A stretch of 64,000 nt of DNA from assembly GCF_000282595.1 (NCBI RefSeq), contig NZ_AKIZ01000041.1, positions 1-64,000 of the forward strand, in the 5' to 3' direction. A model generated the notes under the pieces. It was not told the DNA's origin. It searched no databases and saw only the letters and a list, made by a program, of their open reading frames with translations. A program made the position numbers and the translations under genes. Of the stretch, positions 1 through 64,000 are shown piece by piece (the stretch's first letter is position 1; each line of letters starts with the position of its first letter). The DNA is from Phyllobacterium sp. YR531 (GTDB lineage Bacteria > Pseudomonadota > Alphaproteobacteria > Rhizobiales > Rhizobiaceae).

Positions 1-78
1 CCCCGCCACGATAACGGCAGCTACCCGCAATTTGGTGTCGTCAGTCTTCGCAGGCACAATTCTCTCCAATTGGTTCAT
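1..78 (-). CDS. ispDF: IspD/IspDF N-terminus (partial, runs off the left edge)
   Basis: An ATG at 78-76 on the minus strand opens a frame that stays open to the window edge. It encodes 26 residues ending in VAAVIVAG, the start of the nucleotide-binding motif of 2-C-methyl-D-erythritol 4-phosphate cytidylyltransferase (IspD), an enzyme of the non-mevalonate isoprenoid pathway. In Hyphomicrobiales this gene is usually an IspD-IspF fusion placed divergently from dusB, which fits the position here. Only the N-terminus is visible, so whether the fusion is present cannot be seen. The gene is too short to identify on sequence alone; gene order carries much of the call. Confidence 0.7.
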   Translation of the reverse strand, partial: MNQLERIVPAKTDDTKLRVAAVIVAG

Positions 79-230
79 CTGCGTTACCCTTTGCCAAAGC
101 GAAAGGCTAGACCCCTCAGCTGTTAAAGGTCGAAAACTGATCAGAGAAAGACGCGGTTTGCCTTGCGAAGCAGCATGATCCTGTCTAAAGGATAGGCTAT
201 TATAAAATTGCATACGAAACAGGCAGAACG

Positions 231-1223
231 GTGACTGATTTAAAGCTACCATTGACAGTAGGCGGCGTAGAATTGCGCAATCGCGTATTTCTAGCGCCCA
301 TGTCCGGTGTGTCTGATCTGCCGTTCCGCCAGCTGGCGTGGCGGGCCGGGGCCGGTATGGTCGTATCGGAAATGGTTGCCAGCGCCGAGCTGTGCACGCG
401 GGAGCGTGGGAATCTGCTGCGGCTAAAAGGTGACGGGTTAGGTACTCACGTCGTCCAGATTGCCGGCCGTGAAACACGATGGATGGCAGAAGCCGCCCGT
501 ATTGCCGAAGGCGAGGGTGCTCATATCGTTGATATCAATATGGGGTGCCCTGCGAAAAAGGTAACGGGCGGACTGTCAGGCTCAGCGCTTATGCGCGACC
601 TCGACCATGCCCTGACACTGATTGAAGCGACTATTGCGGCGGTCAAAGTCCCCGTGACGCTGAAAATGCGCCTTGGTTGGGATGACGATACGATCAATGC
701 GCCGGAACTTGCATCGAGGGCAGAGCAGGCGGGTGTGCAGATGATAACGGTGCATGGCCGCACACGCTGTCAGTTTTATGAAGGTAAGGCGGATTGGCGT
801 GCCATTCATGCTGTCCGCGAGGTTATTTCCATCCCTCTTGTGGCCAACGGCGATGTGCTGAACCACGATGATGCAACGGCCATACTGGAAGCTTCTGGAG
901 CAGATGCCGTCATGGTTGGCCGCGCTTCATATGGTCAGCCATGGCTGCCTGGCCAAATAGCCGAGGGTGTTAATCAGAGCCATGACGCTGCCGTTGCCGA
1001 CTATGCGGTCTCTCACTATGAGGCGATGCTCGCCCATTACGGCGAAACGACCGGCATTCGACATGCGCGCAAACACCTCGGGTGGTATCTGGATTTGCAC
1101 GGCGTCGATGTTGTGCCTGCCATACGTGGTTCAATCATGACAGAAACAAATCCATCGCTCGTAGCGCAGCGTTTGCATGATGCCTTGAGCCGCCCGCTGG
1201 CAAATTTGAAGAAAGTGGCTTGA
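231..1223 (+). CDS. dusB: tRNA-dihydrouridine synthase B
   Basis: A 330-residue flavoenzyme that reduces uridine to dihydrouridine in the D-loop of tRNA. The TIM-barrel start ([13 protein letters not shown], about residues 21-33) and the motif NMGCPAKKV with catalytic Cys106 are both present. The length is normal for DusB. The start is a GTG at 231. The stop overlaps the ATG of ntrB by one base (TGATG), so the two are translationally coupled. This dusB-ntrB-ntrC order (dusB was formerly nifR3) is standard in alphaproteobacteria, and dusB is probably the first gene of the nitrogen-regulation operon. Confidence 0.95.
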
Positions 1224-2362
1224 TGACAGTTCCTGAGAACACGCTGGCGAGCATGGTCCTCAATTCGCTGCGACATCCCGTAATAATGCTGGATGAGGCG
1301 GGCTATATTTCCTACGCCAATGCCGATGCAGAAGCATTTTTCCGCTCAAGCGCGACAATCCTGAGCCGCAATACTCTTGATATGCTGCTGCCTTTTGGCA
1401 GCCCGCTGTTGGCACTGGTCAAGCAAGTGCGAGAGAGTCCATCGCCAGTGAACGAATACCGCGTTGATGTTTCATCGCCGCGTCTGGGGCAAGATCGCAT
1501 TGTCGACCTTTATGTAACTCCGGTAAGCGAGTCACCCGGCTCCATTGTCATTCTGTTCAAAGAGCGTTCAATGGCGGAGAAACTCGACCGCCAGATGACT
1601 CACAGAGGCGCGGCCCGATCAGTTACCGGTCTCGCGTCCATGCTTGCACATGAGATCAAAAACCCTCTTTCAGGTATTCGCGGGGCGGCGCAGCTGCTTG
1701 AGATGGGGCTTAACGATGATGATAGAGCCCTTACGCGCCTGATCACAGACGAAACAGACCGCATTGTATCGCTTGTAGACCGTATGGAAGTGTTTTCGGA
1801 CGAGCGACCGATTGAGCGGGAGGCGGTCAACATTCATGTGGTTCTGGATCATGTCAAAGCTATCGCCAAAAATGGTTTTGCAAGCCATATAAAATTTCAC
1901 GAGGATTATGATCCATCGCTGCCCTATGTGTTCGCCAATCGCGATCAGCTTGTGCAGATATTTCTCAATCTTGTGAAAAATGCAGCTGAATCGATAGGTG
2001 CGAACGAGCCGGGTGAAATTACGCTTTCGACAGCGTTCCGCCCGGGCATCAGGTTATCTGTGCCGGGCATGCGCAATCGCGTTTCGCTTCCGCTCGAGTT
2101 CTGCGTTTCCGATACAGGTGCTGGCGTATCGCCGGATATCATGCCGCATCTATTCGATCCGTTCGTGACGACAAAGCCAAATGGTTCGGGTCTTGGATTG
2201 GCGTTGGTAGCAAAAATTGTTGGTGATCATGGCGGCGTGATTGAATGCGATTCATTTCCGCGCAAGACAACTTTCCGGATTCTCATGCCTGCCTGGCAGA
2301 GCGGTCCACTTGATGATGATCATGCAGATGACAATCCATATCCCACGAAGACAGGATTCTGA
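1223..2362 (+). CDS. ntrB: Nitrogen-regulation sensor kinase NtrB
   Basis: A cytoplasmic PAS-containing histidine kinase that phosphorylates NtrC under nitrogen limitation and dephosphorylates it when PII (GlnB) reports plenty. The N-terminal PAS domain spans about residues 10-115. The phospho-acceptor helix carries [10 protein letters not shown] with His143. The ATP-binding domain shows an N-box (NLVKNAAES), a G1 box (DTGAGV) and a G2 box (GSGLGLALV). There are no membrane segments, as expected. A TTG three bases upstream is in frame, but the ATG at 1223 overlapping the dusB stop is the better start. ntrC follows after two bases. Confidence 0.95.
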
Positions 2363-2364
2363 TA

Positions 2365-3822
2365 ATGAGTTTGGGTAGCATTCTCGTAGCCGATGACGAT
2401 GCGGCAATCAGAACGGTACTAAATCAGGCACTTTCGCGTGCCGGTTACGATGTTCGCATAACGTCAAATGCCGCGACGCTATGGCGCTGGATTTCCGCCG
2501 GTGATGGCGATCTTGTGATCACTGACGTCATCATGCCAGATGAAAACGCCTTTGACCTTTTGCCCCGAATAAAGAAATCCCGCCCGGATCTTCCAGTCAT
2601 CGTCATGAGCGCGCAGAATACGTTCATGACGGCCATCCGTGCGTCGGAAGCGGGGGCTTATGAATACCTACCGAAGCCTTTTGACCTGACGGAACTGGTC
2701 AGCATCGTCGGACGCGCGCTTGCGGAACCGAAGAAAAAGCCGGAAAAGTGGGCTGACGAGCAACCGGATACCATGCCGCTCGTTGGTCGCTCTCCTGCAA
2801 TGCAGGATATTTACCGCGTGCTTGCCCGCATGATGCAAACGGATTTGACCGTGATGATTTCAGGCGAATCCGGCACGGGTAAGGAGCTGGTGGCCCGTGC
2901 GTTGCATGAATATGGCCGCAGGCGCAAAGGACCATTCGTTGCCATCAACATGGCTGCAATTCCGCGTGATCTGATTGAGTCGGAACTGTTTGGCCATGAA
3001 CGGGGTGCTTTTACCGGAGCGCAAAACCGATCAAGCGGACGGTTCGAACAGGCAGATGGCGGAACACTGTTTCTTGACGAGATTGGCGATATGCCGATGG
3101 AAGCGCAGACGCGGTTGCTGCGTGTCCTGCAGCAGGGCGAATATATGACTGTCGGCGGTCGTACACCGATCAAAACCGATGTGCGTATCGTTGCGGCCAG
3201 CAACAAGGATTTGCGGACACTAATCAACCAGGGGTTGTTCCGCGAAGATCTATATTATCGCCTTAACGTGGTGCCGTTGCGTCTGCCGCCATTGCGTGAA
3301 CGCGGCGAAGATATTCCTGATCTGGTCAGGCACTTCTTCAAGATGGCAGTTAAGGATGGTTTGCCGGAAAAACGCATTACCGGAGCGGGTCTGGACCTTA
3401 TGCGCCGTTACCCTTGGGCAGGAAATGTGCGCGAGCTTGAAAACCTTGTCCGGCGTTTAGCCGCACTTTACCCGCAGGAAGAGATCAATGCGGACGTAAT
3501 TGAAGCCGAACTGAAGGCGGATTTACGCCCGGCAGAGCCTTCAACCAATGGTTTGGCAAATGAAGATATTACAATCGCCCAAGCCGTAGAACTGAATATG
3601 CAGCGCTATTTTCTGTCCTATGGCGACGAGCTTCCGCCTGCGGGACTTTACCAGCGCATATTAGAGGAAGTTGAGTATCCATTGATACTTTCCTGTCTCA
3701 CCGCAACGCACGGCAACCAAATCAAGGCTGCGGAGCTTTTGGGTCTGAACCGCAATACGCTGCGCAAGAAAATTCGCGAGCTGGGCGTCAACATATACAA
3801 GAACAATAAAAACGACCGGTAG
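2365..3822 (+). CDS. ntrC: Nitrogen-regulation response regulator NtrC
   Basis: A sigma-54 activator of 485 residues. The receiver domain has the phospho-acceptor Asp54 (ITDVIMPD). The AAA+ domain has Walker A GESGTGKE and an intact GAFTGA loop that contacts sigma-54. A Fis-type helix-turn-helix (about residues 450-478, [16 protein letters not shown]) ends the protein. It drives genes for ammonium assimilation and use of alternative nitrogen sources when phosphorylated by NtrB. It is the last gene of dusB-ntrB-ntrC; the convergent DUF1993 gene follows. A weak stem with one mismatch (3824-3831 with 3842-3849) follows the stop but lacks a T-run. Confidence 0.96.
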
Positions 3823-3860
3823 CCGGGCAGCCGCATTAAAAGCCGCCCGCCGCCGATTTC

Positions 3861-4370
3861 TTACGCTATTGGTCCGAGATAATCGAGTTTTCCAACTGAT
3901 ACGCCGTTGTGCCGCAATATGTTCTGCGCCGTTGTGACGTGGAAGTAGAAGTTCGGCAAAACGAACTTCGTAATATAATCGTCACCACTCAACGTTGTCT
4001 TCAGCTTGCCGAAATTGAGCGTAACCTCTTTCGATGAGGCATCTTTGAAGGCGCTTTCATCTACGCTTCTGAGGAAAGCCACAGTCTTGGCAATTCGCTC
4101 TTGCAGCTCTGCGAAAGTTTTCTCTTCGTCGGCCATTTTCGGCGGTTCGATAGAAGTGAGGCGGCCGATAACAGCCTTCGAGGTATCGCTGATCCTTTGT
4201 ATCTGACCAGAGAATGGCAGCATATCTGGTGCAAGACGCGCATTGACCAGAACCTCGGGGCTGATTTTCTTCTCGACCGAAAATGCTTCTGCCTTTTCAA
4301 TCAGTGATGAAACGATGGAAAGTCCACGTAAAAGAGCAGGAATCGAAATTGCGTATGTAGAGTTTGACAT
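3861..4370 (-). CDS. DUF1993 family protein
   Basis: A 169-residue soluble protein of the DUF1993 family, recognised by the N-terminal SIPALLRGLSIVSSLIEKA and the C-terminal LPNFYFHVTTAQNILRHNGV, which resemble DinB-like helical-bundle proteins. Its function is not known. An upstream in-frame ATG at 4415 would add 15 residues, but a GGGAAG Shine-Dalgarno sequence lies just before the ATG at 4370, so that start is preferred. It stands alone between the ntrBC and ntrYX blocks on the opposite strand, and nothing ties it to nitrogen control. Confidence 0.8.
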   Translation of the reverse strand: MSNSTYAISIPALLRGLSIVSSLIEKAEAFSVEKKISPEVLVNARLAPDMLPFSGQIQRISDTSKAVIGRLTSIEPPKMADEEKTFAELQERIAKTVAFLRSVDESAFKDASSKEVTLNFGKLKTTLSGDDYITKFVLPNFYFHVTTAQNILRHNGVSVGKLDYLGPIA

Positions 4371-4505
4371 AAGAGCTTCCCTAGAAAAATGTTGCTGTAT
4401 CTGTACCAGCTTCATGCGCGTCTGGTTGAGTGGCAGATACGGCTCAGGTATTATTTTTCAAGGTAGGCGAAAAATATTACTGCCATTTGGCAAGGCTCAA
4501 TTTTC

Positions 4506-5306
4506 TTAGATTGTGCGGCGCTTAGGTTCAAAACGCTCCATGAACTCGCTATTCGCATGGACAATACGGTTGCGGCCCTGATTTTTGGCCGCATAAAGGC
4601 ATTTATCAGCTGCGACCAGAGCTTCTTCCAGCAATTGACCTGACTTGTGGACGGCAATCCCGACACTGACTGTCACGTTGAGTTCCTGAATCCGCAAATG
4701 CAGGGGAATCTCTTTCATGCCCATGAGTATCTTATGCGCAAGCCAATCCGCTTTTCCTATGTCCGCATTGGTCAGGAATAGAGCGAACTCTTCACCACCA
4801 AATCGGGCGGCAAAGTCCCATTCGCCGATCACAGAACGCAGCAGAATTCCGATTTCCTGCAGAACGCTGTCACCGACCGCGTGACCGTGCCGGTCGTTTA
4901 TCGATTTGAAGTGATCCGCATCAATATAGAGAATGGCTCCGGCGCTTTTTTCAGGATCACACAGTGTGATCTGGCGTTGTGCCTGCAGGTAGAACTCATT
5001 CCTGTTGGACAGGCCCGTCAAATCGTCTCTGCGCGATGCAAGATCAAGCAACAGGGCAGTCTGTTTTAACCGATAGTTCAAGCCAACCAGAAATGAGCCT
5101 AGTGGAGCGCTTACGATAACGACAATAGCAGTCGTTACGATAAGGACGTTATCCATTTGCCCTAGATCGACGAACACAAAAAACGTGGCTGCAAGCAAAT
5201 TTGCTGCGATGGTCGCCATCAGGACCATTATGACGACCTGTTTATAAGGCGACATATTGCCGAATTTCGTCATCCAGAAATCGTAGGTCGTCATTGCAAC
5301 CGCCAC
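4506..5306 (-). CDS. Membrane-anchored GGDEF diguanylate cyclase
   Basis: A 266-residue protein with two predicted transmembrane helices at about residues 22-47 and 53-77, a short linker and a GGDEF domain from about residue 85. The active-site loop is GGEEF, intact, so synthesis of cyclic di-GMP from two GTP is expected. The usual inhibitory I-site (RxxD five residues before GGEEF) reads GEWD: the aspartate is there but the arginine is missing, so product inhibition through this site is unlikely. The start may be the GTG at 5306 or the ATG at 5294. It diverges from ntrY. No EAL domain is present. Confidence 0.88.
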   Translation of the reverse strand: MAVAMTTYDFWMTKFGNMSPYKQVVIMVLMATIAANLLAATFFVFVDLGQMDNVLIVTTAIVVIVSAPLGSFLVGLNYRLKQTALLLDLASRRDDLTGLSNRNEFYLQAQRQITLCDPEKSAGAILYIDADHFKSINDRHGHAVGDSVLQEIGILLRSVIGEWDFAARFGGEEFALFLTNADIGKADWLAHKILMGMKEIPLHLRIQELNVTVSVGIAVHKSGQLLEEALVAADKCLYAAKNQGRNRIVHANSEFMERFEPKRRTI

Positions 5307-5509
5307 GGAGTTGATACACGTTTAATACAACCAAGAGCTGTGAAGAAAGCTATGCGTAAATGCCGTAAATTTTAATTGTCGGCTGAATTGTTGACGATAA
5401 AAGCCGACTACATCAAATGGTTGTGCATTTCGATCAACGCAAATGACAAAGCGTTGCATTTCCGCCACAATGTGTTGCATGAGTGCCACTTGGTTGGGGT
5501 CGCATAGCA

Positions 5510-7789
5510 ATGGTCTTGTCAAACTCGGTCAATACGGTGAACGGCTCTGTATCCGGCGCGACTAGCGGCGTTACGCAGCGGTTCTTCTCACGTCTGGGTA
5601 TTGCAACGGTGATGCTGGCACTGCTGACGACCGGAATAACATTTCTGATTTTGACAGGCGTTACGCCTATTCATCCAGACAGCGACGTGACTCTGCTGCT
5701 GACAAGCATCAATGCAGTGCTGATTATTGCGCTGATTCTGTTGATCGGTCGTGAAATTTATCGCGTCGTTCAAGCTAGAAACCGGGGGAAGGCGGCCTCC
5801 CGCCTCCATGTCCGTCTTGTCGTGCTGTTCTCGCTTGTCGCTGCGGTGCCGGCAATGATCGTGGCAATCGTTGCTTCGATCACTCTGGATATGGGGCTGG
5901 ACCGTTGGTTTGAGATGCGGACATCGACGATTGTCGAGTCCTCCATAAATCTTGCGGAAGCATATATCCAGGAAAGCGCGCGCAGTTTGCAGTCAGCGAC
6001 GTTGGAAATGGTCGACGATCTGGACGGGCAACGCACATTATTCAACCTCGACCGAAGCGGTTTCGTCCGGCTGATGACACAGCAGGCGCTTGGTCGAAAT
6101 ATGATTGCTGCTTCCATTATACGGCCAGACGGGACCACAGCCATGAGGGCTGATATTCCTACAACGACGCCTATCCCGTTTGTGGCAAAGTCCGTTCTTG
6201 AAACTGCCTCGGACGGAAAGCCTGTGCTTATTCCACCGGAGCAGACAAACCTGTTGAGCGCTGTCGTTAAATTACGCGAGATACCGGGCGTTTTTCTCTA
6301 CACGATACGCCCCGTTGACCCGGATATACTCAACTCCAGCCGTGCCATGGAGAAAAAGAATGCTGACGCTGCCATTGCGGCTGACGGCAATGGCATTACC
6401 ACGCAGATTCTCTTTGCGATGCTTTATTTCGGTCTGACGTTGACGCTGCTTTTGTCCGCCATATGGACGGGTATCGCGGTAGCTGATCGGCTGGTTCGTC
6501 CGATACGCCTGTTAATTGGTGCGGCAGACAATGTTGCTACCGGAAACCTGAATGTTTCTGTTCCCGTGCATCGCTCAGATGGCGATGTGGGGTCACTGTC
6601 TCAGACATTCAACACGATGGTCCGCCAATTGGGCACGCAGCGTAAGGACCTTGTATCGGCCAAAGATCAGATAGATGAGCGCCGCCGGTTTTCGGAAGCC
6701 GTCCTGTCCGGGGTTACTGCAGGCGTCGTCAGTGTCAACGCAGATGGTGCGATTGGTATCGTAAATCGCTCCGCCGAAACAATGCTGGCGCTTGACCCGA
6801 TTACGTCACGCGGTAAGAACCTGACCGCCCTTGTTCCGGAAATCGGTCTGGTATTCGAAGTTGCGCATGCAACCGGGCGTTCTGTCTATCGCGAGCAGGT
6901 GACAATGTCACGTCGCGGCAGCGCGCGCACATTTAACGTGCAGATTACGGTGGAAGATGCTGAATCAATTGAGCATTCTTACGTTGTAACTGTTGATGAC
7001 ATAACTGATCTGGTGGAGGCGCAACGGTCCTCGGCTTGGGCAGATGTGGCGCGCCGTATTGCGCATGAGATCAAGAATCCGCTTACACCCATCCAGCTTT
7101 CCGCCGAACGTTTGCGCCGCCGGTTTGGCAAGGTAATCACCGAAGATCGGGAGGTTTTCGATCAGTGTACCGAAACGATTATTCGGCAGGTGGGTGACAT
7201 TGGCCGTATGGTTGATGAGTTTTCTTCCTTTGCACGTATGCCAAAACCAGAGATCAAGGCAATGGACTTGCGTGAGGCGCTCCGCGAGGCCTCGTTTCTG
7301 GTGGAAGTCAGCCGCAGCGATATACGTTTTGAACGCCATTTTGGTACCGTGCCGTTGATTGGCCAGTTTGACAGCCGTCTTTTGGGGCAGGCCTTTGGCA
7401 ATGTTATCAAGAATGCCGCCGAGGCGGTGGAAGCGGTTGTCAAAGAAGGTCACGTGGAGGGCCATATCCTCATCCGGTCTCGTGCCGAAGATAATTCCAT
7501 CATTGTTGAAGTTCTCGATAGCGGCAAAGGGCTCCCGCGGGAACATCGCCAACGTTTGCTTGAGCCCTATATGACGACCCGCGAAAAGGGCACTGGTCTC
7601 GGCCTTGCTATCGTCAAGAAGATTGTCGAGGACCATGCGGGTCAAATCGAACTACATGACGCGCCAAATGATTTTTACGGGGGACGTGGCGCAATGATCC
7701 GCATGATCTTTCCAATGAACCAATCTGCTACGGCAGGTTTAGAAAATCCCGATAAATCGGCAAAACAGGTGAATTCAAATGGCATCTGA
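5510..7789 (+). CDS. ntrY: Membrane sensor kinase NtrY
   Basis: A membrane histidine kinase, partner of NtrX. Its N-terminal half has several transmembrane helices around a periplasmic segment, then HAMP and PAS domains. The phospho-acceptor sequence [11 protein letters not shown] has His519, followed by an ATPase domain with NVIKNAAEA, DSGKGL and GTGLGLAIVKK. In Brucella, NtrY/NtrX responds to redox and low oxygen and affects denitrification and respiratory genes; in other alphaproteobacteria it is linked to nitrogen metabolism. An in-frame GTG at 5483 would add nine residues; the ATG at 5510, preceded by a GGGG run, is chosen. The 3' end overlaps ntrX by 11 bases. Confidence 0.94.
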   Translation: MVLSNSVNTVNGSVSGATSGVTQRFFSRLGIATVMLALLTTGITFLILTGVTPIHPDSDVTLLLTSINAVLIIALILLIGREIYRVVQARNRGKAASRLHVRLVVLFSLVAAVPAMIVAIVASITLDMGLDRWFEMRTSTIVESSINLAEAYIQESARSLQSATLEMVDDLDGQRTLFNLDRSGFVRLMTQQALGRNMIAASIIRPDGTTAMRADIPTTTPIPFVAKSVLETASDGKPVLIPPEQTNLLSAVVKLREIPGVFLYTIRPVDPDILNSSRAMEKKNADAAIAADGNGITTQILFAMLYFGLTLTLLLSAIWTGIAVADRLVRPIRLLIGAADNVATGNLNVSVPVHRSDGDVGSLSQTFNTMVRQLGTQRKDLVSAKDQIDERRRFSEAVLSGVTAGVVSVNADGAIGIVNRSAETMLALDPITSRGKNLTALVPEIGLVFEVAHATGRSVYREQVTMSRRGSARTFNVQITVEDAESIEHSYVVTVDDITDLVEAQRSSAWADVARRIAHEIKNPLTPIQLSAERLRRRFGKVITEDREVFDQCTETIIRQVGDIGRMVDEFSSFARMPKPEIKAMDLREALREASFLVEVSRSDIRFERHFGTVPLIGQFDSRLLGQAFGNVIKNAAEAVEAVVKEGHVEGHILIRSRAEDNSIIVEVLDSGKGLPREHRQRLLEPYMTTREKGTGLGLAIVKKIVEDHAGQIELHDAPNDFYGGRGAMIRMIFPMNQSATAGLENPDKSAKQVNSNGI

Positions 7790-9140
7790 CATTCTTGTAG
7801 TCGACGACGAAGTCGATATCCGCGAGCTTGTTGCAGGCATACTGAGCGATGAAGGCTATGAAACACGCGTGGCATCGGACGCAGACAGTGCTTTGGCAGC
7901 CATCGACGAGCGGATTCCGCGACTGATATTTCTCGATATCTGGATGCAGGGCAGTCGCCTTGATGGTCTGGCGCTGCTGGATGAGGTCAAGCTGCGTCAT
8001 CCTGAGATTCCTGTCGTCATGATCTCAGGACACGGCAATATCGAAACAGCCGTTTCAGCTATTCGCCGCGGTGCCTATGACTTCATTGAGAAGCCATTCA
8101 AGGCAGACAGACTGATTCTTATCGCGGAGCGCGCGCTTGAAACCTCCAAGCTTCGCCGCGAGGTTTCTGATCTGCGCAAACGTTCGACAGAAAGCTTTGA
8201 GCTACTTGGTTCTTCGTTGTCGATGAACCATTTGCGGCAGACGATTGAGCGTGTAGCGCCGACTAACAGCCGCATCATGATTACTGGCCCATCGGGCGCC
8301 GGCAAAGAACTGACCGCCAGAGCGATACATGCACTATCCGCCCGCTCGAAAGGGCCATTTGTAAACCTGAACGCTGCAACCATTACTCCGGAACGCATGG
8401 AGGTAGAGCTTTTTGGCACTGAATCAGATGGCGGCGAACGTAAGGTCGGCGCGCTGGAAGAAGCGCATGGGGGGATTCTCTATCTCAATGAGATCGCCGA
8501 TATGCCACGGGAAACCCAGAACAAGATTTTGCGGGTTCTCGTAGATCAGCAGTTCGAGCGCGTGGGCGGTACCAAGCGGATCAAGGTCGATGTTAGGATT
8601 ATCTCGTCCACGGCTCAAAATCTTGAAGCAATGATCGCTGAGGGCCGTTTCCGCGAAGATTTGTTTCACCGGCTGGCAGTGGTTCCTGTTATCGTGCCGC
8701 CGCTGGCTGATCGTCGTGACGATATTCCGGCACTTGTCGATTTCTTCATGGCTCAAATTGCTGATCAGGCCGGTATCAAGCCGCGTAAGATAGGTCCGGA
8801 TGCCATGGCCGTGCTGCAGTCGCACTCCTGGCCGGGCAACATTCGCCAATTGCGCAACAATATCGAACGCCTGATCATTCTGGCCCGCGGTGACGACCCG
8901 GAAGCGGTGATAACGGCTGATCTTCTCCCAGCTGAGATTGGCGACACCTTGCCGAAAGCTCCAACGGAGTCGGATCAGCACATTATGGCCCTGCCGCTAC
9001 GCGAGGCGCGCGAACGTTTTGAAAAGGAGTATCTCATCGCGCAGATCAACCGGTTTGGCGGAAATATCTCGCGCACCGCTGAATTCGTTGGTATGGAACG
9101 TTCGGCACTGCACCGGAAGTTAAAATCCCTCGGGGTCTAA
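7779..9140 (+). CDS. ntrX: Response regulator NtrX, without a sigma-54 contact loop
   Basis: A 453-residue NtrC-family regulator. The receiver domain carries Asp53 (FLDIWMQ). The AAA+ domain keeps Walker A (GPSGAGKE), but where NtrC has GAFTGA this protein reads TESDGGERKVGA, so the sigma-54-contacting loop is absent. A Fis-type helix-turn-helix ends the protein (ISRTAEFVGMERSALHRK). NtrX proteins of this kind are thought to act at sigma-70 promoters as activators or repressors. ntrY overlaps its start, and trkA begins seven bases after its stop, so the three are probably cotranscribed. Confidence 0.95.
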   Translation: MASDILVVDDEVDIRELVAGILSDEGYETRVASDADSALAAIDERIPRLIFLDIWMQGSRLDGLALLDEVKLRHPEIPVVMISGHGNIETAVSAIRRGAYDFIEKPFKADRLILIAERALETSKLRREVSDLRKRSTESFELLGSSLSMNHLRQTIERVAPTNSRIMITGPSGAGKELTARAIHALSARSKGPFVNLNAATITPERMEVELFGTESDGGERKVGALEEAHGGILYLNEIADMPRETQNKILRVLVDQQFERVGGTKRIKVDVRIISSTAQNLEAMIAEGRFREDLFHRLAVVPVIVPPLADRRDDIPALVDFFMAQIADQAGIKPRKIGPDAMAVLQSHSWPGNIRQLRNNIERLIILARGDDPEAVITADLLPAEIGDTLPKAPTESDQHIMALPLREARERFEKEYLIAQINRFGGNISRTAEFVGMERSALHRKLKSLGV

Positions 9141-9147
9141 GGCAAAT

Positions 9148-10524
9148 ATGCGTGTAATCATCTGCGGGGCGGGCCAGGTCGGTTATGGCATAGCGGAACG
9201 GCTTGCCGCCGAAGACAATGACATTTCGGTCATTGATACGTCAGCTGAGCTTATCCAGGTCGTTCGCGATACGCTTGATGTTCGCGGCTTTGTTGGGCAT
9301 GGCGCTCACCCTGATGTTTTGGCCGCTGCTGGCGCTGATCAGGCAGATATGATCATTGCTGCTACACTCTATGATGAAGTGAATATCGTGGCGTGTGAGG
9401 TAGCTCATGCGCTGTTCAATGTGCCAACAAAGATCGCGCGTATCAGGGCTCAGGCATATCTGCAGTCACACTATCAGGACCTGTTTTCACGCGATCACAT
9501 GCCGATTGACGTTATTATCTCTCCGGAGCTTGAAGTCGGTGAGATGGTATTGCGCCGCATAGCATTGCCCGGCGTCAGCGATGTTGTCCGCTTTGCTGAT
9601 GAAAATGTTGCAGTTCTGGCTATCGAATGCCTTGAGGACTGCCCGGTTATCAATACGCCGCTGATCCAGCTGTCGGATCTGTTTCCGGACCTGTCGGCAA
9701 CCGTCATGGCGCTTGTCCGTAATGACAAGCTTTTCATACCTCGCTCAACGGATCAGATGTTCAGCGGTGATATCGCCTATGTTGCAGCGGAAAAATCCCA
9801 GATTCACCGAACCTTGGCCCTGTTTGGCCACGAAGAACCAGAAGCCACGCGGATTATTATTGCCGGCGGCGGTAATATTGGCCTGCACGTTGCACAGACA
9901 ATCGAAGCAAAACAGCCAAAGACCAAGGTCAAGCTGATTGAACCGAACCTCAAGCGGGCCAATGCGATTGCCGACGAGCTTCGTCGCTCTCTGGTATTGC
10001 ATGGCAGTGCTCTGGATCAGAAGCTTCTCTACGAGGCTGAGATACAGGACGCTGACCTTATGGTCAGTCTGACGAATGACGATCAGGTCAATATGCTGGC
10101 AGGCGTCATGGCAAAGCGCCTCGGCTGCAAATCCAATCTGGTTTTGATCAACAATCCTGATTTTCTCGATCTCAGCAAGTCGCTGGGTATAGATGCGCAG
10201 ATCAGTCCGCGGAGCGTCACGATCTCGCGTGTGCTTCAGCATGTCCGCCGCGGCCGTATCCGCGCTGTGCACAGCGTCCAGAAAGGTCAGGCTGAAATCA
10301 TTGAAGCAGAAGCACTGGAAACATCGCCCATGGTGGGTGCGCCGCTAAGGGAGCTGGATTTGCCCGCCGGACTGCGCATCGGCGCGATCTATCGCAATGG
10401 CGAGGTTATCAAGCCTGACGGGAATGTTCGCATAAAGCCAAAAGATCGTGTGGTGCTTTTTGCCACGGCCGAGACGGTAAAGCAGGTTGAGCAGATGTTC
10501 CGCGTCAGCCTCGAATTCTTCTAA
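9148..10524 (+). CDS. trkA: Trk system potassium uptake protein TrkA
   Basis: A cytoplasmic regulatory subunit of the Trk K+ channel, 458 residues, made of two tandem RCK units. Each has a Rossmann NAD-binding start: GAGQVGYGIAERL near residue 7 and IIAGGGNIGLHVAQ near residue 233. It gates the TrkH/TrkG membrane subunit, which is not in this window. It is placed directly after ntrX, as in Brucella and other rhizobia. Confidence 0.95.
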   Translation: MRVIICGAGQVGYGIAERLAAEDNDISVIDTSAELIQVVRDTLDVRGFVGHGAHPDVLAAAGADQADMIIAATLYDEVNIVACEVAHALFNVPTKIARIRAQAYLQSHYQDLFSRDHMPIDVIISPELEVGEMVLRRIALPGVSDVVRFADENVAVLAIECLEDCPVINTPLIQLSDLFPDLSATVMALVRNDKLFIPRSTDQMFSGDIAYVAAEKSQIHRTLALFGHEEPEATRIIIAGGGNIGLHVAQTIEAKQPKTKVKLIEPNLKRANAIADELRRSLVLHGSALDQKLLYEAEIQDADLMVSLTNDDQVNMLAGVMAKRLGCKSNLVLINNPDFLDLSKSLGIDAQISPRSVTISRVLQHVRRGRIRAVHSVQKGQAEIIEAEALETSPMVGAPLRELDLPAGLRIGAIYRNGEVIKPDGNVRIKPKDRVVLFATAETVKQVEQMFRVSLEFF

Positions 10525-10541
10525 CAGTAGGGTGTTTTCCC

Positions 10542-11303
10542 ATGAAACTACAACTGCTGCGTAATGCGACCCTCAAGCTTGACTATGCCGGTTCAACTTT
10601 GCTGATTGATCCGGACTTTGGCGCGAGACACAGCCGTCCGTCTTTTACCGGGCGCTCGCCAAATCCCATGACAGACCTTCCGGAAAGCATTGAGGATATT
10701 CTGTCAGGCGTTGATCTGGTAATTGTTTCGCATCTCCATGCCGATCATTTTGACGTGGTGGCTCAGGAGCGCGTTCCCAAAGAGCTTCCACTCATCTGCC
10801 AACCGGGGGATGCCGGGAAAATTCGCGCCTTTGGTTTCACCGATGTGACGGAACTCACAGATGAAACGGTCTGGCGTGATATCAAGCTGACGCGCCGAGA
10901 CGGTAATCATGGCACGGGTGCAGTGTTGGATAAAATGGGATCGGTCATTGGTCTGACGATTGAGGCTGATGACGAACCCACGGTCTATTGGGCGGGTGAT
11001 ACGGTCCTGTATCCGCCTGTTATCGCGACGATAACGGAAACCTCTCCCGACATCATCATCACGCATTCCTGCGGCGCCAAATGGGACGATACGCTTATCG
11101 TCATGGACGCCGCCCAAACAGTGGAAGTTTGTGGTGTTGCTCCTGAAAAGACCCGCATTATCGCTACCCATATGGAAGCGCTTGATCACGCGACAGTGAC
11201 GCGCGCTGAGCTTCGTTCTTTGGCGAATGATCGAGACATCGCCCAAGACAGACTGTTCATCCCAGCGGATGGCGAAATACTTAACCTCACAGCCTCGAAC
11301 TAA
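10542..11303 (+). CDS. Metallo-beta-lactamase-fold metal-dependent hydrolase
   Basis: A 253-residue soluble protein with the metal-binding motif SHLHADHFD (about residues 65-73) and the later YWAGDTVLYP, typical of the UPF0173/UlaG-like branch of metallo-beta-lactamase-fold hydrolases. The substrate is unknown. The stop codon overlaps the ATG of the next gene by one base (TAATG), so the pair is coupled. It could belong to the trkA transcript, since only 17 bases separate them. Confidence 0.85.
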   Translation: MKLQLLRNATLKLDYAGSTLLIDPDFGARHSRPSFTGRSPNPMTDLPESIEDILSGVDLVIVSHLHADHFDVVAQERVPKELPLICQPGDAGKIRAFGFTDVTELTDETVWRDIKLTRRDGNHGTGAVLDKMGSVIGLTIEADDEPTVYWAGDTVLYPPVIATITETSPDIIITHSCGAKWDDTLIVMDAAQTVEVCGVAPEKTRIIATHMEALDHATVTRAELRSLANDRDIAQDRLFIPADGEILNLTASN

Positions 11304-12415
11304 TGAGTAAATCAATGCCTAAAACATTCGCTTTCGTTGGAAACCTGAATCGAAACGCTTTGCCCGGTCAAGGCAATGGAATTAGCGTGTATGAATTTAG
11401 CGCTGAAACGGGCGATCTGACGCTTGCGAGCGAATATTTGGCAATTGATAATCCCGGCTACCTAGCGATCGATGAGAAAAACAAGCGGCTCTATGCGGCG
11501 GTAGAAGTGCCGGAATGGAATGAGAATATCGTCGCGTCATTCGATATCGACACGGCAAGCGGTGCCTTATCCTACATCAATATGCAGTCCTCGGTTGGCA
11601 ATACGACATGCCACTTGGGGTTTGATCAGACAGGCACAATGATCTTTGCGTCGAACTACACTGTTGCTCCACTGGGATCACTGCCCGGCAATGCGGTTTC
11701 GGCCTTTGCAATCCGCAATGATGGAGGAATTGAGCCAGCTTTTGCGGCTGCAGTTCATGAAGGTCCGAATGCAATATTACCAACCAACAAAAGACAGCAT
11801 GGCCATTGCGCGGTGGCTAGCCCGGATAATAAGACGCTTTTTGTCTGCGATCTCGGACTGGACCAGATCATTGCTTATGAGATGCCAAAGAATGGTGAAA
11901 AGCTGAAGCTGGCTGCAACCCCCTTCACACAATTGCCGGAAGGTGCAGGACCACGGCATTTGACGTTTCATCCAAACGGAAAAATAGCTTATGTTATCAA
12001 TGAGCTGAATTGCACTGTTTCTGTTCTGGATTATGACGCTGGTGAGGCCAGCCTCAAGATCAGGCAAACTTTGCCGACAATTCCCGAAGATTTCACTGAT
12101 ACCAATACCTGTGCCGAGATCGCCGTCAGTGCTGATGGCCGGTTTGTTTATGGGTCAAATCGCGGACACCACAGTATCGTGACTTACGCTGTTCAGCAGT
12201 CTGGCGAGCTTTCACTGATTGGATGGACAGCATCGCAAGGTATTGGGCCGCGCAATTTTGTCATTGATCCTTCCGGCAGGTACATGCTGGTGGCCAACCA
12301 GAAGGGCGGTGGCATTGCAGTTTTCAAGCGTGATATCGATACAGGTTCGCTGGAAGATACAGGCAAGCGTATCGATCTGCCGACCCCTATGCGTATTGTC
12401 TTTGGCACGTTCTGA
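11303..12415 (+). CDS. Lactonase-like seven-bladed beta-propeller protein
   Basis: A 370-residue protein of the 6-phosphogluconolactonase (YbhE/Pgl type) and cycloisomerase-2 fold. Repeated blade motifs occur throughout, for example GPRHLTFHPNGKIAYVINE and GPRNFVIDPSGRYMLVANQ. No signal peptide is visible. Members of the family hydrolyse sugar lactones, but many are annotated by fold only, so the substrate is open. It is coupled to the hydrolase upstream and followed by dat after 12 bases, which suggests one metabolic operon. Confidence 0.82.
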   Translation: MSKSMPKTFAFVGNLNRNALPGQGNGISVYEFSAETGDLTLASEYLAIDNPGYLAIDEKNKRLYAAVEVPEWNENIVASFDIDTASGALSYINMQSSVGNTTCHLGFDQTGTMIFASNYTVAPLGSLPGNAVSAFAIRNDGGIEPAFAAAVHEGPNAILPTNKRQHGHCAVASPDNKTLFVCDLGLDQIIAYEMPKNGEKLKLAATPFTQLPEGAGPRHLTFHPNGKIAYVINELNCTVSVLDYDAGEASLKIRQTLPTIPEDFTDTNTCAEIAVSADGRFVYGSNRGHHSIVTYAVQQSGELSLIGWTASQGIGPRNFVIDPSGRYMLVANQKGGGIAVFKRDIDTGSLEDTGKRIDLPTPMRIVFGTF

Positions 12416-12427
12416 GGAGATTCAGGA

Positions 12428-13294
12428 ATGTCCCGCATCGCTTATGTAAACGGACAATATGTGCAGCATTCCGAAGCCGGAGTGCATATCGAGGATCGCG
12501 GCTATCAGTTCGCAGATGGTGTCTATGAAGTCTGCGAGATCGCGCGTGACAATATCATGGATATGACCCGCCACTTGGATAGGCTGGGACGCTCCTTGTC
12601 AGAACTCAAGATCGCCTGGCCCATGGACCGCAGGGCCTTGCAGGCCGTCATAAGAGAAGTCGTACGCCGGAACAGGGTGCATAATGGTCTTGTGTATCTG
12701 CAGGTAACGCGGGGTGTTGCCCGCCGAGACCATGTTTTCCCGTCCGCGGACACAACGCCATCGTTGGTCATCACCGCCAAGCGCACCAGCCCGGAAGCAT
12801 CAGCCGCGCGCGCTGCGAAGGGCATAAAGATAATAACGGTGCCAGAAAACAGATGGGAACGCGTGGATATCAAGTCTGTGGGGCTGCTACCAAATGTGTT
12901 GGCGCGTCAACAGGCAAAAGAGCAGGGAGCTCAGGAAGCATGGTTTGTTGATCCCGATGGAACTGTGAAGGAAGGCGCCGCAACCAATGCTTGGATTGTA
13001 ACCAAGGATGGAGTGCTGGTTACCAGAACGGCAGAAAGCGGAATCTTACGTGGCATCACCCGCACAACTATCTTTGACGTGGCAAAGAAGCTTGGTTTGA
13101 AAATCGAAGAACGTGGTTTCTCAGTTGATGAAGCCAAGAGCGCAAAAGAGGCTTTTATTACTGCTGCAACCACTGTAGTTATGCCGGTTATTGATATCGA
13201 TGGCGTTACGGTGGCTAACGGTCACCCCGGAACGATAACACTTTCGTTACGCGAAGCGTTTTTTGAGATTGCGGAAAAAACGCCATCCTGTTAA
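12428..13294 (+). CDS. dat: D-amino-acid aminotransferase
   Basis: A 288-residue fold-type IV PLP enzyme. The N-terminal block (EDRGYQFADGVYEV), the PLP lysine Lys149 in DIKSVGLLPNVLA, and the phosphate-binding segment EGAATNAWIV are all present. The family moves amino groups between D-amino acids and 2-oxo acids, often D-alanine or D-glutamate for peptidoglycan. A branched-chain aminotransferase-like role cannot be excluded by sequence alone. The gene just precedes hfq, an order common in Brucella and relatives. Confidence 0.88.
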   Translation: MSRIAYVNGQYVQHSEAGVHIEDRGYQFADGVYEVCEIARDNIMDMTRHLDRLGRSLSELKIAWPMDRRALQAVIREVVRRNRVHNGLVYLQVTRGVARRDHVFPSADTTPSLVITAKRTSPEASAARAAKGIKIITVPENRWERVDIKSVGLLPNVLARQQAKEQGAQEAWFVDPDGTVKEGAATNAWIVTKDGVLVTRTAESGILRGITRTTIFDVAKKLGLKIEERGFSVDEAKSAKEAFITAATTVVMPVIDIDGVTVANGHPGTITLSLREAFFEIAEKTPSC

Positions 13295-13416
13295 CCCGTG
13301 AGTGAGGGGACTTTACAGACGCTGTTTTCCGCCTCCTGTTGGGAGCAGGATTACCTGTTTCCGCTGCAGAATTTTGCACGAGACACATTTGCTGATCGCA
13401 TAAAAGGATAAAAACA

Positions 13417-13656
13417 ATGGCTGAACGATCGCAGAATCTTCAAGACCTTTTTCTGAACTCAGTCAGAAAGCAGAAGATTTCTCTGACAATCTTCCTCATA
13501 AATGGTGTAAAACTGACCGGTATTGTTACTTCGTTTGACAATTTCTGCGTGCTTTTGCGCCGCGACGGCCATTCGCAGCTTGTTTACAAGCATGCCATTT
13601 CGACCATCATGCCAAGCCAGCCTGTGCAGATGTTTGAAGTTGAAGAAAGCGACTAA
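13417..13656 (+). CDS. hfq: RNA chaperone Hfq
   Basis: A 79-residue Sm-like protein with the full Hfq core: [14 protein letters not shown], the Sm1 region [17 protein letters not shown], and the Sm2 motif YKHAISTI. It forms a hexameric ring that pairs small RNAs with mRNAs. The C-terminal tail is short, as is usual in alphaproteobacteria. A 122-base gap upstream of the ATG probably holds its promoter. hflX follows after six bases. Confidence 0.98.
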
Positions 13657-13662
13657 CCACAT

Positions 13663-15078
13663 TTGACCAAAGAAACCACGCGTAACGCAAACAACAAGGG
13701 CGGAATTGCCGAGGATGGCGATACCGCTCGCGAAGCGACTCGCGCCCTTGTCATAGTTCCAGTTCTGCCGCATCGTTTTGCCGATGGCGGCAAACAGGAC
13801 GATCCCAAAGCACCTGTTTACTATCGCGAATTCCAGCGCAGTGAAGAAGCGCGTCTGGAAGAGGCCAAGGGTTTGGCCCGTGCCATTGATCTCGACATTG
13901 TGCACTCGGATATTGTGCAGGTTTCAGCGCCGCGCCCAGCGACACTACTAGGCTCGGGCAAGGTCGACATGATTGCCGAAATTATCGAAGAAACCCATGC
14001 CGAGCTTGTGATAGTCGATCACGCGCTGACACCCGTGCAGCAGCGCAATCTTGAAAAAGCATGGAATGCCAAGGTTCTTGATAGGACCGGGCTCATTCTT
14101 GAGATATTCGGCCGCCGGGCCCAGACAAAAGAAGGTACACTTCAGGTCGAGCTGGCACATTTGACATACCAGAAGGGCCGACTGGTTCGCAGCTGGACCC
14201 ATCTTGAGCGGCAACGCGGCGGTGGCGGTTTCCTTGGCGGACCGGGTGAAACGCAGATTGAGTCGGACCGGCGTGCGCTGCAGGAAAAAATCCTGCGTAT
14301 CAAACGCGAACTGGAAACGGTTGTTCGCACGCGTGCGTTGCATCGAAGCAAACGCCGTAAGGTGCCGCATCCAATCGTGGCTCTTGTGGGATACACCAAT
14401 GCTGGCAAATCCACGCTGTTCAACCGCATGACCGGAGCAGGCGTGGTTGCTGAGGACATGCTTTTCGCCACGCTTGACCCGACATTGCGACGTATTCGTC
14501 TCGAACACGGCGAAATGGTCATTCTTTCGGATACGGTGGGGTTCATTTCAAATCTACCGACGCATCTCGTAGCAGCCTTCCGTGCGACACTGGAAGAGGT
14601 TGTCGAGGCGGATCTGATATTACACATACGCGATATTTCTGACCCGGATACGGCGGCGCAGGCTGAAGATGTTCACGGCATCATGGCTGATCTTGGTATT
14701 GAGCGGGGCGACACCAAACGCATTATCGAGGTCTGGAATAAAATCGATCTGCTGGACGAGCCTGGCCGAGAGACAGCGCAACGACTGAGTGCTGCTGCTA
14801 CTGGCAATGAACACCCGGTTCCTGTCTCGGCAATCACCGGAGAGGGCGTCGATTTCCTTCTGAGCGAAATAGAAAACCGCATCGCCGGAAAACTTGCCCA
14901 TGTGAAGTTGACCTTGAAGCCTGAGCAAATGGGATTGATCGACTGGATTTATCAACATTCGAGCAATGTTAAGCGCAAGGATCAGGAAGATGGTTCCGTA
15001 GTCTTGACGATGGATATGACGGCGACTTCAAATGCTATTCTGCAAGATAAAATGCTCGGCAAGAAACGAGCGAATTAA
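13663..15078 (+). CDS. hflX: Ribosome-associated GTPase HflX
   Basis: A 471-residue GTPase that binds the 50S subunit and rescues stalled or heat-damaged ribosomes. The N-terminal HflX domain has the glycine-rich GGGGFLGGPGETQIE segment. The G domain has G1 GYTNAGKST, G3 DTVGF and G4 NKID. The start appears to be a TTG six bases after the hfq stop; no closer ATG is in frame. The hfq-hflX pairing is widespread in proteobacteria. Its 3' end overlaps the convergent mazG by four bases. Confidence 0.95.
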   Translation: MTKETTRNANNKGGIAEDGDTAREATRALVIVPVLPHRFADGGKQDDPKAPVYYREFQRSEEARLEEAKGLARAIDLDIVHSDIVQVSAPRPATLLGSGKVDMIAEIIEETHAELVIVDHALTPVQQRNLEKAWNAKVLDRTGLILEIFGRRAQTKEGTLQVELAHLTYQKGRLVRSWTHLERQRGGGGFLGGPGETQIESDRRALQEKILRIKRELETVVRTRALHRSKRRKVPHPIVALVGYTNAGKSTLFNRMTGAGVVAEDMLFATLDPTLRRIRLEHGEMVILSDTVGFISNLPTHLVAAFRATLEEVVEADLILHIRDISDPDTAAQAEDVHGIMADLGIERGDTKRIIEVWNKIDLLDEPGRETAQRLSAAATGNEHPVPVSAITGEGVDFLLSEIENRIAGKLAHVKLTLKPEQMGLIDWIYQHSSNVKRKDQEDGSVVLTMDMTATSNAILQDKMLGKKRAN

Positions 15079-15896
15079 CGCCTGATCTTTGCTTCGCTCC
15101 AGAGGGCTTCCATTTCATCAAGTGTGGCATCTTCAAGGGATTGCTCACGTTCGGAGAGCTTCTTCTCGATGTAATGAAATCTGGTGCGGAACTTTTCGTT
15201 GGTTCCGCGCAATGCGCTTTCCGGTTCCAGTTTCAAATGCCGGCCAAGATTTACCATTGCGAACAACAGGTCGCCATATTCCTCTTCAGTCTTCTGCTGG
15301 TCACCTGCGGCGATCTCTTGCCTTAACTCCGCTATCTCTTCCTCAATCTTATCGAGAATGGGGAGGGCTTCCGACCAGTCGAAACCTACTTTTGCAGCCT
15401 TTTGCTGTAGTTTCAGGGCGCGCATCAGCGATGGGAAGCCCTGCGGGATATCATCAAGAAAACCGTTAGGCTCCGCTATATCGAGCGCCAAAGCTGCTCT
15501 GCGTTCGCGTCGTTCAGCCTTTTCTTCGGCTTTTATCCTGTCCCACATGCCCTTGGCCATACCTGCGCCACGTGCATTCTCGTCGCCAAATACATGCGGA
15601 TGACGACGTATCATTTTGTGGGTTATGGCCTGGACCACGTCGCCGAAATCGAACGCTTTCATTTCTTCAGCCATTCGTGCATGAAACACCACCTGAAGCA
15701 GGAGATCGCCCAGTTCCTCGCGCAGGTCATCAATGTCATCGCGCTCGATAGCATCAATGACCTCAAATGCCTCTTCTAGGGTGTATGGAGCTATCGATTT
15801 GAAACTCTGCTCAATATCCCACGCACAGCCTGTAACGGGCGTGCGCAGGGCTGCCATGATGTCCAGAAGACGAGTTATTTCGCGCGATGGTTCCAT
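15075..15896 (-). CDS. mazG: Nucleoside triphosphate pyrophosphohydrolase MazG
   Basis: An all-alpha NTP pyrophosphohydrolase with the two tandem MazG domains of the long form. Both have the metal-binding EExxE and ELGDLLL/EYGDLLF signatures (for example EEAFEVIDAI and EEEYGDLLFAMV). It cleaves NTPs to NMP and pyrophosphate and clears abnormal nucleotides. The ATG at 15896 (MEPSREITRLL) matches the family start; an in-frame ATG at 15932 would add 12 residues. It is the last housekeeping gene before the T6SS block. Confidence 0.92.
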   Translation of the reverse strand: MEPSREITRLLDIMAALRTPVTGCAWDIEQSFKSIAPYTLEEAFEVIDAIERDDIDDLREELGDLLLQVVFHARMAEEMKAFDFGDVVQAITHKMIRRHPHVFGDENARGAGMAKGMWDRIKAEEKAERRERRAALALDIAEPNGFLDDIPQGFPSLMRALKLQQKAAKVGFDWSEALPILDKIEEEIAELRQEIAAGDQQKTEEEYGDLLFAMVNLGRHLKLEPESALRGTNEKFRTRFHYIEKKLSEREQSLEDATLDEMEALWSEAKIRR

Positions 15897-15979
15897 CAAA
15901 TGACCATAAGCGAGGTTGCGGGTGGCTACCATGGCAATGCAGTGGCACCGTGCGCCTTGTCCACAACAAGCGCTACGTT

Positions 15980-17368
15980 CTATTGGAGAGGTGGTTCGAC
16001 CGACAAGGCAACTATTGTAAGATTGTCCGCCGCGCCATTTATCAATGTATCGTCAATAATCCTGTCAACAATCGCTTCAACTCTTTGATCGCGCAGTGTA
16101 CCCGGGTTTTCATGCTCCAGAACATCCTGGGCAACATTTGCTGTCATCAGCAAAAAACGGTCTCCCGGTAAAAGCTGGCCGGTAACAGTGGTAGACGTCG
16201 CTTTGAACTGTAATTGCAATGTAGAGCCGGAACGCTTGCTGAGGCTGGTATCGGTCAATTCGATCACTTCGTCGTTTCGAAGAAGCACGCAATGAACATT
16301 TCCCTGCACAAGCAGTCCGAAGCTGTTCTGACGAAAGATGAAGCTGAGTGCACCTGCCTGCAGGGCAGGACCGGCAACAGTGATATCAAGTCGCTCAGTC
16401 AGAGCGCGCTTGGCATCTTCCAACCTGTCCTGCAGCACTTGCAAGGCATCATCGATAGTATCCGGCAATGGAACACTATCAATGGAGGCCAGCAGAAAAC
16501 GCGAAATAGTTGCACTCCGGCTGAGACCAAACGTACCGTCGGCAAGCGAGACCAGACCTTTGTCCAGTCGAAATACAAAGCTTTCAATATTTTGCTCTGC
16601 CAACGTGCCGCGATGAGAGCGCGCGGCGAAAGACAATTGCCCGGCTCTGGCTGATTCAGAAGACATACCATTATTGTGACGGGAAAGCCCGCTTTGCCGC
16701 GCGCGCTCAAAAGCGTCATCGAAATTTGCAGGCGCAGAGCCGTCGGTAAAAAATGTGGCAAAAGCATTAGCGGTCGGCCAGCCGCTATAGAGAGAGATGC
16801 CGGCTTTGCGACGATCAGAACCTGACGTCCACCAGACGGACCGCGGGCCAGCGCTTCTATCAGTCAGTGCAGCTGCAAGCGGAGCAAATACGCCCGTATT
16901 GTCCCCATCCTGATCGGGACTACCGATGTTGAACGCAATTTTGGCCAAGCGATGATCAAAGAAATCGAGATCGAAATCATCGTCAAGCACGCTCAAAACG
17001 AGACTCTCCAGGGATTGCAGCCATTCGTCGGTTTGCTCGATTGAGGCGATTGAGAGCGTAAAATCCGGTATTTGTGCTGCTACGAGGAATGGAAAATACC
17101 GGCCCGCCTTGTCAACACTCGGGATCATCATCCCGACCACGGGATAGGGCCCGCATATCTCTGCCTCTAGATAGAAGCGCCATATCGGTGCGTTCAGATA
17201 CAATTCCAGCCATTCACCAGCCAGTTCTTCCTGACCGGCTTTCAGGGCCGATTGCAGCCATTGATCGATCTGTGCACGAACATTGCGGTCAAGGCGTCGA
17301 CTGACAAAATCTCCCTTTGTGGGAATTTTGCCAAAGTATCCCGCCAAAACCGTATCTCGGGAGTGCAT
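15980..17368 (-). CDS. tagF: TagF fused to a degenerate PP2C domain (T6SS regulator)
   Basis: A 462-residue two-domain protein. Residues 7-205 are TagF (ImpM), opening with GYFGKIPTKGDF, a post-translational repressor of T6SS that in Agrobacterium binds Fha. Residues 245-457 follow the PP2C fold but have lost key residues: the NED metal motif reads NIES, GDSRxY reads GNVHCV, and the later SDG reads TAN. DG at 277-278 and ADN at 447-449 remain. TagF-PppA fusions are known in rhizobia. An intact PP2C gene lies at 31.4 kb, so this domain is probably a non-catalytic binding module. It ends the tssJKLM operon. Confidence 0.9.
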   Translation of the reverse strand: MHSRDTVLAGYFGKIPTKGDFVSRRLDRNVRAQIDQWLQSALKAGQEELAGEWLELYLNAPIWRFYLEAEICGPYPVVGMMIPSVDKAGRYFPFLVAAQIPDFTLSIASIEQTDEWLQSLESLVLSVLDDDFDLDFFDHRLAKIAFNIGSPDQDGDNTGVFAPLAAALTDRSAGPRSVWWTSGSDRRKAGISLYSGWPTANAFATFFTDGSAPANFDDAFERARQSGLSRHNNGMSSESARAGQLSFAARSHRGTLAEQNIESFVFRLDKGLVSLADGTFGLSRSATISRFLLASIDSVPLPDTIDDALQVLQDRLEDAKRALTERLDITVAGPALQAGALSFIFRQNSFGLLVQGNVHCVLLRNDEVIELTDTSLSKRSGSTLQLQFKATSTTVTGQLLPGDRFLLMTANVAQDVLEHENPGTLRDQRVEAIVDRIIDDTLINGAADNLTIVALSVEPPLQ

Positions 17369-17424
17369 GAATTCGATTCCTCACTTTCAAGATCGGGAAG
17401 TCATCCTTGCCTTGAGGCTTGAAG

Positions 17425-20400
17425 TTAAAGCCCTTCGGGGCATTTGAAATTGCGCAGTGCTTCCAAAGCAAACGGATTGAGTATTGATCCAACCCTGACA
17501 TCGAAGCTCGCCCTGCGACCACCCATGCGGAACGATGCAGTAAACTGATCAGCACTCGATCCGTTCAATTGTGCCAGATCAAAAAGGTGGAACATGGCCC
17601 AAGGGCCGTCCTTGGTTACGCGTGAGTTGGGTCCTGGTGGATTGAAAGCAATGCTTGCTGATCGATTGCCTTCACCCGGCCATTGAAAGGACTGCGTCTG
17701 GGGTGGGCCGTGATCGTAACTGATGTTCTTGCCGTTGATATCGAGTGAAACACTCGTCGAATTGCTGTCGAGATCATTCGGCGAGATGTCGAGATCAAGG
17801 CTGAGCTCATTGCCACCTTTTGAGAAGAACGCTGATTGTATCGTCTGCGCATTTTCGAACTGAACAAGCGCATCGCTTGGAATAGCTTCGGCGCCATTCA
17901 TGCCAGTCAAACGCCACGGGGATTGCGATACATCGACGAACGGCTTGAGGTGAAGCTGAAAGAATGTAGCGAATTCGCCGGATGGCCCGAACATGCGAAT
18001 GAAATCATTGATGGCGACATCATTGACTGCTTTTCGATTAAACGGATAGCGGTTTTCGATGCCGGACTTACAAAGTCGTGCGGCAGAGCTCTGCCACATC
18101 GCAGACATTGATTGACGGGCACCGTTCGCTGTCAATCGCGCAATATCTGTTGCAAGGCGGCCAATCCAAATACTCACCGGTTCAGGCAGACGCTGCGCCT
18201 GTGTCACCAGCATCTGATTTGCAGATACCAGCTTGCTTTCTACACCGAAAATCGTATTGACATCTCCAGGATTGATCGCGGCGCGGCTTAGCTGCAGCGA
18301 CAGTTCTTCAAGTATCGGAGAGAGATCGGAAAATTCTGATTTTTGGCCTTCAGGCGCTTGCAAGGATTTGCGCAACGCAGCGTAAGGGTCGAGCACCGTT
18401 GTTTCAAAACCATCGGTCAGCAATTGCAGTTCTTGAACGCGTGCAGCTTCCGCTTTTGCCTTCTCCTCAGCCAATCGCTGTTGTGCCTCATCAATCTCGC
18501 CCTCTTTGGGAGTCTGGGCTTTAGGGGCTTCCGGGGCAGCAAATTGCTGCGGGTCCAGATTTGTCGCATCGGCAACCGCTGTTGCGAATGTGTGCAAAGG
18601 ATTGTCGTTGGATGCGAGAATGCGAACAATTTCGGCAGCCTGAATAAGGTCAGGGGCGGGCCGGATGGTGAGATCGTTCAGAAGAGCGGCCCATTGCATG
18701 CGATTGGCGTTGAAATAGATGCGCAAGACATTGATTTTCAAATCATCGCCTGTCTCGGCATTTCCCTGTTCTTCGCCAATAACCCAGTTTTCTTTTGCAA
18801 ATTGTTCTGACATTTCCGCAAGGCGCGGCAGGAAGTAATTGAAGTAACCGTCACGCGTAAACACGCCGGGTATGCCTTGGCGCAGATCCGTGCGGCTTTG
18901 ACGCGCGAAGAGCACGTCCGCGCCGGGACCAGCCTTGTCTACGGGCCGCCATTCCTGCAATGCAATTGCATCCGAGCCAGCTACAAGAAGTTCGTATAGC
19001 TGTTGGGCACGGGGAATGGCGCTCAGCTTTTCCTGTGCCTTCTTGATCAGATTGTCATCAAGTGTAACTGCCGCCAGTGGGCGCAACAGCATTGCGCGGC
19101 TATGGGCAAGAAGGTTTTCACGAGCCTGTGCGCGACCGGCGCCGGGCAGGGACGTTTCGAAGGTTGCCCGAAGTTGCCTTAACGCAAACTCCTCATCAAG
19201 CGGCCCGAGGCCACCAAGCATGCTATATAATTTAAGCGTATCGTATAGCTGTCCTGTGCTGATGTTCGGATCATTCATCCGATTCTGGAGATGGACAAGC
19301 AAGCGTGGCAAAAGAAAGCCGTTTAGCCCGCGCGCATAGGTGGCCTGCATGCTTTCGCGAAGTTTTTCTTCCTGATCAGTGCCAAAATGATACCAGCGGC
19401 TTTTGTCGGCGATGTCTTCAGTAAGAGCGCCGCGCAATGTATTGAGCGGCGACAGTATCCGATTGAGATCATCGGTAGTGATGTCTTCGACAGGGATGGA
19501 AATGGCTTCGCGGTTATAAGATGCTATCCGCTCATTGACCGCGCTCATGGTGCTTTGGTTGGTAAAATAGGCGTGCGCCCAACCCGCAAATAGCCCACCA
19601 GCGATAATCAGCGGCACGAGATAGAATATCGCCGACATGATACGCTTGCGACGCTGGACCTTAAGATCGGTGGTAACAAGATTGGCTTCACCGAAAATCA
19701 CATCATTGAACAGACGTGACAGGAAGAATGCTTTTTGCGAGACAGTCCCGGTTGTATTGGGCTCTTGGAGGAACGAGAAACGCTCGGAAGTTGAGCGACC
19801 TACCTTGTCATAGACCGCACCGGTCTGGGTAGCGGAGACGAAATAAACACCGCGCAGTAATGGCGCGCCCACGAGCTTTGAGCTTGCAGTCAGCTCACCG
19901 ATTTGCTCCACAAGGACATTCTTGATGGACGCAAATTGCGCTGGAAAGCGGAATACACTGCTACGCCGGATATCATCGGGCTCCTGCTGCATGCGTTCCA
20001 GCAATATGCGGTGCATTCTTTCCAGCAGAAGATCGATTTCTCCGGAAAAAGCTTGAGCAATCTTGCCTTTGGACTGGCTAACACCAAGGGGAAAAGTAAC
20101 ACCTAGAACCTGTTCGCGGTCAAACTTGTTGAAATTGTCGAAGAATTCTCCAAAGCCAGCAAGCATGTCGACTTTTGTAAAGACGAGATAAACAGGCAAC
20201 CGCACCTTCAAATTATCTTCAAGGTCACGCAGGCGCTGTTTGATTATACGAACTTCCTTGAAACGGGCTTGAGCACTTTGGGTGAGCATATCAGCCATGC
20301 TGATAGTCACGATAACGCCGTTGATGGGCTTCAACGGGCGGTGACGTTTGAGCAGCCCGAGGAAGCTTTGCCACGCGGTGCTGTCAACGGTAACGTCACT

Positions 20401-21003
20401 GTCCTGTGTGGTGTATCGTCCGGCCGTATCGATCAATACGGCTTCGTCAGTAAACCACCAGTCGCAGGCGCGGGTGCCACCAACGCCCTGGATGGCCTGT
20501 TCATCCATCTCATCGGCAAAAGGAAACGAGAGTCCCGAATTTACCAGCGCAGTTGTCTTGCCGGATCCCGGAGAACCAATAATCAGGTACCAAGGGAAGT
20601 CATAGACATAGCCAAATCGCTTTTTACTGATGGACTTTAGGCGGAGCAATGCATCCTTGAGGCGCTGCCGTAAAAGCGCAACCTCGTCCCTCGCATCTGC
20701 TTCTGAATCAGTGCCATCTTCTGCAACGGCATCAATCATCGCAGATTCAGCGCGTCGGCGTCTGACAGCTGATACGATGACATAAATCAGCCAAGCAAGT
20801 ACCACGACTCCAATCGCAACAAGACGGTTATACTCTGTCTCGAGTGGACGCCATTGGCCGAAGGCAATGCTTTCGCCGTAGAACCAGATCATCACGGAAA
20901 TGGCGACAACCCAGATCAGCGACCAAAAACGACCACCCTTGAGGAAACCGGCATAGCCCTCAAGATAAGATCGGATTGTATAGAGCCAATTGAGAATATT
21001 CAC
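17425..21003 (-). CDS. tssM: T6SS inner-membrane protein TssM (IcmF family)
   Basis: A 1,192-residue inner-membrane protein linking TssL to outer-membrane TssJ. Transmembrane helices lie at about residues 26-43, 63-80 and 456-478. The cytoplasmic loop holds Walker A GSPGSGKT (143-150) and Walker B-like AVLIDTAGRY, so ATP/GTP binding is likely. The remainder is a large periplasmic region with IcmF-related and C-terminal beta domains. The start is a GTG that overlaps the tssL stop (GTGA). Length is normal for TssM. Confidence 0.97.
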   Translation of the reverse strand: MNILNWLYTIRSYLEGYAGFLKGGRFWSLIWVVAISVMIWFYGESIAFGQWRPLETEYNRLVAIGVVVLAWLIYVIVSAVRRRRAESAMIDAVAEDGTDSEADARDEVALLRQRLKDALLRLKSISKKRFGYVYDFPWYLIIGSPGSGKTTALVNSGLSFPFADEMDEQAIQGVGGTRACDWWFTDEAVLIDTAGRYTTQDSDVTVDSTAWQSFLGLLKRHRPLKPINGVIVTISMADMLTQSAQARFKEVRIIKQRLRDLEDNLKVRLPVYLVFTKVDMLAGFGEFFDNFNKFDREQVLGVTFPLGVSQSKGKIAQAFSGEIDLLLERMHRILLERMQQEPDDIRRSSVFRFPAQFASIKNVLVEQIGELTASSKLVGAPLLRGVYFVSATQTGAVYDKVGRSTSERFSFLQEPNTTGTVSQKAFFLSRLFNDVIFGEANLVTTDLKVQRRKRIMSAIFYLVPLIIAGGLFAGWAHAYFTNQSTMSAVNERIASYNREAISIPVEDITTDDLNRILSPLNTLRGALTEDIADKSRWYHFGTDQEEKLRESMQATYARGLNGFLLPRLLVHLQNRMNDPNISTGQLYDTLKLYSMLGGLGPLDEEFALRQLRATFETSLPGAGRAQARENLLAHSRAMLLRPLAAVTLDDNLIKKAQEKLSAIPRAQQLYELLVAGSDAIALQEWRPVDKAGPGADVLFARQSRTDLRQGIPGVFTRDGYFNYFLPRLAEMSEQFAKENWVIGEEQGNAETGDDLKINVLRIYFNANRMQWAALLNDLTIRPAPDLIQAAEIVRILASNDNPLHTFATAVADATNLDPQQFAAPEAPKAQTPKEGEIDEAQQRLAEEKAKAEAARVQELQLLTDGFETTVLDPYAALRKSLQAPEGQKSEFSDLSPILEELSLQLSRAAINPGDVNTIFGVESKLVSANQMLVTQAQRLPEPVSIWIGRLATDIARLTANGARQSMSAMWQSSAARLCKSGIENRYPFNRKAVNDVAINDFIRMFGPSGEFATFFQLHLKPFVDVSQSPWRLTGMNGAEAIPSDALVQFENAQTIQSAFFSKGGNELSLDLDISPNDLDSNSTSVSLDINGKNISYDHGPPQTQSFQWPGEGNRSASIAFNPPGPNSRVTKDGPWAMFHLFDLAQLNGSSADQFTASFRMGGRRASFDVRVGSILNPFALEALRNFKCPEGL

Positions 21004-22376
21004 TTTTGAGTGCCCGCGCCGTTTGCCGTGTCATTGTCAGGGCGGGGAGTGGCGATCACGACGATCTCCGTTCGCCGGTTCGCTTCTTTGCCCTCTTTAG
21101 TATCGTTGGTGTCGATCGGTTCAGACTCACCCTTACCTTCGAAAGCAATTTGATTTCCCGGTACGTAGGCTCCGAGAATTTTTGCAACGTTTTCTGCTCG
21201 CGCCCGTGAAAGGTCAAAGTTTGAAGGGAACCGGGCATTATTTCTGATCGGATCATTATCTGTATGACCGAAGACCTGCACTGCAAAATGCTCATCCGCA
21301 ATTGCCCTGCCTATACGATCTATCAAGCCTTGGAACTGCGGGGAAACATCTGCTTTGGCAGACGCGAAAAAGCCCGTATTGCGAAAACGCACTAGAACGC
21401 GGTTGCCGTTGCGCTGCGTAGTAACCAGTCCGCGATCCACTTCCGGTTGCAGAAAGGCCAGGAAATTACGAAGCCGATCTACTTGTTCGACGGGTTGAGG
21501 CGCAGGTTCAGCGACCTTGATCGATGGATTGCCTTCGGGCGGCGCTGCTGCCATTGCTACCATGACCGCATCTGAATCAGTGTTGAGCAACCGCAGAATT
21601 CCGATGTAACCGAAGGCACAAAGCAATACCAGAAAGCCGAGCAGGGCCGGATAGAGATTTTTGAAGCGGCCTTTTAGGAAGCGTGCATTAATGCCGCGCC
21701 AATGCGGAGAAACTTCCCGCTCGACGTCGCCCATTGTGGCCTGGAGCGTGCGGTAGAGGCTGTCCCTTATTTGCGAGAGTTCAAGAGCACCGCGAGCACT
21801 CACCCTCAACTTGCCCTTGAAACCAAGTGAAAGGCACAGATATAACAGCAGCAGAATATCGCGATTGCGGCCCGGATCCTTGTGAAAGTGTTCGAGCAAT
21901 TCAAAAAAACGTTCGCCACCCTGCACGTCGCGATGGAAGGTGGAGACAATACTGTTGGTTGCCCAATTGCTGGCACCGCCCCAACGCGTGGCCAGCACCA
22001 CATCATCTATCGTTGCACATAATGCATAGTGGGCGACGCGCGCATGTTGTGCATCAACATTGGCATTGGCGACCTTGCGTTCATAAGCACGCATTTCATC
22101 AATGACAGCGGTACGCAGCTGATCAGGATCAGGCCCCTCAGGCAGCCCTCGCAAATGATAGAGCAGATTGAGTTGGGGACGGGCCGCCGACACAAGAAAT
22201 GGCAAGCCTTTCGGCGTGCCATCAATCATTTCGACACCGCCTTCGGCCAAGGCAGCTTGCAGCGTGGTCGTTTCGGCAGAGTCCGCTGTGCCGGATTGAG
22301 CATTGCGACCTCGATCACCCCCGGGTTTGGGCTTTATGATCGTCGGTTCGCTGCGCCAGAACTTGTCATCACTCAT
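21000..22376 (-). CDS. tssL: T6SS TssL with a C-terminal OmpA peptidoglycan-binding domain
   Basis: A 458-residue 'specialised' TssL (ImpK/DotU). A cytoplasmic DotU domain spans about residues 55-225 (LNLLYHLRGL; CLSLGFKGKLR), followed by one transmembrane helix at 242-263 and a periplasmic OmpA-like domain over roughly 325-455. That domain has the peptidoglycan-contacting VFGHTDNDPI and the LSRARAENVAKIL helix. With this domain TssL can anchor the membrane complex to the cell wall itself. It overlaps tssM by four bases and follows tssK closely. Confidence 0.96.
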   Translation of the reverse strand: MSDDKFWRSEPTIIKPKPGGDRGRNAQSGTADSAETTTLQAALAEGGVEMIDGTPKGLPFLVSAARPQLNLLYHLRGLPEGPDPDQLRTAVIDEMRAYERKVANANVDAQHARVAHYALCATIDDVVLATRWGGASNWATNSIVSTFHRDVQGGERFFELLEHFHKDPGRNRDILLLLYLCLSLGFKGKLRVSARGALELSQIRDSLYRTLQATMGDVEREVSPHWRGINARFLKGRFKNLYPALLGFLVLLCAFGYIGILRLLNTDSDAVMVAMAAAPPEGNPSIKVAEPAPQPVEQVDRLRNFLAFLQPEVDRGLVTTQRNGNRVLVRFRNTGFFASAKADVSPQFQGLIDRIGRAIADEHFAVQVFGHTDNDPIRNNARFPSNFDLSRARAENVAKILGAYVPGNQIAFEGKGESEPIDTNDTKEGKEANRRTEIVVIATPRPDNDTANGAGTQK

Positions 22377-22380
22377 GGCG

Positions 22381-23718
22381 TCATGACTTTATAGCCCAAA
22401 GCTCAAATTCAATGGACGGAAACTCACCGGCCAGATGCAGGGCTATGGCACCGGAATTGCTGAGCTGTTTCCACAATGGTCCGTCCCGGTCGAGTTCGAA
22501 ATAACTCGTTCCCGGACGATAGGGCAGTTGACGCGGGGCCACAGGCAGAGGACGAACCGCGATGCCCGGAAGAGCGACATTGACCAATTCGGCTATACGC
22601 TCGACAGGCCCAACTTTTATCTGGCGAGGCAAAGTGCTGCGAAGCGCTTCCGATGGCATATCGCTTCGTATTGCCAGGACAAAGCCGCTGCCTACGAGAA
22701 GGTTGCGATCGGTGATCGTGCCAACACGTACACCATGCTTGCGCTCGTCGAGCGGTATCTCGACTGCGGAGCGCTCGAGCACCGAAGAGAGCGACTCGCG
22801 CAAATCAGCCAGAACCGGGTCGAATGATCCGCGCAAATCAACATGGCGGTATCCGGGAAAAACAGAGCCTCTGCGCCGTTCTTTGGTAAAGGTCGAAAGC
22901 TCACCGGCAAGCTGTGCACAAAGCACATAAAGCGCTTCAGGGTGCAGAGCCGTAAGATTTTCACGGTGATGACGGAAGGCAGCCTCATTCCGGTTAAGCA
23001 CCTGCAGAAACTGGAAATCGGATACTTCTGCCGTGCCGCGAATGGAAGGATCGCCCATTCGGTCGGCAATCGCTTCCGCACGATGAGACATGATGCCCAG
23101 AATTTCCGTGACGATGTTTTCCAGTTGCAACTGGGCCGCGCAATTCGTTGCGGACGCAATAAATGTGTCGTCAAGCACGACCGATTGATCCTGACGGACT
23201 TCGACGATGCGTGCGATTGCGATACGGTCATAGCCCGCCAGCTCTTCATCTGACAAAAGGAAGGTCAGCCGAAGCCTGCCAACATCCAGCAATGCCGAAA
23301 TGGAACTACCTTCATTCGTGTCCTGCACTTCATATTTTTGACGTGCATAGCGAATGCTACGGCCCGGCGCCGTATCACCACCTACTTCTGCCAAACCAGC
23401 TTGCTGCATCGGCAAGCAGAGATAGACGATGACGTTCTTGGTGCCTTCCTCCAACCGCAGTGCAGGAGGTAGATCGACAGGGCCGGGGGCTTCAAAGACT
23501 GTGCCATCCGGCATTACGCCACGTGCACTGGAAAGAGCAAACAGGCCGTTGCTTAAAAGCTGTTCATTGATAGCAAGACGCGAAACGCCCCACGGAAACT
23601 TTATCAGTTCGCGTGTTGCGGCTTTAATGAGTCTCTCGGTCCAGCGGTCCTGTTGCTGGAAGTGCTGCACCCGAAGGAACATGCCTTCCGACCAGACGAC
23701 GCGATTGTCATGTTCCAT
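22381..23718 (-). CDS. tssK: T6SS baseplate-membrane connector TssK
   Basis: A 445-residue cytoplasmic protein (ImpJ/VasE) that joins the baseplate (TssEFG) to TssL/TssM. The family start VVWSEGMFLRVQHFQQQDRW is clear. The ATG at 23718 is preferred to an in-frame TTG at 23721. It has no membrane segment. It lies between tssJ and tssL with short gaps, inside the leftward operon. Confidence 0.96.
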   Translation of the reverse strand: MEHDNRVVWSEGMFLRVQHFQQQDRWTERLIKAATRELIKFPWGVSRLAINEQLLSNGLFALSSARGVMPDGTVFEAPGPVDLPPALRLEEGTKNVIVYLCLPMQQAGLAEVGGDTAPGRSIRYARQKYEVQDTNEGSSISALLDVGRLRLTFLLSDEELAGYDRIAIARIVEVRQDQSVVLDDTFIASATNCAAQLQLENIVTEILGIMSHRAEAIADRMGDPSIRGTAEVSDFQFLQVLNRNEAAFRHHRENLTALHPEALYVLCAQLAGELSTFTKERRRGSVFPGYRHVDLRGSFDPVLADLRESLSSVLERSAVEIPLDERKHGVRVGTITDRNLLVGSGFVLAIRSDMPSEALRSTLPRQIKVGPVERIAELVNVALPGIAVRPLPVAPRQLPYRPGTSYFELDRDGPLWKQLSNSGAIALHLAGEFPSIEFELWAIKS

Positions 23719-23735
23719 CAATAAACACCGATCGT

Positions 23736-24254
23736 TTAATTGCTGGCGGACGCACTGACAGACAGTTTGCCGACAGAAATGCTTAGTTTTCCCGCCCCGG
23801 AAATAGGGGTCAGTGCGCGCCAGCGGGCGTTATCGATATCTCGGAACCCGGCGATGACACCAGCATAAGCACCGTCTACCCCGGGATTGATAACGAGATC
23901 AGCCGTCTGGCCCGGACGCACGGAAATGGTCTTGCGCTCTACAAGGTCTTCACCAAGCGCACTGCCGCCCTTCAACTGGAAATAATCGAGAGACTGAAAG
24001 CGCCCAGGTGATTTGAGCACAAAAACTTCAACAGCTGTTGGAGTAGCCGAGCCCGATGGCGATGGATTGGCTGAACTGCTGGCCGATACAACAACTGGGA
24101 TGGGTTCTTGATATTTTGGCCCGGTGTTCTCGGGAGTTGATGTGCAGGCAGAAAGAAACGTTACTGCCGCAGCAGCACAAGCTACAAGAAAAGAGCGTTT
24201 CGGTGATGTGTTGCGGCGACCAGACTCAGATAACTCAAGCGCTTCAAAACGCAT
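23736..24254 (-). CDS. tssJ: T6SS outer-membrane lipoprotein TssJ
   Basis: A 172-residue lipoprotein with hydrophobic signal SFLVACAAAAVTFLSAC and lipobox Cys37, then the TssJ beta-sandwich (EVFVLKSPGRFQSLDYFQL). It anchors TssM to the outer membrane. An upstream codon at 24272 is in frame, but a GGGAG Shine-Dalgarno sequence sits before the ATG at 24254. Order tssJ-tssK-tssL-tssM is the usual membrane-complex order. Confidence 0.93.
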   Translation of the reverse strand: MRFEALELSESGRRNTSPKRSFLVACAAAAVTFLSACTSTPENTGPKYQEPIPVVVSASSSANPSPSGSATPTAVEVFVLKSPGRFQSLDYFQLKGGSALGEDLVERKTISVRPGQTADLVINPGVDGAYAGVIAGFRDIDNARWRALTPISGAGKLSISVGKLSVSASASN

Positions 24255-24367
24255 ACTATTCTCCCGATACAATCCTTTTATGGACTTGACACAACCTAGG
24301 TGACTAATCTGGTTGTAACTTGCAGATAAGACACCTTCACGTCAACGTAATCTTGAGTTCGTGAGAT

Positions 24368-25714
24368 TTATGTTTTGGAAAAGAATTTACGCAGAAGTTT
24401 CATTAGTGCAGGTTTGCGCTTGCCGCCCTGTTGTTCCTCGAAAAGTGTTGCAGAAGCAAGAAATTCGTCCCAAAGGGCTGCTTTGCGAAGTGCCGGTATG
24501 GCTTTTGACTTGGTTCTGCTAGCAAGAACAGATGGATCGATAGCCTGCTGGACCTCTCCGATAAAGTCCAGCGTGGCTGCTGACAAATCGGTCTGGTAGT
24601 TGGTGATGGATCGAAAATCCCTTTCGATCAGCTTGATGTCGGCAGGCTCCGCCTCATTGATAAACTCGACAATGCGATGCATGCGTTGACTGTCTTCCGG
24701 GCTTGCTAATGAGAATATCCAGGGCGTGTCGCCAGCAATACCTTCCAGCTCAAGACGTGCCGCTGATGCATTCTTTCCCACATGCATCTCATAGAGTTCG
24801 CTCAAGGCGACTCGCATGACAGTGCCAGCTTTACGCAGAAATTGTTCTGGATCGAGATTGGGCTGCATTGTCGTATCCAATCCTGCCCCCTCCAGAAACG
24901 CCTGAAGCAATCCTGCTGCCTCCTGAACGGATACGGTTCTTGTGGATGCGCTTTTTGATGGCGTTGGCAGGGGATTGATGGTCTCCGGTACCGGAGGCGC
25001 TTGCTCGTACCGGACTGGCTGTTGCCGCACGAGGGGCTCTTCGTCATCACTGTCCCAATTATCCGGCAAAATAGGGCGGACCACCGGCAATTCAAACAAG
25101 GAATTTGCTGCAGGTGTCTGTTCGATTCTGTCGGATAGCGCTGAGGGGCGGGTGGTCCGGTAGGGCTTGATAATATCGACTTCTGTTTCTGGAGGTCCGT
25201 CCCAGCCGATGTCCGACACCCCCAACCCTTCGCGCGACGCAGGCTTGGCGGGTTGATCAAACAATTCGTCGTGGCTTTCGCCAGGCAACTGGCTGGTGGC
25301 TCCAACCCCTGCAGGCGCAATATCCGAAAGGATTGATGTCACGCTCGGTCCAGCCAACAGATCAGCACTGTTTTGTATTGAAGGCGCGCGGATTGCCGAA
25401 TCTTTTTGCATAACCAGCCTGAAACGGTAATCCGCAATCTCGATAGTGTCTCCGTCGAATAGCTGTTGACCATATTGGCGGTCTACGGCGATTCCGCCCA
25501 CGCTGACGCCGTTAGTGCTCTTATCAACGAGATATAAGCCCGTATCACGCTGCTCGAGAGTGCAGTGATGCTTTGAAACGACACGGCGGCTATCCTTGAT
25601 GACCCAATCGCAGCCTTCACCCCTGCCTATCGTAAAACGCTGGCTTTGAACTACCATGGAACCACTGAATGAAGTGTCGTTTGGATTGTTCGTGGCTTGA
25701 ATCTCGATTCGCAT
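24368..25714 (-). CDS. FHA-domain protein, divergent TagH/ImpI paralogue 1
   Basis: A 448-residue cytoplasmic protein. The N-terminal FHA domain (about residues 15-105) keeps the phosphothreonine-binding set: GR in TIGRGEGCDW, S and H in VSKHHC, and N in STNGVSV. A long proline-rich linker follows. The C-terminal 170 residues (GAGLDTTMQ onward) resemble the TagH/ImpI C-terminal domain only weakly. In other T6SSs, phosphorylated Fha recruits or activates the apparatus. It is the first gene upstream of tssJ and diverges from the caspase gene. The second copy at 29.7 kb has the more typical TagH C-terminus. The ATG at 25714 (MRIEIQATN) fits the FHA start better than 25729. Confidence 0.88.
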   Translation of the reverse strand: MRIEIQATNNPNDTSFSGSMVVQSQRFTIGRGEGCDWVIKDSRRVVSKHHCTLEQRDTGLYLVDKSTNGVSVGGIAVDRQYGQQLFDGDTIEIADYRFRLVMQKDSAIRAPSIQNSADLLAGPSVTSILSDIAPAGVGATSQLPGESHDELFDQPAKPASREGLGVSDIGWDGPPETEVDIIKPYRTTRPSALSDRIEQTPAANSLFELPVVRPILPDNWDSDDEEPLVRQQPVRYEQAPPVPETINPLPTPSKSASTRTVSVQEAAGLLQAFLEGAGLDTTMQPNLDPEQFLRKAGTVMRVALSELYEMHVGKNASAARLELEGIAGDTPWIFSLASPEDSQRMHRIVEFINEAEPADIKLIERDFRSITNYQTDLSAATLDFIGEVQQAIDPSVLASRTKSKAIPALRKAALWDEFLASATLFEEQQGGKRKPALMKLLRKFFSKT

Positions 25715-25923
25715 GGGTAGTTCCTGCATGTGGTAGTAAATTTGTACTGCTTACGACGGAAAAATAACTCGGATATCTTAGTCTTCGCCATAAGGCAGTT
25801 GCAAGTGCAGCAATATCTAGGCTATTTTTGTGTATACACTGTGATCTGCTGAAGATCGGATGAAAACCGGAGTATGCTGGGCGAGAACTGTCCGGTGATG
25901 CCCACAAGTTGAAGAGACAGTGA
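25715..25923. promoter_or_regulatory. Divergent promoter region between tagH1 and the caspase gene
   Basis: About 200 bases with no gene, so the promoters of the leftward membrane-complex operon and the rightward caspase/hydrolase genes must lie here. A perfect 10-bp palindrome GTGTATACAC occurs at 25830-25839 and could be an operator. No clear -35/-10 pair or sigma-54 site was recognised. Confidence 0.45.
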
Positions 25924-27333
25924 GTGTCCCCTTATGTGCAACATATCAGCCGACTGACCTCGCTTGTGCTTCGCACGGGTGGGTTGTTTGTTGTGCTGTT
26001 CTTTGCAATGCAAAGTGCACAGGCTGAAATATTGGGGCTTCCAGTTCAAAAGCGTATTGCTCTCATCATCGGCAATGCCGACTATCAGAACGTTGAAAAG
26101 CTCGTAAATCCATCAAATGATGCCAAAGGCATTTCGGATGCGCTACGGGCACAGGGCTTTGATATTTTCCCGGCAAGCAACACCACACGTGCTGAATTTG
26201 ACAGGATTTTTGAAGACTTCAAAACCCAAGCCAAAACAGCAGATGTGTCCCTTGTCTATTTCTCAGGGCATGGGTTTCAGTTGAATGGCACCAATTATCT
26301 AGTGCCAGTCGATGCTCATCTTAATGATCGGGAAAAAATCGTTGAAGAAACGATCAGTCTCGACAAGATTATTGCCGAAGTGCAATCGCCAGACCGCCAG
26401 ACGCTGATTTTTCTGGATGCATGCCGCAATAATCCCTTGCCAGGCGGCGGATCGGTCAATGCCGGTCTTGCACAGGTAACTGGCGGAGCAAACGTATTCA
26501 TAGCTTTTGCTACTCAGCCGGGAAATATCAGTTATGACGGGGTTAGCTCCTACAGCCCGTTTACCAAAGCCCTGCTCGATCATATCAATACGCCGGGTCA
26601 GGACATTTCCAATCTGATGATCAAGGTGAGGACGGATGTCGAGGCAAACACGCTTGGACGACAGTTGCCTTGGGATCAATCATCGCTGAAGAGACAGTTC
26701 TATTTCTCACCACCGGCTGAGATCGCTAATGATGGACAGACCAGCGTTGCAATGATTGGTCAGCCGGCAGTGGCAGGGCAAGGTCTGACGCGCCGGACCG
26801 ATCTTGGATCAATTATTGATCCGCCAGCCGGGCGCCTTACCGTTGCGCCACAGGGCGGAGCTGCAGCTTTTCCCCCGGCGATAAGCCCGGATGAGGGGGT
26901 TCCCCCTGTGATCTATATGCCGGAGGCGCCCGCAGAGATTTTTGGCCCTGAAAATCTGGTCTGGGGCCTGCAGCAGGAATTGCAGCGGCTCGGCTGCTAT
27001 ACTTCAGATATGGATGGCGTTTGGGGGGCAAGCTCCCGGGAAGCGCTCGCTCGGTACTATTCGAACAGGAACCTGAAGGTTACCGATACTGCACCAACGA
27101 CGTATCACTATGAAACGTTACGGCGCGAACCATCTGTCGTTTGTATCTCCGTGCCGCCACGTCAGGCCGTCGCGCCAGCACGCAATGGCCCGCGTGTCCA
27201 GGCAAAACCCAAAGCGCCGCGTCCGGTAACAACTTCAACGCAGCCCCAGCCGCAACAGGTTGATGTGCCATCCCGTGCAGCGCCAGCGCGCAAAAGCCTG
27301 CGTGATATCGGCATTGGTGGTGTGTATCGATAA
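25924..27333 (+). CDS. Secreted caspase-like (C14) protease with a peptidoglycan-binding domain
   Basis: A 469-residue protein. A signal peptide ends near residue 36 (LFFAMQSAQA). The caspase p20-like domain starts at KRIALIIGNADY, and its His-Cys dyad is intact: His116 in YFSGHGF and Cys167 in FLDACRNNP. A linker leads to a putative peptidoglycan-binding domain at about residues 343-385 (LQQELQRLGCY, MDGVWGASSREAL), then a basic, proline-rich tail. The start is a GTG at 25924. Caspase-fold proteins are common in rhizobia; the location inside a T6SS locus, exported to the periplasm, points to a role at the cell wall. The target is unknown. Confidence 0.85.
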   Translation: MSPYVQHISRLTSLVLRTGGLFVVLFFAMQSAQAEILGLPVQKRIALIIGNADYQNVEKLVNPSNDAKGISDALRAQGFDIFPASNTTRAEFDRIFEDFKTQAKTADVSLVYFSGHGFQLNGTNYLVPVDAHLNDREKIVEETISLDKIIAEVQSPDRQTLIFLDACRNNPLPGGGSVNAGLAQVTGGANVFIAFATQPGNISYDGVSSYSPFTKALLDHINTPGQDISNLMIKVRTDVEANTLGRQLPWDQSSLKRQFYFSPPAEIANDGQTSVAMIGQPAVAGQGLTRRTDLGSIIDPPAGRLTVAPQGGAAAFPPAISPDEGVPPVIYMPEAPAEIFGPENLVWGLQQELQRLGCYTSDMDGVWGASSREALARYYSNRNLKVTDTAPTTYHYETLRREPSVVCISVPPRQAVAPARNGPRVQAKPKAPRPVTTSTQPQPQQVDVPSRAAPARKSLRDIGIGGVYR

Positions 27334-27388
27334 TGCGGATCGTGGCTTGCAAGCTGGACTTGCTCGTCTTGCCTTTGGACGCTGATTG

Positions 27389-29674
27389 ATGAAGCAAGAA
27401 GGCTCGCTGCACACAATCAATCCGGATTTCAAACAGGCAAAGAAACTGTCTGGGCGCCGACGCGCAATCCGCCGTTTGGCACGCATTGTATCAATTGCTT
27501 TCGCAATTGCTGCTGTGGGATCGGCAGTGCATTTCATTCCGCGGTTTCTCGGTGAATCCGAAGATTTGACTGATCAGGCACTGGTCATTCCGGAAGGGGA
27601 AGTCATCGCTTCGGATAAAGAGGGTGATTTCGAGCTGGCGGCAACGGATGACAGGCGTGATGCGCTCTTGCTGCAAACGGTCAACAATGAAAAACCAAGG
27701 CCGCGCAAAAGTGAAATCCGCTTTCAGAAGAATGACAGCGGCTCGGAAATAAAGGGACCGATCTTTTACGTTTCGGATACAATGCTATCAGCTTCTGTGC
27801 GTCTGATGACGGCATTGCCTGCCACCCCGCAAGATTTCGCGCTTATGCAATCGGCTCAGGAGGCACCTCCAACCTCTGCAACACCAGTAAGCCAGCCGGA
27901 AGAGGGATCAATGCAGGGTGATACCGCTCCCACAGACGCTGGCTGGGAAGGTGCTGTATCGCCCAGAGAAACTGAACAGATCGGTCAAACTTCTCCGGGC
28001 AGTTCCAATAATATTGAAATCATTGATGAAAAGCAGCGCCCGCCGCAAAACCAGCAATATGTCATCAAGGTTCTTGCGGAGCGAAGCGTCACTGACGTTC
28101 TGACCGATGGACATACAACACCTGCTGAAAATGCTCATGTATCCGAAGCGGTTGCAAGACTTTTGAACATTCAACTGCTCCGCCCGGGTTATCTTGCCGT
28201 GTGGCGAACATCTGTTGTCGATCCGCAAAACCTGACGACGGCTCCAGTCCAACTTTCACTTTATGGAACCGAAGGTTTGATCGGCAGCGTGGCACGCGCC
28301 GATGACGGCACCTATCTGAGAATTGATGATCCCTGGAAGGATGAGAGCTGGACGGAGCTGGTGACTGGTGGCAAATCCGAAACCTCCGAACAAAACTTCC
28401 GCATCATGGATGGCATTTATAGTGCCGGGATACGCAACGATATTCCTGCCAATGTGGTCACTGAGACGATTACGCGAATGTCGCGTTTGTACGATCTGGG
28501 CAAGTTCATTTCTCCGCAAGACAAAGTCACGCTGCTCTATTCGGAAACGCCCCGCGACGAATTGAGCGAAAGTGGCCGTGTTCTTTACGTTTCCATCAAG
28601 CGTAGCGGGGAGACTTTGCAGTGCTATCTGCTTCGACCGGAGCGTGGTGGTGACTATTCGTGCATGACCGAAAGCGATACGACTTCAGGGCTGGGCGGTG
28701 CGGAAGGCTTTGTGCTGCCCGTGAAGGGCGTTTTCCGGTCAGGCTTTGGTCCGCGCGTTCATCCCATTTTGGGCTCGGTCAAGTTTCACGAGGGGGTGGA
28801 CTGGTCAGCACCCGCCGGCACACCGGTCTATGCGTCATTTGATGGCACCGTTTCCTTTGCCGGCACAAACGGTAATTTCGGCAACTTCATCAAGATCACA
28901 CATGCGGGTAACCGCGAAACGCATTACGCCCATCTGCAAGGGTTCGCTGGCAATATCGCAGTGGGAAAAGCGGTGAAAGCTGGCCAAATTATCGGCTTTG
29001 TTGGTTCCACAGGGCTGAGTACTGGTCCTCATCTGCATTTCGAACTGATCGCGAACGGCAGTTTGGTAGACCCTTTGGGTTCCAGTTACAGCGAAGTAGC
29101 ACTTGATGGAGAGGCAGCCAAACTCGTCCAGCGGATTATTCATGTCGAAAGCGGCGGTAATCCCAATGCTGCCAATCCTTTGTCATCTGCCAGCGGCCTT
29201 GGCCAATTCATCAACAGCACGTGGCTGCGTATGATGAATTCATACAGAGGCGATCTCGTTTCCAAGATGAGCGTAAGCGAATTGCTCGCCTTGAAGTTTG
29301 ACCCGACGCTTGCGACCGAAATGGTCATGAACCTTGCCAATGAAAACGAAGCAACGTTAAAGGCATCGGGAATACCCGGCACAGCCGGAAACCTCTATCT
29401 GGCGCATTTCCTTGGTGGTGGCGGCGCTGTTACCGTGCTTTCTGCAGCACCTGACACGCAATTGAGTTCGCTATTCGATCAGTCTGTATTTACCGCCAAC
29501 CCATTTCTTTATGGCAAAACGGCAGGATGGATTGTCGATTGGTCCAGCCGCAAAATGTCGGGCAGTGCAGGAGGGATGGTATCTCCCGTCTATCGCGAGG
29601 CGCGGATTAAAGCATCGCGATTCCGGCAGTACAGCTCTGCAATCGACGATATTCTTTCCAAGGTTCCTGGCTGA
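27389..29674 (+). CDS. Membrane-anchored peptidoglycan hydrolase with M23 endopeptidase and SLT lytic transglycosylase domains
   Basis: A 761-residue bitopic protein: a short basic cytoplasmic N-terminus, one transmembrane helix at about residues 30-50, and a long periplasmic part. The M23/LytM domain has the complete zinc set: His467 and Asp471 (HEGVD), HYAHL, and His548/His550 (HLHF). It is followed by an SLT-type domain with catalytic Glu587 (HVESGGNPNA) and GLGQF. Both active sites look functional, so it should cut both peptide and glycan strands. An in-frame TTG precedes the ATG by one codon. It follows the caspase gene by 55 bases and ends three bases short of the convergent tagH2. Confidence 0.9.
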   Translation: MKQEGSLHTINPDFKQAKKLSGRRRAIRRLARIVSIAFAIAAVGSAVHFIPRFLGESEDLTDQALVIPEGEVIASDKEGDFELAATDDRRDALLLQTVNNEKPRPRKSEIRFQKNDSGSEIKGPIFYVSDTMLSASVRLMTALPATPQDFALMQSAQEAPPTSATPVSQPEEGSMQGDTAPTDAGWEGAVSPRETEQIGQTSPGSSNNIEIIDEKQRPPQNQQYVIKVLAERSVTDVLTDGHTTPAENAHVSEAVARLLNIQLLRPGYLAVWRTSVVDPQNLTTAPVQLSLYGTEGLIGSVARADDGTYLRIDDPWKDESWTELVTGGKSETSEQNFRIMDGIYSAGIRNDIPANVVTETITRMSRLYDLGKFISPQDKVTLLYSETPRDELSESGRVLYVSIKRSGETLQCYLLRPERGGDYSCMTESDTTSGLGGAEGFVLPVKGVFRSGFGPRVHPILGSVKFHEGVDWSAPAGTPVYASFDGTVSFAGTNGNFGNFIKITHAGNRETHYAHLQGFAGNIAVGKAVKAGQIIGFVGSTGLSTGPHLHFELIANGSLVDPLGSSYSEVALDGEAAKLVQRIIHVESGGNPNAANPLSSASGLGQFINSTWLRMMNSYRGDLVSKMSVSELLALKFDPTLATEMVMNLANENEATLKASGIPGTAGNLYLAHFLGGGGAVTVLSAAPDTQLSSLFDQSVFTANPFLYGKTAGWIVDWSSRKMSGSAGGMVSPVYREARIKASRFRQYSSAIDDILSKVPG

Positions 29675-29677
29675 TCA

Positions 29678-30787
29678 TTATTTTTCGCCAGATGGTTCGC
29701 GGCCAATCTTATCGTCGTAAGCTTCCCCGAAATAGTGAAGAAAAACATCGAGGATACCATTTTCGTGTGGCAGGTTACGCTCGCTCCACGCTTTGACATA
29801 ACGGGTCCAGTAAGCTCCCTTACCGGAAAGCAGGGAGCCGGGTGTCGAAGCTTCTATTGCATCGGGGGATAGTTCGTTCAAAAGGCGGAATAAAGCGGTT
29901 TGCATCGCTTGAAATACTGCCTGCTCGTGCTGTTTCAGCTCGTCGATGGCCTCGGTAAAGCTGTTGCCCGCATCGAGATATTCAAGCTTGTTTGCGCCAA
30001 ACAGCGCTGCCAGAGCAGTGGTCGGCTCCGGAATGAATTTCATAGGGTTGTTATTATTCGCCTTCAGCACCGTTTGCCGGGTGCTGCGAATGAGAGAACG
30101 CATTTCTGCTCGTGCCGTCAGCAATTGCGTCAGTCCCGGTACGACCGTGCGAAATATCTGTCCAAGCTGTTCGGCAAACTCATCGTCCTGACGGCCAGCG
30201 AGCGCTTCAGGATCGAGACCGGCGCCGCGGGCGAAATGTTCTATGAAGCGTTCCCGGGAGGTCCCGGTTTGTGGGGTGGCACTTGGTCGGGGTTTAACGA
30301 CCTGTTGCGGCTTCTCGGGAAGTGCTGGTGCAGATTGGTGGTTTTGCATCGTCGCGAGTTGATCAACTCCGAGGAACATTGTGCGATCCTCCATCTCGCG
30401 CAATGGACCTTCGGTGTTGAGAGGCATGACAACGGTTTGCTCAAAATCTGAAGGTTGGGACACCTTTACCGGCTTTTCAAAGAAAACCCGCAATTGATAG
30501 GGGCCGATCTCAATGAGATCACCAGCGGAAAGGACGCGCCGTGCACTTTTCTGCACCTCCTCGTCATTGATCAAAAGACCATTCGCCGAGAGGTCTTCTG
30601 CCCAGTAAGAGTCCTCATCATATTCAACTTTACAATGTGTGGTTGAAACGAAGCGGCTTCTGTCTGGCAAAGTCCAATCTGCTTCTTCAGCACGACCGAT
30701 CGTGAAATTACGCTGGTCAGATACATATTCCGGTATGACGTCGTCACCGTGCAAGGAACGGTTCTCCAGTCTCAACACCAATCGCAT
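29678..30787 (-). CDS. tagH: FHA-domain protein TagH/ImpI (canonical paralogue 2)
   Basis: A 369-residue cytoplasmic protein. The FHA domain (residues 1-105) shows FTIGRAEEADW, STTHC and the loop SANGLLIN, so phosphopeptide binding is likely. The C-terminal 190 residues match the TagH/ImpI domain well, with the hallmark NNPMKFIPEPTTALAALFG. In the threonine phosphorylation pathway this protein is the substrate or reader of PpkA and the binding partner of TagF. It is a single-gene leftward unit placed between two rightward units, away from the other tss genes. Confidence 0.92.
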   Translation of the reverse strand: MRLVLRLENRSLHGDDVIPEYVSDQRNFTIGRAEEADWTLPDRSRFVSTTHCKVEYDEDSYWAEDLSANGLLINDEEVQKSARRVLSAGDLIEIGPYQLRVFFEKPVKVSQPSDFEQTVVMPLNTEGPLREMEDRTMFLGVDQLATMQNHQSAPALPEKPQQVVKPRPSATPQTGTSRERFIEHFARGAGLDPEALAGRQDDEFAEQLGQIFRTVVPGLTQLLTARAEMRSLIRSTRQTVLKANNNNPMKFIPEPTTALAALFGANKLEYLDAGNSFTEAIDELKQHEQAVFQAMQTALFRLLNELSPDAIEASTPGSLLSGKGAYWTRYVKAWSERNLPHENGILDVFLHYFGEAYDDKIGREPSGEK

Positions 30788-30864
30788 CTGCTTCTCCGTC
30801 TGGCCTTGTTCTTCTATAATCTATCCAAATAAAGTGTTGAATACCAAGACTATAGTGGATTTGG

Positions 30865-31356
30865 ATGATAGATAGTGAATGCGGTTGGTCATATTTGATA
30901 AAGTTCGCAGGCTTGAAGCGGGGATTGCATCATTTGATACTTCGAAACCTCACTGTCACGTTTGCTTTGGCAGCTACATATACAATGTTGGCGCCGGTAG
31001 CGCCCGCCCTCGCAGCATTCACCGTTTGCAACCAAACCTCTGATATCGCCAATGTTGCCATCGGTGAACAGATAGAAGGCGAAATGCGAACGGAGGGCTG
31101 GTGGGCGATTGCGGCCAATCGTTGTGCAGATGTTATCAAGGTGAAACTTACCAACCGCTATATCTATGTTCATGCCGTTGATGTGCAGGGGCGCCCTGTT
31201 CTTAAGGGCAGCGTGACGTTGTGTGTTGATACCAAAAAATTTCAGATCATCGGCAAGGATACTTGCTGGCAGCGCAACCATCTGCGAGGACTGTTTACAG
31301 AAGTTGATACGCAATCTTCCGACAATTGGACCTTGTTCTTAAAAGATGGATCATAA
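30865..31356 (+). CDS. Secreted DUF1036 protein
   Basis: A protein of up to 163 residues whose mature part (AFTVCNQTSDIANVAIGEQ, WWAIAANRCADV, YIYVHAVDVQG, LCVDTKKF) is a DUF1036 domain with four or more cysteines likely to form disulphides in the periplasm. A hydrophobic signal (about residues 29-50, ending APALA) precedes it. The ATG at 30865 is listed, but a TTG at 30934 eight bases after GGGGA would give a more typical signal peptide. Function is unknown. It could be a periplasmic accessory or a secreted factor of the T6SS, since pppA and ppkA follow on the same strand. Confidence 0.8.
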   Translation: MIDSECGWSYLIKFAGLKRGLHHLILRNLTVTFALAATYTMLAPVAPALAAFTVCNQTSDIANVAIGEQIEGEMRTEGWWAIAANRCADVIKVKLTNRYIYVHAVDVQGRPVLKGSVTLCVDTKKFQIIGKDTCWQRNHLRGLFTEVDTQSSDNWTLFLKDGS

Positions 31357-31368
31357 AAGGAAAATCAA

Positions 31369-31413
31369 ATGCTTAAACAGATTTTCTTGAGTGAATGGAG
31401 CCGACACGTTTAA
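31369..31413 (+). other. 14-codon leader ORF overlapping the pppA start
   Basis: An ATG preceded by AAAAGGA at a normal distance opens a 14-codon frame (MLKQIFLSEWSRHV). Its TAA stop overlaps an in-frame pppA ATG (TAATG, 31411-31415). The layout is that of a translated leader feeding ribosomes to pppA, whose own Shine-Dalgarno sequence is poorly placed. Whether it is translated cannot be seen from sequence; it may be chance. Confidence 0.4.
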
Positions 31414-32171
31414 TGTATAGTGATGGCAAGCCGGCAATTTCAGGCGAGTGGTTCAATTCCCATGGCGCAACGCATACCGGGCGAGTACGTCCGGTAAATG
31501 AAGACAGGTTTTTGGCAAAGCCATCCAATGGTATCTGGCTCGTTGCTGACGGGATGGGGGGGCATTCGCATGGCGATGTTGCGGCCTCGATGATAGTGCA
31601 GGCAGCCGGTAAAATAGAAAAGCCTGCCAGTCATTTAGATCTCGTAGGTGATTTCCTTGGGCAAATGCATGGAGTGAACGAGGACATTCGCAATCTCGCC
31701 CGGGAACATGGGTTGGGTGTCATGGGCTCGACGGTGGTCGGCCTGCTTATCGCACAGGATCAGTTCTCAGCCGTCTGGGCGGGAGACAGCCGGCTTTATC
31801 TTAATCGCGGAAATCGCATGACCCAGTTGACCAAGGATCACTCCGAGGTTCAGCAGATGATCGATAACGGTACATTGGACGCTGCAACAGCAGCAAGCTC
31901 CAAGCGCAAGAACGTGATCTTGCATGCGGTTGGAGTTCGAGAGGTTCCTTATTTCGAAACCATCGACGGAGAGATAAGGGATGGGGATATTTTTGTTTTA
32001 TGCAGTGATGGTCTGACGGCGCATTTGTCGACGCCGGATATACAAGAGATTGTTTTGTCCCATCCAGCAGAACCTGCGTGTCAATTGCTGATAGAAACGG
32101 CTTTACAGCGCGGAGGCACGGATAATGTCACCGTAGTTATCGTCGAATATCGCGGAAGCAAGCAGTCATGA
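31413..32171 (+). CDS. pppA: PP2C-type Ser/Thr phosphatase PppA
   Basis: A 252-residue cytoplasmic PPM phosphatase with all metal motifs: RPVNEDRF, VADGMGGH, GDSRLYL, LCSDGL and GGTDNVTV. It is expected to remove phosphate from the FHA protein and switch the secretion system off, opposing PpkA. Two in-frame starts exist: ATG 31395 and ATG 31413. The latter overlaps the stop of the leader frame and is preferred. Its stop overlaps ppkA by four bases (ATGA), so phosphatase and kinase are made together. TagF at 16-17 kb carries a decayed copy of the same fold. Confidence 0.94.
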   Translation: MYSDGKPAISGEWFNSHGATHTGRVRPVNEDRFLAKPSNGIWLVADGMGGHSHGDVAASMIVQAAGKIEKPASHLDLVGDFLGQMHGVNEDIRNLAREHGLGVMGSTVVGLLIAQDQFSAVWAGDSRLYLNRGNRMTQLTKDHSEVQQMIDNGTLDAATAASSKRKNVILHAVGVREVPYFETIDGEIRDGDIFVLCSDGLTAHLSTPDIQEIVLSHPAEPACQLLIETALQRGGTDNVTVVIVEYRGSKQS

Positions 32172-34042
32172 GCCAGGATACCGGCAAAAGTGCGGGCAGT
32201 ATCAAACCCGGAACGCGATTGAACGATATTTACGAGATCACTGTGCTCTTGGCTGTCGGTGGCATGTCGGAGGTCTATAAGGGCCACAATATCCAGACGC
32301 TGGACGAAGTTGCTATCAAAGTGATCCTGCCGCATCTGGCCAGCGACGAACATGTTATTTCACTGTTCAAACAAGAAGCGTCGATTCTTAATTCCCTCGG
32401 GCATGATGCGATTGTCCGCTACCATGTCTTTTCAATTGATCGTGCCACTGGCACAGCTTATTTGACGATGGAACTGGTAGAAGGCCCGTCGCTATATGAG
32501 CGGATAAAAGAACGGCCTCTCAGCCTGGCAGAAGCTGCCAAATTGATCAGCCGTATCGCATCAGGTTTGAAAGTTGCGCATGGTCGCGGTGTCATTCATC
32601 GCGATATCTCGCTTGATAACATTATCCTGTCCGGCGGTAATGTCGAAGGCGCCAAGTTGATCGATTTCGGTATTGCCCGTCTTGGAATTGGCGGTGATAG
32701 AACACTGCTCGCCGGAAGCTTTGCCGGCAAGTACAACTATGTCTCCCCCGAACAGCTTGGGTTGTTTGGTGGTGAGGTGCATGAACCCAGTGATATTTAT
32801 AGTCTGGGGCTGGTTTTTGCCGCAGCCTTGCGGGGTAAGCCCATTGATATGAGCGGTACTCATGCGGATGTTGTACGCAAGAGGCAGTCGATCCCTGATC
32901 TTTCGACGATACACCCGGCGGCTCGAGCTATAATCCAACGAATGCTTCAGCCGAACCCGTCGCTCAGACCGAAGAAAGAGGAGATTATTGATGCCCTCAG
33001 GCCAATGATCGCTGCCAGTAGGGAGCCAACACTGCGCCGTTCGGGCAACTTGCCCGGCAGTACGCCGTTAGCGGGGTCCAGTCAGAGTAGTCCAACGCAG
33101 GGAGGGGCAGGTAAATGGATTGGTTCACTTATTCTCGTGCTAATCGTCGCGGGTGCCGGTTGGTTTGCCTATAAAAACCAAAGCCTGATCCAATCCTATC
33201 TGACTGCTAAAGCACCCGCACCGGAGCCCACTGCTGGCAAGTCAGATTTCAAGGTTGATGCTGATCCGGGTGCCGCTCCACCGGTGCCAGCACCGCCGGT
33301 ACCGTCAAAAACGGCAGAAGCTCATCGCCAGGAAAAACCGGCAGATCGGCCTATGGTTGAAGCGCCACCGAAGCCCGAACAACCCGCCACGCCATCAACA
33401 GAACCTGCGCAACCGGAGCAAACTCCAGCAAAACCGAATGACCCTCCACCGGCAGTTTTAGGCGAACTTGAATGGGTGCGGCAATTCTCCGGTGGTCCAT
33501 GCTTTTTCGCCAATAGCACCAAAACCGCACCTGAGAAAATCAATATTGAAGGCTTTGCGCCACGGGTAGAGCCATTTTACGAAATGGAGAGGGCGTTCCG
33601 CAGTGCGTTCAACTACGAGCCAACGATTCACGTTCGCCAAGTTTCTGCCGCTCAGTGCGATGCGGTCACTTACCTCAACAGCGCGAATGCCAATTCCGGT
33701 AGGCCGAAAATCGCGATGAAGAATGAGGTGCTTGGGGCAGGGGATGCTCTGACGGCGACAATCAGTGATGTGGAAAAAAATCAGCTATATGTCCTGTTGG
33801 TTCGCGACGACGGCGAGGTCGATATCGTGAACACAAAAAGCGGCGCTGATGGCAATTTTACATTGAATGTCAAGCTGGCAGCGCCAGCCAAGCAGGCCTC
33901 AATTCCCTATATGCTTATTGCTGTGGAGTCGGATGCAACGCTGGAAATAAAAGCTGGCAAGGACATTTTCAAAGATTTGGAAGCCATTCGCCAGCAAAAC
34001 AAGCCAATTGTTACGGTAAAATACCTCCGGCAACAGGGTTAG
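32168..34042 (+). CDS. ppkA: Membrane Ser/Thr protein kinase PpkA with a novel periplasmic domain
   Basis: A 624-residue kinase. The domain (about 20-275) has the glycine loop AVGGMSEVYKG, Lys51 in VAIKV, HRD 144-146 and DFG 166-168. The catalytic loop reads HRDISLDN, so the usual lysine after HRD is serine at 148. A transmembrane helix at about 316-334 is followed by a proline-rich linker and a periplasmic domain (residues about 430-620) with two cysteines, resembling none I can name except loosely DUF4384-like beta folds. It should phosphorylate the FHA protein in response to an envelope signal. It is convergent with tssG, overlapping by four bases. Confidence 0.93.
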   Translation: MSQDTGKSAGSIKPGTRLNDIYEITVLLAVGGMSEVYKGHNIQTLDEVAIKVILPHLASDEHVISLFKQEASILNSLGHDAIVRYHVFSIDRATGTAYLTMELVEGPSLYERIKERPLSLAEAAKLISRIASGLKVAHGRGVIHRDISLDNIILSGGNVEGAKLIDFGIARLGIGGDRTLLAGSFAGKYNYVSPEQLGLFGGEVHEPSDIYSLGLVFAAALRGKPIDMSGTHADVVRKRQSIPDLSTIHPAARAIIQRMLQPNPSLRPKKEEIIDALRPMIAASREPTLRRSGNLPGSTPLAGSSQSSPTQGGAGKWIGSLILVLIVAGAGWFAYKNQSLIQSYLTAKAPAPEPTAGKSDFKVDADPGAAPPVPAPPVPSKTAEAHRQEKPADRPMVEAPPKPEQPATPSTEPAQPEQTPAKPNDPPPAVLGELEWVRQFSGGPCFFANSTKTAPEKINIEGFAPRVEPFYEMERAFRSAFNYEPTIHVRQVSAAQCDAVTYLNSANANSGRPKIAMKNEVLGAGDALTATISDVEKNQLYVLLVRDDGEVDIVNTKSGADGNFTLNVKLAAPAKQASIPYMLIAVESDATLEIKAGKDIFKDLEAIRQQNKPIVTVKYLRQQG

Positions 34043-35043
34043 CTTGCAGCTTTGGTTGTTTTGTCCGGGTCAAAAACTGCGTCAACGCTGTCATTGGCAG
34101 CTGGGGCTTGGCGCACCCAAAGGTCCCAGCCAAGTCGCCCAACGGGCGATCCACTGTGCATACGGGCTTCCGGAATATCTTCTTTTGCAAGGATCAATTG
34201 TATTTCGAACGAAAGTGATGGGCCGCAATAGAGCCGCGTCAATTCTGTCAATTCGGCAAATTTTTTCTGGGCAGGCATCAATGACAGATATTCGCCATAA
34301 CGAAGTGGACCAATCGAGATGCGGATCGCACTCCTTCGGTCCGCATAGGATGATCCAGCTATTGCGGTTACGCCGAGTAAGGCATTTTCCTTTGCATCGC
34401 TGCTGAGTTGTGTTTGTTCCGACGTGTCCACGGACAGCCAGCGCTTTTGAAACTGGTGCACGGTCACTTGGTACCCAAGAAACTCGGCAAGCATGAGCCT
34501 CAGATTAGTTGCTGTGCGTCGTTGATTGGCAAAAAACCCCGAGAAATAGAGTGGAACCTCGGGCGGGATGACCAGCTGATCGACCAGCTTTGGAGAAGCC
34601 AAACCAAGCAGGGCATAAATGCTGCGCGTTACTTTGTTTTTCGGGCCGATGCCGAAAAGCTGGATAAGGCTTGATAGCCGATATTTTCGTGAACTCGCGA
34701 AGAATAACTCTCGCAGTTCTGCAGCAAAAATCTCAAGGAAATCAAAATAGCTTGAGCTACGCAGTCGTTTTTCATCAAGCGCGCGATCCGTATAAACAGC
34801 AGGTAATGCGGCGACAGGTCCAACCAGTCCGATGTAATTGGCCAGAATGTTGACTTTTCCGCCCTTTCGCTCCGCCGGAGAAAGTGCTGTCGCCACGTGA
34901 TTATGTGTGGCGTTGGACGTTAGAGATATCGAACTGGCTTTTTCACCAGCAAGCTCAAGCAACAACTGTGCTGCATCCGGATCGAACAGATGTGGCTCAG
35001 ACTCGAGCCGATCAATCAATGAGTGTTCGGAGGCATCACTCAA
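34039..35043 (-). CDS. tssG: T6SS baseplate protein TssG
   Basis: A 334-residue baseplate wedge protein (ImpH/VasB) that forms the TssE-TssF2-TssG complex. The core LIQLFGIGPKN and LYFSGFFANQRR is family typical. Translation starts at a TTG that overlaps the tssF stop (TTGA), so it depends on coupling. The N-terminus reads SLIDRLESEPHLFDPDAA. It is the last gene of the tssA-to-tssG leftward run and meets ppkA head-on. Confidence 0.95.
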   Translation of the reverse strand: MSDASEHSLIDRLESEPHLFDPDAAQLLLELAGEKASSISLTSNATHNHVATALSPAERKGGKVNILANYIGLVGPVAALPAVYTDRALDEKRLRSSSYFDFLEIFAAELRELFFASSRKYRLSSLIQLFGIGPKNKVTRSIYALLGLASPKLVDQLVIPPEVPLYFSGFFANQRRTATNLRLMLAEFLGYQVTVHQFQKRWLSVDTSEQTQLSSDAKENALLGVTAIAGSSYADRRSAIRISIGPLRYGEYLSLMPAQKKFAELTELTRLYCGPSLSFEIQLILAKEDIPEARMHSGSPVGRLGWDLWVRQAPAANDSVDAVFDPDKTTKAAS

Positions 35044-36842
35044 AGCAGCACCTCGTCGGCGGTACGAGGCGGAAATCTCACCACGGGCAGAGCCAACCCG
35101 CTAAGTCTTACGGTCAGACGGGAGAACGTGTTGATTGAGGCATAGAGGCCGAAAAAGTGGGATAGTACCGAGCCGAAAAGATAGGCTTGTCCGCGGTCCA
35201 TCAACGCATCGGTAAATTCCACTGTGACGTCAACGCCACTTGCTATGGTCCCGTCACTCAGACGTGCGGTAGCCTTGCGACTTGTAACTGATGCAATGGC
35301 TTCGATCATTGAGCGCATTTCGGGCGCCCGCCGGAAATCATAAAGCCGCAACATGCTCTTGAGTATTTCCGGATCACCGCTGGTCAACGGTAAATGGTTC
35401 AACGAAAGATGCGAGATGAGTTTCCAGTAGGATTCACCTTCAGATTCAAACCGATGCGTATGTGTGGGCGGTAGCAGGCAATCGATCTTGCCGATTTCTC
35501 CTACCTTTGCCTGTGCGCCAAAATAGGGTTGTCCGCCACCGAAAGGCAACAACTCCGGCAAGCCGCGATTGAGGCATAAGGCATCAATGGAAGCGACCAG
35601 ATGATCTTCGGGCGCGGCAGGATCAAGGTTCATATCGACAAAGCGAATCTTGGCCTTGAATGATTTACTGTCGTCGTCGATCTCGCGCTTATACTGCCAG
35701 AACATATCAGCATTTTTTTCATTGGACTGTTTTTTCCGCCCAAAGAACGGCGGCACTTCTTTGCGATTTCCTTTCTGATCAGAAATATCGACCCGTTCAA
35801 TCGCATAAATTTCACGGGTGGAATTGTAGCGCGCGTCCGGGAGCAGGTCGTATTCATTCTGCGTATGGTTCACCGATATGGGTTCCGCCCGCTGTTCGAA
35901 CAGATTTATGACCGGTGCGCAGTGCAGATCGAAACTTGTCAAATCAACGGCTTTTGCAAGCGCGTTGGCGGGGGTGTCCAGGTAAAAGAAAATATGAAAT
36001 TCATTGCCTTTTACGCTGGCCAGAAACGACTTCAGACCACTCAATTCAAAGAAGAGGAATTTTTCCGGTAATGCAAAAAACTCAGCGAGTAGACGAAATC
36101 CAGGAAAGCTCCTGTTCGAATATGGCAGCATGCGCCTGTCATGCTCAAAGCCCAAAGGTTTCAGGGCATTTGGGGGAAGGCGAAGTGCCGCTTTGTCTTC
36201 CCTGTGTCGACCAATTGCTATGCCCAACGTATGGTTGAAAAGAAGCTCATATAGAGACGCACCTGTTACAAAGGGAGCCTTGATGAAGAATGTCAGTTTA
36301 TCAAGATTTAGTTCCGCGATGCCTGTGATGGGGCCGGTTGTCTTGACGCTCAACGACAGACATGACATCGGCGCAAGATCGGGCACTGGAGGCGCCACAT
36401 AGGGTGGTTGTGCCAGTTTGCACTCGGTCAAAGCAATGGGACTTAACGTCAGAGATTGTGTGGTTGTAAATCGGCATGTATCGCCACGCACCGGTTCCGA
36501 ATCTACGACGGTGTTCCGCGGCAATTCAATTGTTTCGTCCTGCTGCTCCGATGGATTGAATTTGAGAACAGACATTGAGGGGATTTGCGCCAGATAGTGC
36601 GGATAGAGCGATTCAAGCAATGTTTCTGTCAGTTCGGGAAAGTCATCATCGAGTTTTTGCCGGACGCGTGCTGCACTATAGGCAAATCCCTGGATAAGGC
36701 GCTCGACATGAGGATCGTCGACAGCTTCCGGTGTCAAACGCAAGCGACCGGCAACTTTGGGGTGCTGATGCGCGAAAACAGAAGCGCGCTTGCGCAACGC
36801 GCCAAGCTCCCGGTTGTACCAAGCAAGAAATCGATTAGCCAT
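35040..36842 (-). CDS. tssF: T6SS baseplate protein TssF
   Basis: A 600-residue protein (ImpG/VasA) with the standard start FLAWYNRELGALRKRASVFA and the conserved VERLIQGFAYSAARVRQKLDD. TssF carries the wedge arms that contact TssG and the hub. Length is normal. Its ATG lies within the last codons of tssE (8-base overlap), and its stop overlaps tssG by four bases. Confidence 0.96.
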   Translation of the reverse strand: MANRFLAWYNRELGALRKRASVFAHQHPKVAGRLRLTPEAVDDPHVERLIQGFAYSAARVRQKLDDDFPELTETLLESLYPHYLAQIPSMSVLKFNPSEQQDETIELPRNTVVDSEPVRGDTCRFTTTQSLTLSPIALTECKLAQPPYVAPPVPDLAPMSCLSLSVKTTGPITGIAELNLDKLTFFIKAPFVTGASLYELLFNHTLGIAIGRHREDKAALRLPPNALKPLGFEHDRRMLPYSNRSFPGFRLLAEFFALPEKFLFFELSGLKSFLASVKGNEFHIFFYLDTPANALAKAVDLTSFDLHCAPVINLFEQRAEPISVNHTQNEYDLLPDARYNSTREIYAIERVDISDQKGNRKEVPPFFGRKKQSNEKNADMFWQYKREIDDDSKSFKAKIRFVDMNLDPAAPEDHLVASIDALCLNRGLPELLPFGGGQPYFGAQAKVGEIGKIDCLLPPTHTHRFESEGESYWKLISHLSLNHLPLTSGDPEILKSMLRLYDFRRAPEMRSMIEAIASVTSRKATARLSDGTIASGVDVTVEFTDALMDRGQAYLFGSVLSHFFGLYASINTFSRLTVRLSGLALPVVRFPPRTADEVLL

Positions 36843-37326
36843 GATGTGTGCCGCCGATCATGAAATGCCGGGTTGTCGGGTCTAATGATGTATCGAAAAT
36901 GATTGGCTCTATACCATCAGGAAACAGCATTTCCGCTTCAATACGCAGATCCAGCACCCGATCCTGATCATTGCGATTTTTACCAAGTCCAACCTGCACC
37001 TGAGAAAGGCGAGGGTCGAATGCCACAATCACCTGCCTTATTGCCTCCGCAAGTCGCAAGCGTTGCTCCGTCGTTGCCAGCATCAAGCCGTGAAAACCGG
37101 CAGTACCAAACCTCAAAAGGCTGGTGTGCAGTTCTTCAAACTCTTTTTCAATAGAATGGGGCCATTGCTGCGCATTGAGCAGCGCCTCTATGTCCTTGCG
37201 AACACTTTCACGGATGTTGTTAATCTTTTGTCGAGGCGTCGTGGGCTGATCAACAGTCATATCCGGATCATGATCAATCAGACGATCAAGGACCGATTCA
37301 AACGATATCCTGCTGCTTACCGCCAT
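36835..37326 (-). CDS. tssE: T6SS baseplate gp25-like protein TssE
   Basis: A 163-residue homologue of phage T4 gp25, which starts sheath polymerisation on the baseplate. The conserved strands and helix LRFGTAGFHGLML and LRLAEAIRQVIVAFDPRL are present. It begins two bases after the tagJ stop and overlaps tssF. The first 40 residues (TTPRQKINNIRESVRKDIEALLN) are the usual N-terminal helix. Confidence 0.93.
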   Translation of the reverse strand: MAVSSRISFESVLDRLIDHDPDMTVDQPTTPRQKINNIRESVRKDIEALLNAQQWPHSIEKEFEELHTSLLRFGTAGFHGLMLATTEQRLRLAEAIRQVIVAFDPRLSQVQVGLGKNRNDQDRVLDLRIEAEMLFPDGIEPIIFDTSLDPTTRHFMIGGTHHG

Positions 37327-37328
37327 GT

Positions 37329-38141
37329 TTAACCAGCCGCTGCCGGAATGAATTCTATGGAGCTGATGTCGAGTATTCCGAGCACATCATCGTCTGCGAG
37401 CAGACATTTTTGTCCCTTGCCTGCATAAAGTCCGCCGCCCGCTTCAACCCAATCGGTTTCACGGCCAAGTTTCATTGAATCTGCTGCGTCCCGGGAAAAA
37501 TAGGTCGCCGGCATCACAATTTCCGACTGGGATTCATCGCGAAGCGTGAGCAGCGCGTTGCGCCAGGTAAGATCGCGAACACTTTGAACCGGATGAAAAT
37601 CCAGGCGTCCAATCCGATTAAAATCTACCCACATATAGGTACCGTTGGTGTGATAGATTTCAATGGCATGTGGAATGCGATCATCAAGATCGCGAAACGC
37701 TGTCACTGTGCGGCCATCAATTTTGACAGAGCCTTCGAAAATATTTTCGGGGAATGCCTCTGGGGCTTCGCCGTTCGTTCCGCTCGTTTTCCGATCAAGT
37801 ACAAGTGCATTTTTCATCGCAAGCTGATCACGTTCGCTGGGCCCCTCGGGAAAGGCTGGAACTGCTCCTGTTTCAAACCATGCAGCGCGAGCATCCGCAG
37901 CGCGCAAGCGACCACGAAGCATTGTCAGGCCGAGCGCCAGATCCGGCACGGTATTGGACAGGATTGCTGCTTGCTTGTCGGCACGCTCGAAATCACCACT
38001 GACGATCAGCAGATCAATCAGCAGTCGGCGGGCAAGGGCGTCGGTCGGACTCTGTTTGACTGCGGCAAGTCCAGCATCAACGGCTCCATGGAGATCGCCT
38101 GCATCAATAAGCGACGAAACGCTGTTTGTTTGACCCGTCAT
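37329..38141 (-). CDS. tagJ: T6SS accessory protein TagJ (ImpE)
   Basis: A 270-residue ImpE/TagJ protein. The N-terminal TPR-like half (DAGDLHGAVDAGLAAVKQSP, DALARRLLIDLLIVSGDFERADKQ) is followed by a C-terminal domain with HAIEIYHTNGTYMWVDF. TagJ binds the N-terminus of TssB and modulates ClpV-driven sheath recycling in species that carry it. Its ATG shares one base with the stop of the upstream tssC paralogue (TAATG), giving translational coupling. Confidence 0.93.
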   Translation of the reverse strand: MTGQTNSVSSLIDAGDLHGAVDAGLAAVKQSPTDALARRLLIDLLIVSGDFERADKQAAILSNTVPDLALGLTMLRGRLRAADARAAWFETGAVPAFPEGPSERDQLAMKNALVLDRKTSGTNGEAPEAFPENIFEGSVKIDGRTVTAFRDLDDRIPHAIEIYHTNGTYMWVDFNRIGRLDFHPVQSVRDLTWRNALLTLRDESQSEIVMPATYFSRDAADSMKLGRETDWVEAGGGLYAGKGQKCLLADDDVLGILDISSIEFIPAAAG

Positions 38142-39583
38142 TATACTTTACCTCTGCTGGACTGTTCGGACTTGCTGTTCATGTCGGCGAGCAGCTGGAA
38201 ACTCGCAGTAACGTCATCCAGCTGAAAATGTGGCTGCAGGCGCATGACGCAACCATAGACACCGGGACGCCCGGGTATTTCACGAACTTCCACGGAAGCA
38301 GATCGCAAGGGATGGCGGGCCTTCATCGTCGCGTTGGCGTCGTCATTGCCGATGCAATAGGTAGACAGCCATTTTTCAAGCGTATCGCGCAAGCTGTTCG
38401 AAGTTGCGATTTGGCCAACATTTTCTCGCATGATCATTTTCAGATAGTGCGCAAAACGACAGGCACACAGCACATATTGCAACATGGATGCGATACGCGC
38501 ATTGCGGTTTGCAATTTCTGAATCATATCGGGCTGTCCGGTGAACAGACTGATTGGAGTTGAACACAAGGTTTGGCGTGTATGGAACCGTGGCAAGCGGC
38601 ATGAAGCCAGCCTCACTCAACGTTTGTTCCTGTGCCGGATTCAATCGCTGTTCAACAGGTGGTTGTGCTGCAAAATCATGGCGATCAGTCGAAAATGCCA
38701 GATGTGGCAGCATGTCCACCAAGCCGCCGCTCTTCTCATCCTCTCGGACCCCGCGCAAATCTGCAAACCATCCCGAGGATGCATATTCGCGTAAAACAAC
38801 AAAGGCGAAGGCAAAGGCTGGGTTGCCCCAAAGCAGGTTAGCGCCTTGGGCATCTATTTCTTCACGAAAGCGGAAGCCATCACGGCGGCTGATATCGTTT
38901 GTTTTATAGGGGCTACGGACAAGGATGCGTGGCAGAGCTAACCCAAGAAATCGTGTATCGGCGGCTTGCCGCAGACGGTTCCATCGCGGTGAGCGATTTG
39001 ATTTCAGCAGAAATGTCAGATCCGGTACTCGATCAAGCTCCGCATAGCTTTCCATTTCGAAGAGAGAAGGATGTGCTGCGCAAATAAAGGGTGAAAAAGC
39101 TGCCGCTGCAATGCTTGCCACGCTTTCGATAATCGAAAGATCATTGGTCTTGGTAACGGGATTGATACCGTCCGCAATCGAGTAATCACCAATGAGCAAG
39201 CCATAGGGTTGACCACCCGGCATATCGAACTCTTGGGAATAAATGAGCTCAAACAAGCGGCTTTGATCAAAGTCAGCAGCGCGCTCAACATCCCGAGCTA
39301 TCTCTTTCCACTTGGCTGAGAAAATCCGGATTTGGACCGGACTGGTGCTGACAGGCATCCAGACAAGGCGCAGAAGGTTACGCCAGATGGCTTCAAGCTG
39401 CTGAAATTCGGGGTGATGAATGATCCGGTTGACTTGCTTTGTGAGACTTTCGTCAATCGCTTCAATCAGGCAATCAATTTGATAGCGGATGTCAGAATTT
39501 GTTTGTGGAGATGACTTCTCAGTCTCCACGAAGGATTGACGTGTCTCGTATTGTTTTGAAGCCGCAAGACTCTCGGACGCCAC
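38141..39583 (-). CDS. Second TssC-like sheath protein (ImpD)
   Basis: A 480-residue protein of the TssC/EvpB family, paralogous to the next gene upstream. Shared blocks are RNLLRLV, LIGDY, RFLGLALPRILVRSPY and a WLSTYC-type C-terminal region. The N-terminal 30 residues and the ending differ from tssC. Rhizobial T6SS loci carry two such copies (ImpC/ImpD; in Agrobacterium TssC41/TssC40), one the sheath subunit and the other with an unclear accessory role. This copy is separated from tssC by a 147-base gap with a long stem-loop. Confidence 0.92.
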   Translation of the reverse strand: MASESLAASKQYETRQSFVETEKSSPQTNSDIRYQIDCLIEAIDESLTKQVNRIIHHPEFQQLEAIWRNLLRLVWMPVSTSPVQIRIFSAKWKEIARDVERAADFDQSRLFELIYSQEFDMPGGQPYGLLIGDYSIADGINPVTKTNDLSIIESVASIAAAAFSPFICAAHPSLFEMESYAELDRVPDLTFLLKSNRSPRWNRLRQAADTRFLGLALPRILVRSPYKTNDISRRDGFRFREEIDAQGANLLWGNPAFAFAFVVLREYASSGWFADLRGVREDEKSGGLVDMLPHLAFSTDRHDFAAQPPVEQRLNPAQEQTLSEAGFMPLATVPYTPNLVFNSNQSVHRTARYDSEIANRNARIASMLQYVLCACRFAHYLKMIMRENVGQIATSNSLRDTLEKWLSTYCIGNDDANATMKARHPLRSASVEVREIPGRPGVYGCVMRLQPHFQLDDVTASFQLLADMNSKSEQSSRGKV

Positions 39584-39730
39584 GAAATCATCACTCCTGA
39601 AATTCCGAAAGTAGTATCGGAAGAAAGACCGCCTTACGCATTGGAATTTAAGGGAAAACCCGTCGATTCATTTGCGTTAGGCGGTCGGTGCAATCACAGT
39701 CTACCCGTTACCGGGCTCATATCGTCTGGA
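39584..39730 (-). promoter_or_regulatory. Intercistronic stem-loop between tssC and its paralogue
   Basis: The gap between the two tssC-like genes holds a long inverted repeat. Arms of 14 bases at 39627-39640 and 39673-39686 pair with one mismatch (GACCGCCT.. and ..AGGCGGTC), enclosing a 32-base loop with a small internal GGG/CCC stem. A second small hairpin (CCCG/CGGG near 39704-39715) lies just after the tssC stop. There is no T-run, so it is less likely a terminator than a 3'-end protecting or processing element that keeps tssABC mRNA more abundant than the downstream genes. Confidence 0.6.
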
Positions 39731-41212
39731 TTAGTTGCGAGCCTTTGGAATACGCGCCACCATCCGCAGTGATGTTGTCAGTTCTTCCATCTGCAACCAT
39801 GGGCGGAGCCAAGCGATTGCTTCATAGGAACCGGGGCTGCCAGCAACTGCCTTAACCTCGACACGTGCATCCCGCAGGGGATAGGCCGCGCGATTTTCAG
39901 GGCCCGCATCATCGTTTGCATTAACGTAATTGTTAATCCAGCGATTGAGCCAAGCCTGGCAATCCTCAGCTTCCATGAAAGAGCCGATCTTGTCGCGGCC
40001 AATAACCTTGAGGTAGTGCGCAAAACGGGAGGTTGCCATCATGTATGGCAGACGTGCAGAAATTGCAGCGTTTTCGGTTGCTTCCGGGCGGTCATATTTT
40101 GCCGGCTTATGTGTTGTCTGTGCACCGAAGAACACGGCATAGTCCGTATTTTTGTAGTGGCAGAGTGGCAGGAAGCCAAGTTTGCCGAGTTCCGCATCGC
40201 GGCGGTCCGTAATGCCGATTTCGGTGGGGCACTTGGTATCGGTGTCGCCATCATCACTCTGGAAGATGTGAACCGGCAAGGATTCTACCTTACCGCCATT
40301 CTCTGCACCACGGATTGCCGTGCACCAGCCATTCTTGGCAAAAGCGTCGGTAAGCCGTGAACCAAGAATGTAGGAAGCATTGGACCAGCAATAATCATTA
40401 TGGTTCATTTCCTTATCGCCGAATTTGATTGCTTCATTGTAATCAAATTCGTCGATTGTCAGGGTTTCAGGACCAAAGGGCAGGCGTGTCAGGACGCGTG
40501 GCATCGTGAGCGTCACGAAACGTGAATCGCTGCTTTCGCGGAACGAGCGCCACTTGATATATTCCTTGGTCTGAAAGATTTTTTCCAGATCGCGCGGCTT
40601 TGACAATTCAGTGAAATCATCAAATCCGAAAAGTGTCGGGCCAGCAGCAGCAATGAATGGAGCAAAGGCAGCAGCAGCAACCGAACTCATGTTCTGCAGT
40701 GCTTCGATATCCTCAAACGAGTTGCCGAACTCGTAATCGCCGACCAATGCGCCGAAGGGTTCGCCACCGGCAATACCGAATTCGCTTTCATAGATCGTTT
40801 TGAAAATCTTGCTCTGGTCGAATTCGACGGCTTTCGACAGATCGCGGGAAAGCTCGCGTTTGCTGACATTGAGCACGCGGATTTTCAGATTTGCGCTCGT
40901 TTCGCTGTTGTAAACCAGATAGCGCAGACCGCGCCAACTGCCTTCCAGCTTGCGAAAATCCTCATTATGCATGATCTCGGCGACCTGCGTGGACAGCAGC
41001 TCGTCGATTTTTTTGATCGCATTGTTGATCGTAACAGAAAGGTTGCGGTTATACGAAACCGTGCCCTTCAATGCTTCGCTTGTCAGGGTCCGCAGCAACT
41101 GTTCGGTGCGGTCAGAAGAGGTCTGTTTGGTAGCGGAGATTGCTTCATCAAGCAGGCTCTCCTTGACGACAGTCGTCGTAGTGCCTTGCGATGCGCTCTT
41201 TGAGGTCGCCAT
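39731..41212 (-). CDS. tssC: T6SS contractile sheath large subunit TssC
   Basis: A 493-residue sheath protein (VipB/ImpC) that with TssB forms the contractile tube around Hcp. Conserved blocks include [36 protein letters not shown], and a C-terminal RWINNYV and [10 protein letters not shown]. It starts with the base following the tssB stop, so TssB and TssC are made in step. The downstream gap carries a stem-loop. Confidence 0.97.
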
Positions 41213-41734
41213 TTATTTCGTCCCTTTTTCGCTGCCGGGATTACGTTCGTCGAGCTCAGCGGCGAGCTTTTTAAGATCGGTCTGGTTCTGGAGAATACGC
41301 TCAAGGAGAACCTCAAGGTTTTCAGAACGATCAGCTTTGGTCAAAAGATCACGCAATTGGTTGCGGGCTTCGAGCAGTGACTTGAGGGCAGGAACCTGCT
41401 CAACGATTGAACCCGGTTCAAAATCCTCAAGCTTCTCGAATTTAAGCGCGACAGCCATCTCGCGGCCTTTGCCTTCCAACGTATTTTCTACGCGAATGTT
41501 AAGGCCCGGTGTCATGCGGCGCATAACGTCGTCGAAATTGTCACGATCTATCTGAACAAATTTGCGCTCGCCAAATGGCTTCAGCGGATCTGTCGGATTG
41601 CCGGAAAAATCGCCGAGAACGCCCACCACGAAAGGCAGTTCCTTCTCGACAACCGCACCTTCGGTTTCAACCTCGTACTTGATGTGTACCCTCGGCTTGC
41701 GGACTCTTTCGAGTTTGTCGTGAACGCTGGCCAA
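41213..41734 (-). CDS. tssB: T6SS contractile sheath small subunit TssB
   Basis: A 173-residue sheath protein (VipA/ImpB). The family pattern [29 protein letters not shown] and the C-terminal [22 protein letters not shown] are present. It starts with TTG, but a perfect AGGAGG Shine-Dalgarno sequence lies seven bases upstream, which should compensate. A 124-base gap separates it from tssA, so it may have its own promoter. TssB and TssC are needed in the largest amounts. Confidence 0.97.
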
Positions 41735-41740
41735 TTGATG

Positions 41741-41746
41741 CCTCCT
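41741..41746 (-). promoter_or_regulatory. Strong Shine-Dalgarno sequence of tssB
   Basis: AGGAGG on the minus strand, at good spacing from the TTG at 41734-41732. It fixes that TTG as the tssB start, since no ATG is available near the conserved N-terminus. Confidence 0.75.
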
Positions 41747-41858
41747 GCCTATGTGTGCTTCTAAGAAGTGGGGGGATTATTGCAAACCCTTTGAAGTTAG
41801 CAACTATTTTCTCAACTGAGGGTTACTAGCGGTTGTATTGAAACCCTCTTAATGCGCT

Positions 41859-42968
41859 TCACTCGCGTCGATTTATCGGGTCTATTCCCGCCCGGATCAT
41901 CACATCGCGACGCAGTTCATCATGCGGTATCAGTTCTTCGAGCAGACGTACAAAGTCCATCCGCCCACGACGGACGAGTGTCTCCAAAGCGAATGGCAAT
42001 GATGAGTTGGGTTCTGTTGCACGAAAGAAATTGGCAACCTGAAGCAATTGATCAAAGGCCTGTTCGCGGTTTTGTATAGGTCCGGTTTGCCGTGGAGCGG
42101 GCGGTGCGGAGACAGGTTGACCCTGCTCCGGGGTTTCGGTGGCGGCAATTACAGGAGCCGGATTTTGAGGAACATGCGCAACCAGCTTTTCCATTTCGCT
42201 GTAAGCTCCGCTTATTGATTCCAGTACAGCTTGAATACGTGAGACGGAAAAGGAGCCGGCATTACCATTGCTTTCCTCCGTCAGGTGTTCGTCTATAGCG
42301 GTGAGTATTGTCAGTGCGCGGTTTGTGTCATTCTTCATGCGTCCGAACGCGTGGCCGTCCACATGTTCGAGTGCATCGCGAAATTCAGCCCATTGCGGTC
42401 CAGACAGGTCCCGGAATGCCTGATCGTAGGCCCAAAGGCTGAAGCGGCCATAGATTTCGTTGGGAAGCAGGGAAACAAGACGCAACGGTCGCACCAGCGT
42501 ACCATCATCCTGGCTGCCATTCAGGCCAGTCAATGGCGCAAGCTTATCGGCCAGGTCTTCGTCATCTATCGAATGCAGGTAACTGAAATGGTTGTGCACC
42601 ATCTTGTCGAAAGCCGCCAGAATCTCCGTCAGCGCCTGAATTCCTTCGACACGGACCGCCGCTTCCATCAACCAGGAGAATATTTCTATGTCTTTCGTGT
42701 GTAGAGATAGGGCATCAAAAGACAGGTCATGCACGGTGCGCCAATGAATTGATGGCCGGTGAACCAGAGATTCGTTCGTGCTGGAATTCCGGTCATCATC
42801 CTGACTTATGATTGCAGGATTCTCGATTGTCCGGTCCTCGGAGCGGGCGTTTGAGCGGGCATCCCGTATCGCCTGATATACAGACACGAGTTTACTATCG
42901 ATTCGAAGGTTAACACCGCAAGGGTTTTCCCCGGCAAATGCGACACCGAGAATTTCATAGTTATTCAT
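41859..42968 (-). CDS. tssA: T6SS protein TssA (ImpA)
   Basis: A 369-residue protein with the ImpA N-terminal domain (GENPCGVNLRIDSKL, VYQAIRDARSNARSED) and a C-terminal region (NREQAFDQLLQVANFFRATEPNSSLPF, LVRRGRMDFVRLLEELIP) typical of short TssA forms. TssA initiates tube and sheath assembly at the baseplate and may cap the growing end. A TTG at 42989 is in frame, but the ATG at 42968 gives the conserved start. It is the first gene of the leftward operon and diverges from clpV. Confidence 0.93.
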   Translation of the reverse strand: MNNYEILGVAFAGENPCGVNLRIDSKLVSVYQAIRDARSNARSEDRTIENPAIISQDDDRNSSTNESLVHRPSIHWRTVHDLSFDALSLHTKDIEIFSWLMEAAVRVEGIQALTEILAAFDKMVHNHFSYLHSIDDEDLADKLAPLTGLNGSQDDGTLVRPLRLVSLLPNEIYGRFSLWAYDQAFRDLSGPQWAEFRDALEHVDGHAFGRMKNDTNRALTILTAIDEHLTEESNGNAGSFSVSRIQAVLESISGAYSEMEKLVAHVPQNPAPVIAATETPEQGQPVSAPPAPRQTGPIQNREQAFDQLLQVANFFRATEPNSSLPFALETLVRRGRMDFVRLLEELIPHDELRRDVMIRAGIDPINRRE

Positions 42969-43251
42969 TCGCAATACCCAAATACACAAAACTCTGAGAC
43001 GCCGTTTTGAACCTTATGCGAAGAATATGTCAAATGGAACATTGCTGCGTAGTAGCGTTTTGTTAAATCCACATGGTGAACGCTTTTAACGATTCCTCAC
43101 TAGCAAATAAAAACTATTGGCAGATGCAACGTTTTGGCCGTGTTCACTGTTTAAGCGGGTCAACTTTAACATTCGTTGTTTTTGGCGATTGATTTTTCAC
43201 TCCGGTTTTTTCTAATGTACGCGCGGCAATAGCAGGAGCAGGTATTATTTC
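42969..43251. promoter_or_regulatory. Divergent promoter region between tssA and clpV
   Basis: A 283-base AT-richer gap from which the tssABC operon runs left and clpV-hcp runs right, so it should hold both promoters. No sigma-54 site with correct GG-N10-GC spacing was found, although the window encodes NtrC. Nothing else was recognised. Confidence 0.5.
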
Positions 43252-45909
43252 ATGCCAAAACTGGATCTGAGACGGCTCGTTCAAAAACTGGACGGGGAGG
43301 TAGTCGTAGGCCTTGAAGAAGCCGTTGCCATTGCGGTCAGGAATAATCATTCCAGCGTCGAAATTGAACATTGGCTGCTTGCTCTGAAAGATAAAAGCGA
43401 ACGTTTTCGCGAGATTATTCAAAGGAGCGGTGGCGATCTTGAGTCGATGGAAACTGAGGCTTATCGGGCTCTTGAGCGCTATCCACGGGACAACAGCTCT
43501 GCTCCGGCGATATCGACCAGCATAATCGATGTCATCCGGGAAGCCTGGATTGGAGCGTCGCTGCAAAGTGGGCGCTCAAGCGTCGGGGTTCTCGATCTGC
43601 TGCACACTCTGCTTTCAGACAGCACATTGCGCGCCACGACAATCAGCGCAATGCCTTCCACACGCGATATCAGGCTGGGTGAGCTTGAGCGCCAGATGGA
43701 GGAGCGAGGCAGCGAACCAGCTATATCGGCAAGGCCGCAATCTTCTGAAAACGCACCTGTCCACAGCGGCGACGAAGAGTTTCTTTCGGCATTTACGATT
43801 GATCTGACCGAACAAGCCCGCAATGGCGAAATAGACGCGGTTGTCGGGCGCGAAGCGGAACTTCGGCAATTGATCGATATTCTTGTCCGCCGCAGACAAA
43901 ATAATCCAATCCTTGTTGGTGAAGCAGGTGTCGGCAAGACTGCCATCGCCGAAGCATTTGCACTTGAAGTCGCGGCCGGCAATGTGCCGGACATGCTCAA
44001 AGACATCCGTTTGCTCACACTCGATCTTGGCCTCTTACAGGCAGGCGCGGGTGTTAAAGGTGAGTTCGAACGACGCCTCAAGGGCGTCATTGACGATGTA
44101 AAAGCTTCACCGGTTCCAGTCATTTTGTTTATCGATGAGGCGCATAGTCTGGTCGGGGCAGGTGGTCAGGCCGGGCAGGGTGATGCTGCCAATCTGCTTA
44201 AACCTGCACTGGCTCGTGGCGAGTTGCGTACTGTGGCCGCAACAACATGGGGCGAATACAAGAAATATTTTGAACGCGACGCAGCGCTCACGCGCCGATT
44301 CCAGGTGGTCAAAGTTGATGAGCCGGATGAAGAAACGGCAGTTCGCATGGTTCGCAGCCTCGTACCCGCACTGGAAAAACACCATGGAGTGAAGATACGC
44401 GATGAGGCCATCAGGGCCGCCGTGTCACTCTCCATGCGCTATATTCAAGGGAGGCAGTTGCCAGACAAGGCAGTCAGCCTGATCGACACTGCCGCGGCAG
44501 CTGTCTCAATCTCACGTGCCACTGTTCCAGCTCAAATCGAGGACGCAAACAGGGCAATCGATCTGCTCAATCTGGAAAAAACACGGCTGGAACTGGAGCC
44601 TGATACCTCGGCGGCGACCGAACGGCTGGTCGAGATTGATGAGCAGCTCGCAAGCCTGCAAACCAGCGCCAAGGCCTTCGCGACACGCTTGGAGCAAGAG
44701 AAAACACTGGTGGCAAATGCGGACGAGGTGGAAACCGGCTTTGCCGAGCCTGAAAATCGGCCCAAACTCGCCTTGCTTGAGAAGGAGCTGCGCGCACTGC
44801 AGGGTGAATCCCCACTGATCCATCGCGTTGTCGACAGGGAGACTGTTGCTGCTGTAACCGCCCGTTGGACCGGCATTCCCGTGGGCCGCCTGGTTCGCAG
44901 TCTGGTAGAAGCCGTTCAATCGCTCGAATCCCGTTTGCAGGAGCGTGTTGTCGGGCAAAATCAGGCAATTACGCTGATTTCGGATGCCATGATTACTGCG
45001 CGCGCAAGTCTTGGCGATGACAGACGCCCACCCGGAGTATTTCTCATGGTAGGAACGTCCGGCGTCGGCAAAACCGAGACTGCATTAGCACTTGCCTCAA
45101 CGCTGTATGGCGGGGATCAGAGCCTCACGATCATCAACATGTCCGAATTCAAGGAAGAACATAAGGTTTCCCTGCTGCTGGGCTCGCCGCCCGGTTATGT
45201 TGGATATGGCGAGGGAGGCATTCTGACAGAAGCCGTCCGCAAGCGTCCCTATGGCGTGCTGCTGCTCGATGAAATCGACAAGGCGCACCCGGGTGTGCAG
45301 GACATCTTCTATCAGGTCTTCGACAAGGGCATGCTGAAAGATGGGGAAGGGCGGGATATTGATTTCAAGAATACCACCATCCTTATGACAGCCAATACGG
45401 GTACAAATACACTCACCGCCCTTGCAGCAGATCCCGATACCATGCCTGAAGGACAGGCTCTGGTCGACATGTTGCAACCGGAATTGCTGGGCCAGTTCAA
45501 ACCTGCGTTTCTTGGCCGCGTGACAGTCGTGCCATACAGGCCACTTGATGAAACCGTGCTAGCAATGATCGTCAAGTTGCAAATTGGCAAGGTGAGCAAG
45601 CGTCTGCGCGATGCCTATAAAGCCGAACTAATTATTTCGGATGAGGCTATGCAAGCGCTGATTGATCGGTCCAAGGCGGTCGAAACAGGTGCCCGAGCGA
45701 TCGAATCAACAATTTCCCGCGAATTACTGCCAAAACTATCGCGAAGTATTCTGGAATTGAATTTAGAAAATTTACATCCGGAAGTTGTGCGTGTAGGTAT
45801 TGACGGGACGGGGAGATTTATTGTTGATATCGAACCTGTAACAGTACTTAAGAACCCAACCGAATATCCGTCACATAAGGATGCTAGGGAGGTTGATATA
45901 TTGCCATAA
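43252..45909 (+). CDS. tssH: T6SS ATPase ClpV (TssH)
   Basis: An 885-residue AAA+ disaggregase that pulls apart the contracted TssB/TssC sheath. An N-domain spans about residues 1-160. Walker A of D1 is GEAGVGKT (223-230) with Walker B FIDEAH. D2 has GTSGVGKT (601-608) and LLDEID. A coiled middle region lies between the rings. Compared with ClpB, the N-domain (VEIEHWLLALKD) is of the ClpV kind. It heads the rightward clpV-hcp-ompA set. Confidence 0.97.
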   Translation: MPKLDLRRLVQKLDGEVVVGLEEAVAIAVRNNHSSVEIEHWLLALKDKSERFREIIQRSGGDLESMETEAYRALERYPRDNSSAPAISTSIIDVIREAWIGASLQSGRSSVGVLDLLHTLLSDSTLRATTISAMPSTRDIRLGELERQMEERGSEPAISARPQSSENAPVHSGDEEFLSAFTIDLTEQARNGEIDAVVGREAELRQLIDILVRRRQNNPILVGEAGVGKTAIAEAFALEVAAGNVPDMLKDIRLLTLDLGLLQAGAGVKGEFERRLKGVIDDVKASPVPVILFIDEAHSLVGAGGQAGQGDAANLLKPALARGELRTVAATTWGEYKKYFERDAALTRRFQVVKVDEPDEETAVRMVRSLVPALEKHHGVKIRDEAIRAAVSLSMRYIQGRQLPDKAVSLIDTAAAAVSISRATVPAQIEDANRAIDLLNLEKTRLELEPDTSAATERLVEIDEQLASLQTSAKAFATRLEQEKTLVANADEVETGFAEPENRPKLALLEKELRALQGESPLIHRVVDRETVAAVTARWTGIPVGRLVRSLVEAVQSLESRLQERVVGQNQAITLISDAMITARASLGDDRRPPGVFLMVGTSGVGKTETALALASTLYGGDQSLTIINMSEFKEEHKVSLLLGSPPGYVGYGEGGILTEAVRKRPYGVLLLDEIDKAHPGVQDIFYQVFDKGMLKDGEGRDIDFKNTTILMTANTGTNTLTALAADPDTMPEGQALVDMLQPELLGQFKPAFLGRVTVVPYRPLDETVLAMIVKLQIGKVSKRLRDAYKAELIISDEAMQALIDRSKAVETGARAIESTISRELLPKLSRSILELNLENLHPEVVRVGIDGTGRFIVDIEPVTVLKNPTEYPSHKDAREVDILP

Positions 45910-45976
45910 CTTTTGCTTAGGCAATTCACGGAGAGGGGTTTATCCCGTCAGTCCTACCGACTAAAGGAGCTAGATA

Positions 45977-46453
45977 ATGCCAATTTACTTGCAGATTGAC
46001 CAAATTCAGGGTGATGCGACACATGAAACGCATAAGCGCTGGATGGATATTGAAGCGATCCACTGGAACGTAGGCCGCAAAATGAACACCTCGGCGGGTT
46101 CCGCAGCAAACCGCGAAGCATCGGAACCGACGCTTAGTGAAGTTGTACTAACGAAAGTTAGCGATTCATCATCCACAAAGCTTTTCCAGGAAGCCTGCGC
46201 CGGCCGTACAGGCAAGAAGGCTACTATTCACCTGGTAACCACCGGTAATCCTGGTGACACCTACATCGAATACATCCTGACCAATACGTTGATCGCAAAT
46301 TACTCGGTTGATTCAAATGGTGATCGCCCAGTTGAGACATTGCGTTTGAACTTCACGAAGATGGAAGTGAAGTACACACCATACGACAACAACCATATGC
46401 CGCAGTCGCCGCTGATTGCTTCTTACGATCTGGCAACAACTCGCGCAGCGTAA
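45977..46453 (+). CDS. hcp: T6SS tube protein Hcp
   Basis: A 158-residue tube protein. The start MPIYLQIDQIQGDATHETH and the core LSEVVLTKVSDSSSTKLFQ and the loop EACAGRTGKKATIHL identify Hcp (TssD). Hexamers stack to form the tube and can carry small effectors. It has a strong Shine-Dalgarno sequence (AAAGGAG) eight bases before the ATG and its own rho-independent terminator after the stop, fitting high expression. No vgrG follows it here. Confidence 0.97.
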   Translation: MPIYLQIDQIQGDATHETHKRWMDIEAIHWNVGRKMNTSAGSAANREASEPTLSEVVLTKVSDSSSTKLFQEACAGRTGKKATIHLVTTGNPGDTYIEYILTNTLIANYSVDSNGDRPVETLRLNFTKMEVKYTPYDNNHMPQSPLIASYDLATTRAA

Positions 46454-46475
46454 GCCCATATATCGGACAATCGAG

Positions 46476-46504
46476 GCGGCCCATCGGGCCGCTTCAGCTT
46501 TTTT
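46476..46504 (+). terminator. Rho-independent terminator after hcp
   Basis: A perfect 7-bp stem, GCGGCCC at 46476-46482 with GGGCCGC at 46486-46492 and loop ATC, is followed by TTCAGCTTTTTT. It would end clpV-hcp transcription, so the OmpA gene 150 bases on probably has its own promoter. Confidence 0.85.
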
Positions 46505-46652
46505 CGGACATTGTGGTTTATAGCAAACCCCACCCGCATGACGTTGATATGAATGTTTTTTTACGTGTAAAGCTTTGCTTGAATTAGTGCCGTGGTTAAT
46601 TTATTCTGAATACAACTAGATGCAACTTATAGGCCCATGAAGAGGTATAACT

Positions 46653-47183
46653 ATGCGATTGCTCCTTTCTGTTTCGGCGGCAGTTTTGGTAAGCTTTGCT
46701 GCACCGTCTTTTGCAGATCCAGCGTACAAATCCGAAGCCATAGTTGAGCACTTCATCAAGTCTGCTGAGCTTGGCAAGTCGCGCGCTATTTGCGTTGGGA
46801 CTGAGCAGGAATGCGCGAAACAGCTTGTGAATGAAGATGCTTCGCCATTGAACATGAAGGTTACTTTCGAGCTCAATTCCGATCGTTTGACGGGCGAAGC
46901 CAAGCAAACATTGGATGAATTTGCCAAGGCGATGAACAACAAAGCGTTGAAAGTCGCTTCATTCCAGGTGGAAGGTCATACGGACGCTACCGGTACGGAC
47001 CTGTACAATGACACCTTGTCGATGCGTCGTGCTCAGTCTGTTTCAACCTATCTGGAAGGTCTTGGCGTATCCGCTGAGCGCTTGAAAGCAGAAGGTTTTG
47101 GCAAGCGCCATCCTAGCGTGAGTGATCCGTTTGCTCCTGAGAATCGACGCGTTGAGACGCGGATTGTTCTTCCACAAGGTTGA
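46653..47183 (+). CDS. Periplasmic OmpA-like peptidoglycan-binding protein
   Basis: A 176-residue protein with a signal peptide (LLLSVSAAVLVSFAAPSFA) and no lipobox, an uncharacterised stretch with two cysteines, and a C-terminal OmpA domain (VEGHTDATGTDLYNDTLSMRRAQSV, ENRRVETRI). It should bind peptidoglycan non-covalently through the TDxxG... and R residues. A GAGG Shine-Dalgarno sequence precedes the ATG. It is flanked by terminators on both sides, so is likely monocistronic. It may serve the T6SS at the cell wall or simply be adjacent. Confidence 0.88.
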   Translation: MRLLLSVSAAVLVSFAAPSFADPAYKSEAIVEHFIKSAELGKSRAICVGTEQECAKQLVNEDASPLNMKVTFELNSDRLTGEAKQTLDEFAKAMNNKALKVASFQVEGHTDATGTDLYNDTLSMRRAQSVSTYLEGLGVSAERLKAEGFGKRHPSVSDPFAPENRRVETRIVLPQG

Positions 47184-47236
47184 ATTGAGATCATTATTTC
47201 CCGGCGAATCGCCTCAGGAATTTGAATTCAAAATGG

Positions 47237-47270
47237 AAAAACCGCTGCTCATCGCAGCGGTTTTTTTGTT
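47237..47270. terminator. Bidirectional rho-independent terminator between ompA-like gene and fbpB
   Basis: CCGCTGC (47242-47248) pairs perfectly with GCAGCGG (47254-47260) around loop TCATC; A5 lies on one side and T7 on the other, so it works on both strands. It separates the T6SS region from the convergent iron transporter genes. Confidence 0.9.
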
Positions 47271-47315
47271 TTCCGGCAAGTATAGTGAATGATAACTATA
47301 GTATATCATCACTAG

Positions 47316-48977
47316 TCAGGAAGCCCGTGTTCCGACCCTCGACAGGAGAATAACGGGCAGTATTCCGATAATTACAATGGCTAATGCTGCGATGGATGCT
47401 TCTTCATAGGTGCCCCGCGCCGCTTCCCCGTAAAGATGGGTTGCAAATGTCTCAAAATTAAGCGGCCGCAACAGCAACGTAGCCGGTAGCTCTTTAACGC
47501 AATCAACAAAGACAAGCAGCGCAGCAGCTATTAGTGCCGCTTTTGAAAGCGGTAAATGAACATGCCTGAATGTGCCGCTGGCACTTTGACCAAGAGTACG
47601 GGAGGCGTGATCGAAAGTAAGCGGGATACGAGTCAGTCCGGCCTCCATACCACCTGCAGCTATGGCAAGAAACCTTGTTGTATAGGCGTAAATCAGCGCT
47701 GCACCGGACCCCATGAACAGCAACCCGGTCGAGATGCCGAACCAGGCAATGGCAGTCCTGTTTATGAGCTGGTCCAGTCCGGCGAGCAGGACAAGAACGC
47801 CAATAGCGATAACAGTGCCAGGTGCAGCATAGCCAACAGTTGCCAGCCTGAAAAAGCAGTTGGAGGCTGCTCCCGGGCGCAGACGGGCAACATAGGCGAT
47901 CAAAACGCCCAGAAGCAGAGTGACTAATGTAGCTGCGGAGGCGAAAATTATGGTGTTGCCAGCTTCAGTGACTAACCGGGGTGAAAGGCCCGCAAACTGA
48001 AAGCGCTTCCACGCTTCGGTTGCTAGATAGATGGCGGGGAAGACAAACCCTATAAGAACCGGGATAAGTCCCATGCAAAAAAATGCTGTGCTGCGCCTGC
48101 CTGTTATCCGCGTCGGTTCAAAAACACGGCTTCTCTGTGCGCTGATGGAATAGCGTTGTTCGCGCCTTGCCCAACGCTCTACGGTCACCAGCATGACCAC
48201 AATCAAGAGCAGAGAAAGCGCGATTTGCGAGGCTCCCGGCAGATCAGTCCGTGTTATCCAAGTTGTGTAAATCGAGACTGTGAGCGTGCGTATGCCCAGA
48301 AACTCGGATGCACCTATGTCATTCAATGCCTCCATGAGGGACAGACTGACACCAACGGCTATGGCCGGGCGGGCGAGGGGCAGTGCCACTCGCCAGAATA
48401 TCTGACGTTGTGAAACACCAAGTGTCCGTGCTGCTTCGATTAAATTGGATGACTGCATGAGGAACAGTGCACGAGTGGGAATGTACACGTAAGGGTACAA
48501 CACAAAGCCAAGCAGAATGATGCAGCCTGTCATGTTGCGTATATCGGGCAATCGAAATTCACGCGGGCTGGAAAATCCTAGTGCCCAGCGGATTGCACCC
48601 TGAACGACGCCTATTGGATGCAGAATATCCAGATATGCATAAGCTATGATGTAGGTTGGTACTGCCAGAGGTAAAATGAGGGCCCATTCCAGAATTCGCC
48701 TGCCCGGAAAATCATAGGCTGTAACCAGCCAGGCGGACGCGGTGCCAAGGATCGCGACAAGCAACCCAACTCCGCATAGCAGAATAAATGTATCGGCCAA
48801 TGCAACGGGCAGGGTCGTCGCGAGCAAGTGAGACCATAGGCCATCCGAGCCTTGTACCGCTTGCAACACAAGCGCAAAGACAGGCAGGAGGACGAGAACT
48901 GCGACAATTCCTGCCGAGACAATCCATCCCGATCCGCTACGGCTACGCCGCTGATTGGTTGCTAACGGCGCAGTCAA
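47316..48977 (-). CDS. fbpB: Ferric iron ABC transporter permease
   Basis: A fused double-length permease of about 553 residues with roughly twelve transmembrane helices. It has two copies of the binding-protein-dependent transport signature (EAARTLGVSQRQIFWRVALP and the DHASRTLGQSASGTFRHVHLP region). This is the FbpB/SfuB type that moves Fe3+ across the inner membrane. An open frame continues to a TTG at 49016, but that codon sits inside a strong hairpin. A TTG at 48977 preceded by GGAAGCGA is the better start. Confidence 0.9.
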   Translation of the reverse strand: MTAPLATNQRRSRSGSGWIVSAGIVAVLVLLPVFALVLQAVQGSDGLWSHLLATTLPVALADTFILLCGVGLLVAILGTASAWLVTAYDFPGRRILEWALILPLAVPTYIIAYAYLDILHPIGVVQGAIRWALGFSSPREFRLPDIRNMTGCIILLGFVLYPYVYIPTRALFLMQSSNLIEAARTLGVSQRQIFWRVALPLARPAIAVGVSLSLMEALNDIGASEFLGIRTLTVSIYTTWITRTDLPGASQIALSLLLIVVMLVTVERWARREQRYSISAQRSRVFEPTRITGRRSTAFFCMGLIPVLIGFVFPAIYLATEAWKRFQFAGLSPRLVTEAGNTIIFASAATLVTLLLGVLIAYVARLRPGAASNCFFRLATVGYAAPGTVIAIGVLVLLAGLDQLINRTAIAWFGISTGLLFMGSGAALIYAYTTRFLAIAAGGMEAGLTRIPLTFDHASRTLGQSASGTFRHVHLPLSKAALIAAALLVFVDCVKELPATLLLRPLNFETFATHLYGEAARGTYEEASIAALAIVIIGILPVILLSRVGTRAS

Positions 48978-49001
48978 AACTCGCTTCCATTCAAAGTGTG
49001 A

Positions 49002-49031
49002 GACAGGCGACCGCAAATGCGGACGCCTGTC
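49002..49031 (-). promoter_or_regulatory. Intercistronic hairpin between fbpA and fbpB
   Basis: GACAGGCG (49002-49009) pairs with CGCCTGTC (49024-49031), and inside it CCGC (49011-49014) pairs with GCGG (49019-49022), giving a 12-bp stem with one A-A mismatch and an AAAT loop. There is no T-run. The position after a binding-protein gene and before a permease gene is where transport operons often carry mRNA-stabilising stem-loops. Confidence 0.65.
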
Positions 49032-49039
49032 GCTTTTGA

Positions 49040-50062
49040 TTAGTTGTCGAAACCGGCTTTGTCTACGAGTTCGCTCGCTTCTTTGCGATGACTTACAACT
49101 TCGGTCAACGGTGTTGGATCAATCTTGAGCTCACCAAAGGAGGCAATGATCGGATCTGCCTTCACGCCTGCCTTTACAGGATACTCAAAATTGGCTTCGG
49201 CATAGATCTTCTGGGCTTCATCGGAAACCAGGTACTCAAGCAGCTTGATAGCCTCAGCCTTGTTCGGCGCATGTTTTGCAACTGCTGCACCGCTGATATT
49301 GACCTGCGTACCGCCGTTTTTGAAGGTAGGAAGCACAACGTTGATTGCGTTGCCCCATTTGACCTGATCTTCGCCGCCCTTTCCAGAGCGCATCAAGCCG
49401 ACATAATAGGAGTTTGCGATAGCAATGTCGCAAATACCGCCCAGAATATCCTTGGCTCCGTCACGGTCGCCACCACCAGCCTTTCGCGCGAGGTTTCCCT
49501 TGACCGCAGCAAGCCATTTTTCAGTTTCTGCTGCATCGTAATGCGCCAGATAGCTGGCAAAAAGGGCTGTATTGTAAGGATGCTGGCCGGAACGAATGCA
49601 AATTTTGCCCTTCCATTTTGGATCGGCAAGATCTTCATAGTTGAAGCTTGCGAGATCAACATCCTTGGCAGTGTAAAGTACACGTGCGCGCATGGACAGA
49701 CCAAACCAGTTGCCCTTTGGATCGCGCAATGTTTCTGGAATTGCATCGGAAAGGGTCTTGGATTCGATTGGCTGGGTCACACCCTTATCCACAAGATCGA
49801 CGAGATTACCTGCATCGACGGCCATCAGGATATCGGCGGGAGAGCTTGCACCCTCGCTGGAAACGCGTTCTGCCAGACCATCCTTCAAGAAAACCGTATT
49901 GACGGTGATGCCTGTCGAGGCTTTGAAGGAGTCGAGCAGTGGCTGGATCAAGCCGGGTTCACGTGTGGTGTATATATTGAGTTCGGCAGCTGATACTGTG
50001 CCTGCAGTGAGTGCCAGTGTCCCTGCCATTACAATTGATTTAGCTATATTGGATGAATGCAT
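49040..50062 (-). CDS. fbpA: Ferric iron ABC transporter periplasmic binding protein
   Basis: A 340-residue FbpA/FutA-type protein with a signal peptide (SIVMAGTLALTAGTVSA) and mature start AELNIYTTREPGLIQPLL. The domain II signature DIAIANSYYVGL, with the adjacent tyrosines that coordinate Fe3+, and VVLPTFKNGGTQVNISG match the iron-binding family. It is the middle gene of the leftward transporter operon; a stem-loop follows its stop. Confidence 0.92.
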   Translation of the reverse strand: MHSSNIAKSIVMAGTLALTAGTVSAAELNIYTTREPGLIQPLLDSFKASTGITVNTVFLKDGLAERVSSEGASSPADILMAVDAGNLVDLVDKGVTQPIESKTLSDAIPETLRDPKGNWFGLSMRARVLYTAKDVDLASFNYEDLADPKWKGKICIRSGQHPYNTALFASYLAHYDAAETEKWLAAVKGNLARKAGGGDRDGAKDILGGICDIAIANSYYVGLMRSGKGGEDQVKWGNAINVVLPTFKNGGTQVNISGAAVAKHAPNKAEAIKLLEYLVSDEAQKIYAEANFEYPVKAGVKADPIIASFGELKIDPTPLTEVVSHRKEASELVDKAGFDN

Positions 50063-50187
50063 TTTAGCCCCCTTGAAAATGAAAAATCACAATCAAGGCC
50101 AAACCATACATGACCAATTTTATCAAGTTTTAACAACGGGATCAGGCGTTTCTCACGAAATGTTGATCTGCTTTAAACCAGAGATTG

Positions 50188-51249
50188 TTATGCGGCAAAT
50201 ATAAGCAAGCCATCAGACTTTATGGCAAGGCTGATGTGGTTGGTGGTATGGGGAAACCGTTCAACAGTTTTAACGTGCAATGGTTGGGAGAGTCCTTCGA
50301 CATCAACTGTCAGTTGTTCCACGTCACCAAGAAACACCCGCTCAACTATCTTTCCGATCGTCGGCCCTTCGTCAGTACTGACTGAAATAGCATGGGGTCT
50401 CACATAGGCGAGGGCATCGCTACCTTCCGGAAGTGCCGCTTCACAAGCATAAGGGCCGATAACCGTTTCAATCTGAGCATTTCGATAGATACCGGGTATC
50501 TTGTTGAACTCACCAAAGAAGTCTGCAGCATAAGGTGAATTTGGTCTATCATGAAGATCGTAGCCGGTGCCAATCTGAACGATCTGACCTTCGCGCATCA
50601 AAACGATGCGATCACCGGCAGACAAGGCTTCCTCCGGATCATGTGTCACCATGATTACAGTCGTACCCAGTCGGCGCAGCAGCTGAAATGTTTCCTGACG
50701 CACTTTTTGCCGCAAGCCGGAGTCCAGACTGGAAAACGGCTCGTCCATGAGCAGAATATCGGGATTGGGGGCGAGGGCGCGCGCTAATGCAACCCGCTGC
50801 TGCTCACCGCCAGAAAGCATGTGCGGATAACGTTTGGTGAGCGAAGCGATGCCAACGTGATCGATGACTTCTTTAGCTCGTTCTGAAGCTTGCTCCTTTG
50901 GTAGGGCCTTCAAGCCGAATAATATGTTCTGCTCAGCCGTTAAATGCGGAAAAAGAGCATAATCCTGAAATACAAATCCAATCCTGCGCATTTCCGGTTC
51001 CACGAAATATTGCGGTCCGGCGACTTGCCTGCCATTCATGGAAAGGACGCCACTATCAGGCCTGTCGACGCCTGCGATGATCCGCAAAAGTGACGACTTA
51101 CCACAACCTGAATGGCCCACCAGGCAAATGATTTCACCAGTCTGGATGGACAGTGTTATATCCTTGAGCGCATCGACCTTGCCGAAGCTCCTGCCGACGG
51201 CATCAAGTTGGAGTGCTGTCGTTTGATGAGCTCGTTTTTCTGAATGCAT
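50188..51249 (-). CDS. fbpC: Ferric iron ABC transporter ATPase
   Basis: A 353-residue ATPase. Walker A is GHSGCGKSS, the signature LSGGEQQRVALARAL, and Walker B LLMDEP. A C-terminal TOBE-like extension follows. FbpC type is judged from the neighbouring binding protein and permease. It is the first gene of the operon; 125 bases separate it from fbpA, so a second promoter is possible there. Confidence 0.92.
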   Translation of the reverse strand: MHSEKRAHQTTALQLDAVGRSFGKVDALKDITLSIQTGEIICLVGHSGCGKSSLLRIIAGVDRPDSGVLSMNGRQVAGPQYFVEPEMRRIGFVFQDYALFPHLTAEQNILFGLKALPKEQASERAKEVIDHVGIASLTKRYPHMLSGGEQQRVALARALAPNPDILLMDEPFSSLDSGLRQKVRQETFQLLRRLGTTVIMVTHDPEEALSAGDRIVLMREGQIVQIGTGYDLHDRPNSPYAADFFGEFNKIPGIYRNAQIETVIGPYACEAALPEGSDALAYVRPHAISVSTDEGPTIGKIVERVFLGDVEQLTVDVEGLSQPLHVKTVERFPHTTNHISLAIKSDGLLIFAA

Positions 51250-51376
51250 TTATCTGTCTCTGTCTGCTGGCAGTTTGTGACGTCTTGATCGACTAAATTT
51301 GGTCGAAATGCAAATGAAGTACGAGTGTGCTAATCACGCCTGTGCCAAATTCTGACATGCATACCGGATGTATAAA
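51250..51376. promoter_or_regulatory. Divergent promoter region with an 18-bp near-palindrome upstream of fbpC
   Basis: TCGACTAAA at 51289-51297 and TTTGGTCGA at 51298-51306 form an 18-bp palindrome with 8 of 9 positions matched. It lies about 40 bases upstream of fbpC and 71 bases before the GNAT gene, a good place for an operator. It does not match the Irr (ICE) or RirA (IRO) consensus sequences closely enough to name. Confidence 0.5.
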
Positions 51377-51889
51377 ATGAGCAATATACCAACCATCGAA
51401 ACCGAACGGCTATTACTGCGCCCAATGAAAATTGAGGACTGGCCGAGCTATGCTGAGCTGATGTACTCGCAACGATCGGAATATATGGGAGGGCCTTACT
51501 CCACCAAAGTCGCTTGGGGAATATTTTGTCACGACGTAGCGCTTTGGTCATTGATGGGGCACGGTGCATTGATGATCGAAGATCGTGATACTGGTTTCTG
51601 CCATGGGCAGGTCGGAATCAATCATGGTCCGCTCTTTCCCGAACATGAATTGGGCTGGTTCGTATATCCCAGGTCTGAAGGTAAGGGCTACGCTTTTGAG
51701 GCAGCCAAAGCACTGCGTGACTGGGCATTCAAAATCTATGGGCTAAAGACACTCGTCAGCTATATGGATCCAAACAATGTCAGGTCACGAAAGCTCGCCG
51801 AAAGACTCGGTGGTCAACTGGATTTATTGGCTATAAGAGAAGACCCGGCTGATCTGGTGTTCAGATATCCGAACACGAGCAACATTTGA
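51377..51889 (+). CDS. GNAT family N-acetyltransferase
   Basis: A 170-residue RimJ/RimL-like acetyltransferase: IETERLLLRPMKIEDWPSYAELM at the start, GQVGINHG and LGWFVYPRSEGKGYAFEAAKALRDWAF (acetyl-CoA loop), and a C-terminal NVRSRKLAERLG. Substrate unknown. The ATG at 51377, eight bases after GGA, is preferred to the ATG at 51368. The stop overlaps the first codons of a longer frame of the next gene. Confidence 0.85.
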   Translation: MSNIPTIETERLLLRPMKIEDWPSYAELMYSQRSEYMGGPYSTKVAWGIFCHDVALWSLMGHGALMIEDRDTGFCHGQVGINHGPLFPEHELGWFVYPRSEGKGYAFEAAKALRDWAFKIYGLKTLVSYMDPNNVRSRKLAERLGGQLDLLAIREDPADLVFRYPNTSNI

Positions 51890-51927
51890 TACCTCTGGTA
51901 GAGGCTATCAAGCGATATAGTGCGGTA

Positions 51928-52398
51928 ATGGCAATATGCAGGGTCATGATTATCGGAGCGCCCGGATCAGGAAAAACCTGGCTGGCACGAAGACTCGCCC
52001 AGCAATTGCAATTGCCGGTTTACTCAGTGGATGATGCCGTTTGGGATGAGAATGGAAAGCTGCGGGAAGCAGACGAAATTGATCGCCTTGTACGTGCAGT
52101 TGTTTTTAAAGATTGCTGGGTCATTGAGGGAGGTAATTCACGGACTTATCAGGATCGCGCCAATCGGGCCGAACTAGTCATCCGAATGGCACCGCCATGG
52201 TGGCTCCGCGTCTTCAGAATACTCATGCGGGATGGTATTCGACTAAACCTTGTCCGTACCACAATTCAATATGATGCAATCTTCGGAGATAAGGATAGCG
52301 CTGCTTTGGCTGGGGCGAGCAAGTCCGCCAATACAATTGAGATTCGCAATCGGCGAGATGCTGCTCGAGTTATAGAATATTACAAAAATCAAAAGTAA
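51928..52398 (+). CDS. Small P-loop ATPase/kinase (FlaR- or adenylate-kinase-like)
   Basis: A 156-residue P-loop protein with Walker A GAPGSGKTWLARRLA near the N-terminus and VIEGGN downstream, which resembles 'DNA topology modulation' FlaR proteins and small nucleoside kinases. No function is assigned. A TTG at 51886, overlapping the GNAT stop, would add 14 residues; the ATG at 51928 is chosen because it directly precedes the conserved CRVMIIGAPG. It is probably cotranscribed with the GNAT gene. Confidence 0.75.
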   Translation: MAICRVMIIGAPGSGKTWLARRLAQQLQLPVYSVDDAVWDENGKLREADEIDRLVRAVVFKDCWVIEGGNSRTYQDRANRAELVIRMAPPWWLRVFRILMRDGIRLNLVRTTIQYDAIFGDKDSAALAGASKSANTIEIRNRRDAARVIEYYKNQK

Positions 52399-52560
52399 GC
52401 TTTGACGTGGATCGATCATCCCAAGGGTGGTGTGCGACGAGACGGTAAAAGGGTGGATGACAATTCCATAAAGACATCGCATAAGATAGATTATGGAACT
52501 AAATTATGTAGCCGGTGAGACTTCCCCTTGATCATCACTGCAGTAGCTACTGACAAGGCG

Positions 52561-53091
52561 TTAAAGATTCTTCTTCTGATACGAGTTAAGCTCGGGATCG
52601 AGATCAATCTCCATGGTGTTTGTAAAGATTGTAGTTGCAATCATAATGCCAGCAAACGCGACCAGATTGACGATCGTACTTTCGGAATACACGGCTTTCA
52701 GCTTTTGCCATATGCCCTCAGGTATAGCGTTGGAGTCCGCAACGATTGCTGCAGCAAATGCCGTCAGCAAGGCTTCGTCACCATCGGGTGAAATTGCATC
52801 AGGATCGATGCCGGAGTCGATAAGTGCTCTTCGGAAAAAAGTTATAGGAACGGCTGATTTATTCGCTTCCGATATTGCAAGCGAAAACAACCATATCGCA
52901 CGGTCTGAAACTACAGGTCGCAAGAGATCGCGCAATGTAAACCATTCGGCGTAAATGCGATGGGCAACTGGCGAGTGCAATAACACACGCTTCATATTGG
53001 TCATCCGGCCGCGCAACTTAAGCTCTAGGTCATGTTCAGCACGAGCTTCTGGAGAAGCCTGATCATAATTGATGGGTGAAATGCGGCTCAT
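52561..53091 (-). CDS. Carboxymuconolactone decarboxylase (AhpD-like) family protein
   Basis: A 176-residue all-helical protein; SRISPINYDQASPEARAEHD, RMTNMKRVLLHSPVAHRIYAEW and the later IPEGIWQKLKAVYSES match carboxymuconolactone decarboxylase-family proteins. The CxxC catalytic pair of AhpD is absent, as no cysteine occurs in the expected place, so a peroxidase role is unlikely. Function unknown. It stands alone between small accessory genes and the ybaK-metG run. Confidence 0.75.
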   Translation of the reverse strand: MSRISPINYDQASPEARAEHDLELKLRGRMTNMKRVLLHSPVAHRIYAEWFTLRDLLRPVVSDRAIWLFSLAISEANKSAVPITFFRRALIDSGIDPDAISPDGDEALLTAFAAAIVADSNAIPEGIWQKLKAVYSESTIVNLVAFAGIMIATTIFTNTMEIDLDPELNSYQKKNL

Positions 53092-53140
53092 TGATCAGTC
53101 CTGCGTTCGCCTCAACCAGTAAGTTGCCGTTCTTGGCACT

Positions 53141-53611
53141 TTAGACTGTGATATCTGCAATCTGTGCTTTAGCGGCTGCCGCCAACACATTTGGTTCACA
53201 TGGAAATACAAAGTTTGTTCCGCCAGCCGCCGCCCACACAACATCGAACCGCATGAGACTTGCATCCGCATAGGTTCTGATATCGATCAGATGCCCCAGC
53301 GGCGAAACTCCGCCGATGGCAAAACCTGTCTCCTTGCGCACATGTTTGGGGTCGGCCCGATGCAAGGGTTCGCTGACCAGTCCTGCAGCTTTCGCGAGAT
53401 CAAGTTTTCGCGGTCCCGATACTAGAAACAGGTAAAGCTTGCCACTCTCGGCACCTTGAAAAACCAATGATTTGACGATCTGCTCTACGGTAACGCCGCA
53501 CTGGATTGCAGCATCTTCGGCAGTGTGAGTTGAATCTGCCATTTGTCGGATTTCGATGTCCAGACCCGCTGTCATCGCAGCTTGGCGCACACGCTCGACA
53601 CTTTTGCTCAT
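53141..53611 (-). CDS. YbaK/EbsC-type aminoacyl-tRNA deacylase
   Basis: A 156-residue editing-domain protein. The segments QIVKSLVFQ, KLDLAKAAGL and GGVSPLGHL fit the YbaK/ProX family, which hydrolyses mischarged Cys- or Ala-tRNA. The conserved lysine in VKSLVF is present. Its ATG overlaps the stop of the upstream hydrolase (ATGA). It is the last gene of metG-tatD-hydrolase-ybaK. Confidence 0.85.
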   Translation of the reverse strand: MSKSVERVRQAAMTAGLDIEIRQMADSTHTAEDAAIQCGVTVEQIVKSLVFQGAESGKLYLFLVSGPRKLDLAKAAGLVSEPLHRADPKHVRKETGFAIGGVSPLGHLIDIRTYADASLMRFDVVWAAAGGTNFVFPCEPNVLAAAAKAQIADITV

Positions 53612-54414
53612 AACTCAACCTCGAATGACAGACCATCATAGGCTGGTTCAACGTTGTCCGGTGTTTCCCTAAGCACAGTTCCATAATCAAGAGGAATATG
53701 CATATGGGTCAAAATGGCTCTATGTGGCTTTAGCTTGTTAATCCAGTCGATTGATTCTGCTAGCGAAAAATGGCTTGGATGCGTCCTGTACTGCAATGCG
53801 TCGATGACCAGATAATCAAGGTCAAAAAGCTGTGCTGCAGTAGTATCTGGAAACGCACTGACGTCGGAGCAGTACGCCACATCGGCAATCCTGAAGGCCA
53901 ATGAGAGGATATCGCCATGTATTTGCGGCAGTGGTAGAAACCGTATTGGACCGCCCGGCCCATCTATCTCAAATGCCTCGTGATGGATAATCTCGTGCGG
54001 ACGTAAAATTGGTGGATAACTCGAGCCTTCCGGCGTTTTAAAACAATAGGAAAAGCCTTCCATCAGTCGGCGCTGCGTCGTCGCGTCGGCGTAGATGTTT
54101 ACGAGGTCCCGTCGATCGATAACGAAGGTACGCAGGTCGTCCAGGCCGTGGATATGATCAGCGTGAGCGTGGGTATAAACAACGGCATCAAGCTTCCCGT
54201 GGCCAAAATCGATCATTTGCGAACGGAAATCTGGTCCGGTATCGATAATGACCGTCGTTATCCCGTGTTCGCCGATACGTTCGACCAGCATTGAGGCGCG
54301 ACGACGCTTGTTCTTTGGTTCATTAGGATCGCAGTTGCCCCAGTCACCATTAAGGCGCGGCACGCCCGGTGACGAGCCGCAACCAAGAATGGTGAAGCGC
54401 AACCGGTCAGGCAT
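53608..54414 (-). CDS. MBL-fold hydrolase (PhnP-like)
   Basis: A 268-residue protein beginning ILGCGSSPGVPRLNGDWG with the metal motif THAHADHIHG. This pattern belongs to PhnP/cyclic-phosphodiesterase-like hydrolases. It lies downstream of tatD with overlapping start and stop (ATGCCTGA) and upstream of ybaK. The partners suggest nucleic-acid or nucleotide housekeeping; substrate unknown. Confidence 0.85.
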   Translation of the reverse strand: MPDRLRFTILGCGSSPGVPRLNGDWGNCDPNEPKNKRRRASMLVERIGEHGITTVIIDTGPDFRSQMIDFGHGKLDAVVYTHAHADHIHGLDDLRTFVIDRRDLVNIYADATTQRRLMEGFSYCFKTPEGSSYPPILRPHEIIHHEAFEIDGPGGPIRFLPLPQIHGDILSLAFRIADVAYCSDVSAFPDTTAAQLFDLDYLVIDALQYRTHPSHFSLAESIDWINKLKPHRAILTHMHIPLDYGTVLRETPDNVEPAYDGLSFEVEL

Positions 54415-55195
54415 TTTGGGGCCTTGGCATCTTGGTGAACAGGCGGAACACGTTGTCAGATGTTATCTGGCCGATTTCCTCTTCACTAACGCCAATCGTC
54501 TCGGCCAGAACAGAAGCAGTATGGCGCACGAAACTTGGCTCATTGCGTTTGCCGCGATGTGGCATTGGCGCGAGATAGGGGGCATCGGTTTCAACCAAAA
54601 GCCGGTCTCGGGGAATATTTTTTGCTATCTCCCGGATTTCAGGCGAATTCCGGAACGTCAGAATACCCGAAAAGGAGATGTAACCACCAAGTTCGACACC
54701 CACTTGCGCAAGTTCTGTACCGGACGAAAAACAATGTAGAATAAAAGGGAAAGCACCCTTCCCTGTCTCTTCGCGTAAAATGGAAATCATGTCTTCATCG
54801 GCACTACGGGCGTGTATGACCAAGGGCAGCTGCGTTATTCTGGATGCTGCAATATGGGTGCGAAAACCCTGCGCCTGTGCTTCCGGCGGGGCATAGTCGT
54901 AATGGTAATCCAAGCCCGCCTCACCAATAGCCACGACCTTTGGATGGTTTGACAGTTCAACGAGGTTTTCAACCGTGATATCAAGCTCTTCATGCGCATT
55001 ATTGGGGTGTGTCCCTACCGAGGCATACACACTTTCATAGGCTTCGGTTATTGCGATAATGCTATCGAAGCGGCGCACCCGCGTGCAGATCGTCACAAGG
55101 CGCTTGATGCCATGATCAAGCGCCCGTTGAACGATTGCGTCGCGTTCTTCGGCAAAGTCTGCAAAGTCCAGATGACAGTGACTATCAACCAGCAT
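54407..55195 (-). CDS. tatD: TatD family DNase/hydrolase
   Basis: A 262-residue metal-dependent hydrolase with the DSHCHLDF start, IGEAGLDYHYDYAP, and LLVETDAPYLAP, all conserved in TatD. It is a 3'-5' exonuclease in E. coli. A longer frame to 55261 overlaps metG, but the ATG at 55195, four bases past the metG stop, gives the family start. The metG-tatD pair is common in bacteria. Confidence 0.93.
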   Translation of the reverse strand: MLVDSHCHLDFADFAEERDAIVQRALDHGIKRLVTICTRVRRFDSIIAITEAYESVYASVGTHPNNAHEELDITVENLVELSNHPKVVAIGEAGLDYHYDYAPPEAQAQGFRTHIAASRITQLPLVIHARSADEDMISILREETGKGAFPFILHCFSSGTELAQVGVELGGYISFSGILTFRNSPEIREIAKNIPRDRLLVETDAPYLAPMPHRGKRNEPSFVRHTASVLAETIGVSEEEIGQITSDNVFRLFTKMPRPQNA

Positions 55196-55199
55196 CGGA

Positions 55200-56747
55200 C
55201 TATTCCGCTTTTTCCGCCTCGACATAACGAGGGAATATCGGCTGTGGTGCGGGCAGGTCACTGCCTGGAACCAGTTGGCTCGCCGTCAGGTCGGCAAAGT
55301 TGCGTTTCTCAGCTGGCACGGCCAGAATATCGAGTAGTTTTTCAGCCGAACCCGGTATGAAGGGTTGGCATAGAATGCCAACACGACGGATCACTTCAGC
55401 CGTTACGTAGAGAACTGTTTCCATACGCGCCGGGTCTGTTTTCTTGAGAGCCCAAGGTTCCTGACCGGCAAAATAGCGGTTCGCTTCAGCCACGACGCTA
55501 AAGATTGCAGCCAAGGCCTGATGCAAGGCCTGTACACCGACTGCTTTGCGGGCTGTATCAAGTGCAGCAACCGCCTGATCCAGAATAGCCTTGTCTGCTT
55601 CGGTCAATGCACCCGGTTGTGGCACCTTGGCTTCACAATTCTTGGCAATCATGGACAATGAACGCTGGGCCAGATTACCAAGATCATTGGCAAGGTCAGC
55701 ATTCGTGCGATTGACGATTGCTTCATGGCTGTAATTGCCGTCCTGGCCGAAGGGAATTTCACGCAGCAGGAAGTACCGCAGTTGGTCGAGGCCGTAATGC
55801 TCCACGAGTGCTGTCGGATCGATAACATTTCCCACCGATTTCGACATCTTCTCGCCGCGGTTGAAAACAAAGCCATGACCGAAAACCCGTTTCGGTAATT
55901 CAATGCCGGCAGACCAAAGGAATGCTGGCCAGTACACGGAATGGAAACGGATAATGTCCTTGCCGATGATATGCACATCAGCAGGCCAGTAGTGCCAGCG
56001 ATCAGCATTTTCGTCCGGATAACCGGCAGCAGTGATATAGTTCGTAAGGGCATCCACCCAGACATACATCACATGCTTTTCATCGCCGGGAACAGGAACG
56101 CCCCAATCGAATGTGGTGCGGGAGATCGAAAGGTCTTTCAGCCCGGATTTTACGAAAGACACAACTTCATTGCGTCGCTCGTCCGGTCCGATAAAGCCGG
56201 GGTGCTCGCTGTAGAGAGCAAGCAGGCGATCCTGATAGGCGGATAGCCGGAAGAAGTAGCTCTCCTCCTCCAGCCATTCGACAGGTGTGCCTTGCGGGCC
56301 ATAGCGCACATTGTCAGCCCGCAGTTCAGTTTCTTCTTCCTGATAATAGGCTTCATCGCGCACGGAATACCAACCAGCGTAACCACCTTTATAGATGTCA
56401 CCTGCGTCTGCCATTTTTTGCCAAATCGCTTGTGAAGACTTGTAATGGCGCTCTTCAGTGGTGCGGATATAATCATCAAATGAAGCATTCAAAAGATGCC
56501 CCATGTCACGGAAAAGCTTGGCGTTTCTATCTGCAAGCTCGCGCGGACTGATCCCTTCCTTGCGGGCGGTCTGCAACATCTTGATTCCATGCTCGTCAGT
56601 TCCGCTGAGGAACATGACATCCTTGTCGTCATGGCGATTGAAGCGCGCAATGGCGTCAGTAGCGATCACCTCGTAGGCGTGGCCGATATGCGGGCTTCCG
56701 TTCGGATAAGCGATGGCAGTCGTAATGTAGAATTTTTCGCGGCTCAT
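55200..56747 (-). CDS. metG: Methionyl-tRNA synthetase
   Basis: A 515-residue class I synthetase. HIGH occurs as PHIGHAYE and KMSKS as EKMSKSVGN. The zinc-knuckle insertion is short, typical of the bacterial MetG1 group of this order, and no C-terminal tRNA-binding dimer domain is present. It charges initiator and elongator tRNA-Met. It begins the leftward metG-tatD-hydrolase-ybaK operon. Confidence 0.96.
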
Positions 56748-56878
56748 GCGTGACCTGATTTCGTCTTTTGTATTTACATCTTGGGAGAAAACGTCTGGTT
56801 GACATAACGCATGTCAGGCATGATTGCCATAGTGTGCGTGCCACCTGAGTGCTCTTGCTTATAGTTACAGCTAACCGT

Positions 56879-57682
56879 ATGTCTTGCACTTCTTTTCCAT
56901 TCAGTTTGCTGGGTACCAGTTTGACAATAGTTCCTGCCTCTCCCCGGCGCTTGAGTGCCAATTTCTATATGGTAACCGGACTTTTCCTATTTTCCGGATT
57001 TCTGCTTTATGCAGGCAACGAGGCTCCTGTATGGGTTTTTGTATTCGTCTTTTCCGGCTGGGTTGTCTCGCTTTGCCTGCATGAAGGGGCTCACGCATTG
57101 GCGGCCTATTATGGCGGCGACAGATCGGTTCTGGACAAAGGCTACCTGAGACTCGACCCGCTAGGCTACGCAGACCCCTTATACAGTTTCGCCCTACCTC
57201 TGGTTTTCCTGTTGATTGGCGGTATCGGTCTTCCGGGCGGCTCCGTTTACATCCAGAGAAGCGTCCTGAAGACCAAACATTGGGATGCAATCGTTTCGGC
57301 TGCCGGTCCCTTTGCAAATCTGGTTATCTTGCTTGTGCTAGGCCTCCCCTTTATGGCCGGTCTGCCTGAGACAACGAGCACGGATACATTCTGGGCCGCA
57401 ATGAGTTTTCTGGCAGCATTACAAGCCACCGCCATTGTTTTGAACATGCTTCCAATTCCCGGCTTGGATGGTTTTGGGATTATCCGCTCCTACCTTCCTT
57501 ACGACATGCAGGCACAAGCGCAGCAATTGGGTTCCATGCTGAGCTTCGCCCTGATGTTTATCTTTCTGTCGGATGCAGTCAGCGGTGCAATCTGGAACGC
57601 ATCCTACAAACTTGCAGGGCTCGTTAGTATCGATCCAAGCTATGCGTATTACGGATTTGAGCTGTTTCGGTTCTGGCGCTAA
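56879..57682 (+). CDS. M50 site-2-protease-type membrane metalloprotease
   Basis: A 267-residue inner-membrane protein of about six helices. The zinc motif HExxH occurs as LHEGAHALAAY and the second ligand as NMLPIPGLDGF. The family cuts substrates inside the membrane. An in-frame TTG at 56849 would add ten residues. It lies alone on the plus strand, overlapping the convergent holB by four bases. Its substrate is unknown. Confidence 0.88.
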   Translation: MSCTSFPFSLLGTSLTIVPASPRRLSANFYMVTGLFLFSGFLLYAGNEAPVWVFVFVFSGWVVSLCLHEGAHALAAYYGGDRSVLDKGYLRLDPLGYADPLYSFALPLVFLLIGGIGLPGGSVYIQRSVLKTKHWDAIVSAAGPFANLVILLVLGLPFMAGLPETTSTDTFWAAMSFLAALQATAIVLNMLPIPGLDGFGIIRSYLPYDMQAQAQQLGSMLSFALMFIFLSDAVSGAIWNASYKLAGLVSIDPSYAYYGFELFRFWR

Positions 57683-58731
57683 TTAAACGCTCGCTGGATA
57701 CGCTCCAGAAAAATCAAAACCGTTTGCTTGCGATCAAGATTGAACGCAGCAGCGTCCCTCGCCTCGTTTTGCATATCCTGCCAGAGCAATGACCAGCGAT
57801 TGGCTTCATTGCTGTTGCCTTGCTCAGCAGCAAGGCGCGCTTTTATGGCGACCCGCGCCAATAAATCCTCAAGGAACAGATCATACTGGATTTCCGCATC
57901 GCGTCCGGAGAGCGCTGTTGCCAGAGCATGGGCTTTTGGAACGTCGAATACGCGTTTTTCAAGAATACCATCAACCGCGGCCGAAATCTCGAGGCCACCA
58001 AAAGCGAGCAACAAGGCAGCCTTACGCACGCTGCCATCCGCATGTGTCATCAGTTGATCTGCATCTGGCAACGATTGTGTGTCGAGGTTGATCGCCTTGA
58101 GGGCTGCTGCCAGATCCGGGTTTGCCAGTGGTTCAAAACGGATCGATTGACAACGGGAACGGATCGTAGGCAGAAGCCGCCCCGCTGAATGCGATATCAA
58201 AACGAACAGGGTTCTCTTCGGTGGCTCTTCAAGAGTTTTTAGTAAGGCATTGGCAGCATTGCGATTCATGTCATCAGCAGGGTCTACTATAACCACGCGC
58301 CAAGCGCCGTCATGCGATGTCCTGTTAAGGAAATGTCCGACACGGCGGATTTCTTCGACAGGTATGCCGGTTTTGAATTTTCCGCCCTTTGCATCAAAGG
58401 GTCTGCTTATGTGGAGAACCGAAAGATGCGTGCCGGTCGCCATCTGCCGGTATGGCGCTGATCCAAAATCCGGCGTTGCCAGCGTCAACGGCGCATCCGC
58501 CTCCTGAGGATATTTGAGCATATGTCCGGCGAGATGAAATGCCAGCGTTGCCTTGCCGATGCCTTGCGGGCCTTCAAGCAGCAATGCGTGATGCATTTGA
58601 CCGGATTGATAGGCCTGAGCCAGAAATGATCTTATCCCCGAATGGCCAAACAATGCCGGATTTGCCGAAGGAGAAGGCACCCCGTCGATTGCATCGTGGG
58701 CGGCTGGTACATCCAGAACGACGTCGCTCAT
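57679..58731 (-). CDS. holB: DNA polymerase III subunit delta'
   Basis: A 350-residue clamp-loader subunit with P-loop [11 protein letters not shown], the [22 protein letters not shown] helix and the SRC motif ([10 protein letters not shown]). It joins gamma/tau and delta to load the beta clamp. Its ATG overlaps the tmk stop by four bases, so the two are coupled. Confidence 0.94.
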
Positions 58732-59399
58732 TTAATGCCCTCAACTATTTCCGAACTGCGCAAATCGCTCGCTACCCTCACGCCATCGACAAATTTGGCG
58801 ATTTCAGCGGCTATCTCATCAACAGGTCGTTCCGCGTCGACAACTCTGCAGCGTTTACGCTCTGCTTTGGCTATGGCGAGATAAGCGTCGCGTCGTCTGG
58901 TATGCAGCTCGAGAGTTTCTTTTTCAAAACGGTCTGCCACATCTGTACCACGCCGCGCATTTGCTCGCTGCAGTCCGACTTCCGCCGGCAGATCAAGAAT
59001 AATTGTCAGGTCCGGCATCAGGCCGTTTATGGCTGTTCGCTCGATGGCATTCATAAGCAGTGGATCGAGATTGCCCGTGACACCCTGATAGACCCGGCTC
59101 GAATCGATATAGCGGTCGCAAAGCACGGTACGCCCGGACTTAAGTGCCGGGCGTATTACCTGCTCCACATGGTCGTTTCTGGCAGCGGCAAACAAAATGG
59201 CTTCCATCGCGGGCCCTAGCGATTCTGCGGCTCCACTCAGGATGACATGGCGTGCAGCCTCAGCTCCGGGTGTTCCTCCGGGTTCGCGGGTCACCAGCAC
59301 GTCAATTCCGTTTGCACGCAAATGCTCGCTCAGCCGGGCAATCTGGGTCGATTTGCCAGCGCCTTCGCCGCCTTCAAAAGTAATGAATAATCCTTGCAC
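58728..59399 (-). CDS. tmk: Thymidylate kinase
   Basis: A kinase of about 223 residues that makes dTDP from dTMP. The P-loop is [12 protein letters not shown], with TREPGGT and CDRYIDSS. An open frame to a TTG at 59438 adds 13 residues; the GTG at 59399 directly before [11 protein letters not shown] matches the family start. It lies between dac and holB, the standard order. Confidence 0.94.
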
Positions 59400-59475
59400 G
59401 CTTATTGCTGTCTTTCGAACCAATGTAATTTCGTACAATGGGTTCTAACGTTCGCCCGCGTGATGTGCAACGATC

Positions 59476-60684
59476 CTAGAAGCTCAATCGACGCATCCAG
59501 CCGGTTGTCAGTTCAAACACCGCATTGAGCGCGCGCTCGGTAAGATCGCCACTTGCAACGGCTTCCGCCGTATAGACGGGTGTTTCCTGAACCAGAGCAT
59601 CGCCAATCCAGATGCGCAACGTGCCAACGTGCTGATCTGCTTCGAGTGGCGCTACCAGTGGTCCACTATAGACGACATGCGCTTTCAGGCGATCACGATT
59701 GGCCACAGGAACAAGGATGCTGACCTTCTCATGGGCTTTCAGTGGTACACCGGATTTAACGCCGCCGAAAACGCTGGCTTCGCCAACAGTTTCACCGATC
59801 CCGAAAATGTCCACTTCCTCGAAAGCCTGATAGGCCCATTCGAAGATGCGTTTTGCTTCTTCCGCCCGTTCCTTGTCCGTTGCAAGGCCGCTCAATGCAA
59901 CAATGTATCGGCGGCCGCTGCGTTCAGCAGCACCAACAATGCCATAGCCCGATTGTTCGGTAAATCCTGTGCCCATACCATCTGCACCGATATCGAGCCT
60001 CAACAGCGGATTCCGGTTGCGCTGGAAAATGTTGTTCCAGGTAAAATTGTCCTGCGCATAGGTTTTGTAATAGTCGGGATATTCTTTTTTGATGTGCCGG
60101 GCCAGTTTAACAAGGTCGGTCAATGATACCCGTTGCTTTGGGTCTGGCAGGCCGGTCGAATTGACAAATGTCGAAGCTGTCAGCCCGATCTCTTTGGCCC
60201 GGGTGTTCATCAATTCTGCAAACTTCGCTTCTGTGCCTGCGATCCCCTCTGCGAGAATGATGCAGCCATCATTTGCCGATTGCACGATGACGCCCTGTAT
60301 GAGGTCACCAACTGCGAGTTGCGACTTGATCTTCGCGAACATGGTTGAACCACCAGATGGTGCCCCACCCGTCCGCCAGGCATTTTCACTAACTGTATAT
60401 TGCGTGGTCTGTGAAATCTCACCGGTTTTCAACGCGTGAAAAACCACTTCCATGGTCATAAGTTTTGCCAGTGCGGCAGGCTCGATCAATGTATCGGGAG
60501 ATTTTGTAAAAAGAATTGTGCCCGTCTGATCTTCGATCATCAGGGCCTGTTTGGCCTTTGTTTCGAACAGGGCATCTTCCGCGCTGGCAGAACTTAACGG
60601 GGCAAACACAACACTGAGACCCAAAGCATATATACGAAGATGCTTTGCAAACTGAGATGGCGCCTGATTGCGCTCAGTGGCCAT
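59476..60684 (-). CDS. S11-family D,D-carboxypeptidase homologue with a dead active site
   Basis: A 402-residue exported protein with a signal peptide (LGLSVVFAPLSSASA) and the S11 fold: N-terminal transpeptidase-like domain and C-terminal beta domain (PBP5_C). The SxxK motif reads ALAK (Ala71, Lys74), so the acylated serine is missing. KTG reads GTG (239-241). SAN is present (137-139). It should not hydrolyse D-Ala-D-Ala. The chosen start is the ATG at 60684, overlapping the rlpA stop; other frames extend upstream to 60840. A scaffolding role, or binding of peptidoglycan for RlpA, is possible. Confidence 0.88.
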   Translation of the reverse strand: MATERNQAPSQFAKHLRIYALGLSVVFAPLSSASAEDALFETKAKQALMIEDQTGTILFTKSPDTLIEPAALAKLMTMEVVFHALKTGEISQTTQYTVSENAWRTGGAPSGGSTMFAKIKSQLAVGDLIQGVIVQSANDGCIILAEGIAGTEAKFAELMNTRAKEIGLTASTFVNSTGLPDPKQRVSLTDLVKLARHIKKEYPDYYKTYAQDNFTWNNIFQRNRNPLLRLDIGADGMGTGFTEQSGYGIVGAAERSGRRYIVALSGLATDKERAEEAKRIFEWAYQAFEEVDIFGIGETVGEASVFGGVKSGVPLKAHEKVSILVPVANRDRLKAHVVYSGPLVAPLEADQHVGTLRIWIGDALVQETPVYTAEAVASGDLTERALNAVFELTTGWMRRLSF

Positions 60685-61990
60685 CGTCGCGAACGACAAA
60701 CGCATCATCGGCACCAGCCTTCCAGGCCGCCTGCAACAAGGCGTCGGTTTCTTTTGCATTATCAGCCTTGGCCACGAGTGCAATACGCGCACCAGTCGGG
60801 CTGGCAACTTCGGAGAGTTTAACCTTGCCGAAGGGGGCAAGTGTACTCATCAGGCGGGCAGCCTCTTCCTTGCTGGCAAACAGGCCGATATCGACATATT
60901 CACCTTCGAACGAGGCTTGCGAGGCGCTGATGGACTTCCAGGCTGTCGTTACTGTCTCAGGCGAAAGCAGCATTTCGGTTGCTGCGACAGGTGCATGAGC
61001 CATTGCGACGCGCTCGCTTGCATAGGAGTTCACGAAAGGCGATGCAGTGCCCTTTCTGCCCTTATACGATCCAATCAGGACTGCGGGCTTATCGGCGACG
61101 AATGGCCCGATCAATGGCAGGATGGGATCAATATCACTATTGAAGGACAGGCCGGTTTCATCGACAAAATTCTGTTGTTGCTGCGGTAGCGCCAGTTGGT
61201 TTGCCTGATCACCAAGGGACATAGGCTGGGTACCGAGGCTAGCAACCTGAATACCTGCCGGCTCTGGACGCACCATGCCAGGGACTGGCGTCTGTTTGCG
61301 GCCCGTTGGTGTGGCGCCATTCATGGCAATCATCACACCGGATGCAGGCTGCCCCCAAGGATCAGCCGCACCGGGGCCGCGATAGGAAGCCATAAGGAAG
61401 CGATCATCATCGCCATTCAATGGGGCTCGACCAACATATTCGACTTTCACATCGGCTGTTCCGGTATGCTGATAATCGAGCATCGTTGCGGCGCGTTGTG
61501 AAAGATCGATAACGCGGTCGCTATGGTAAGGCCCACGATCATTCACGCGAACGATAACTGAGCTGCCATTGCCCAGATTGGTTACGCGCGCATAGCTTGG
61601 CAAAGGCATGGTGGGGTGGGCAGCAGACAATTGGGCTGTGTCATAAACTTCGCCGTTGGCTGTCAGGCGCCCGTGAAAAGCCGAGCCATACCAGGAGGCC
61701 CTGCCCTTGCGGATGTAACCCGGTTCTTCCTTTGGATAGTACCATTTTCCGGCAACCTGATATGGTCGGCCTACCTGATCGCGGCCGCCGCCGCGTTTGA
61801 TTTTACCGCCCGTCCAAACGCGCGGGCTCGCCTTCACGCCATATTTGGATTCAGCGAAATATTCCTTGCCGTGGGATTTTTTGGCAGTCTTTGCTTTCGG
61901 CGACGCGCAGGCCGCCATGAGAATGCCCATGGCCACAACGCCCGCAATGCGCGTGACAGTGGCAATTCGAAAAGCTTTGGCTTTTGGCAA
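60674..61990 (-). CDS. rlpA: Septal lytic transglycosylase RlpA
   Basis: A 438-residue lipoprotein: signal ending MAAC with lipobox Cys28, a double-psi beta-barrel (KGRASWYGSAFHGRLTANG, AAHPTMPLPSYARVTNLG, VRVNDRGPYHSDRVIDLS) and a C-terminal SPOR domain of about 70 residues (YVDIGLFASKEEAARLM). SPOR binds denuded glycan at the septum. It precedes the dac homologue with an 11-base overlap. Confidence 0.94.
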   Translation of the reverse strand: MPKAKAFRIATVTRIAGVVAMGILMAACASPKAKTAKKSHGKEYFAESKYGVKASPRVWTGGKIKRGGGRDQVGRPYQVAGKWYYPKEEPGYIRKGRASWYGSAFHGRLTANGEVYDTAQLSAAHPTMPLPSYARVTNLGNGSSVIVRVNDRGPYHSDRVIDLSQRAATMLDYQHTGTADVKVEYVGRAPLNGDDDRFLMASYRGPGAADPWGQPASGVMIAMNGATPTGRKQTPVPGMVRPEPAGIQVASLGTQPMSLGDQANQLALPQQQQNFVDETGLSFNSDIDPILPLIGPFVADKPAVLIGSYKGRKGTASPFVNSYASERVAMAHAPVAATEMLLSPETVTTAWKSISASQASFEGEYVDIGLFASKEEAARLMSTLAPFGKVKLSEVASPTGARIALVAKADNAKETDALLQAAWKAGADDAFVVRDDGH

Positions 61991-62230
61991 TGCAAACTAC
62001 CGGCCGGGTTGGCCGTCCCCACAATTTTACATCAAGGTATAAATACCAGATTGAAACATTTGAGCAAAGCCGAGACCCATCGCGGACTTTTACAGCTTCC
62101 ATAAATGTCAGCTAGAGGTTGATACGCTGTTAACAAACCGTGTGTTCAATCGGTAAAATATCGTGAAGTTTGCCGCAGGTGCGCAAAAGCGCTTGAAATC
62201 GCCGAGACAATCGCGCATAGACGGCGCGCT

Positions 62231-62320
62231 GGAGGGGTGGCCGAGCGGTTTAAGGCACCGGTCTTGAAAACCGGCGTAGGTGAGAGCCTACCGTGGGTTC
62301 GAATCCCACCCCCTCCGCCA
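62231..62320 (+). tRNA. tRNA-Ser(UGA)
   Basis: A 90-base cloverleaf: acceptor GGAGGGG with CCCCTCC, anticodon loop CTTGAAA in stem CCGGT/ACCGG (anticodon TGA), a long variable arm typical of serine, T-arm GTGGG-TTCGAAT-CCCAC, and an encoded CCA. It reads UCA and related codons. Confidence 0.97.
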
Positions 62321-62620
62321 TAGCCCAAGCCTGCCTGCCGAAATTGGTATCAGTCTACCACGGCACAAAGTAATCCCATATTGCTCTGCGAACCCAAAGC
62401 TGCCCAATGTCTTACACTTGGGATGATCGCACTGAAGCTTAAAAATCTTGTGCGATGCTGCTATAGGTTTAGGTCTCAGACCGATCAATGAGCTTCAGCG
62501 AAATCTAAGAACAAGTGTATTATTTCCAGGAGGTTATCTACCCGGCCTGATCCGGTTAAAATACCATCTTTAATCAAACATGCATCAATCGCTGCCAAAT
62601 TTTAATCAGGAAAAATCGCA
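62321..62620. other. Gap between tRNA-Ser and the AHSA1-like gene
   Basis: 300 bases with no convincing gene. No direct repeat of the tRNA 3' end was seen, so there is no sign of an attachment site. A promoter for the next gene should lie near its 3' end, but no clear element was recognised. Confidence 0.5.
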
Positions 62621-63100
62621 ATGAATCCGACACCGACAGGTCGCCTTGATGGGAACAATCTGATCCTCATACGCACGTTCGCTGCCGATATCTCTGATGT
62701 CTGGTCGAGCGTCACCAAGTCCGAAGAAACGGCACTTTGGTTTGGCCCTTGGGAGGGCGACGCGGGACCGGGAAACCTTGTGCGCATACAGCTGGTTTAC
62801 GAGAAGGGTAAGCCGTGGGCGAAAATGATGATTGAAGAATGTGAGGCGCCAAACCGCTTGGTAGTTACCATGAAGGATGATTTTGGCGATTGGCGCATTA
62901 CACTCTCCCTAAAACAAAACGGCGATACGACAGAGTTGCGTTTTGTGCAGCACCTGAGCGACCGGAAGCTCGCTGGAGACGTTGGCCCCGGCTGGGAATA
63001 CTATCTGGACATGTTGGTTGCTGCGCGCGAAGGCAATGCGTTGCCATCATTCGACGATTACTATCCTTCGCAGAAAGCGCACTATTTGGAAGGCTTGTAA
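62621..63100 (+). CDS. SRPBCC/AHSA1-domain protein
   Basis: A 159-residue START-like hydrophobic-pocket protein. DISDVWSSVTKSEETALWFGPW, then PNRLVVTMKDDFGDWRITLSL and the C-terminal GPGWEYYLDMLVA are typical of the Aha1-like subgroup, which is often called ATPase activator-like though the bacterial role is unknown. The Shine-Dalgarno is CAGGAAA seven bases before the ATG. It is convergent with the LysR gene. Confidence 0.85.
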   Translation: MNPTPTGRLDGNNLILIRTFAADISDVWSSVTKSEETALWFGPWEGDAGPGNLVRIQLVYEKGKPWAKMMIEECEAPNRLVVTMKDDFGDWRITLSLKQNGDTTELRFVQHLSDRKLAGDVGPGWEYYLDMLVAAREGNALPSFDDYYPSQKAHYLEGL

Positions 63101-63136
63101 TGCCTTGGGCTGTTCCAGTGTGTTGATGCCGATAAT

Positions 63137-64000
63137 TTATGCCGGGACCGCCAAACGCGCTGCGAGGGACTTGCTGAGAAAGTCGATAAAGACTCGTACC
63201 TTGAATGGCAGGTATCTGGCGGGCGGGAACATCGCGTAGATCGACATTTCAGGGGCGCGATAATCAGGTAGAACTTCCCGTAAGCTATCATTACGCAAGT
63301 ATGACTCGACGATGAAAGTCGGAAGCAAAGCGATACCACACCCTTCAAGAGCCGCGTCGCGCATTACTTCGCCATTGTTGCTACACAAGCGCCAAGGCAC
63401 TGGAATCCAATGATCTCCATCCGGCCCGGTAAGTTTCCATTGCAGCCCCGTTGCGAGATAACCGTAGTTTAGGCAGACATGATTTCGCAACTCTCTTGGG
63501 TGTTTCAGCACATCTGCTTGCTCCAGATAGGTCGGAGATGCGCATATGACCCTTGTCACGGATGCGATTCTTTGGGAAACCAAGTTGGGTGGAGGCACGT
63601 CCGTTAAACGAAGCGTGACGTCGAACCCCTCCTGCACAGTATCCAACTGCTGATCACTCAGGATAAGTTGCACCTGCAGGTCTGGATGCTGGGCCATAAA
63701 TTGAGCAATCAAACGACCAAGGAACTTTGTCCCGAACGACATTGGGGCGTTCACATGCAGCAGACCGCGGGCTTGGGACTGGAATTGTGATATCGATGTC
63801 TCAGCGTCTTCGATTTCGGCCAAAATTGCCAGACACCGGTCGTAGTAGCGCTGGCCTGCTTCTGTAGGTGTTGCACTCTGAGTGGTGCGATTTAGTAACT
63901 GGACGCCGAGCTCAATTTCAAGATCAATCACATATTTGCTGACTGCGGATCGGGACAGGCGCATCTCTCTTGCAGCTTCACTAAAGCTGCCGTGATTCAC
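63137..64000 (-). CDS. LysR-family transcriptional regulator (5' end outside the window)
   Basis: 287 residues are visible of a LysR regulator of about 305. The helix-turn-helix SFSEAAREMRLSRSAVSKYV is at the window edge, followed by the linker helix and the effector-binding domain (LLHVNAPMSFG, FDVTLRLTDVPPPNLV, GCGIALLPTFIVESYL). The frame begins with GTG at the edge, but the usual 15-20 residues before SFSEAA are missing, so the true start lies beyond 64000. The target is unknown. Confidence 0.9.
   Translation of the reverse strand: MNHGSFSEAAREMRLSRSAVSKYVIDLEIELGVQLLNRTTQSATPTEAGQRYYDRCLAILAEIEDAETSISQFQSQARGLLHVNAPMSFGTKFLGRLIAQFMAQHPDLQVQLILSDQQLDTVQEGFDVTLRLTDVPPPNLVSQRIASVTRVICASPTYLEQADVLKHPRELRNHVCLNYGYLATGLQWKLTGPDGDHWIPVPWRLCSNNGEVMRDAALEGCGIALLPTFIVESYLRNDSLREVLPDYRAPEMSIYAMFPPARYLPFKVRVFIDFLSKSLAARLAVPA

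Follow-up and report, generated by a model that had tools for sequence, protein, structure and literature searches.

Only for a few species is it known how a T6SS crosses the wall of the cell that produces it (TagX and MltE) and what signals envelope readiness (TagQRST and RtkS). In EAEC, the housekeeping lytic transglycosylase MltE is recruited by the T6SS and is proposed to open the producer wall. In Acinetobacter, the same role is proposed for TagX, an L,D-endopeptidase dedicated to the T6SS (PMC5061870). In other species, kinase phosphorylation of Fha or TssL controls assembly (PMC3953482, PMC6082577). For Alphaproteobacteria, the locus described here is a conserved candidate solution: an enzyme with two wall-cutting activities travels together with a small secreted partner and the assembly kinase.

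The window, a stretch of 64,000 nucleotides from Phyllobacterium sp. YR531, contains the core genes of a T6SS (tssA, B, C, E, F, G, H, J, K, L, M and hcp). Pfam searches placed its structural genes in two operons, both on the minus strand, encoding TagF, TssM, TssL with OmpA, TssK and TssJ (15980..24272) and TssG, F, E, TagJ, TssC2, TssC1, B and A (34039..42989). These flank a block whose products include an enzyme that cuts the cell wall, a protein resembling a protease, and a kinase switch; TssH (ClpV), Hcp and an OmpA-family protein are encoded at 43252..47183 on the plus strand. TagF consists of TagF_N and a C-terminal half without Pfam assignment, TssJ has the lipobox FLSAC, and the two VgrGs of this genome, which complete the system, are both on other contigs. 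An initial annotation had described seven genes between the two operons. All seven were recovered with Pfam at the positions described; the two active sites of the hydrolase and the dyad of the caspase are intact. However, FHA1 (24368..25729, minus strand; FHA and a weak T6SS_FHA_C match) is the first gene of the tssJ-K-L-M-tagF operon and belongs to the imp-type backbone, so that the extra block comprises six genes. These are a secreted caspase-like (C14) protease with a C-terminal PG_binding_1-like segment (25924..27333, plus strand; Pfam, 146 bits), a membrane-anchored dual peptidoglycan hydrolase, M23-SLT (27386..29674, plus strand; Pfam, PDB profile matches and alignments), FHA2/TagH (29678..30787, minus strand; FHA and T6SS_FHA_C, Pfam, 166 bits), a secreted DUF1036 protein (30865..31356, plus strand; Pfam, 106 bits), a PppA-like PP2C phosphatase (31395..32171, plus strand; Pfam, and Stp1-like in NCBIfam) and a PpkA-like transmembrane Ser/Thr kinase (32168..34042, plus strand; Pfam), whose start overlaps the PP2C gene by 4 bases. 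They form one block between two operons and do not alternate singly with core tss genes, contrary to the interleaving first described. The block is not a chance arrangement, because other genera and families have the same gene order, with proteins roughly 37-58% identical, and a named Phyllobacterium plasmid matches it gene for gene. Comparison of the window with pT1293b gave pN well below pS for all genes, the caspase being the fastest (62% identity); as dS is saturated for most genes, purifying selection only can be stated.

The prediction that four products face the periplasm was borne out by hydropathy analysis, which indicated a membrane anchor in M23-SLT, signal peptides in the caspase and the DUF1036 protein, and one transmembrane segment in the kinase (residues 317-335). 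M23-SLT has a charged cytoplasmic N-terminus and an anchor at residues 34-52, and alignments showed that the M23 ligands H468, D472, H549 and H551 and the SLT glutamate E588 are all present in the window copy. The SLT part scored 20.2 bits with Pfam, just below the 21.3-bit cut-off. Against the PDB, the family profile matched the lytic transglycosylase gp144 of phage phiKZ (3bkh) with an E value of 9e-15, and the M23 part matched NMB0315, ShyA and Csd3. Among aligned full-length copies, Glu588 is conserved in 28 out of 28, and loss of M23 ligands is confined to one clade. Of 199 genomes of the order, 32 carry tssK; these include all 14 genomes with full-length M23-SLT (hypergeometric 4e-13), which was called at a score of at least 313 bits (the next-best score was 201). 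Counted by genus, the association is 9/9 (4e-7). Eleven more carriers in a sample of the phylum are all Alphaproteobacteria and all have tssK, which is thus present in 25 out of 25 sampled genomes with the full-length protein. The hydrolase lies inside the T6SS locus in 21 of these 25. Where it is missing, an M23-only or SLT-only protein can occupy its place, as in G187 and G158. M23 proteins of Labrenzia plasmids, which match M23-SLT over 56% of its length and lay outside a T6SS locus in the one record examined, were excluded from the counts. M23-SLT therefore combines the intact catalytic residues, anchored periplasmic topology and restriction to T6SS genomes of a TagX-like hydrolase, and the wall-opening role first suggested for it fits.

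The kinase, PP2C and FHA genes lie within the T6SS locus, as in TPP. The periplasmic part of the kinase contains a BON/Ig-like domain (approximately residues 425-624; pLDDT of the ectodomain model, 91), and strong matches to the ectodomain were found in 20 of 199 genomes of the order, every one of which carries tssK. The initial annotation proposed that the kinase senses the cell wall. This T6SS-specific fold argues against such a role: it includes no recognised peptidoglycan-binding domain, no wall-binding fold occurred among its structural matches, and PknB-PASTA models match the kinase part only.

The window DUF1036 protein is a T6SS paralog of a near-universal Hyphomicrobiales protein, paralogs being present in 191 of 199 genomes of the order irrespective of whether a T6SS is present. 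It has four invariant cysteines in alignments, and its AF2 model is a beta-sandwich (pLDDT 85) for which a structure search found no PDB relative. A TssJ-like fold was considered and rejected, as no PDB match was significant and the matches listed did not include TssJ. In most loci its gene adjoins that of M23-SLT, and in Mesorhizobium ciceri it overlaps the M23-SLT start by 4 bases in the run tagH-tssL-tssM-PP2C-kinase-DUF1036-M23. The T6SS copies of both M23 and DUF1036 are distinct from the generic, nearly ubiquitous M23 and DUF1036 proteins. M23-SLT, the T6SS-type DUF1036 protein and the kinase are linked to the T6SS and do not occur mostly outside T6SS loci, which upholds the view that the genes form a T6SS module and are not accidental neighbours. 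The synteny could nevertheless stem in part from transfer of whole loci.

The caspase, the sole one in the window genome, has an intact C14 dyad (H116/C167). In Rhodobacteraceae-type carriers the dyad is degenerate, and in two other genomes (G054, G159) the surroundings of the hydrolase gene yielded no caspase; this pattern weighs against the suggestion that the protease acts on the hydrolase. Used as a single query against a collection of named genomes, the caspase gave no match. A role in anti-phage defence was rejected, as the matches from PADLOC were weak for the caspase and generic for the kinase.

Gene trees show that the locus is a mosaic, with a backbone like the imp cluster of Agrobacterium, and FHA2, kinase and hydrolase from a second, TssJ-less T6SS (type B). 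FHA1 grouped with the FHA proteins of imp-type loci without the module (89/76) and FHA2 with those of type B (100/99); an origin of FHA2 as an in-situ or recent duplicate of FHA1 was rejected (p-AU 1e-5). The imp-type backbone is supported by TssC1 and, in gene content, by the two tssC genes and tagJ, and a grouping of the window TssK with type B was not quite rejected by the AU test (p 0.053). The block thus seems to have moved in from a different T6SS type, an instance of T6SS types exchanging regulatory and envelope blocks. The same layout is common to Phyllobacterium and two other genomes (G077, G347), and in Mesorhizobium the block is placed after tssL-tssM. In many relatives the block adjoins ExbB-ExbD and a TonB-like protein with the kinase's periplasmic domain. 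TssJ was not detectable in any of 13 tested type-B genomes with the hydrolase, and most hydrolase carriers have no detectable TssJ; the proposed site of action, originally a TssJLM complex, is therefore narrowed to TssL/TssM.

We interpret the block, with moderate confidence, as a T6SS-dedicated envelope module containing a wall-opening enzyme, joined to a PpkA-PppA-Fha threonine-phosphorylation switch. By sequence, it is restricted to T6SS-bearing Alphaproteobacteria, and its parts are inherited together. At the assembly site, the bitopic M23-SLT would cleave peptide cross-links with its M23 part and glycan strands with its SLT part, allowing the periplasmic part of the TssL-TssM complex to be inserted, with TagX and MltE as analogues. 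The DUF1036 protein would partner this enzyme in the periplasm, either restraining it, positioning it or connecting it to the kinase ectodomain. The caspase would be a lineage-dependent accessory, perhaps one that processes or tethers some component of the periplasm. Both of these roles are guesses, as no structural relative of DUF1036 was found and Rhodobacteraceae-type loci have a degenerate caspase. The kinase would read the periplasmic state through its BON/Ig-like domain and phosphorylate an FHA or TssL target, PP2C would reverse the phosphorylation and FHA2 would recruit baseplate parts, so that firing would follow envelope readiness. The module is missing from many T6SSs, among them imp-type relatives within the order, and a dedicated hydrolase is thus not a general requirement.

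It is conceivable, though doubtful, that a larger machine has been trimmed down to this block. In this larger machine, a PMF-driven ExbB-ExbD-ExbD/TonB-like complex, with a TonB-like arm ending in the kinase's periplasmic domain, would drive or time wall opening by DUF1036 and M23-SLT for TssL-TssM in T6SSs without detectable TssJ. If so, the shared domain would let the energised arm and the signalling kinase read one common periplasmic partner.

We consider it unlikely that the kinase, PP2C and FHA make up an ordinary TPP switch, to which the three periplasmic genes are linked only through block movement of T6SS loci while serving general envelope maintenance. The TPP parts are indeed standard (PMC3953482, PMC6082577), several type-B loci (G091, G124, G158, G165, G187) have the kinase and no full-length M23-SLT, and in G417 and G443 the DUF1036-caspase-M23-SLT genes are more than 1 Mb from tssK. 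However, even these unlinked cases are among the 25 carriers that all have tssK, the T6SS copies differ from the generic proteins, and DUF1036 and M23-SLT overlap in one gene run with tssL-tssM and the kinase. Numerous known T6SS effectors are peptidoglycan hydrolases, and here a gene for a small secreted protein directly adjoins a hydrolase gene. It nevertheless appears improbable that M23-SLT is an antibacterial effector and DUF1036 its immunity protein. The hydrolase is anchored in the producer membrane with its N-terminus in the cytoplasm, carries no VgrG- or PAAR-type domain and has no VgrG beside it; across families, both its sequence and its position have been conserved along with the apparatus, in contrast to fast-changing effectors; and DUF1036 paralogs occur regardless of the T6SS, one genome (G086) having the T6SS-type copy with no hydrolase detected. 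Least credible is the original model of a wall-sensing kinase and a caspase activating, where TssJLM forms, either the hydrolase or a component of the apparatus: the intact dyad, the end of the caspase gene 52 bases upstream of M23-SLT and the resemblance of the M23 part to the ShyA/NMB0315/Csd3 group, which includes self-inhibited forms, are outweighed by the degenerate or missing caspases, the undetectable TssJ of tested type-B carriers and a kinase ectodomain without a known wall-binding fold.

The proposed envelope module lends itself to experiment, since natural variants (no TssJ, dead M23, degenerate caspase, an added ExbBD/TonB-like set) make each part testable. It also provides a functional context for DUF1036, which turned up in a single paper of the open-access literature searched. 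The combination of genes had been thought undescribed; this holds for the caspase/M23-SLT/DUF1036 set and the ExbD module, on which we found no paper in the open-access literature, and not for the kinase-phosphatase-FHA part, which is the known threonine-phosphorylation pathway. As in TPP of Agrobacterium tumefaciens, Serratia marcescens and Pseudomonas aeruginosa (PpkA-PppA-Fha and TagF), a membrane Ser/Thr kinase with a periplasmic domain, PP2C, FHA and TagF are encoded in the T6SS locus. The window differs in having two FHA genes of different descent and a distinct, T6SS-restricted kinase ectodomain. No TagQRST was seen in the window locus, and DUF1036 occupies a place comparable to that of RtkS. 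The backbone has the content and order of the A. tumefaciens imp/hcp cluster (tssA-B-C-C-tagJ-E-F-G-fha-K-L-M-tagF, with divergent clpV-hcp; PMC3702570), but the module is inserted between tssG and fha, TssJ is present in the window and absent in A. tumefaciens, and there is no kinase gene after tagF. The two halves of M23-SLT are homologous to the ShyA, NMB0315 and Csd3 endopeptidases and to the phiKZ gp144 transglycosylase, none of which, as far as we found, joins both domains or is linked to a T6SS. Compared with TagX and MltE, the window enzyme fuses an M23 endopeptidase and a gp144-like SLT domain in one anchored protein.

The T6SS in the window is of the Agrobacterium imp type, with tssA-B-C-C-tagJ-E-F-G at 34039-42989, fha-tssJ-K-L-M-tagF at 15980-25729 and tssH-hcp-ompA at 43252-47183. 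The locus adjoins hflX-mazG, and the VgrG genes lie outside it, elsewhere in the genome. The tssG/fha junction is occupied by a six-gene block: caspase and M23-SLT (predicted dual peptidoglycan hydrolase) genes on the + strand, an FHA gene (FHA2, 29678-30787) on the - strand, and DUF1036, PP2C and kinase genes on the + strand. A gap of 52 bases separates caspase from M23-SLT, the PP2C and kinase genes overlap by 4 bases, and the kinase and tssG genes overlap tail to tail. The initial annotation had counted seven genes in this block; six belong to it, and the seventh, FHA1 (24368-25729, - strand), is the first gene of the tssJ operon. TagF (15980-17368) carries after TagF_N a C-terminal half of about 300 residues without a domain assignment; this may be a PP2C-like part as in TagF-PppA fusions, besides the separate PP2C gene of the block. 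A D-alanyl-D-alanine carboxypeptidase of PBP5 type, encoded about 25 kb from the block at 59476-60840, is probably a housekeeping enzyme.

The distribution of the block genes was followed in 199 genomes of the order and 398 of the phylum, samples drawn evenly and not exhaustively. Gene maps were made by phmmer with the window proteins, which can miss divergent genes, so that absence here means not detected. Full-length M23-SLT relatives were those scoring at least 313 bits, the next score (201) covering the M23 part only. They occurred in 14 genomes of the order, all among the 32 with tssK (chance of this overlap 4e-13 by genome, 4e-7 by genus), and in 16 of the phylum sample, all Alphaproteobacteria; the 11 carriers new in the latter were all tssK-positive. 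The gene lay inside a T6SS locus in 21 of the 25 carriers; in two others (G417, G443) it was more than 1 Mb away, and in G022 and G510, on draft contigs, its placement is undecided. All 20 strong carriers of the kinase periplasmic domain in the order had tssK, and the window genome has this kinase as its sole copy of the domain. A DUF1036 paralog is near-universal in the order (191/199), and M23-SLT is accompanied by a distinct copy, mostly scoring higher. The proposed tie of three genes to T6SS holds for M23-SLT (25/25 tssK-positive) and the accompanying DUF1036 copy. It does not extend to the caspases: these are frequent in the order and in many cases linked to a T6SS, without being specific to it.

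The locus is a mosaic. TssK and TssC1 trees place the window among imp-type systems, as does its gene content of two tssC copies plus tagJ. The trees of FHA2, kinase and M23-SLT put these proteins beside or within a second type (type B), which has a single TssC and no detected TssJ. An origin of FHA1 and FHA2 as duplicates was rejected (p-AU 1e-5), placement of FHA2 with imp-type FHAs was disfavoured (p-AU 0.015), and placement of the window TssK with type B was borderline (p-AU 0.053). The block was not found in the imp-type loci of eight other genomes (G025, G021, G178, G110, G136, G390, G518, G553), two of which, G110 and G136, carry it in a separate type-B locus. The window, G077 and G347, imp-type genomes with the block, have it at the identical tssG/fha junction and come together as a single clade in the M23-SLT (100/100) and kinase (100/99) trees; a single acquisition therefore explains all three. 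Transfer from type B to imp type is the parsimonious, though not proven, direction. TssJ (23736-24272 in the window) was present in all three. In the eight module-less imp-type genomes tested none was detected, so the block may have been gained together with TssJ. The A. tumefaciens T6SS likewise has no TssJ (PMC3702570).

Plasmid pT1293b of Phyllobacterium sp. T1293 carries a locus with identical gene set and order (M23-SLT 78% identity). As the window copy lies beside hflX-mazG, the two loci have different genomic surroundings. The paper on this strain mentions the T6SS, and no mention of the block was found in it (PMC12451606). The annotation of Phyllobacterium sp. 628 splits M23-SLT (L243:6315-8596) into two reading frames that overlap, which may reflect a frameshift or sequencing error.

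M23-SLT has a predicted N-terminal TM anchor; the M23 half is matched by NMB0315/ShyA/Csd3 and the SLT half by phage phiKZ gp144. In the window, the M23 ligands and SLT glutamate are both intact; the glutamate is conserved in 28/28 aligned full-length copies, and M23 ligands are lost only in the G095/G110/G136/G180 clade. Two other type-B loci encode single-domain proteins near tssK or the kinase, M23 in G187 and SLT in G158. The window caspase has an intact dyad, which is degenerate in Rhodobacteraceae-type loci; phmmer gene maps detected no caspase near the hydrolase in G054 and G159. DUF1036 proteins have a predicted signal peptide and four invariant cysteines, and modelling gives a beta-sandwich with no relative in the PDB. 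The model of the kinase ectodomain (pLDDT 91) can be read as a BON-like domain, assigned by us from the order of elements, plus an Ig-like domain, for which PDB matches were found. In Mesorhizobium ciceri the run tagH-tssL-tssM-PP2C-kinase-DUF1036-M23, with a 4-base DUF1036/M23 overlap, links the hydrolase with a TssL-TssM pair.

Ten genomes or named records (Rhodobacter aestuarii, Tateyamaria, Paracoccus aminophilus, G284, G506, G417, G443, G022, G159, G510) have ExbB, ExbD and TonB-like genes close to DUF1036/M23-SLT or sharing a T6SS region with them, accompanied by a small secreted protein gene that was not detected in R. aestuarii. In several type-B loci ExbB-ExbD-ExbD, the TonB-like and the small secreted protein genes adjoin DUF1036/M23-SLT; such ExbB-ExbD/TonB-like sets lie at L215:2853-6145, L207:9372-13399 and L241:12857-15965. 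In most TonB-like copies checked, an N-terminal TM contains a histidine and the linker is rich in Pro, Ala, Glu and Thr. The C-terminal domain of the TonB-like protein and the kinase ectodomain are members of one family (59-110 bits). In G417 (L207:9372-18272) and G443, DUF1036-caspase-caspase-M23SLT and this set form a stand-alone block, on the same chromosome as the T6SS genes and more than 1 Mb from them. Mesorhizobium-type loci (L247:7425-20016; G064, G096, G123, G189) have a second tssL-tssM pair that adjoins a T6SS of another type and comes with tagH, PP2C, kinase, DUF1036 and M23-SLT. A very large protein (1400-2100 aa) recurs beside tssK in several type-B and module-bearing loci (L241:20236-26583, L227:12758-16966), one copy giving a weak bactofilin match.

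What the sequences show is joint inheritance, a predicted topology, intact catalytic residues and a mosaic origin. We propose that M23-SLT would open the wall for TssL-TssM insertion, that DUF1036 might be a partner of M23-SLT or of the kinase, and that a kinase-PP2C-FHA2 switch would gate assembly. Gating by a kinase-phosphatase-FHA switch is established in homologous systems (PMC3953482, PMC6082577). RtkS of Serratia, a periplasmic protein encoded next to fha-pppA, activates PpkA; DUF1036 may be likened to it by functional analogy.
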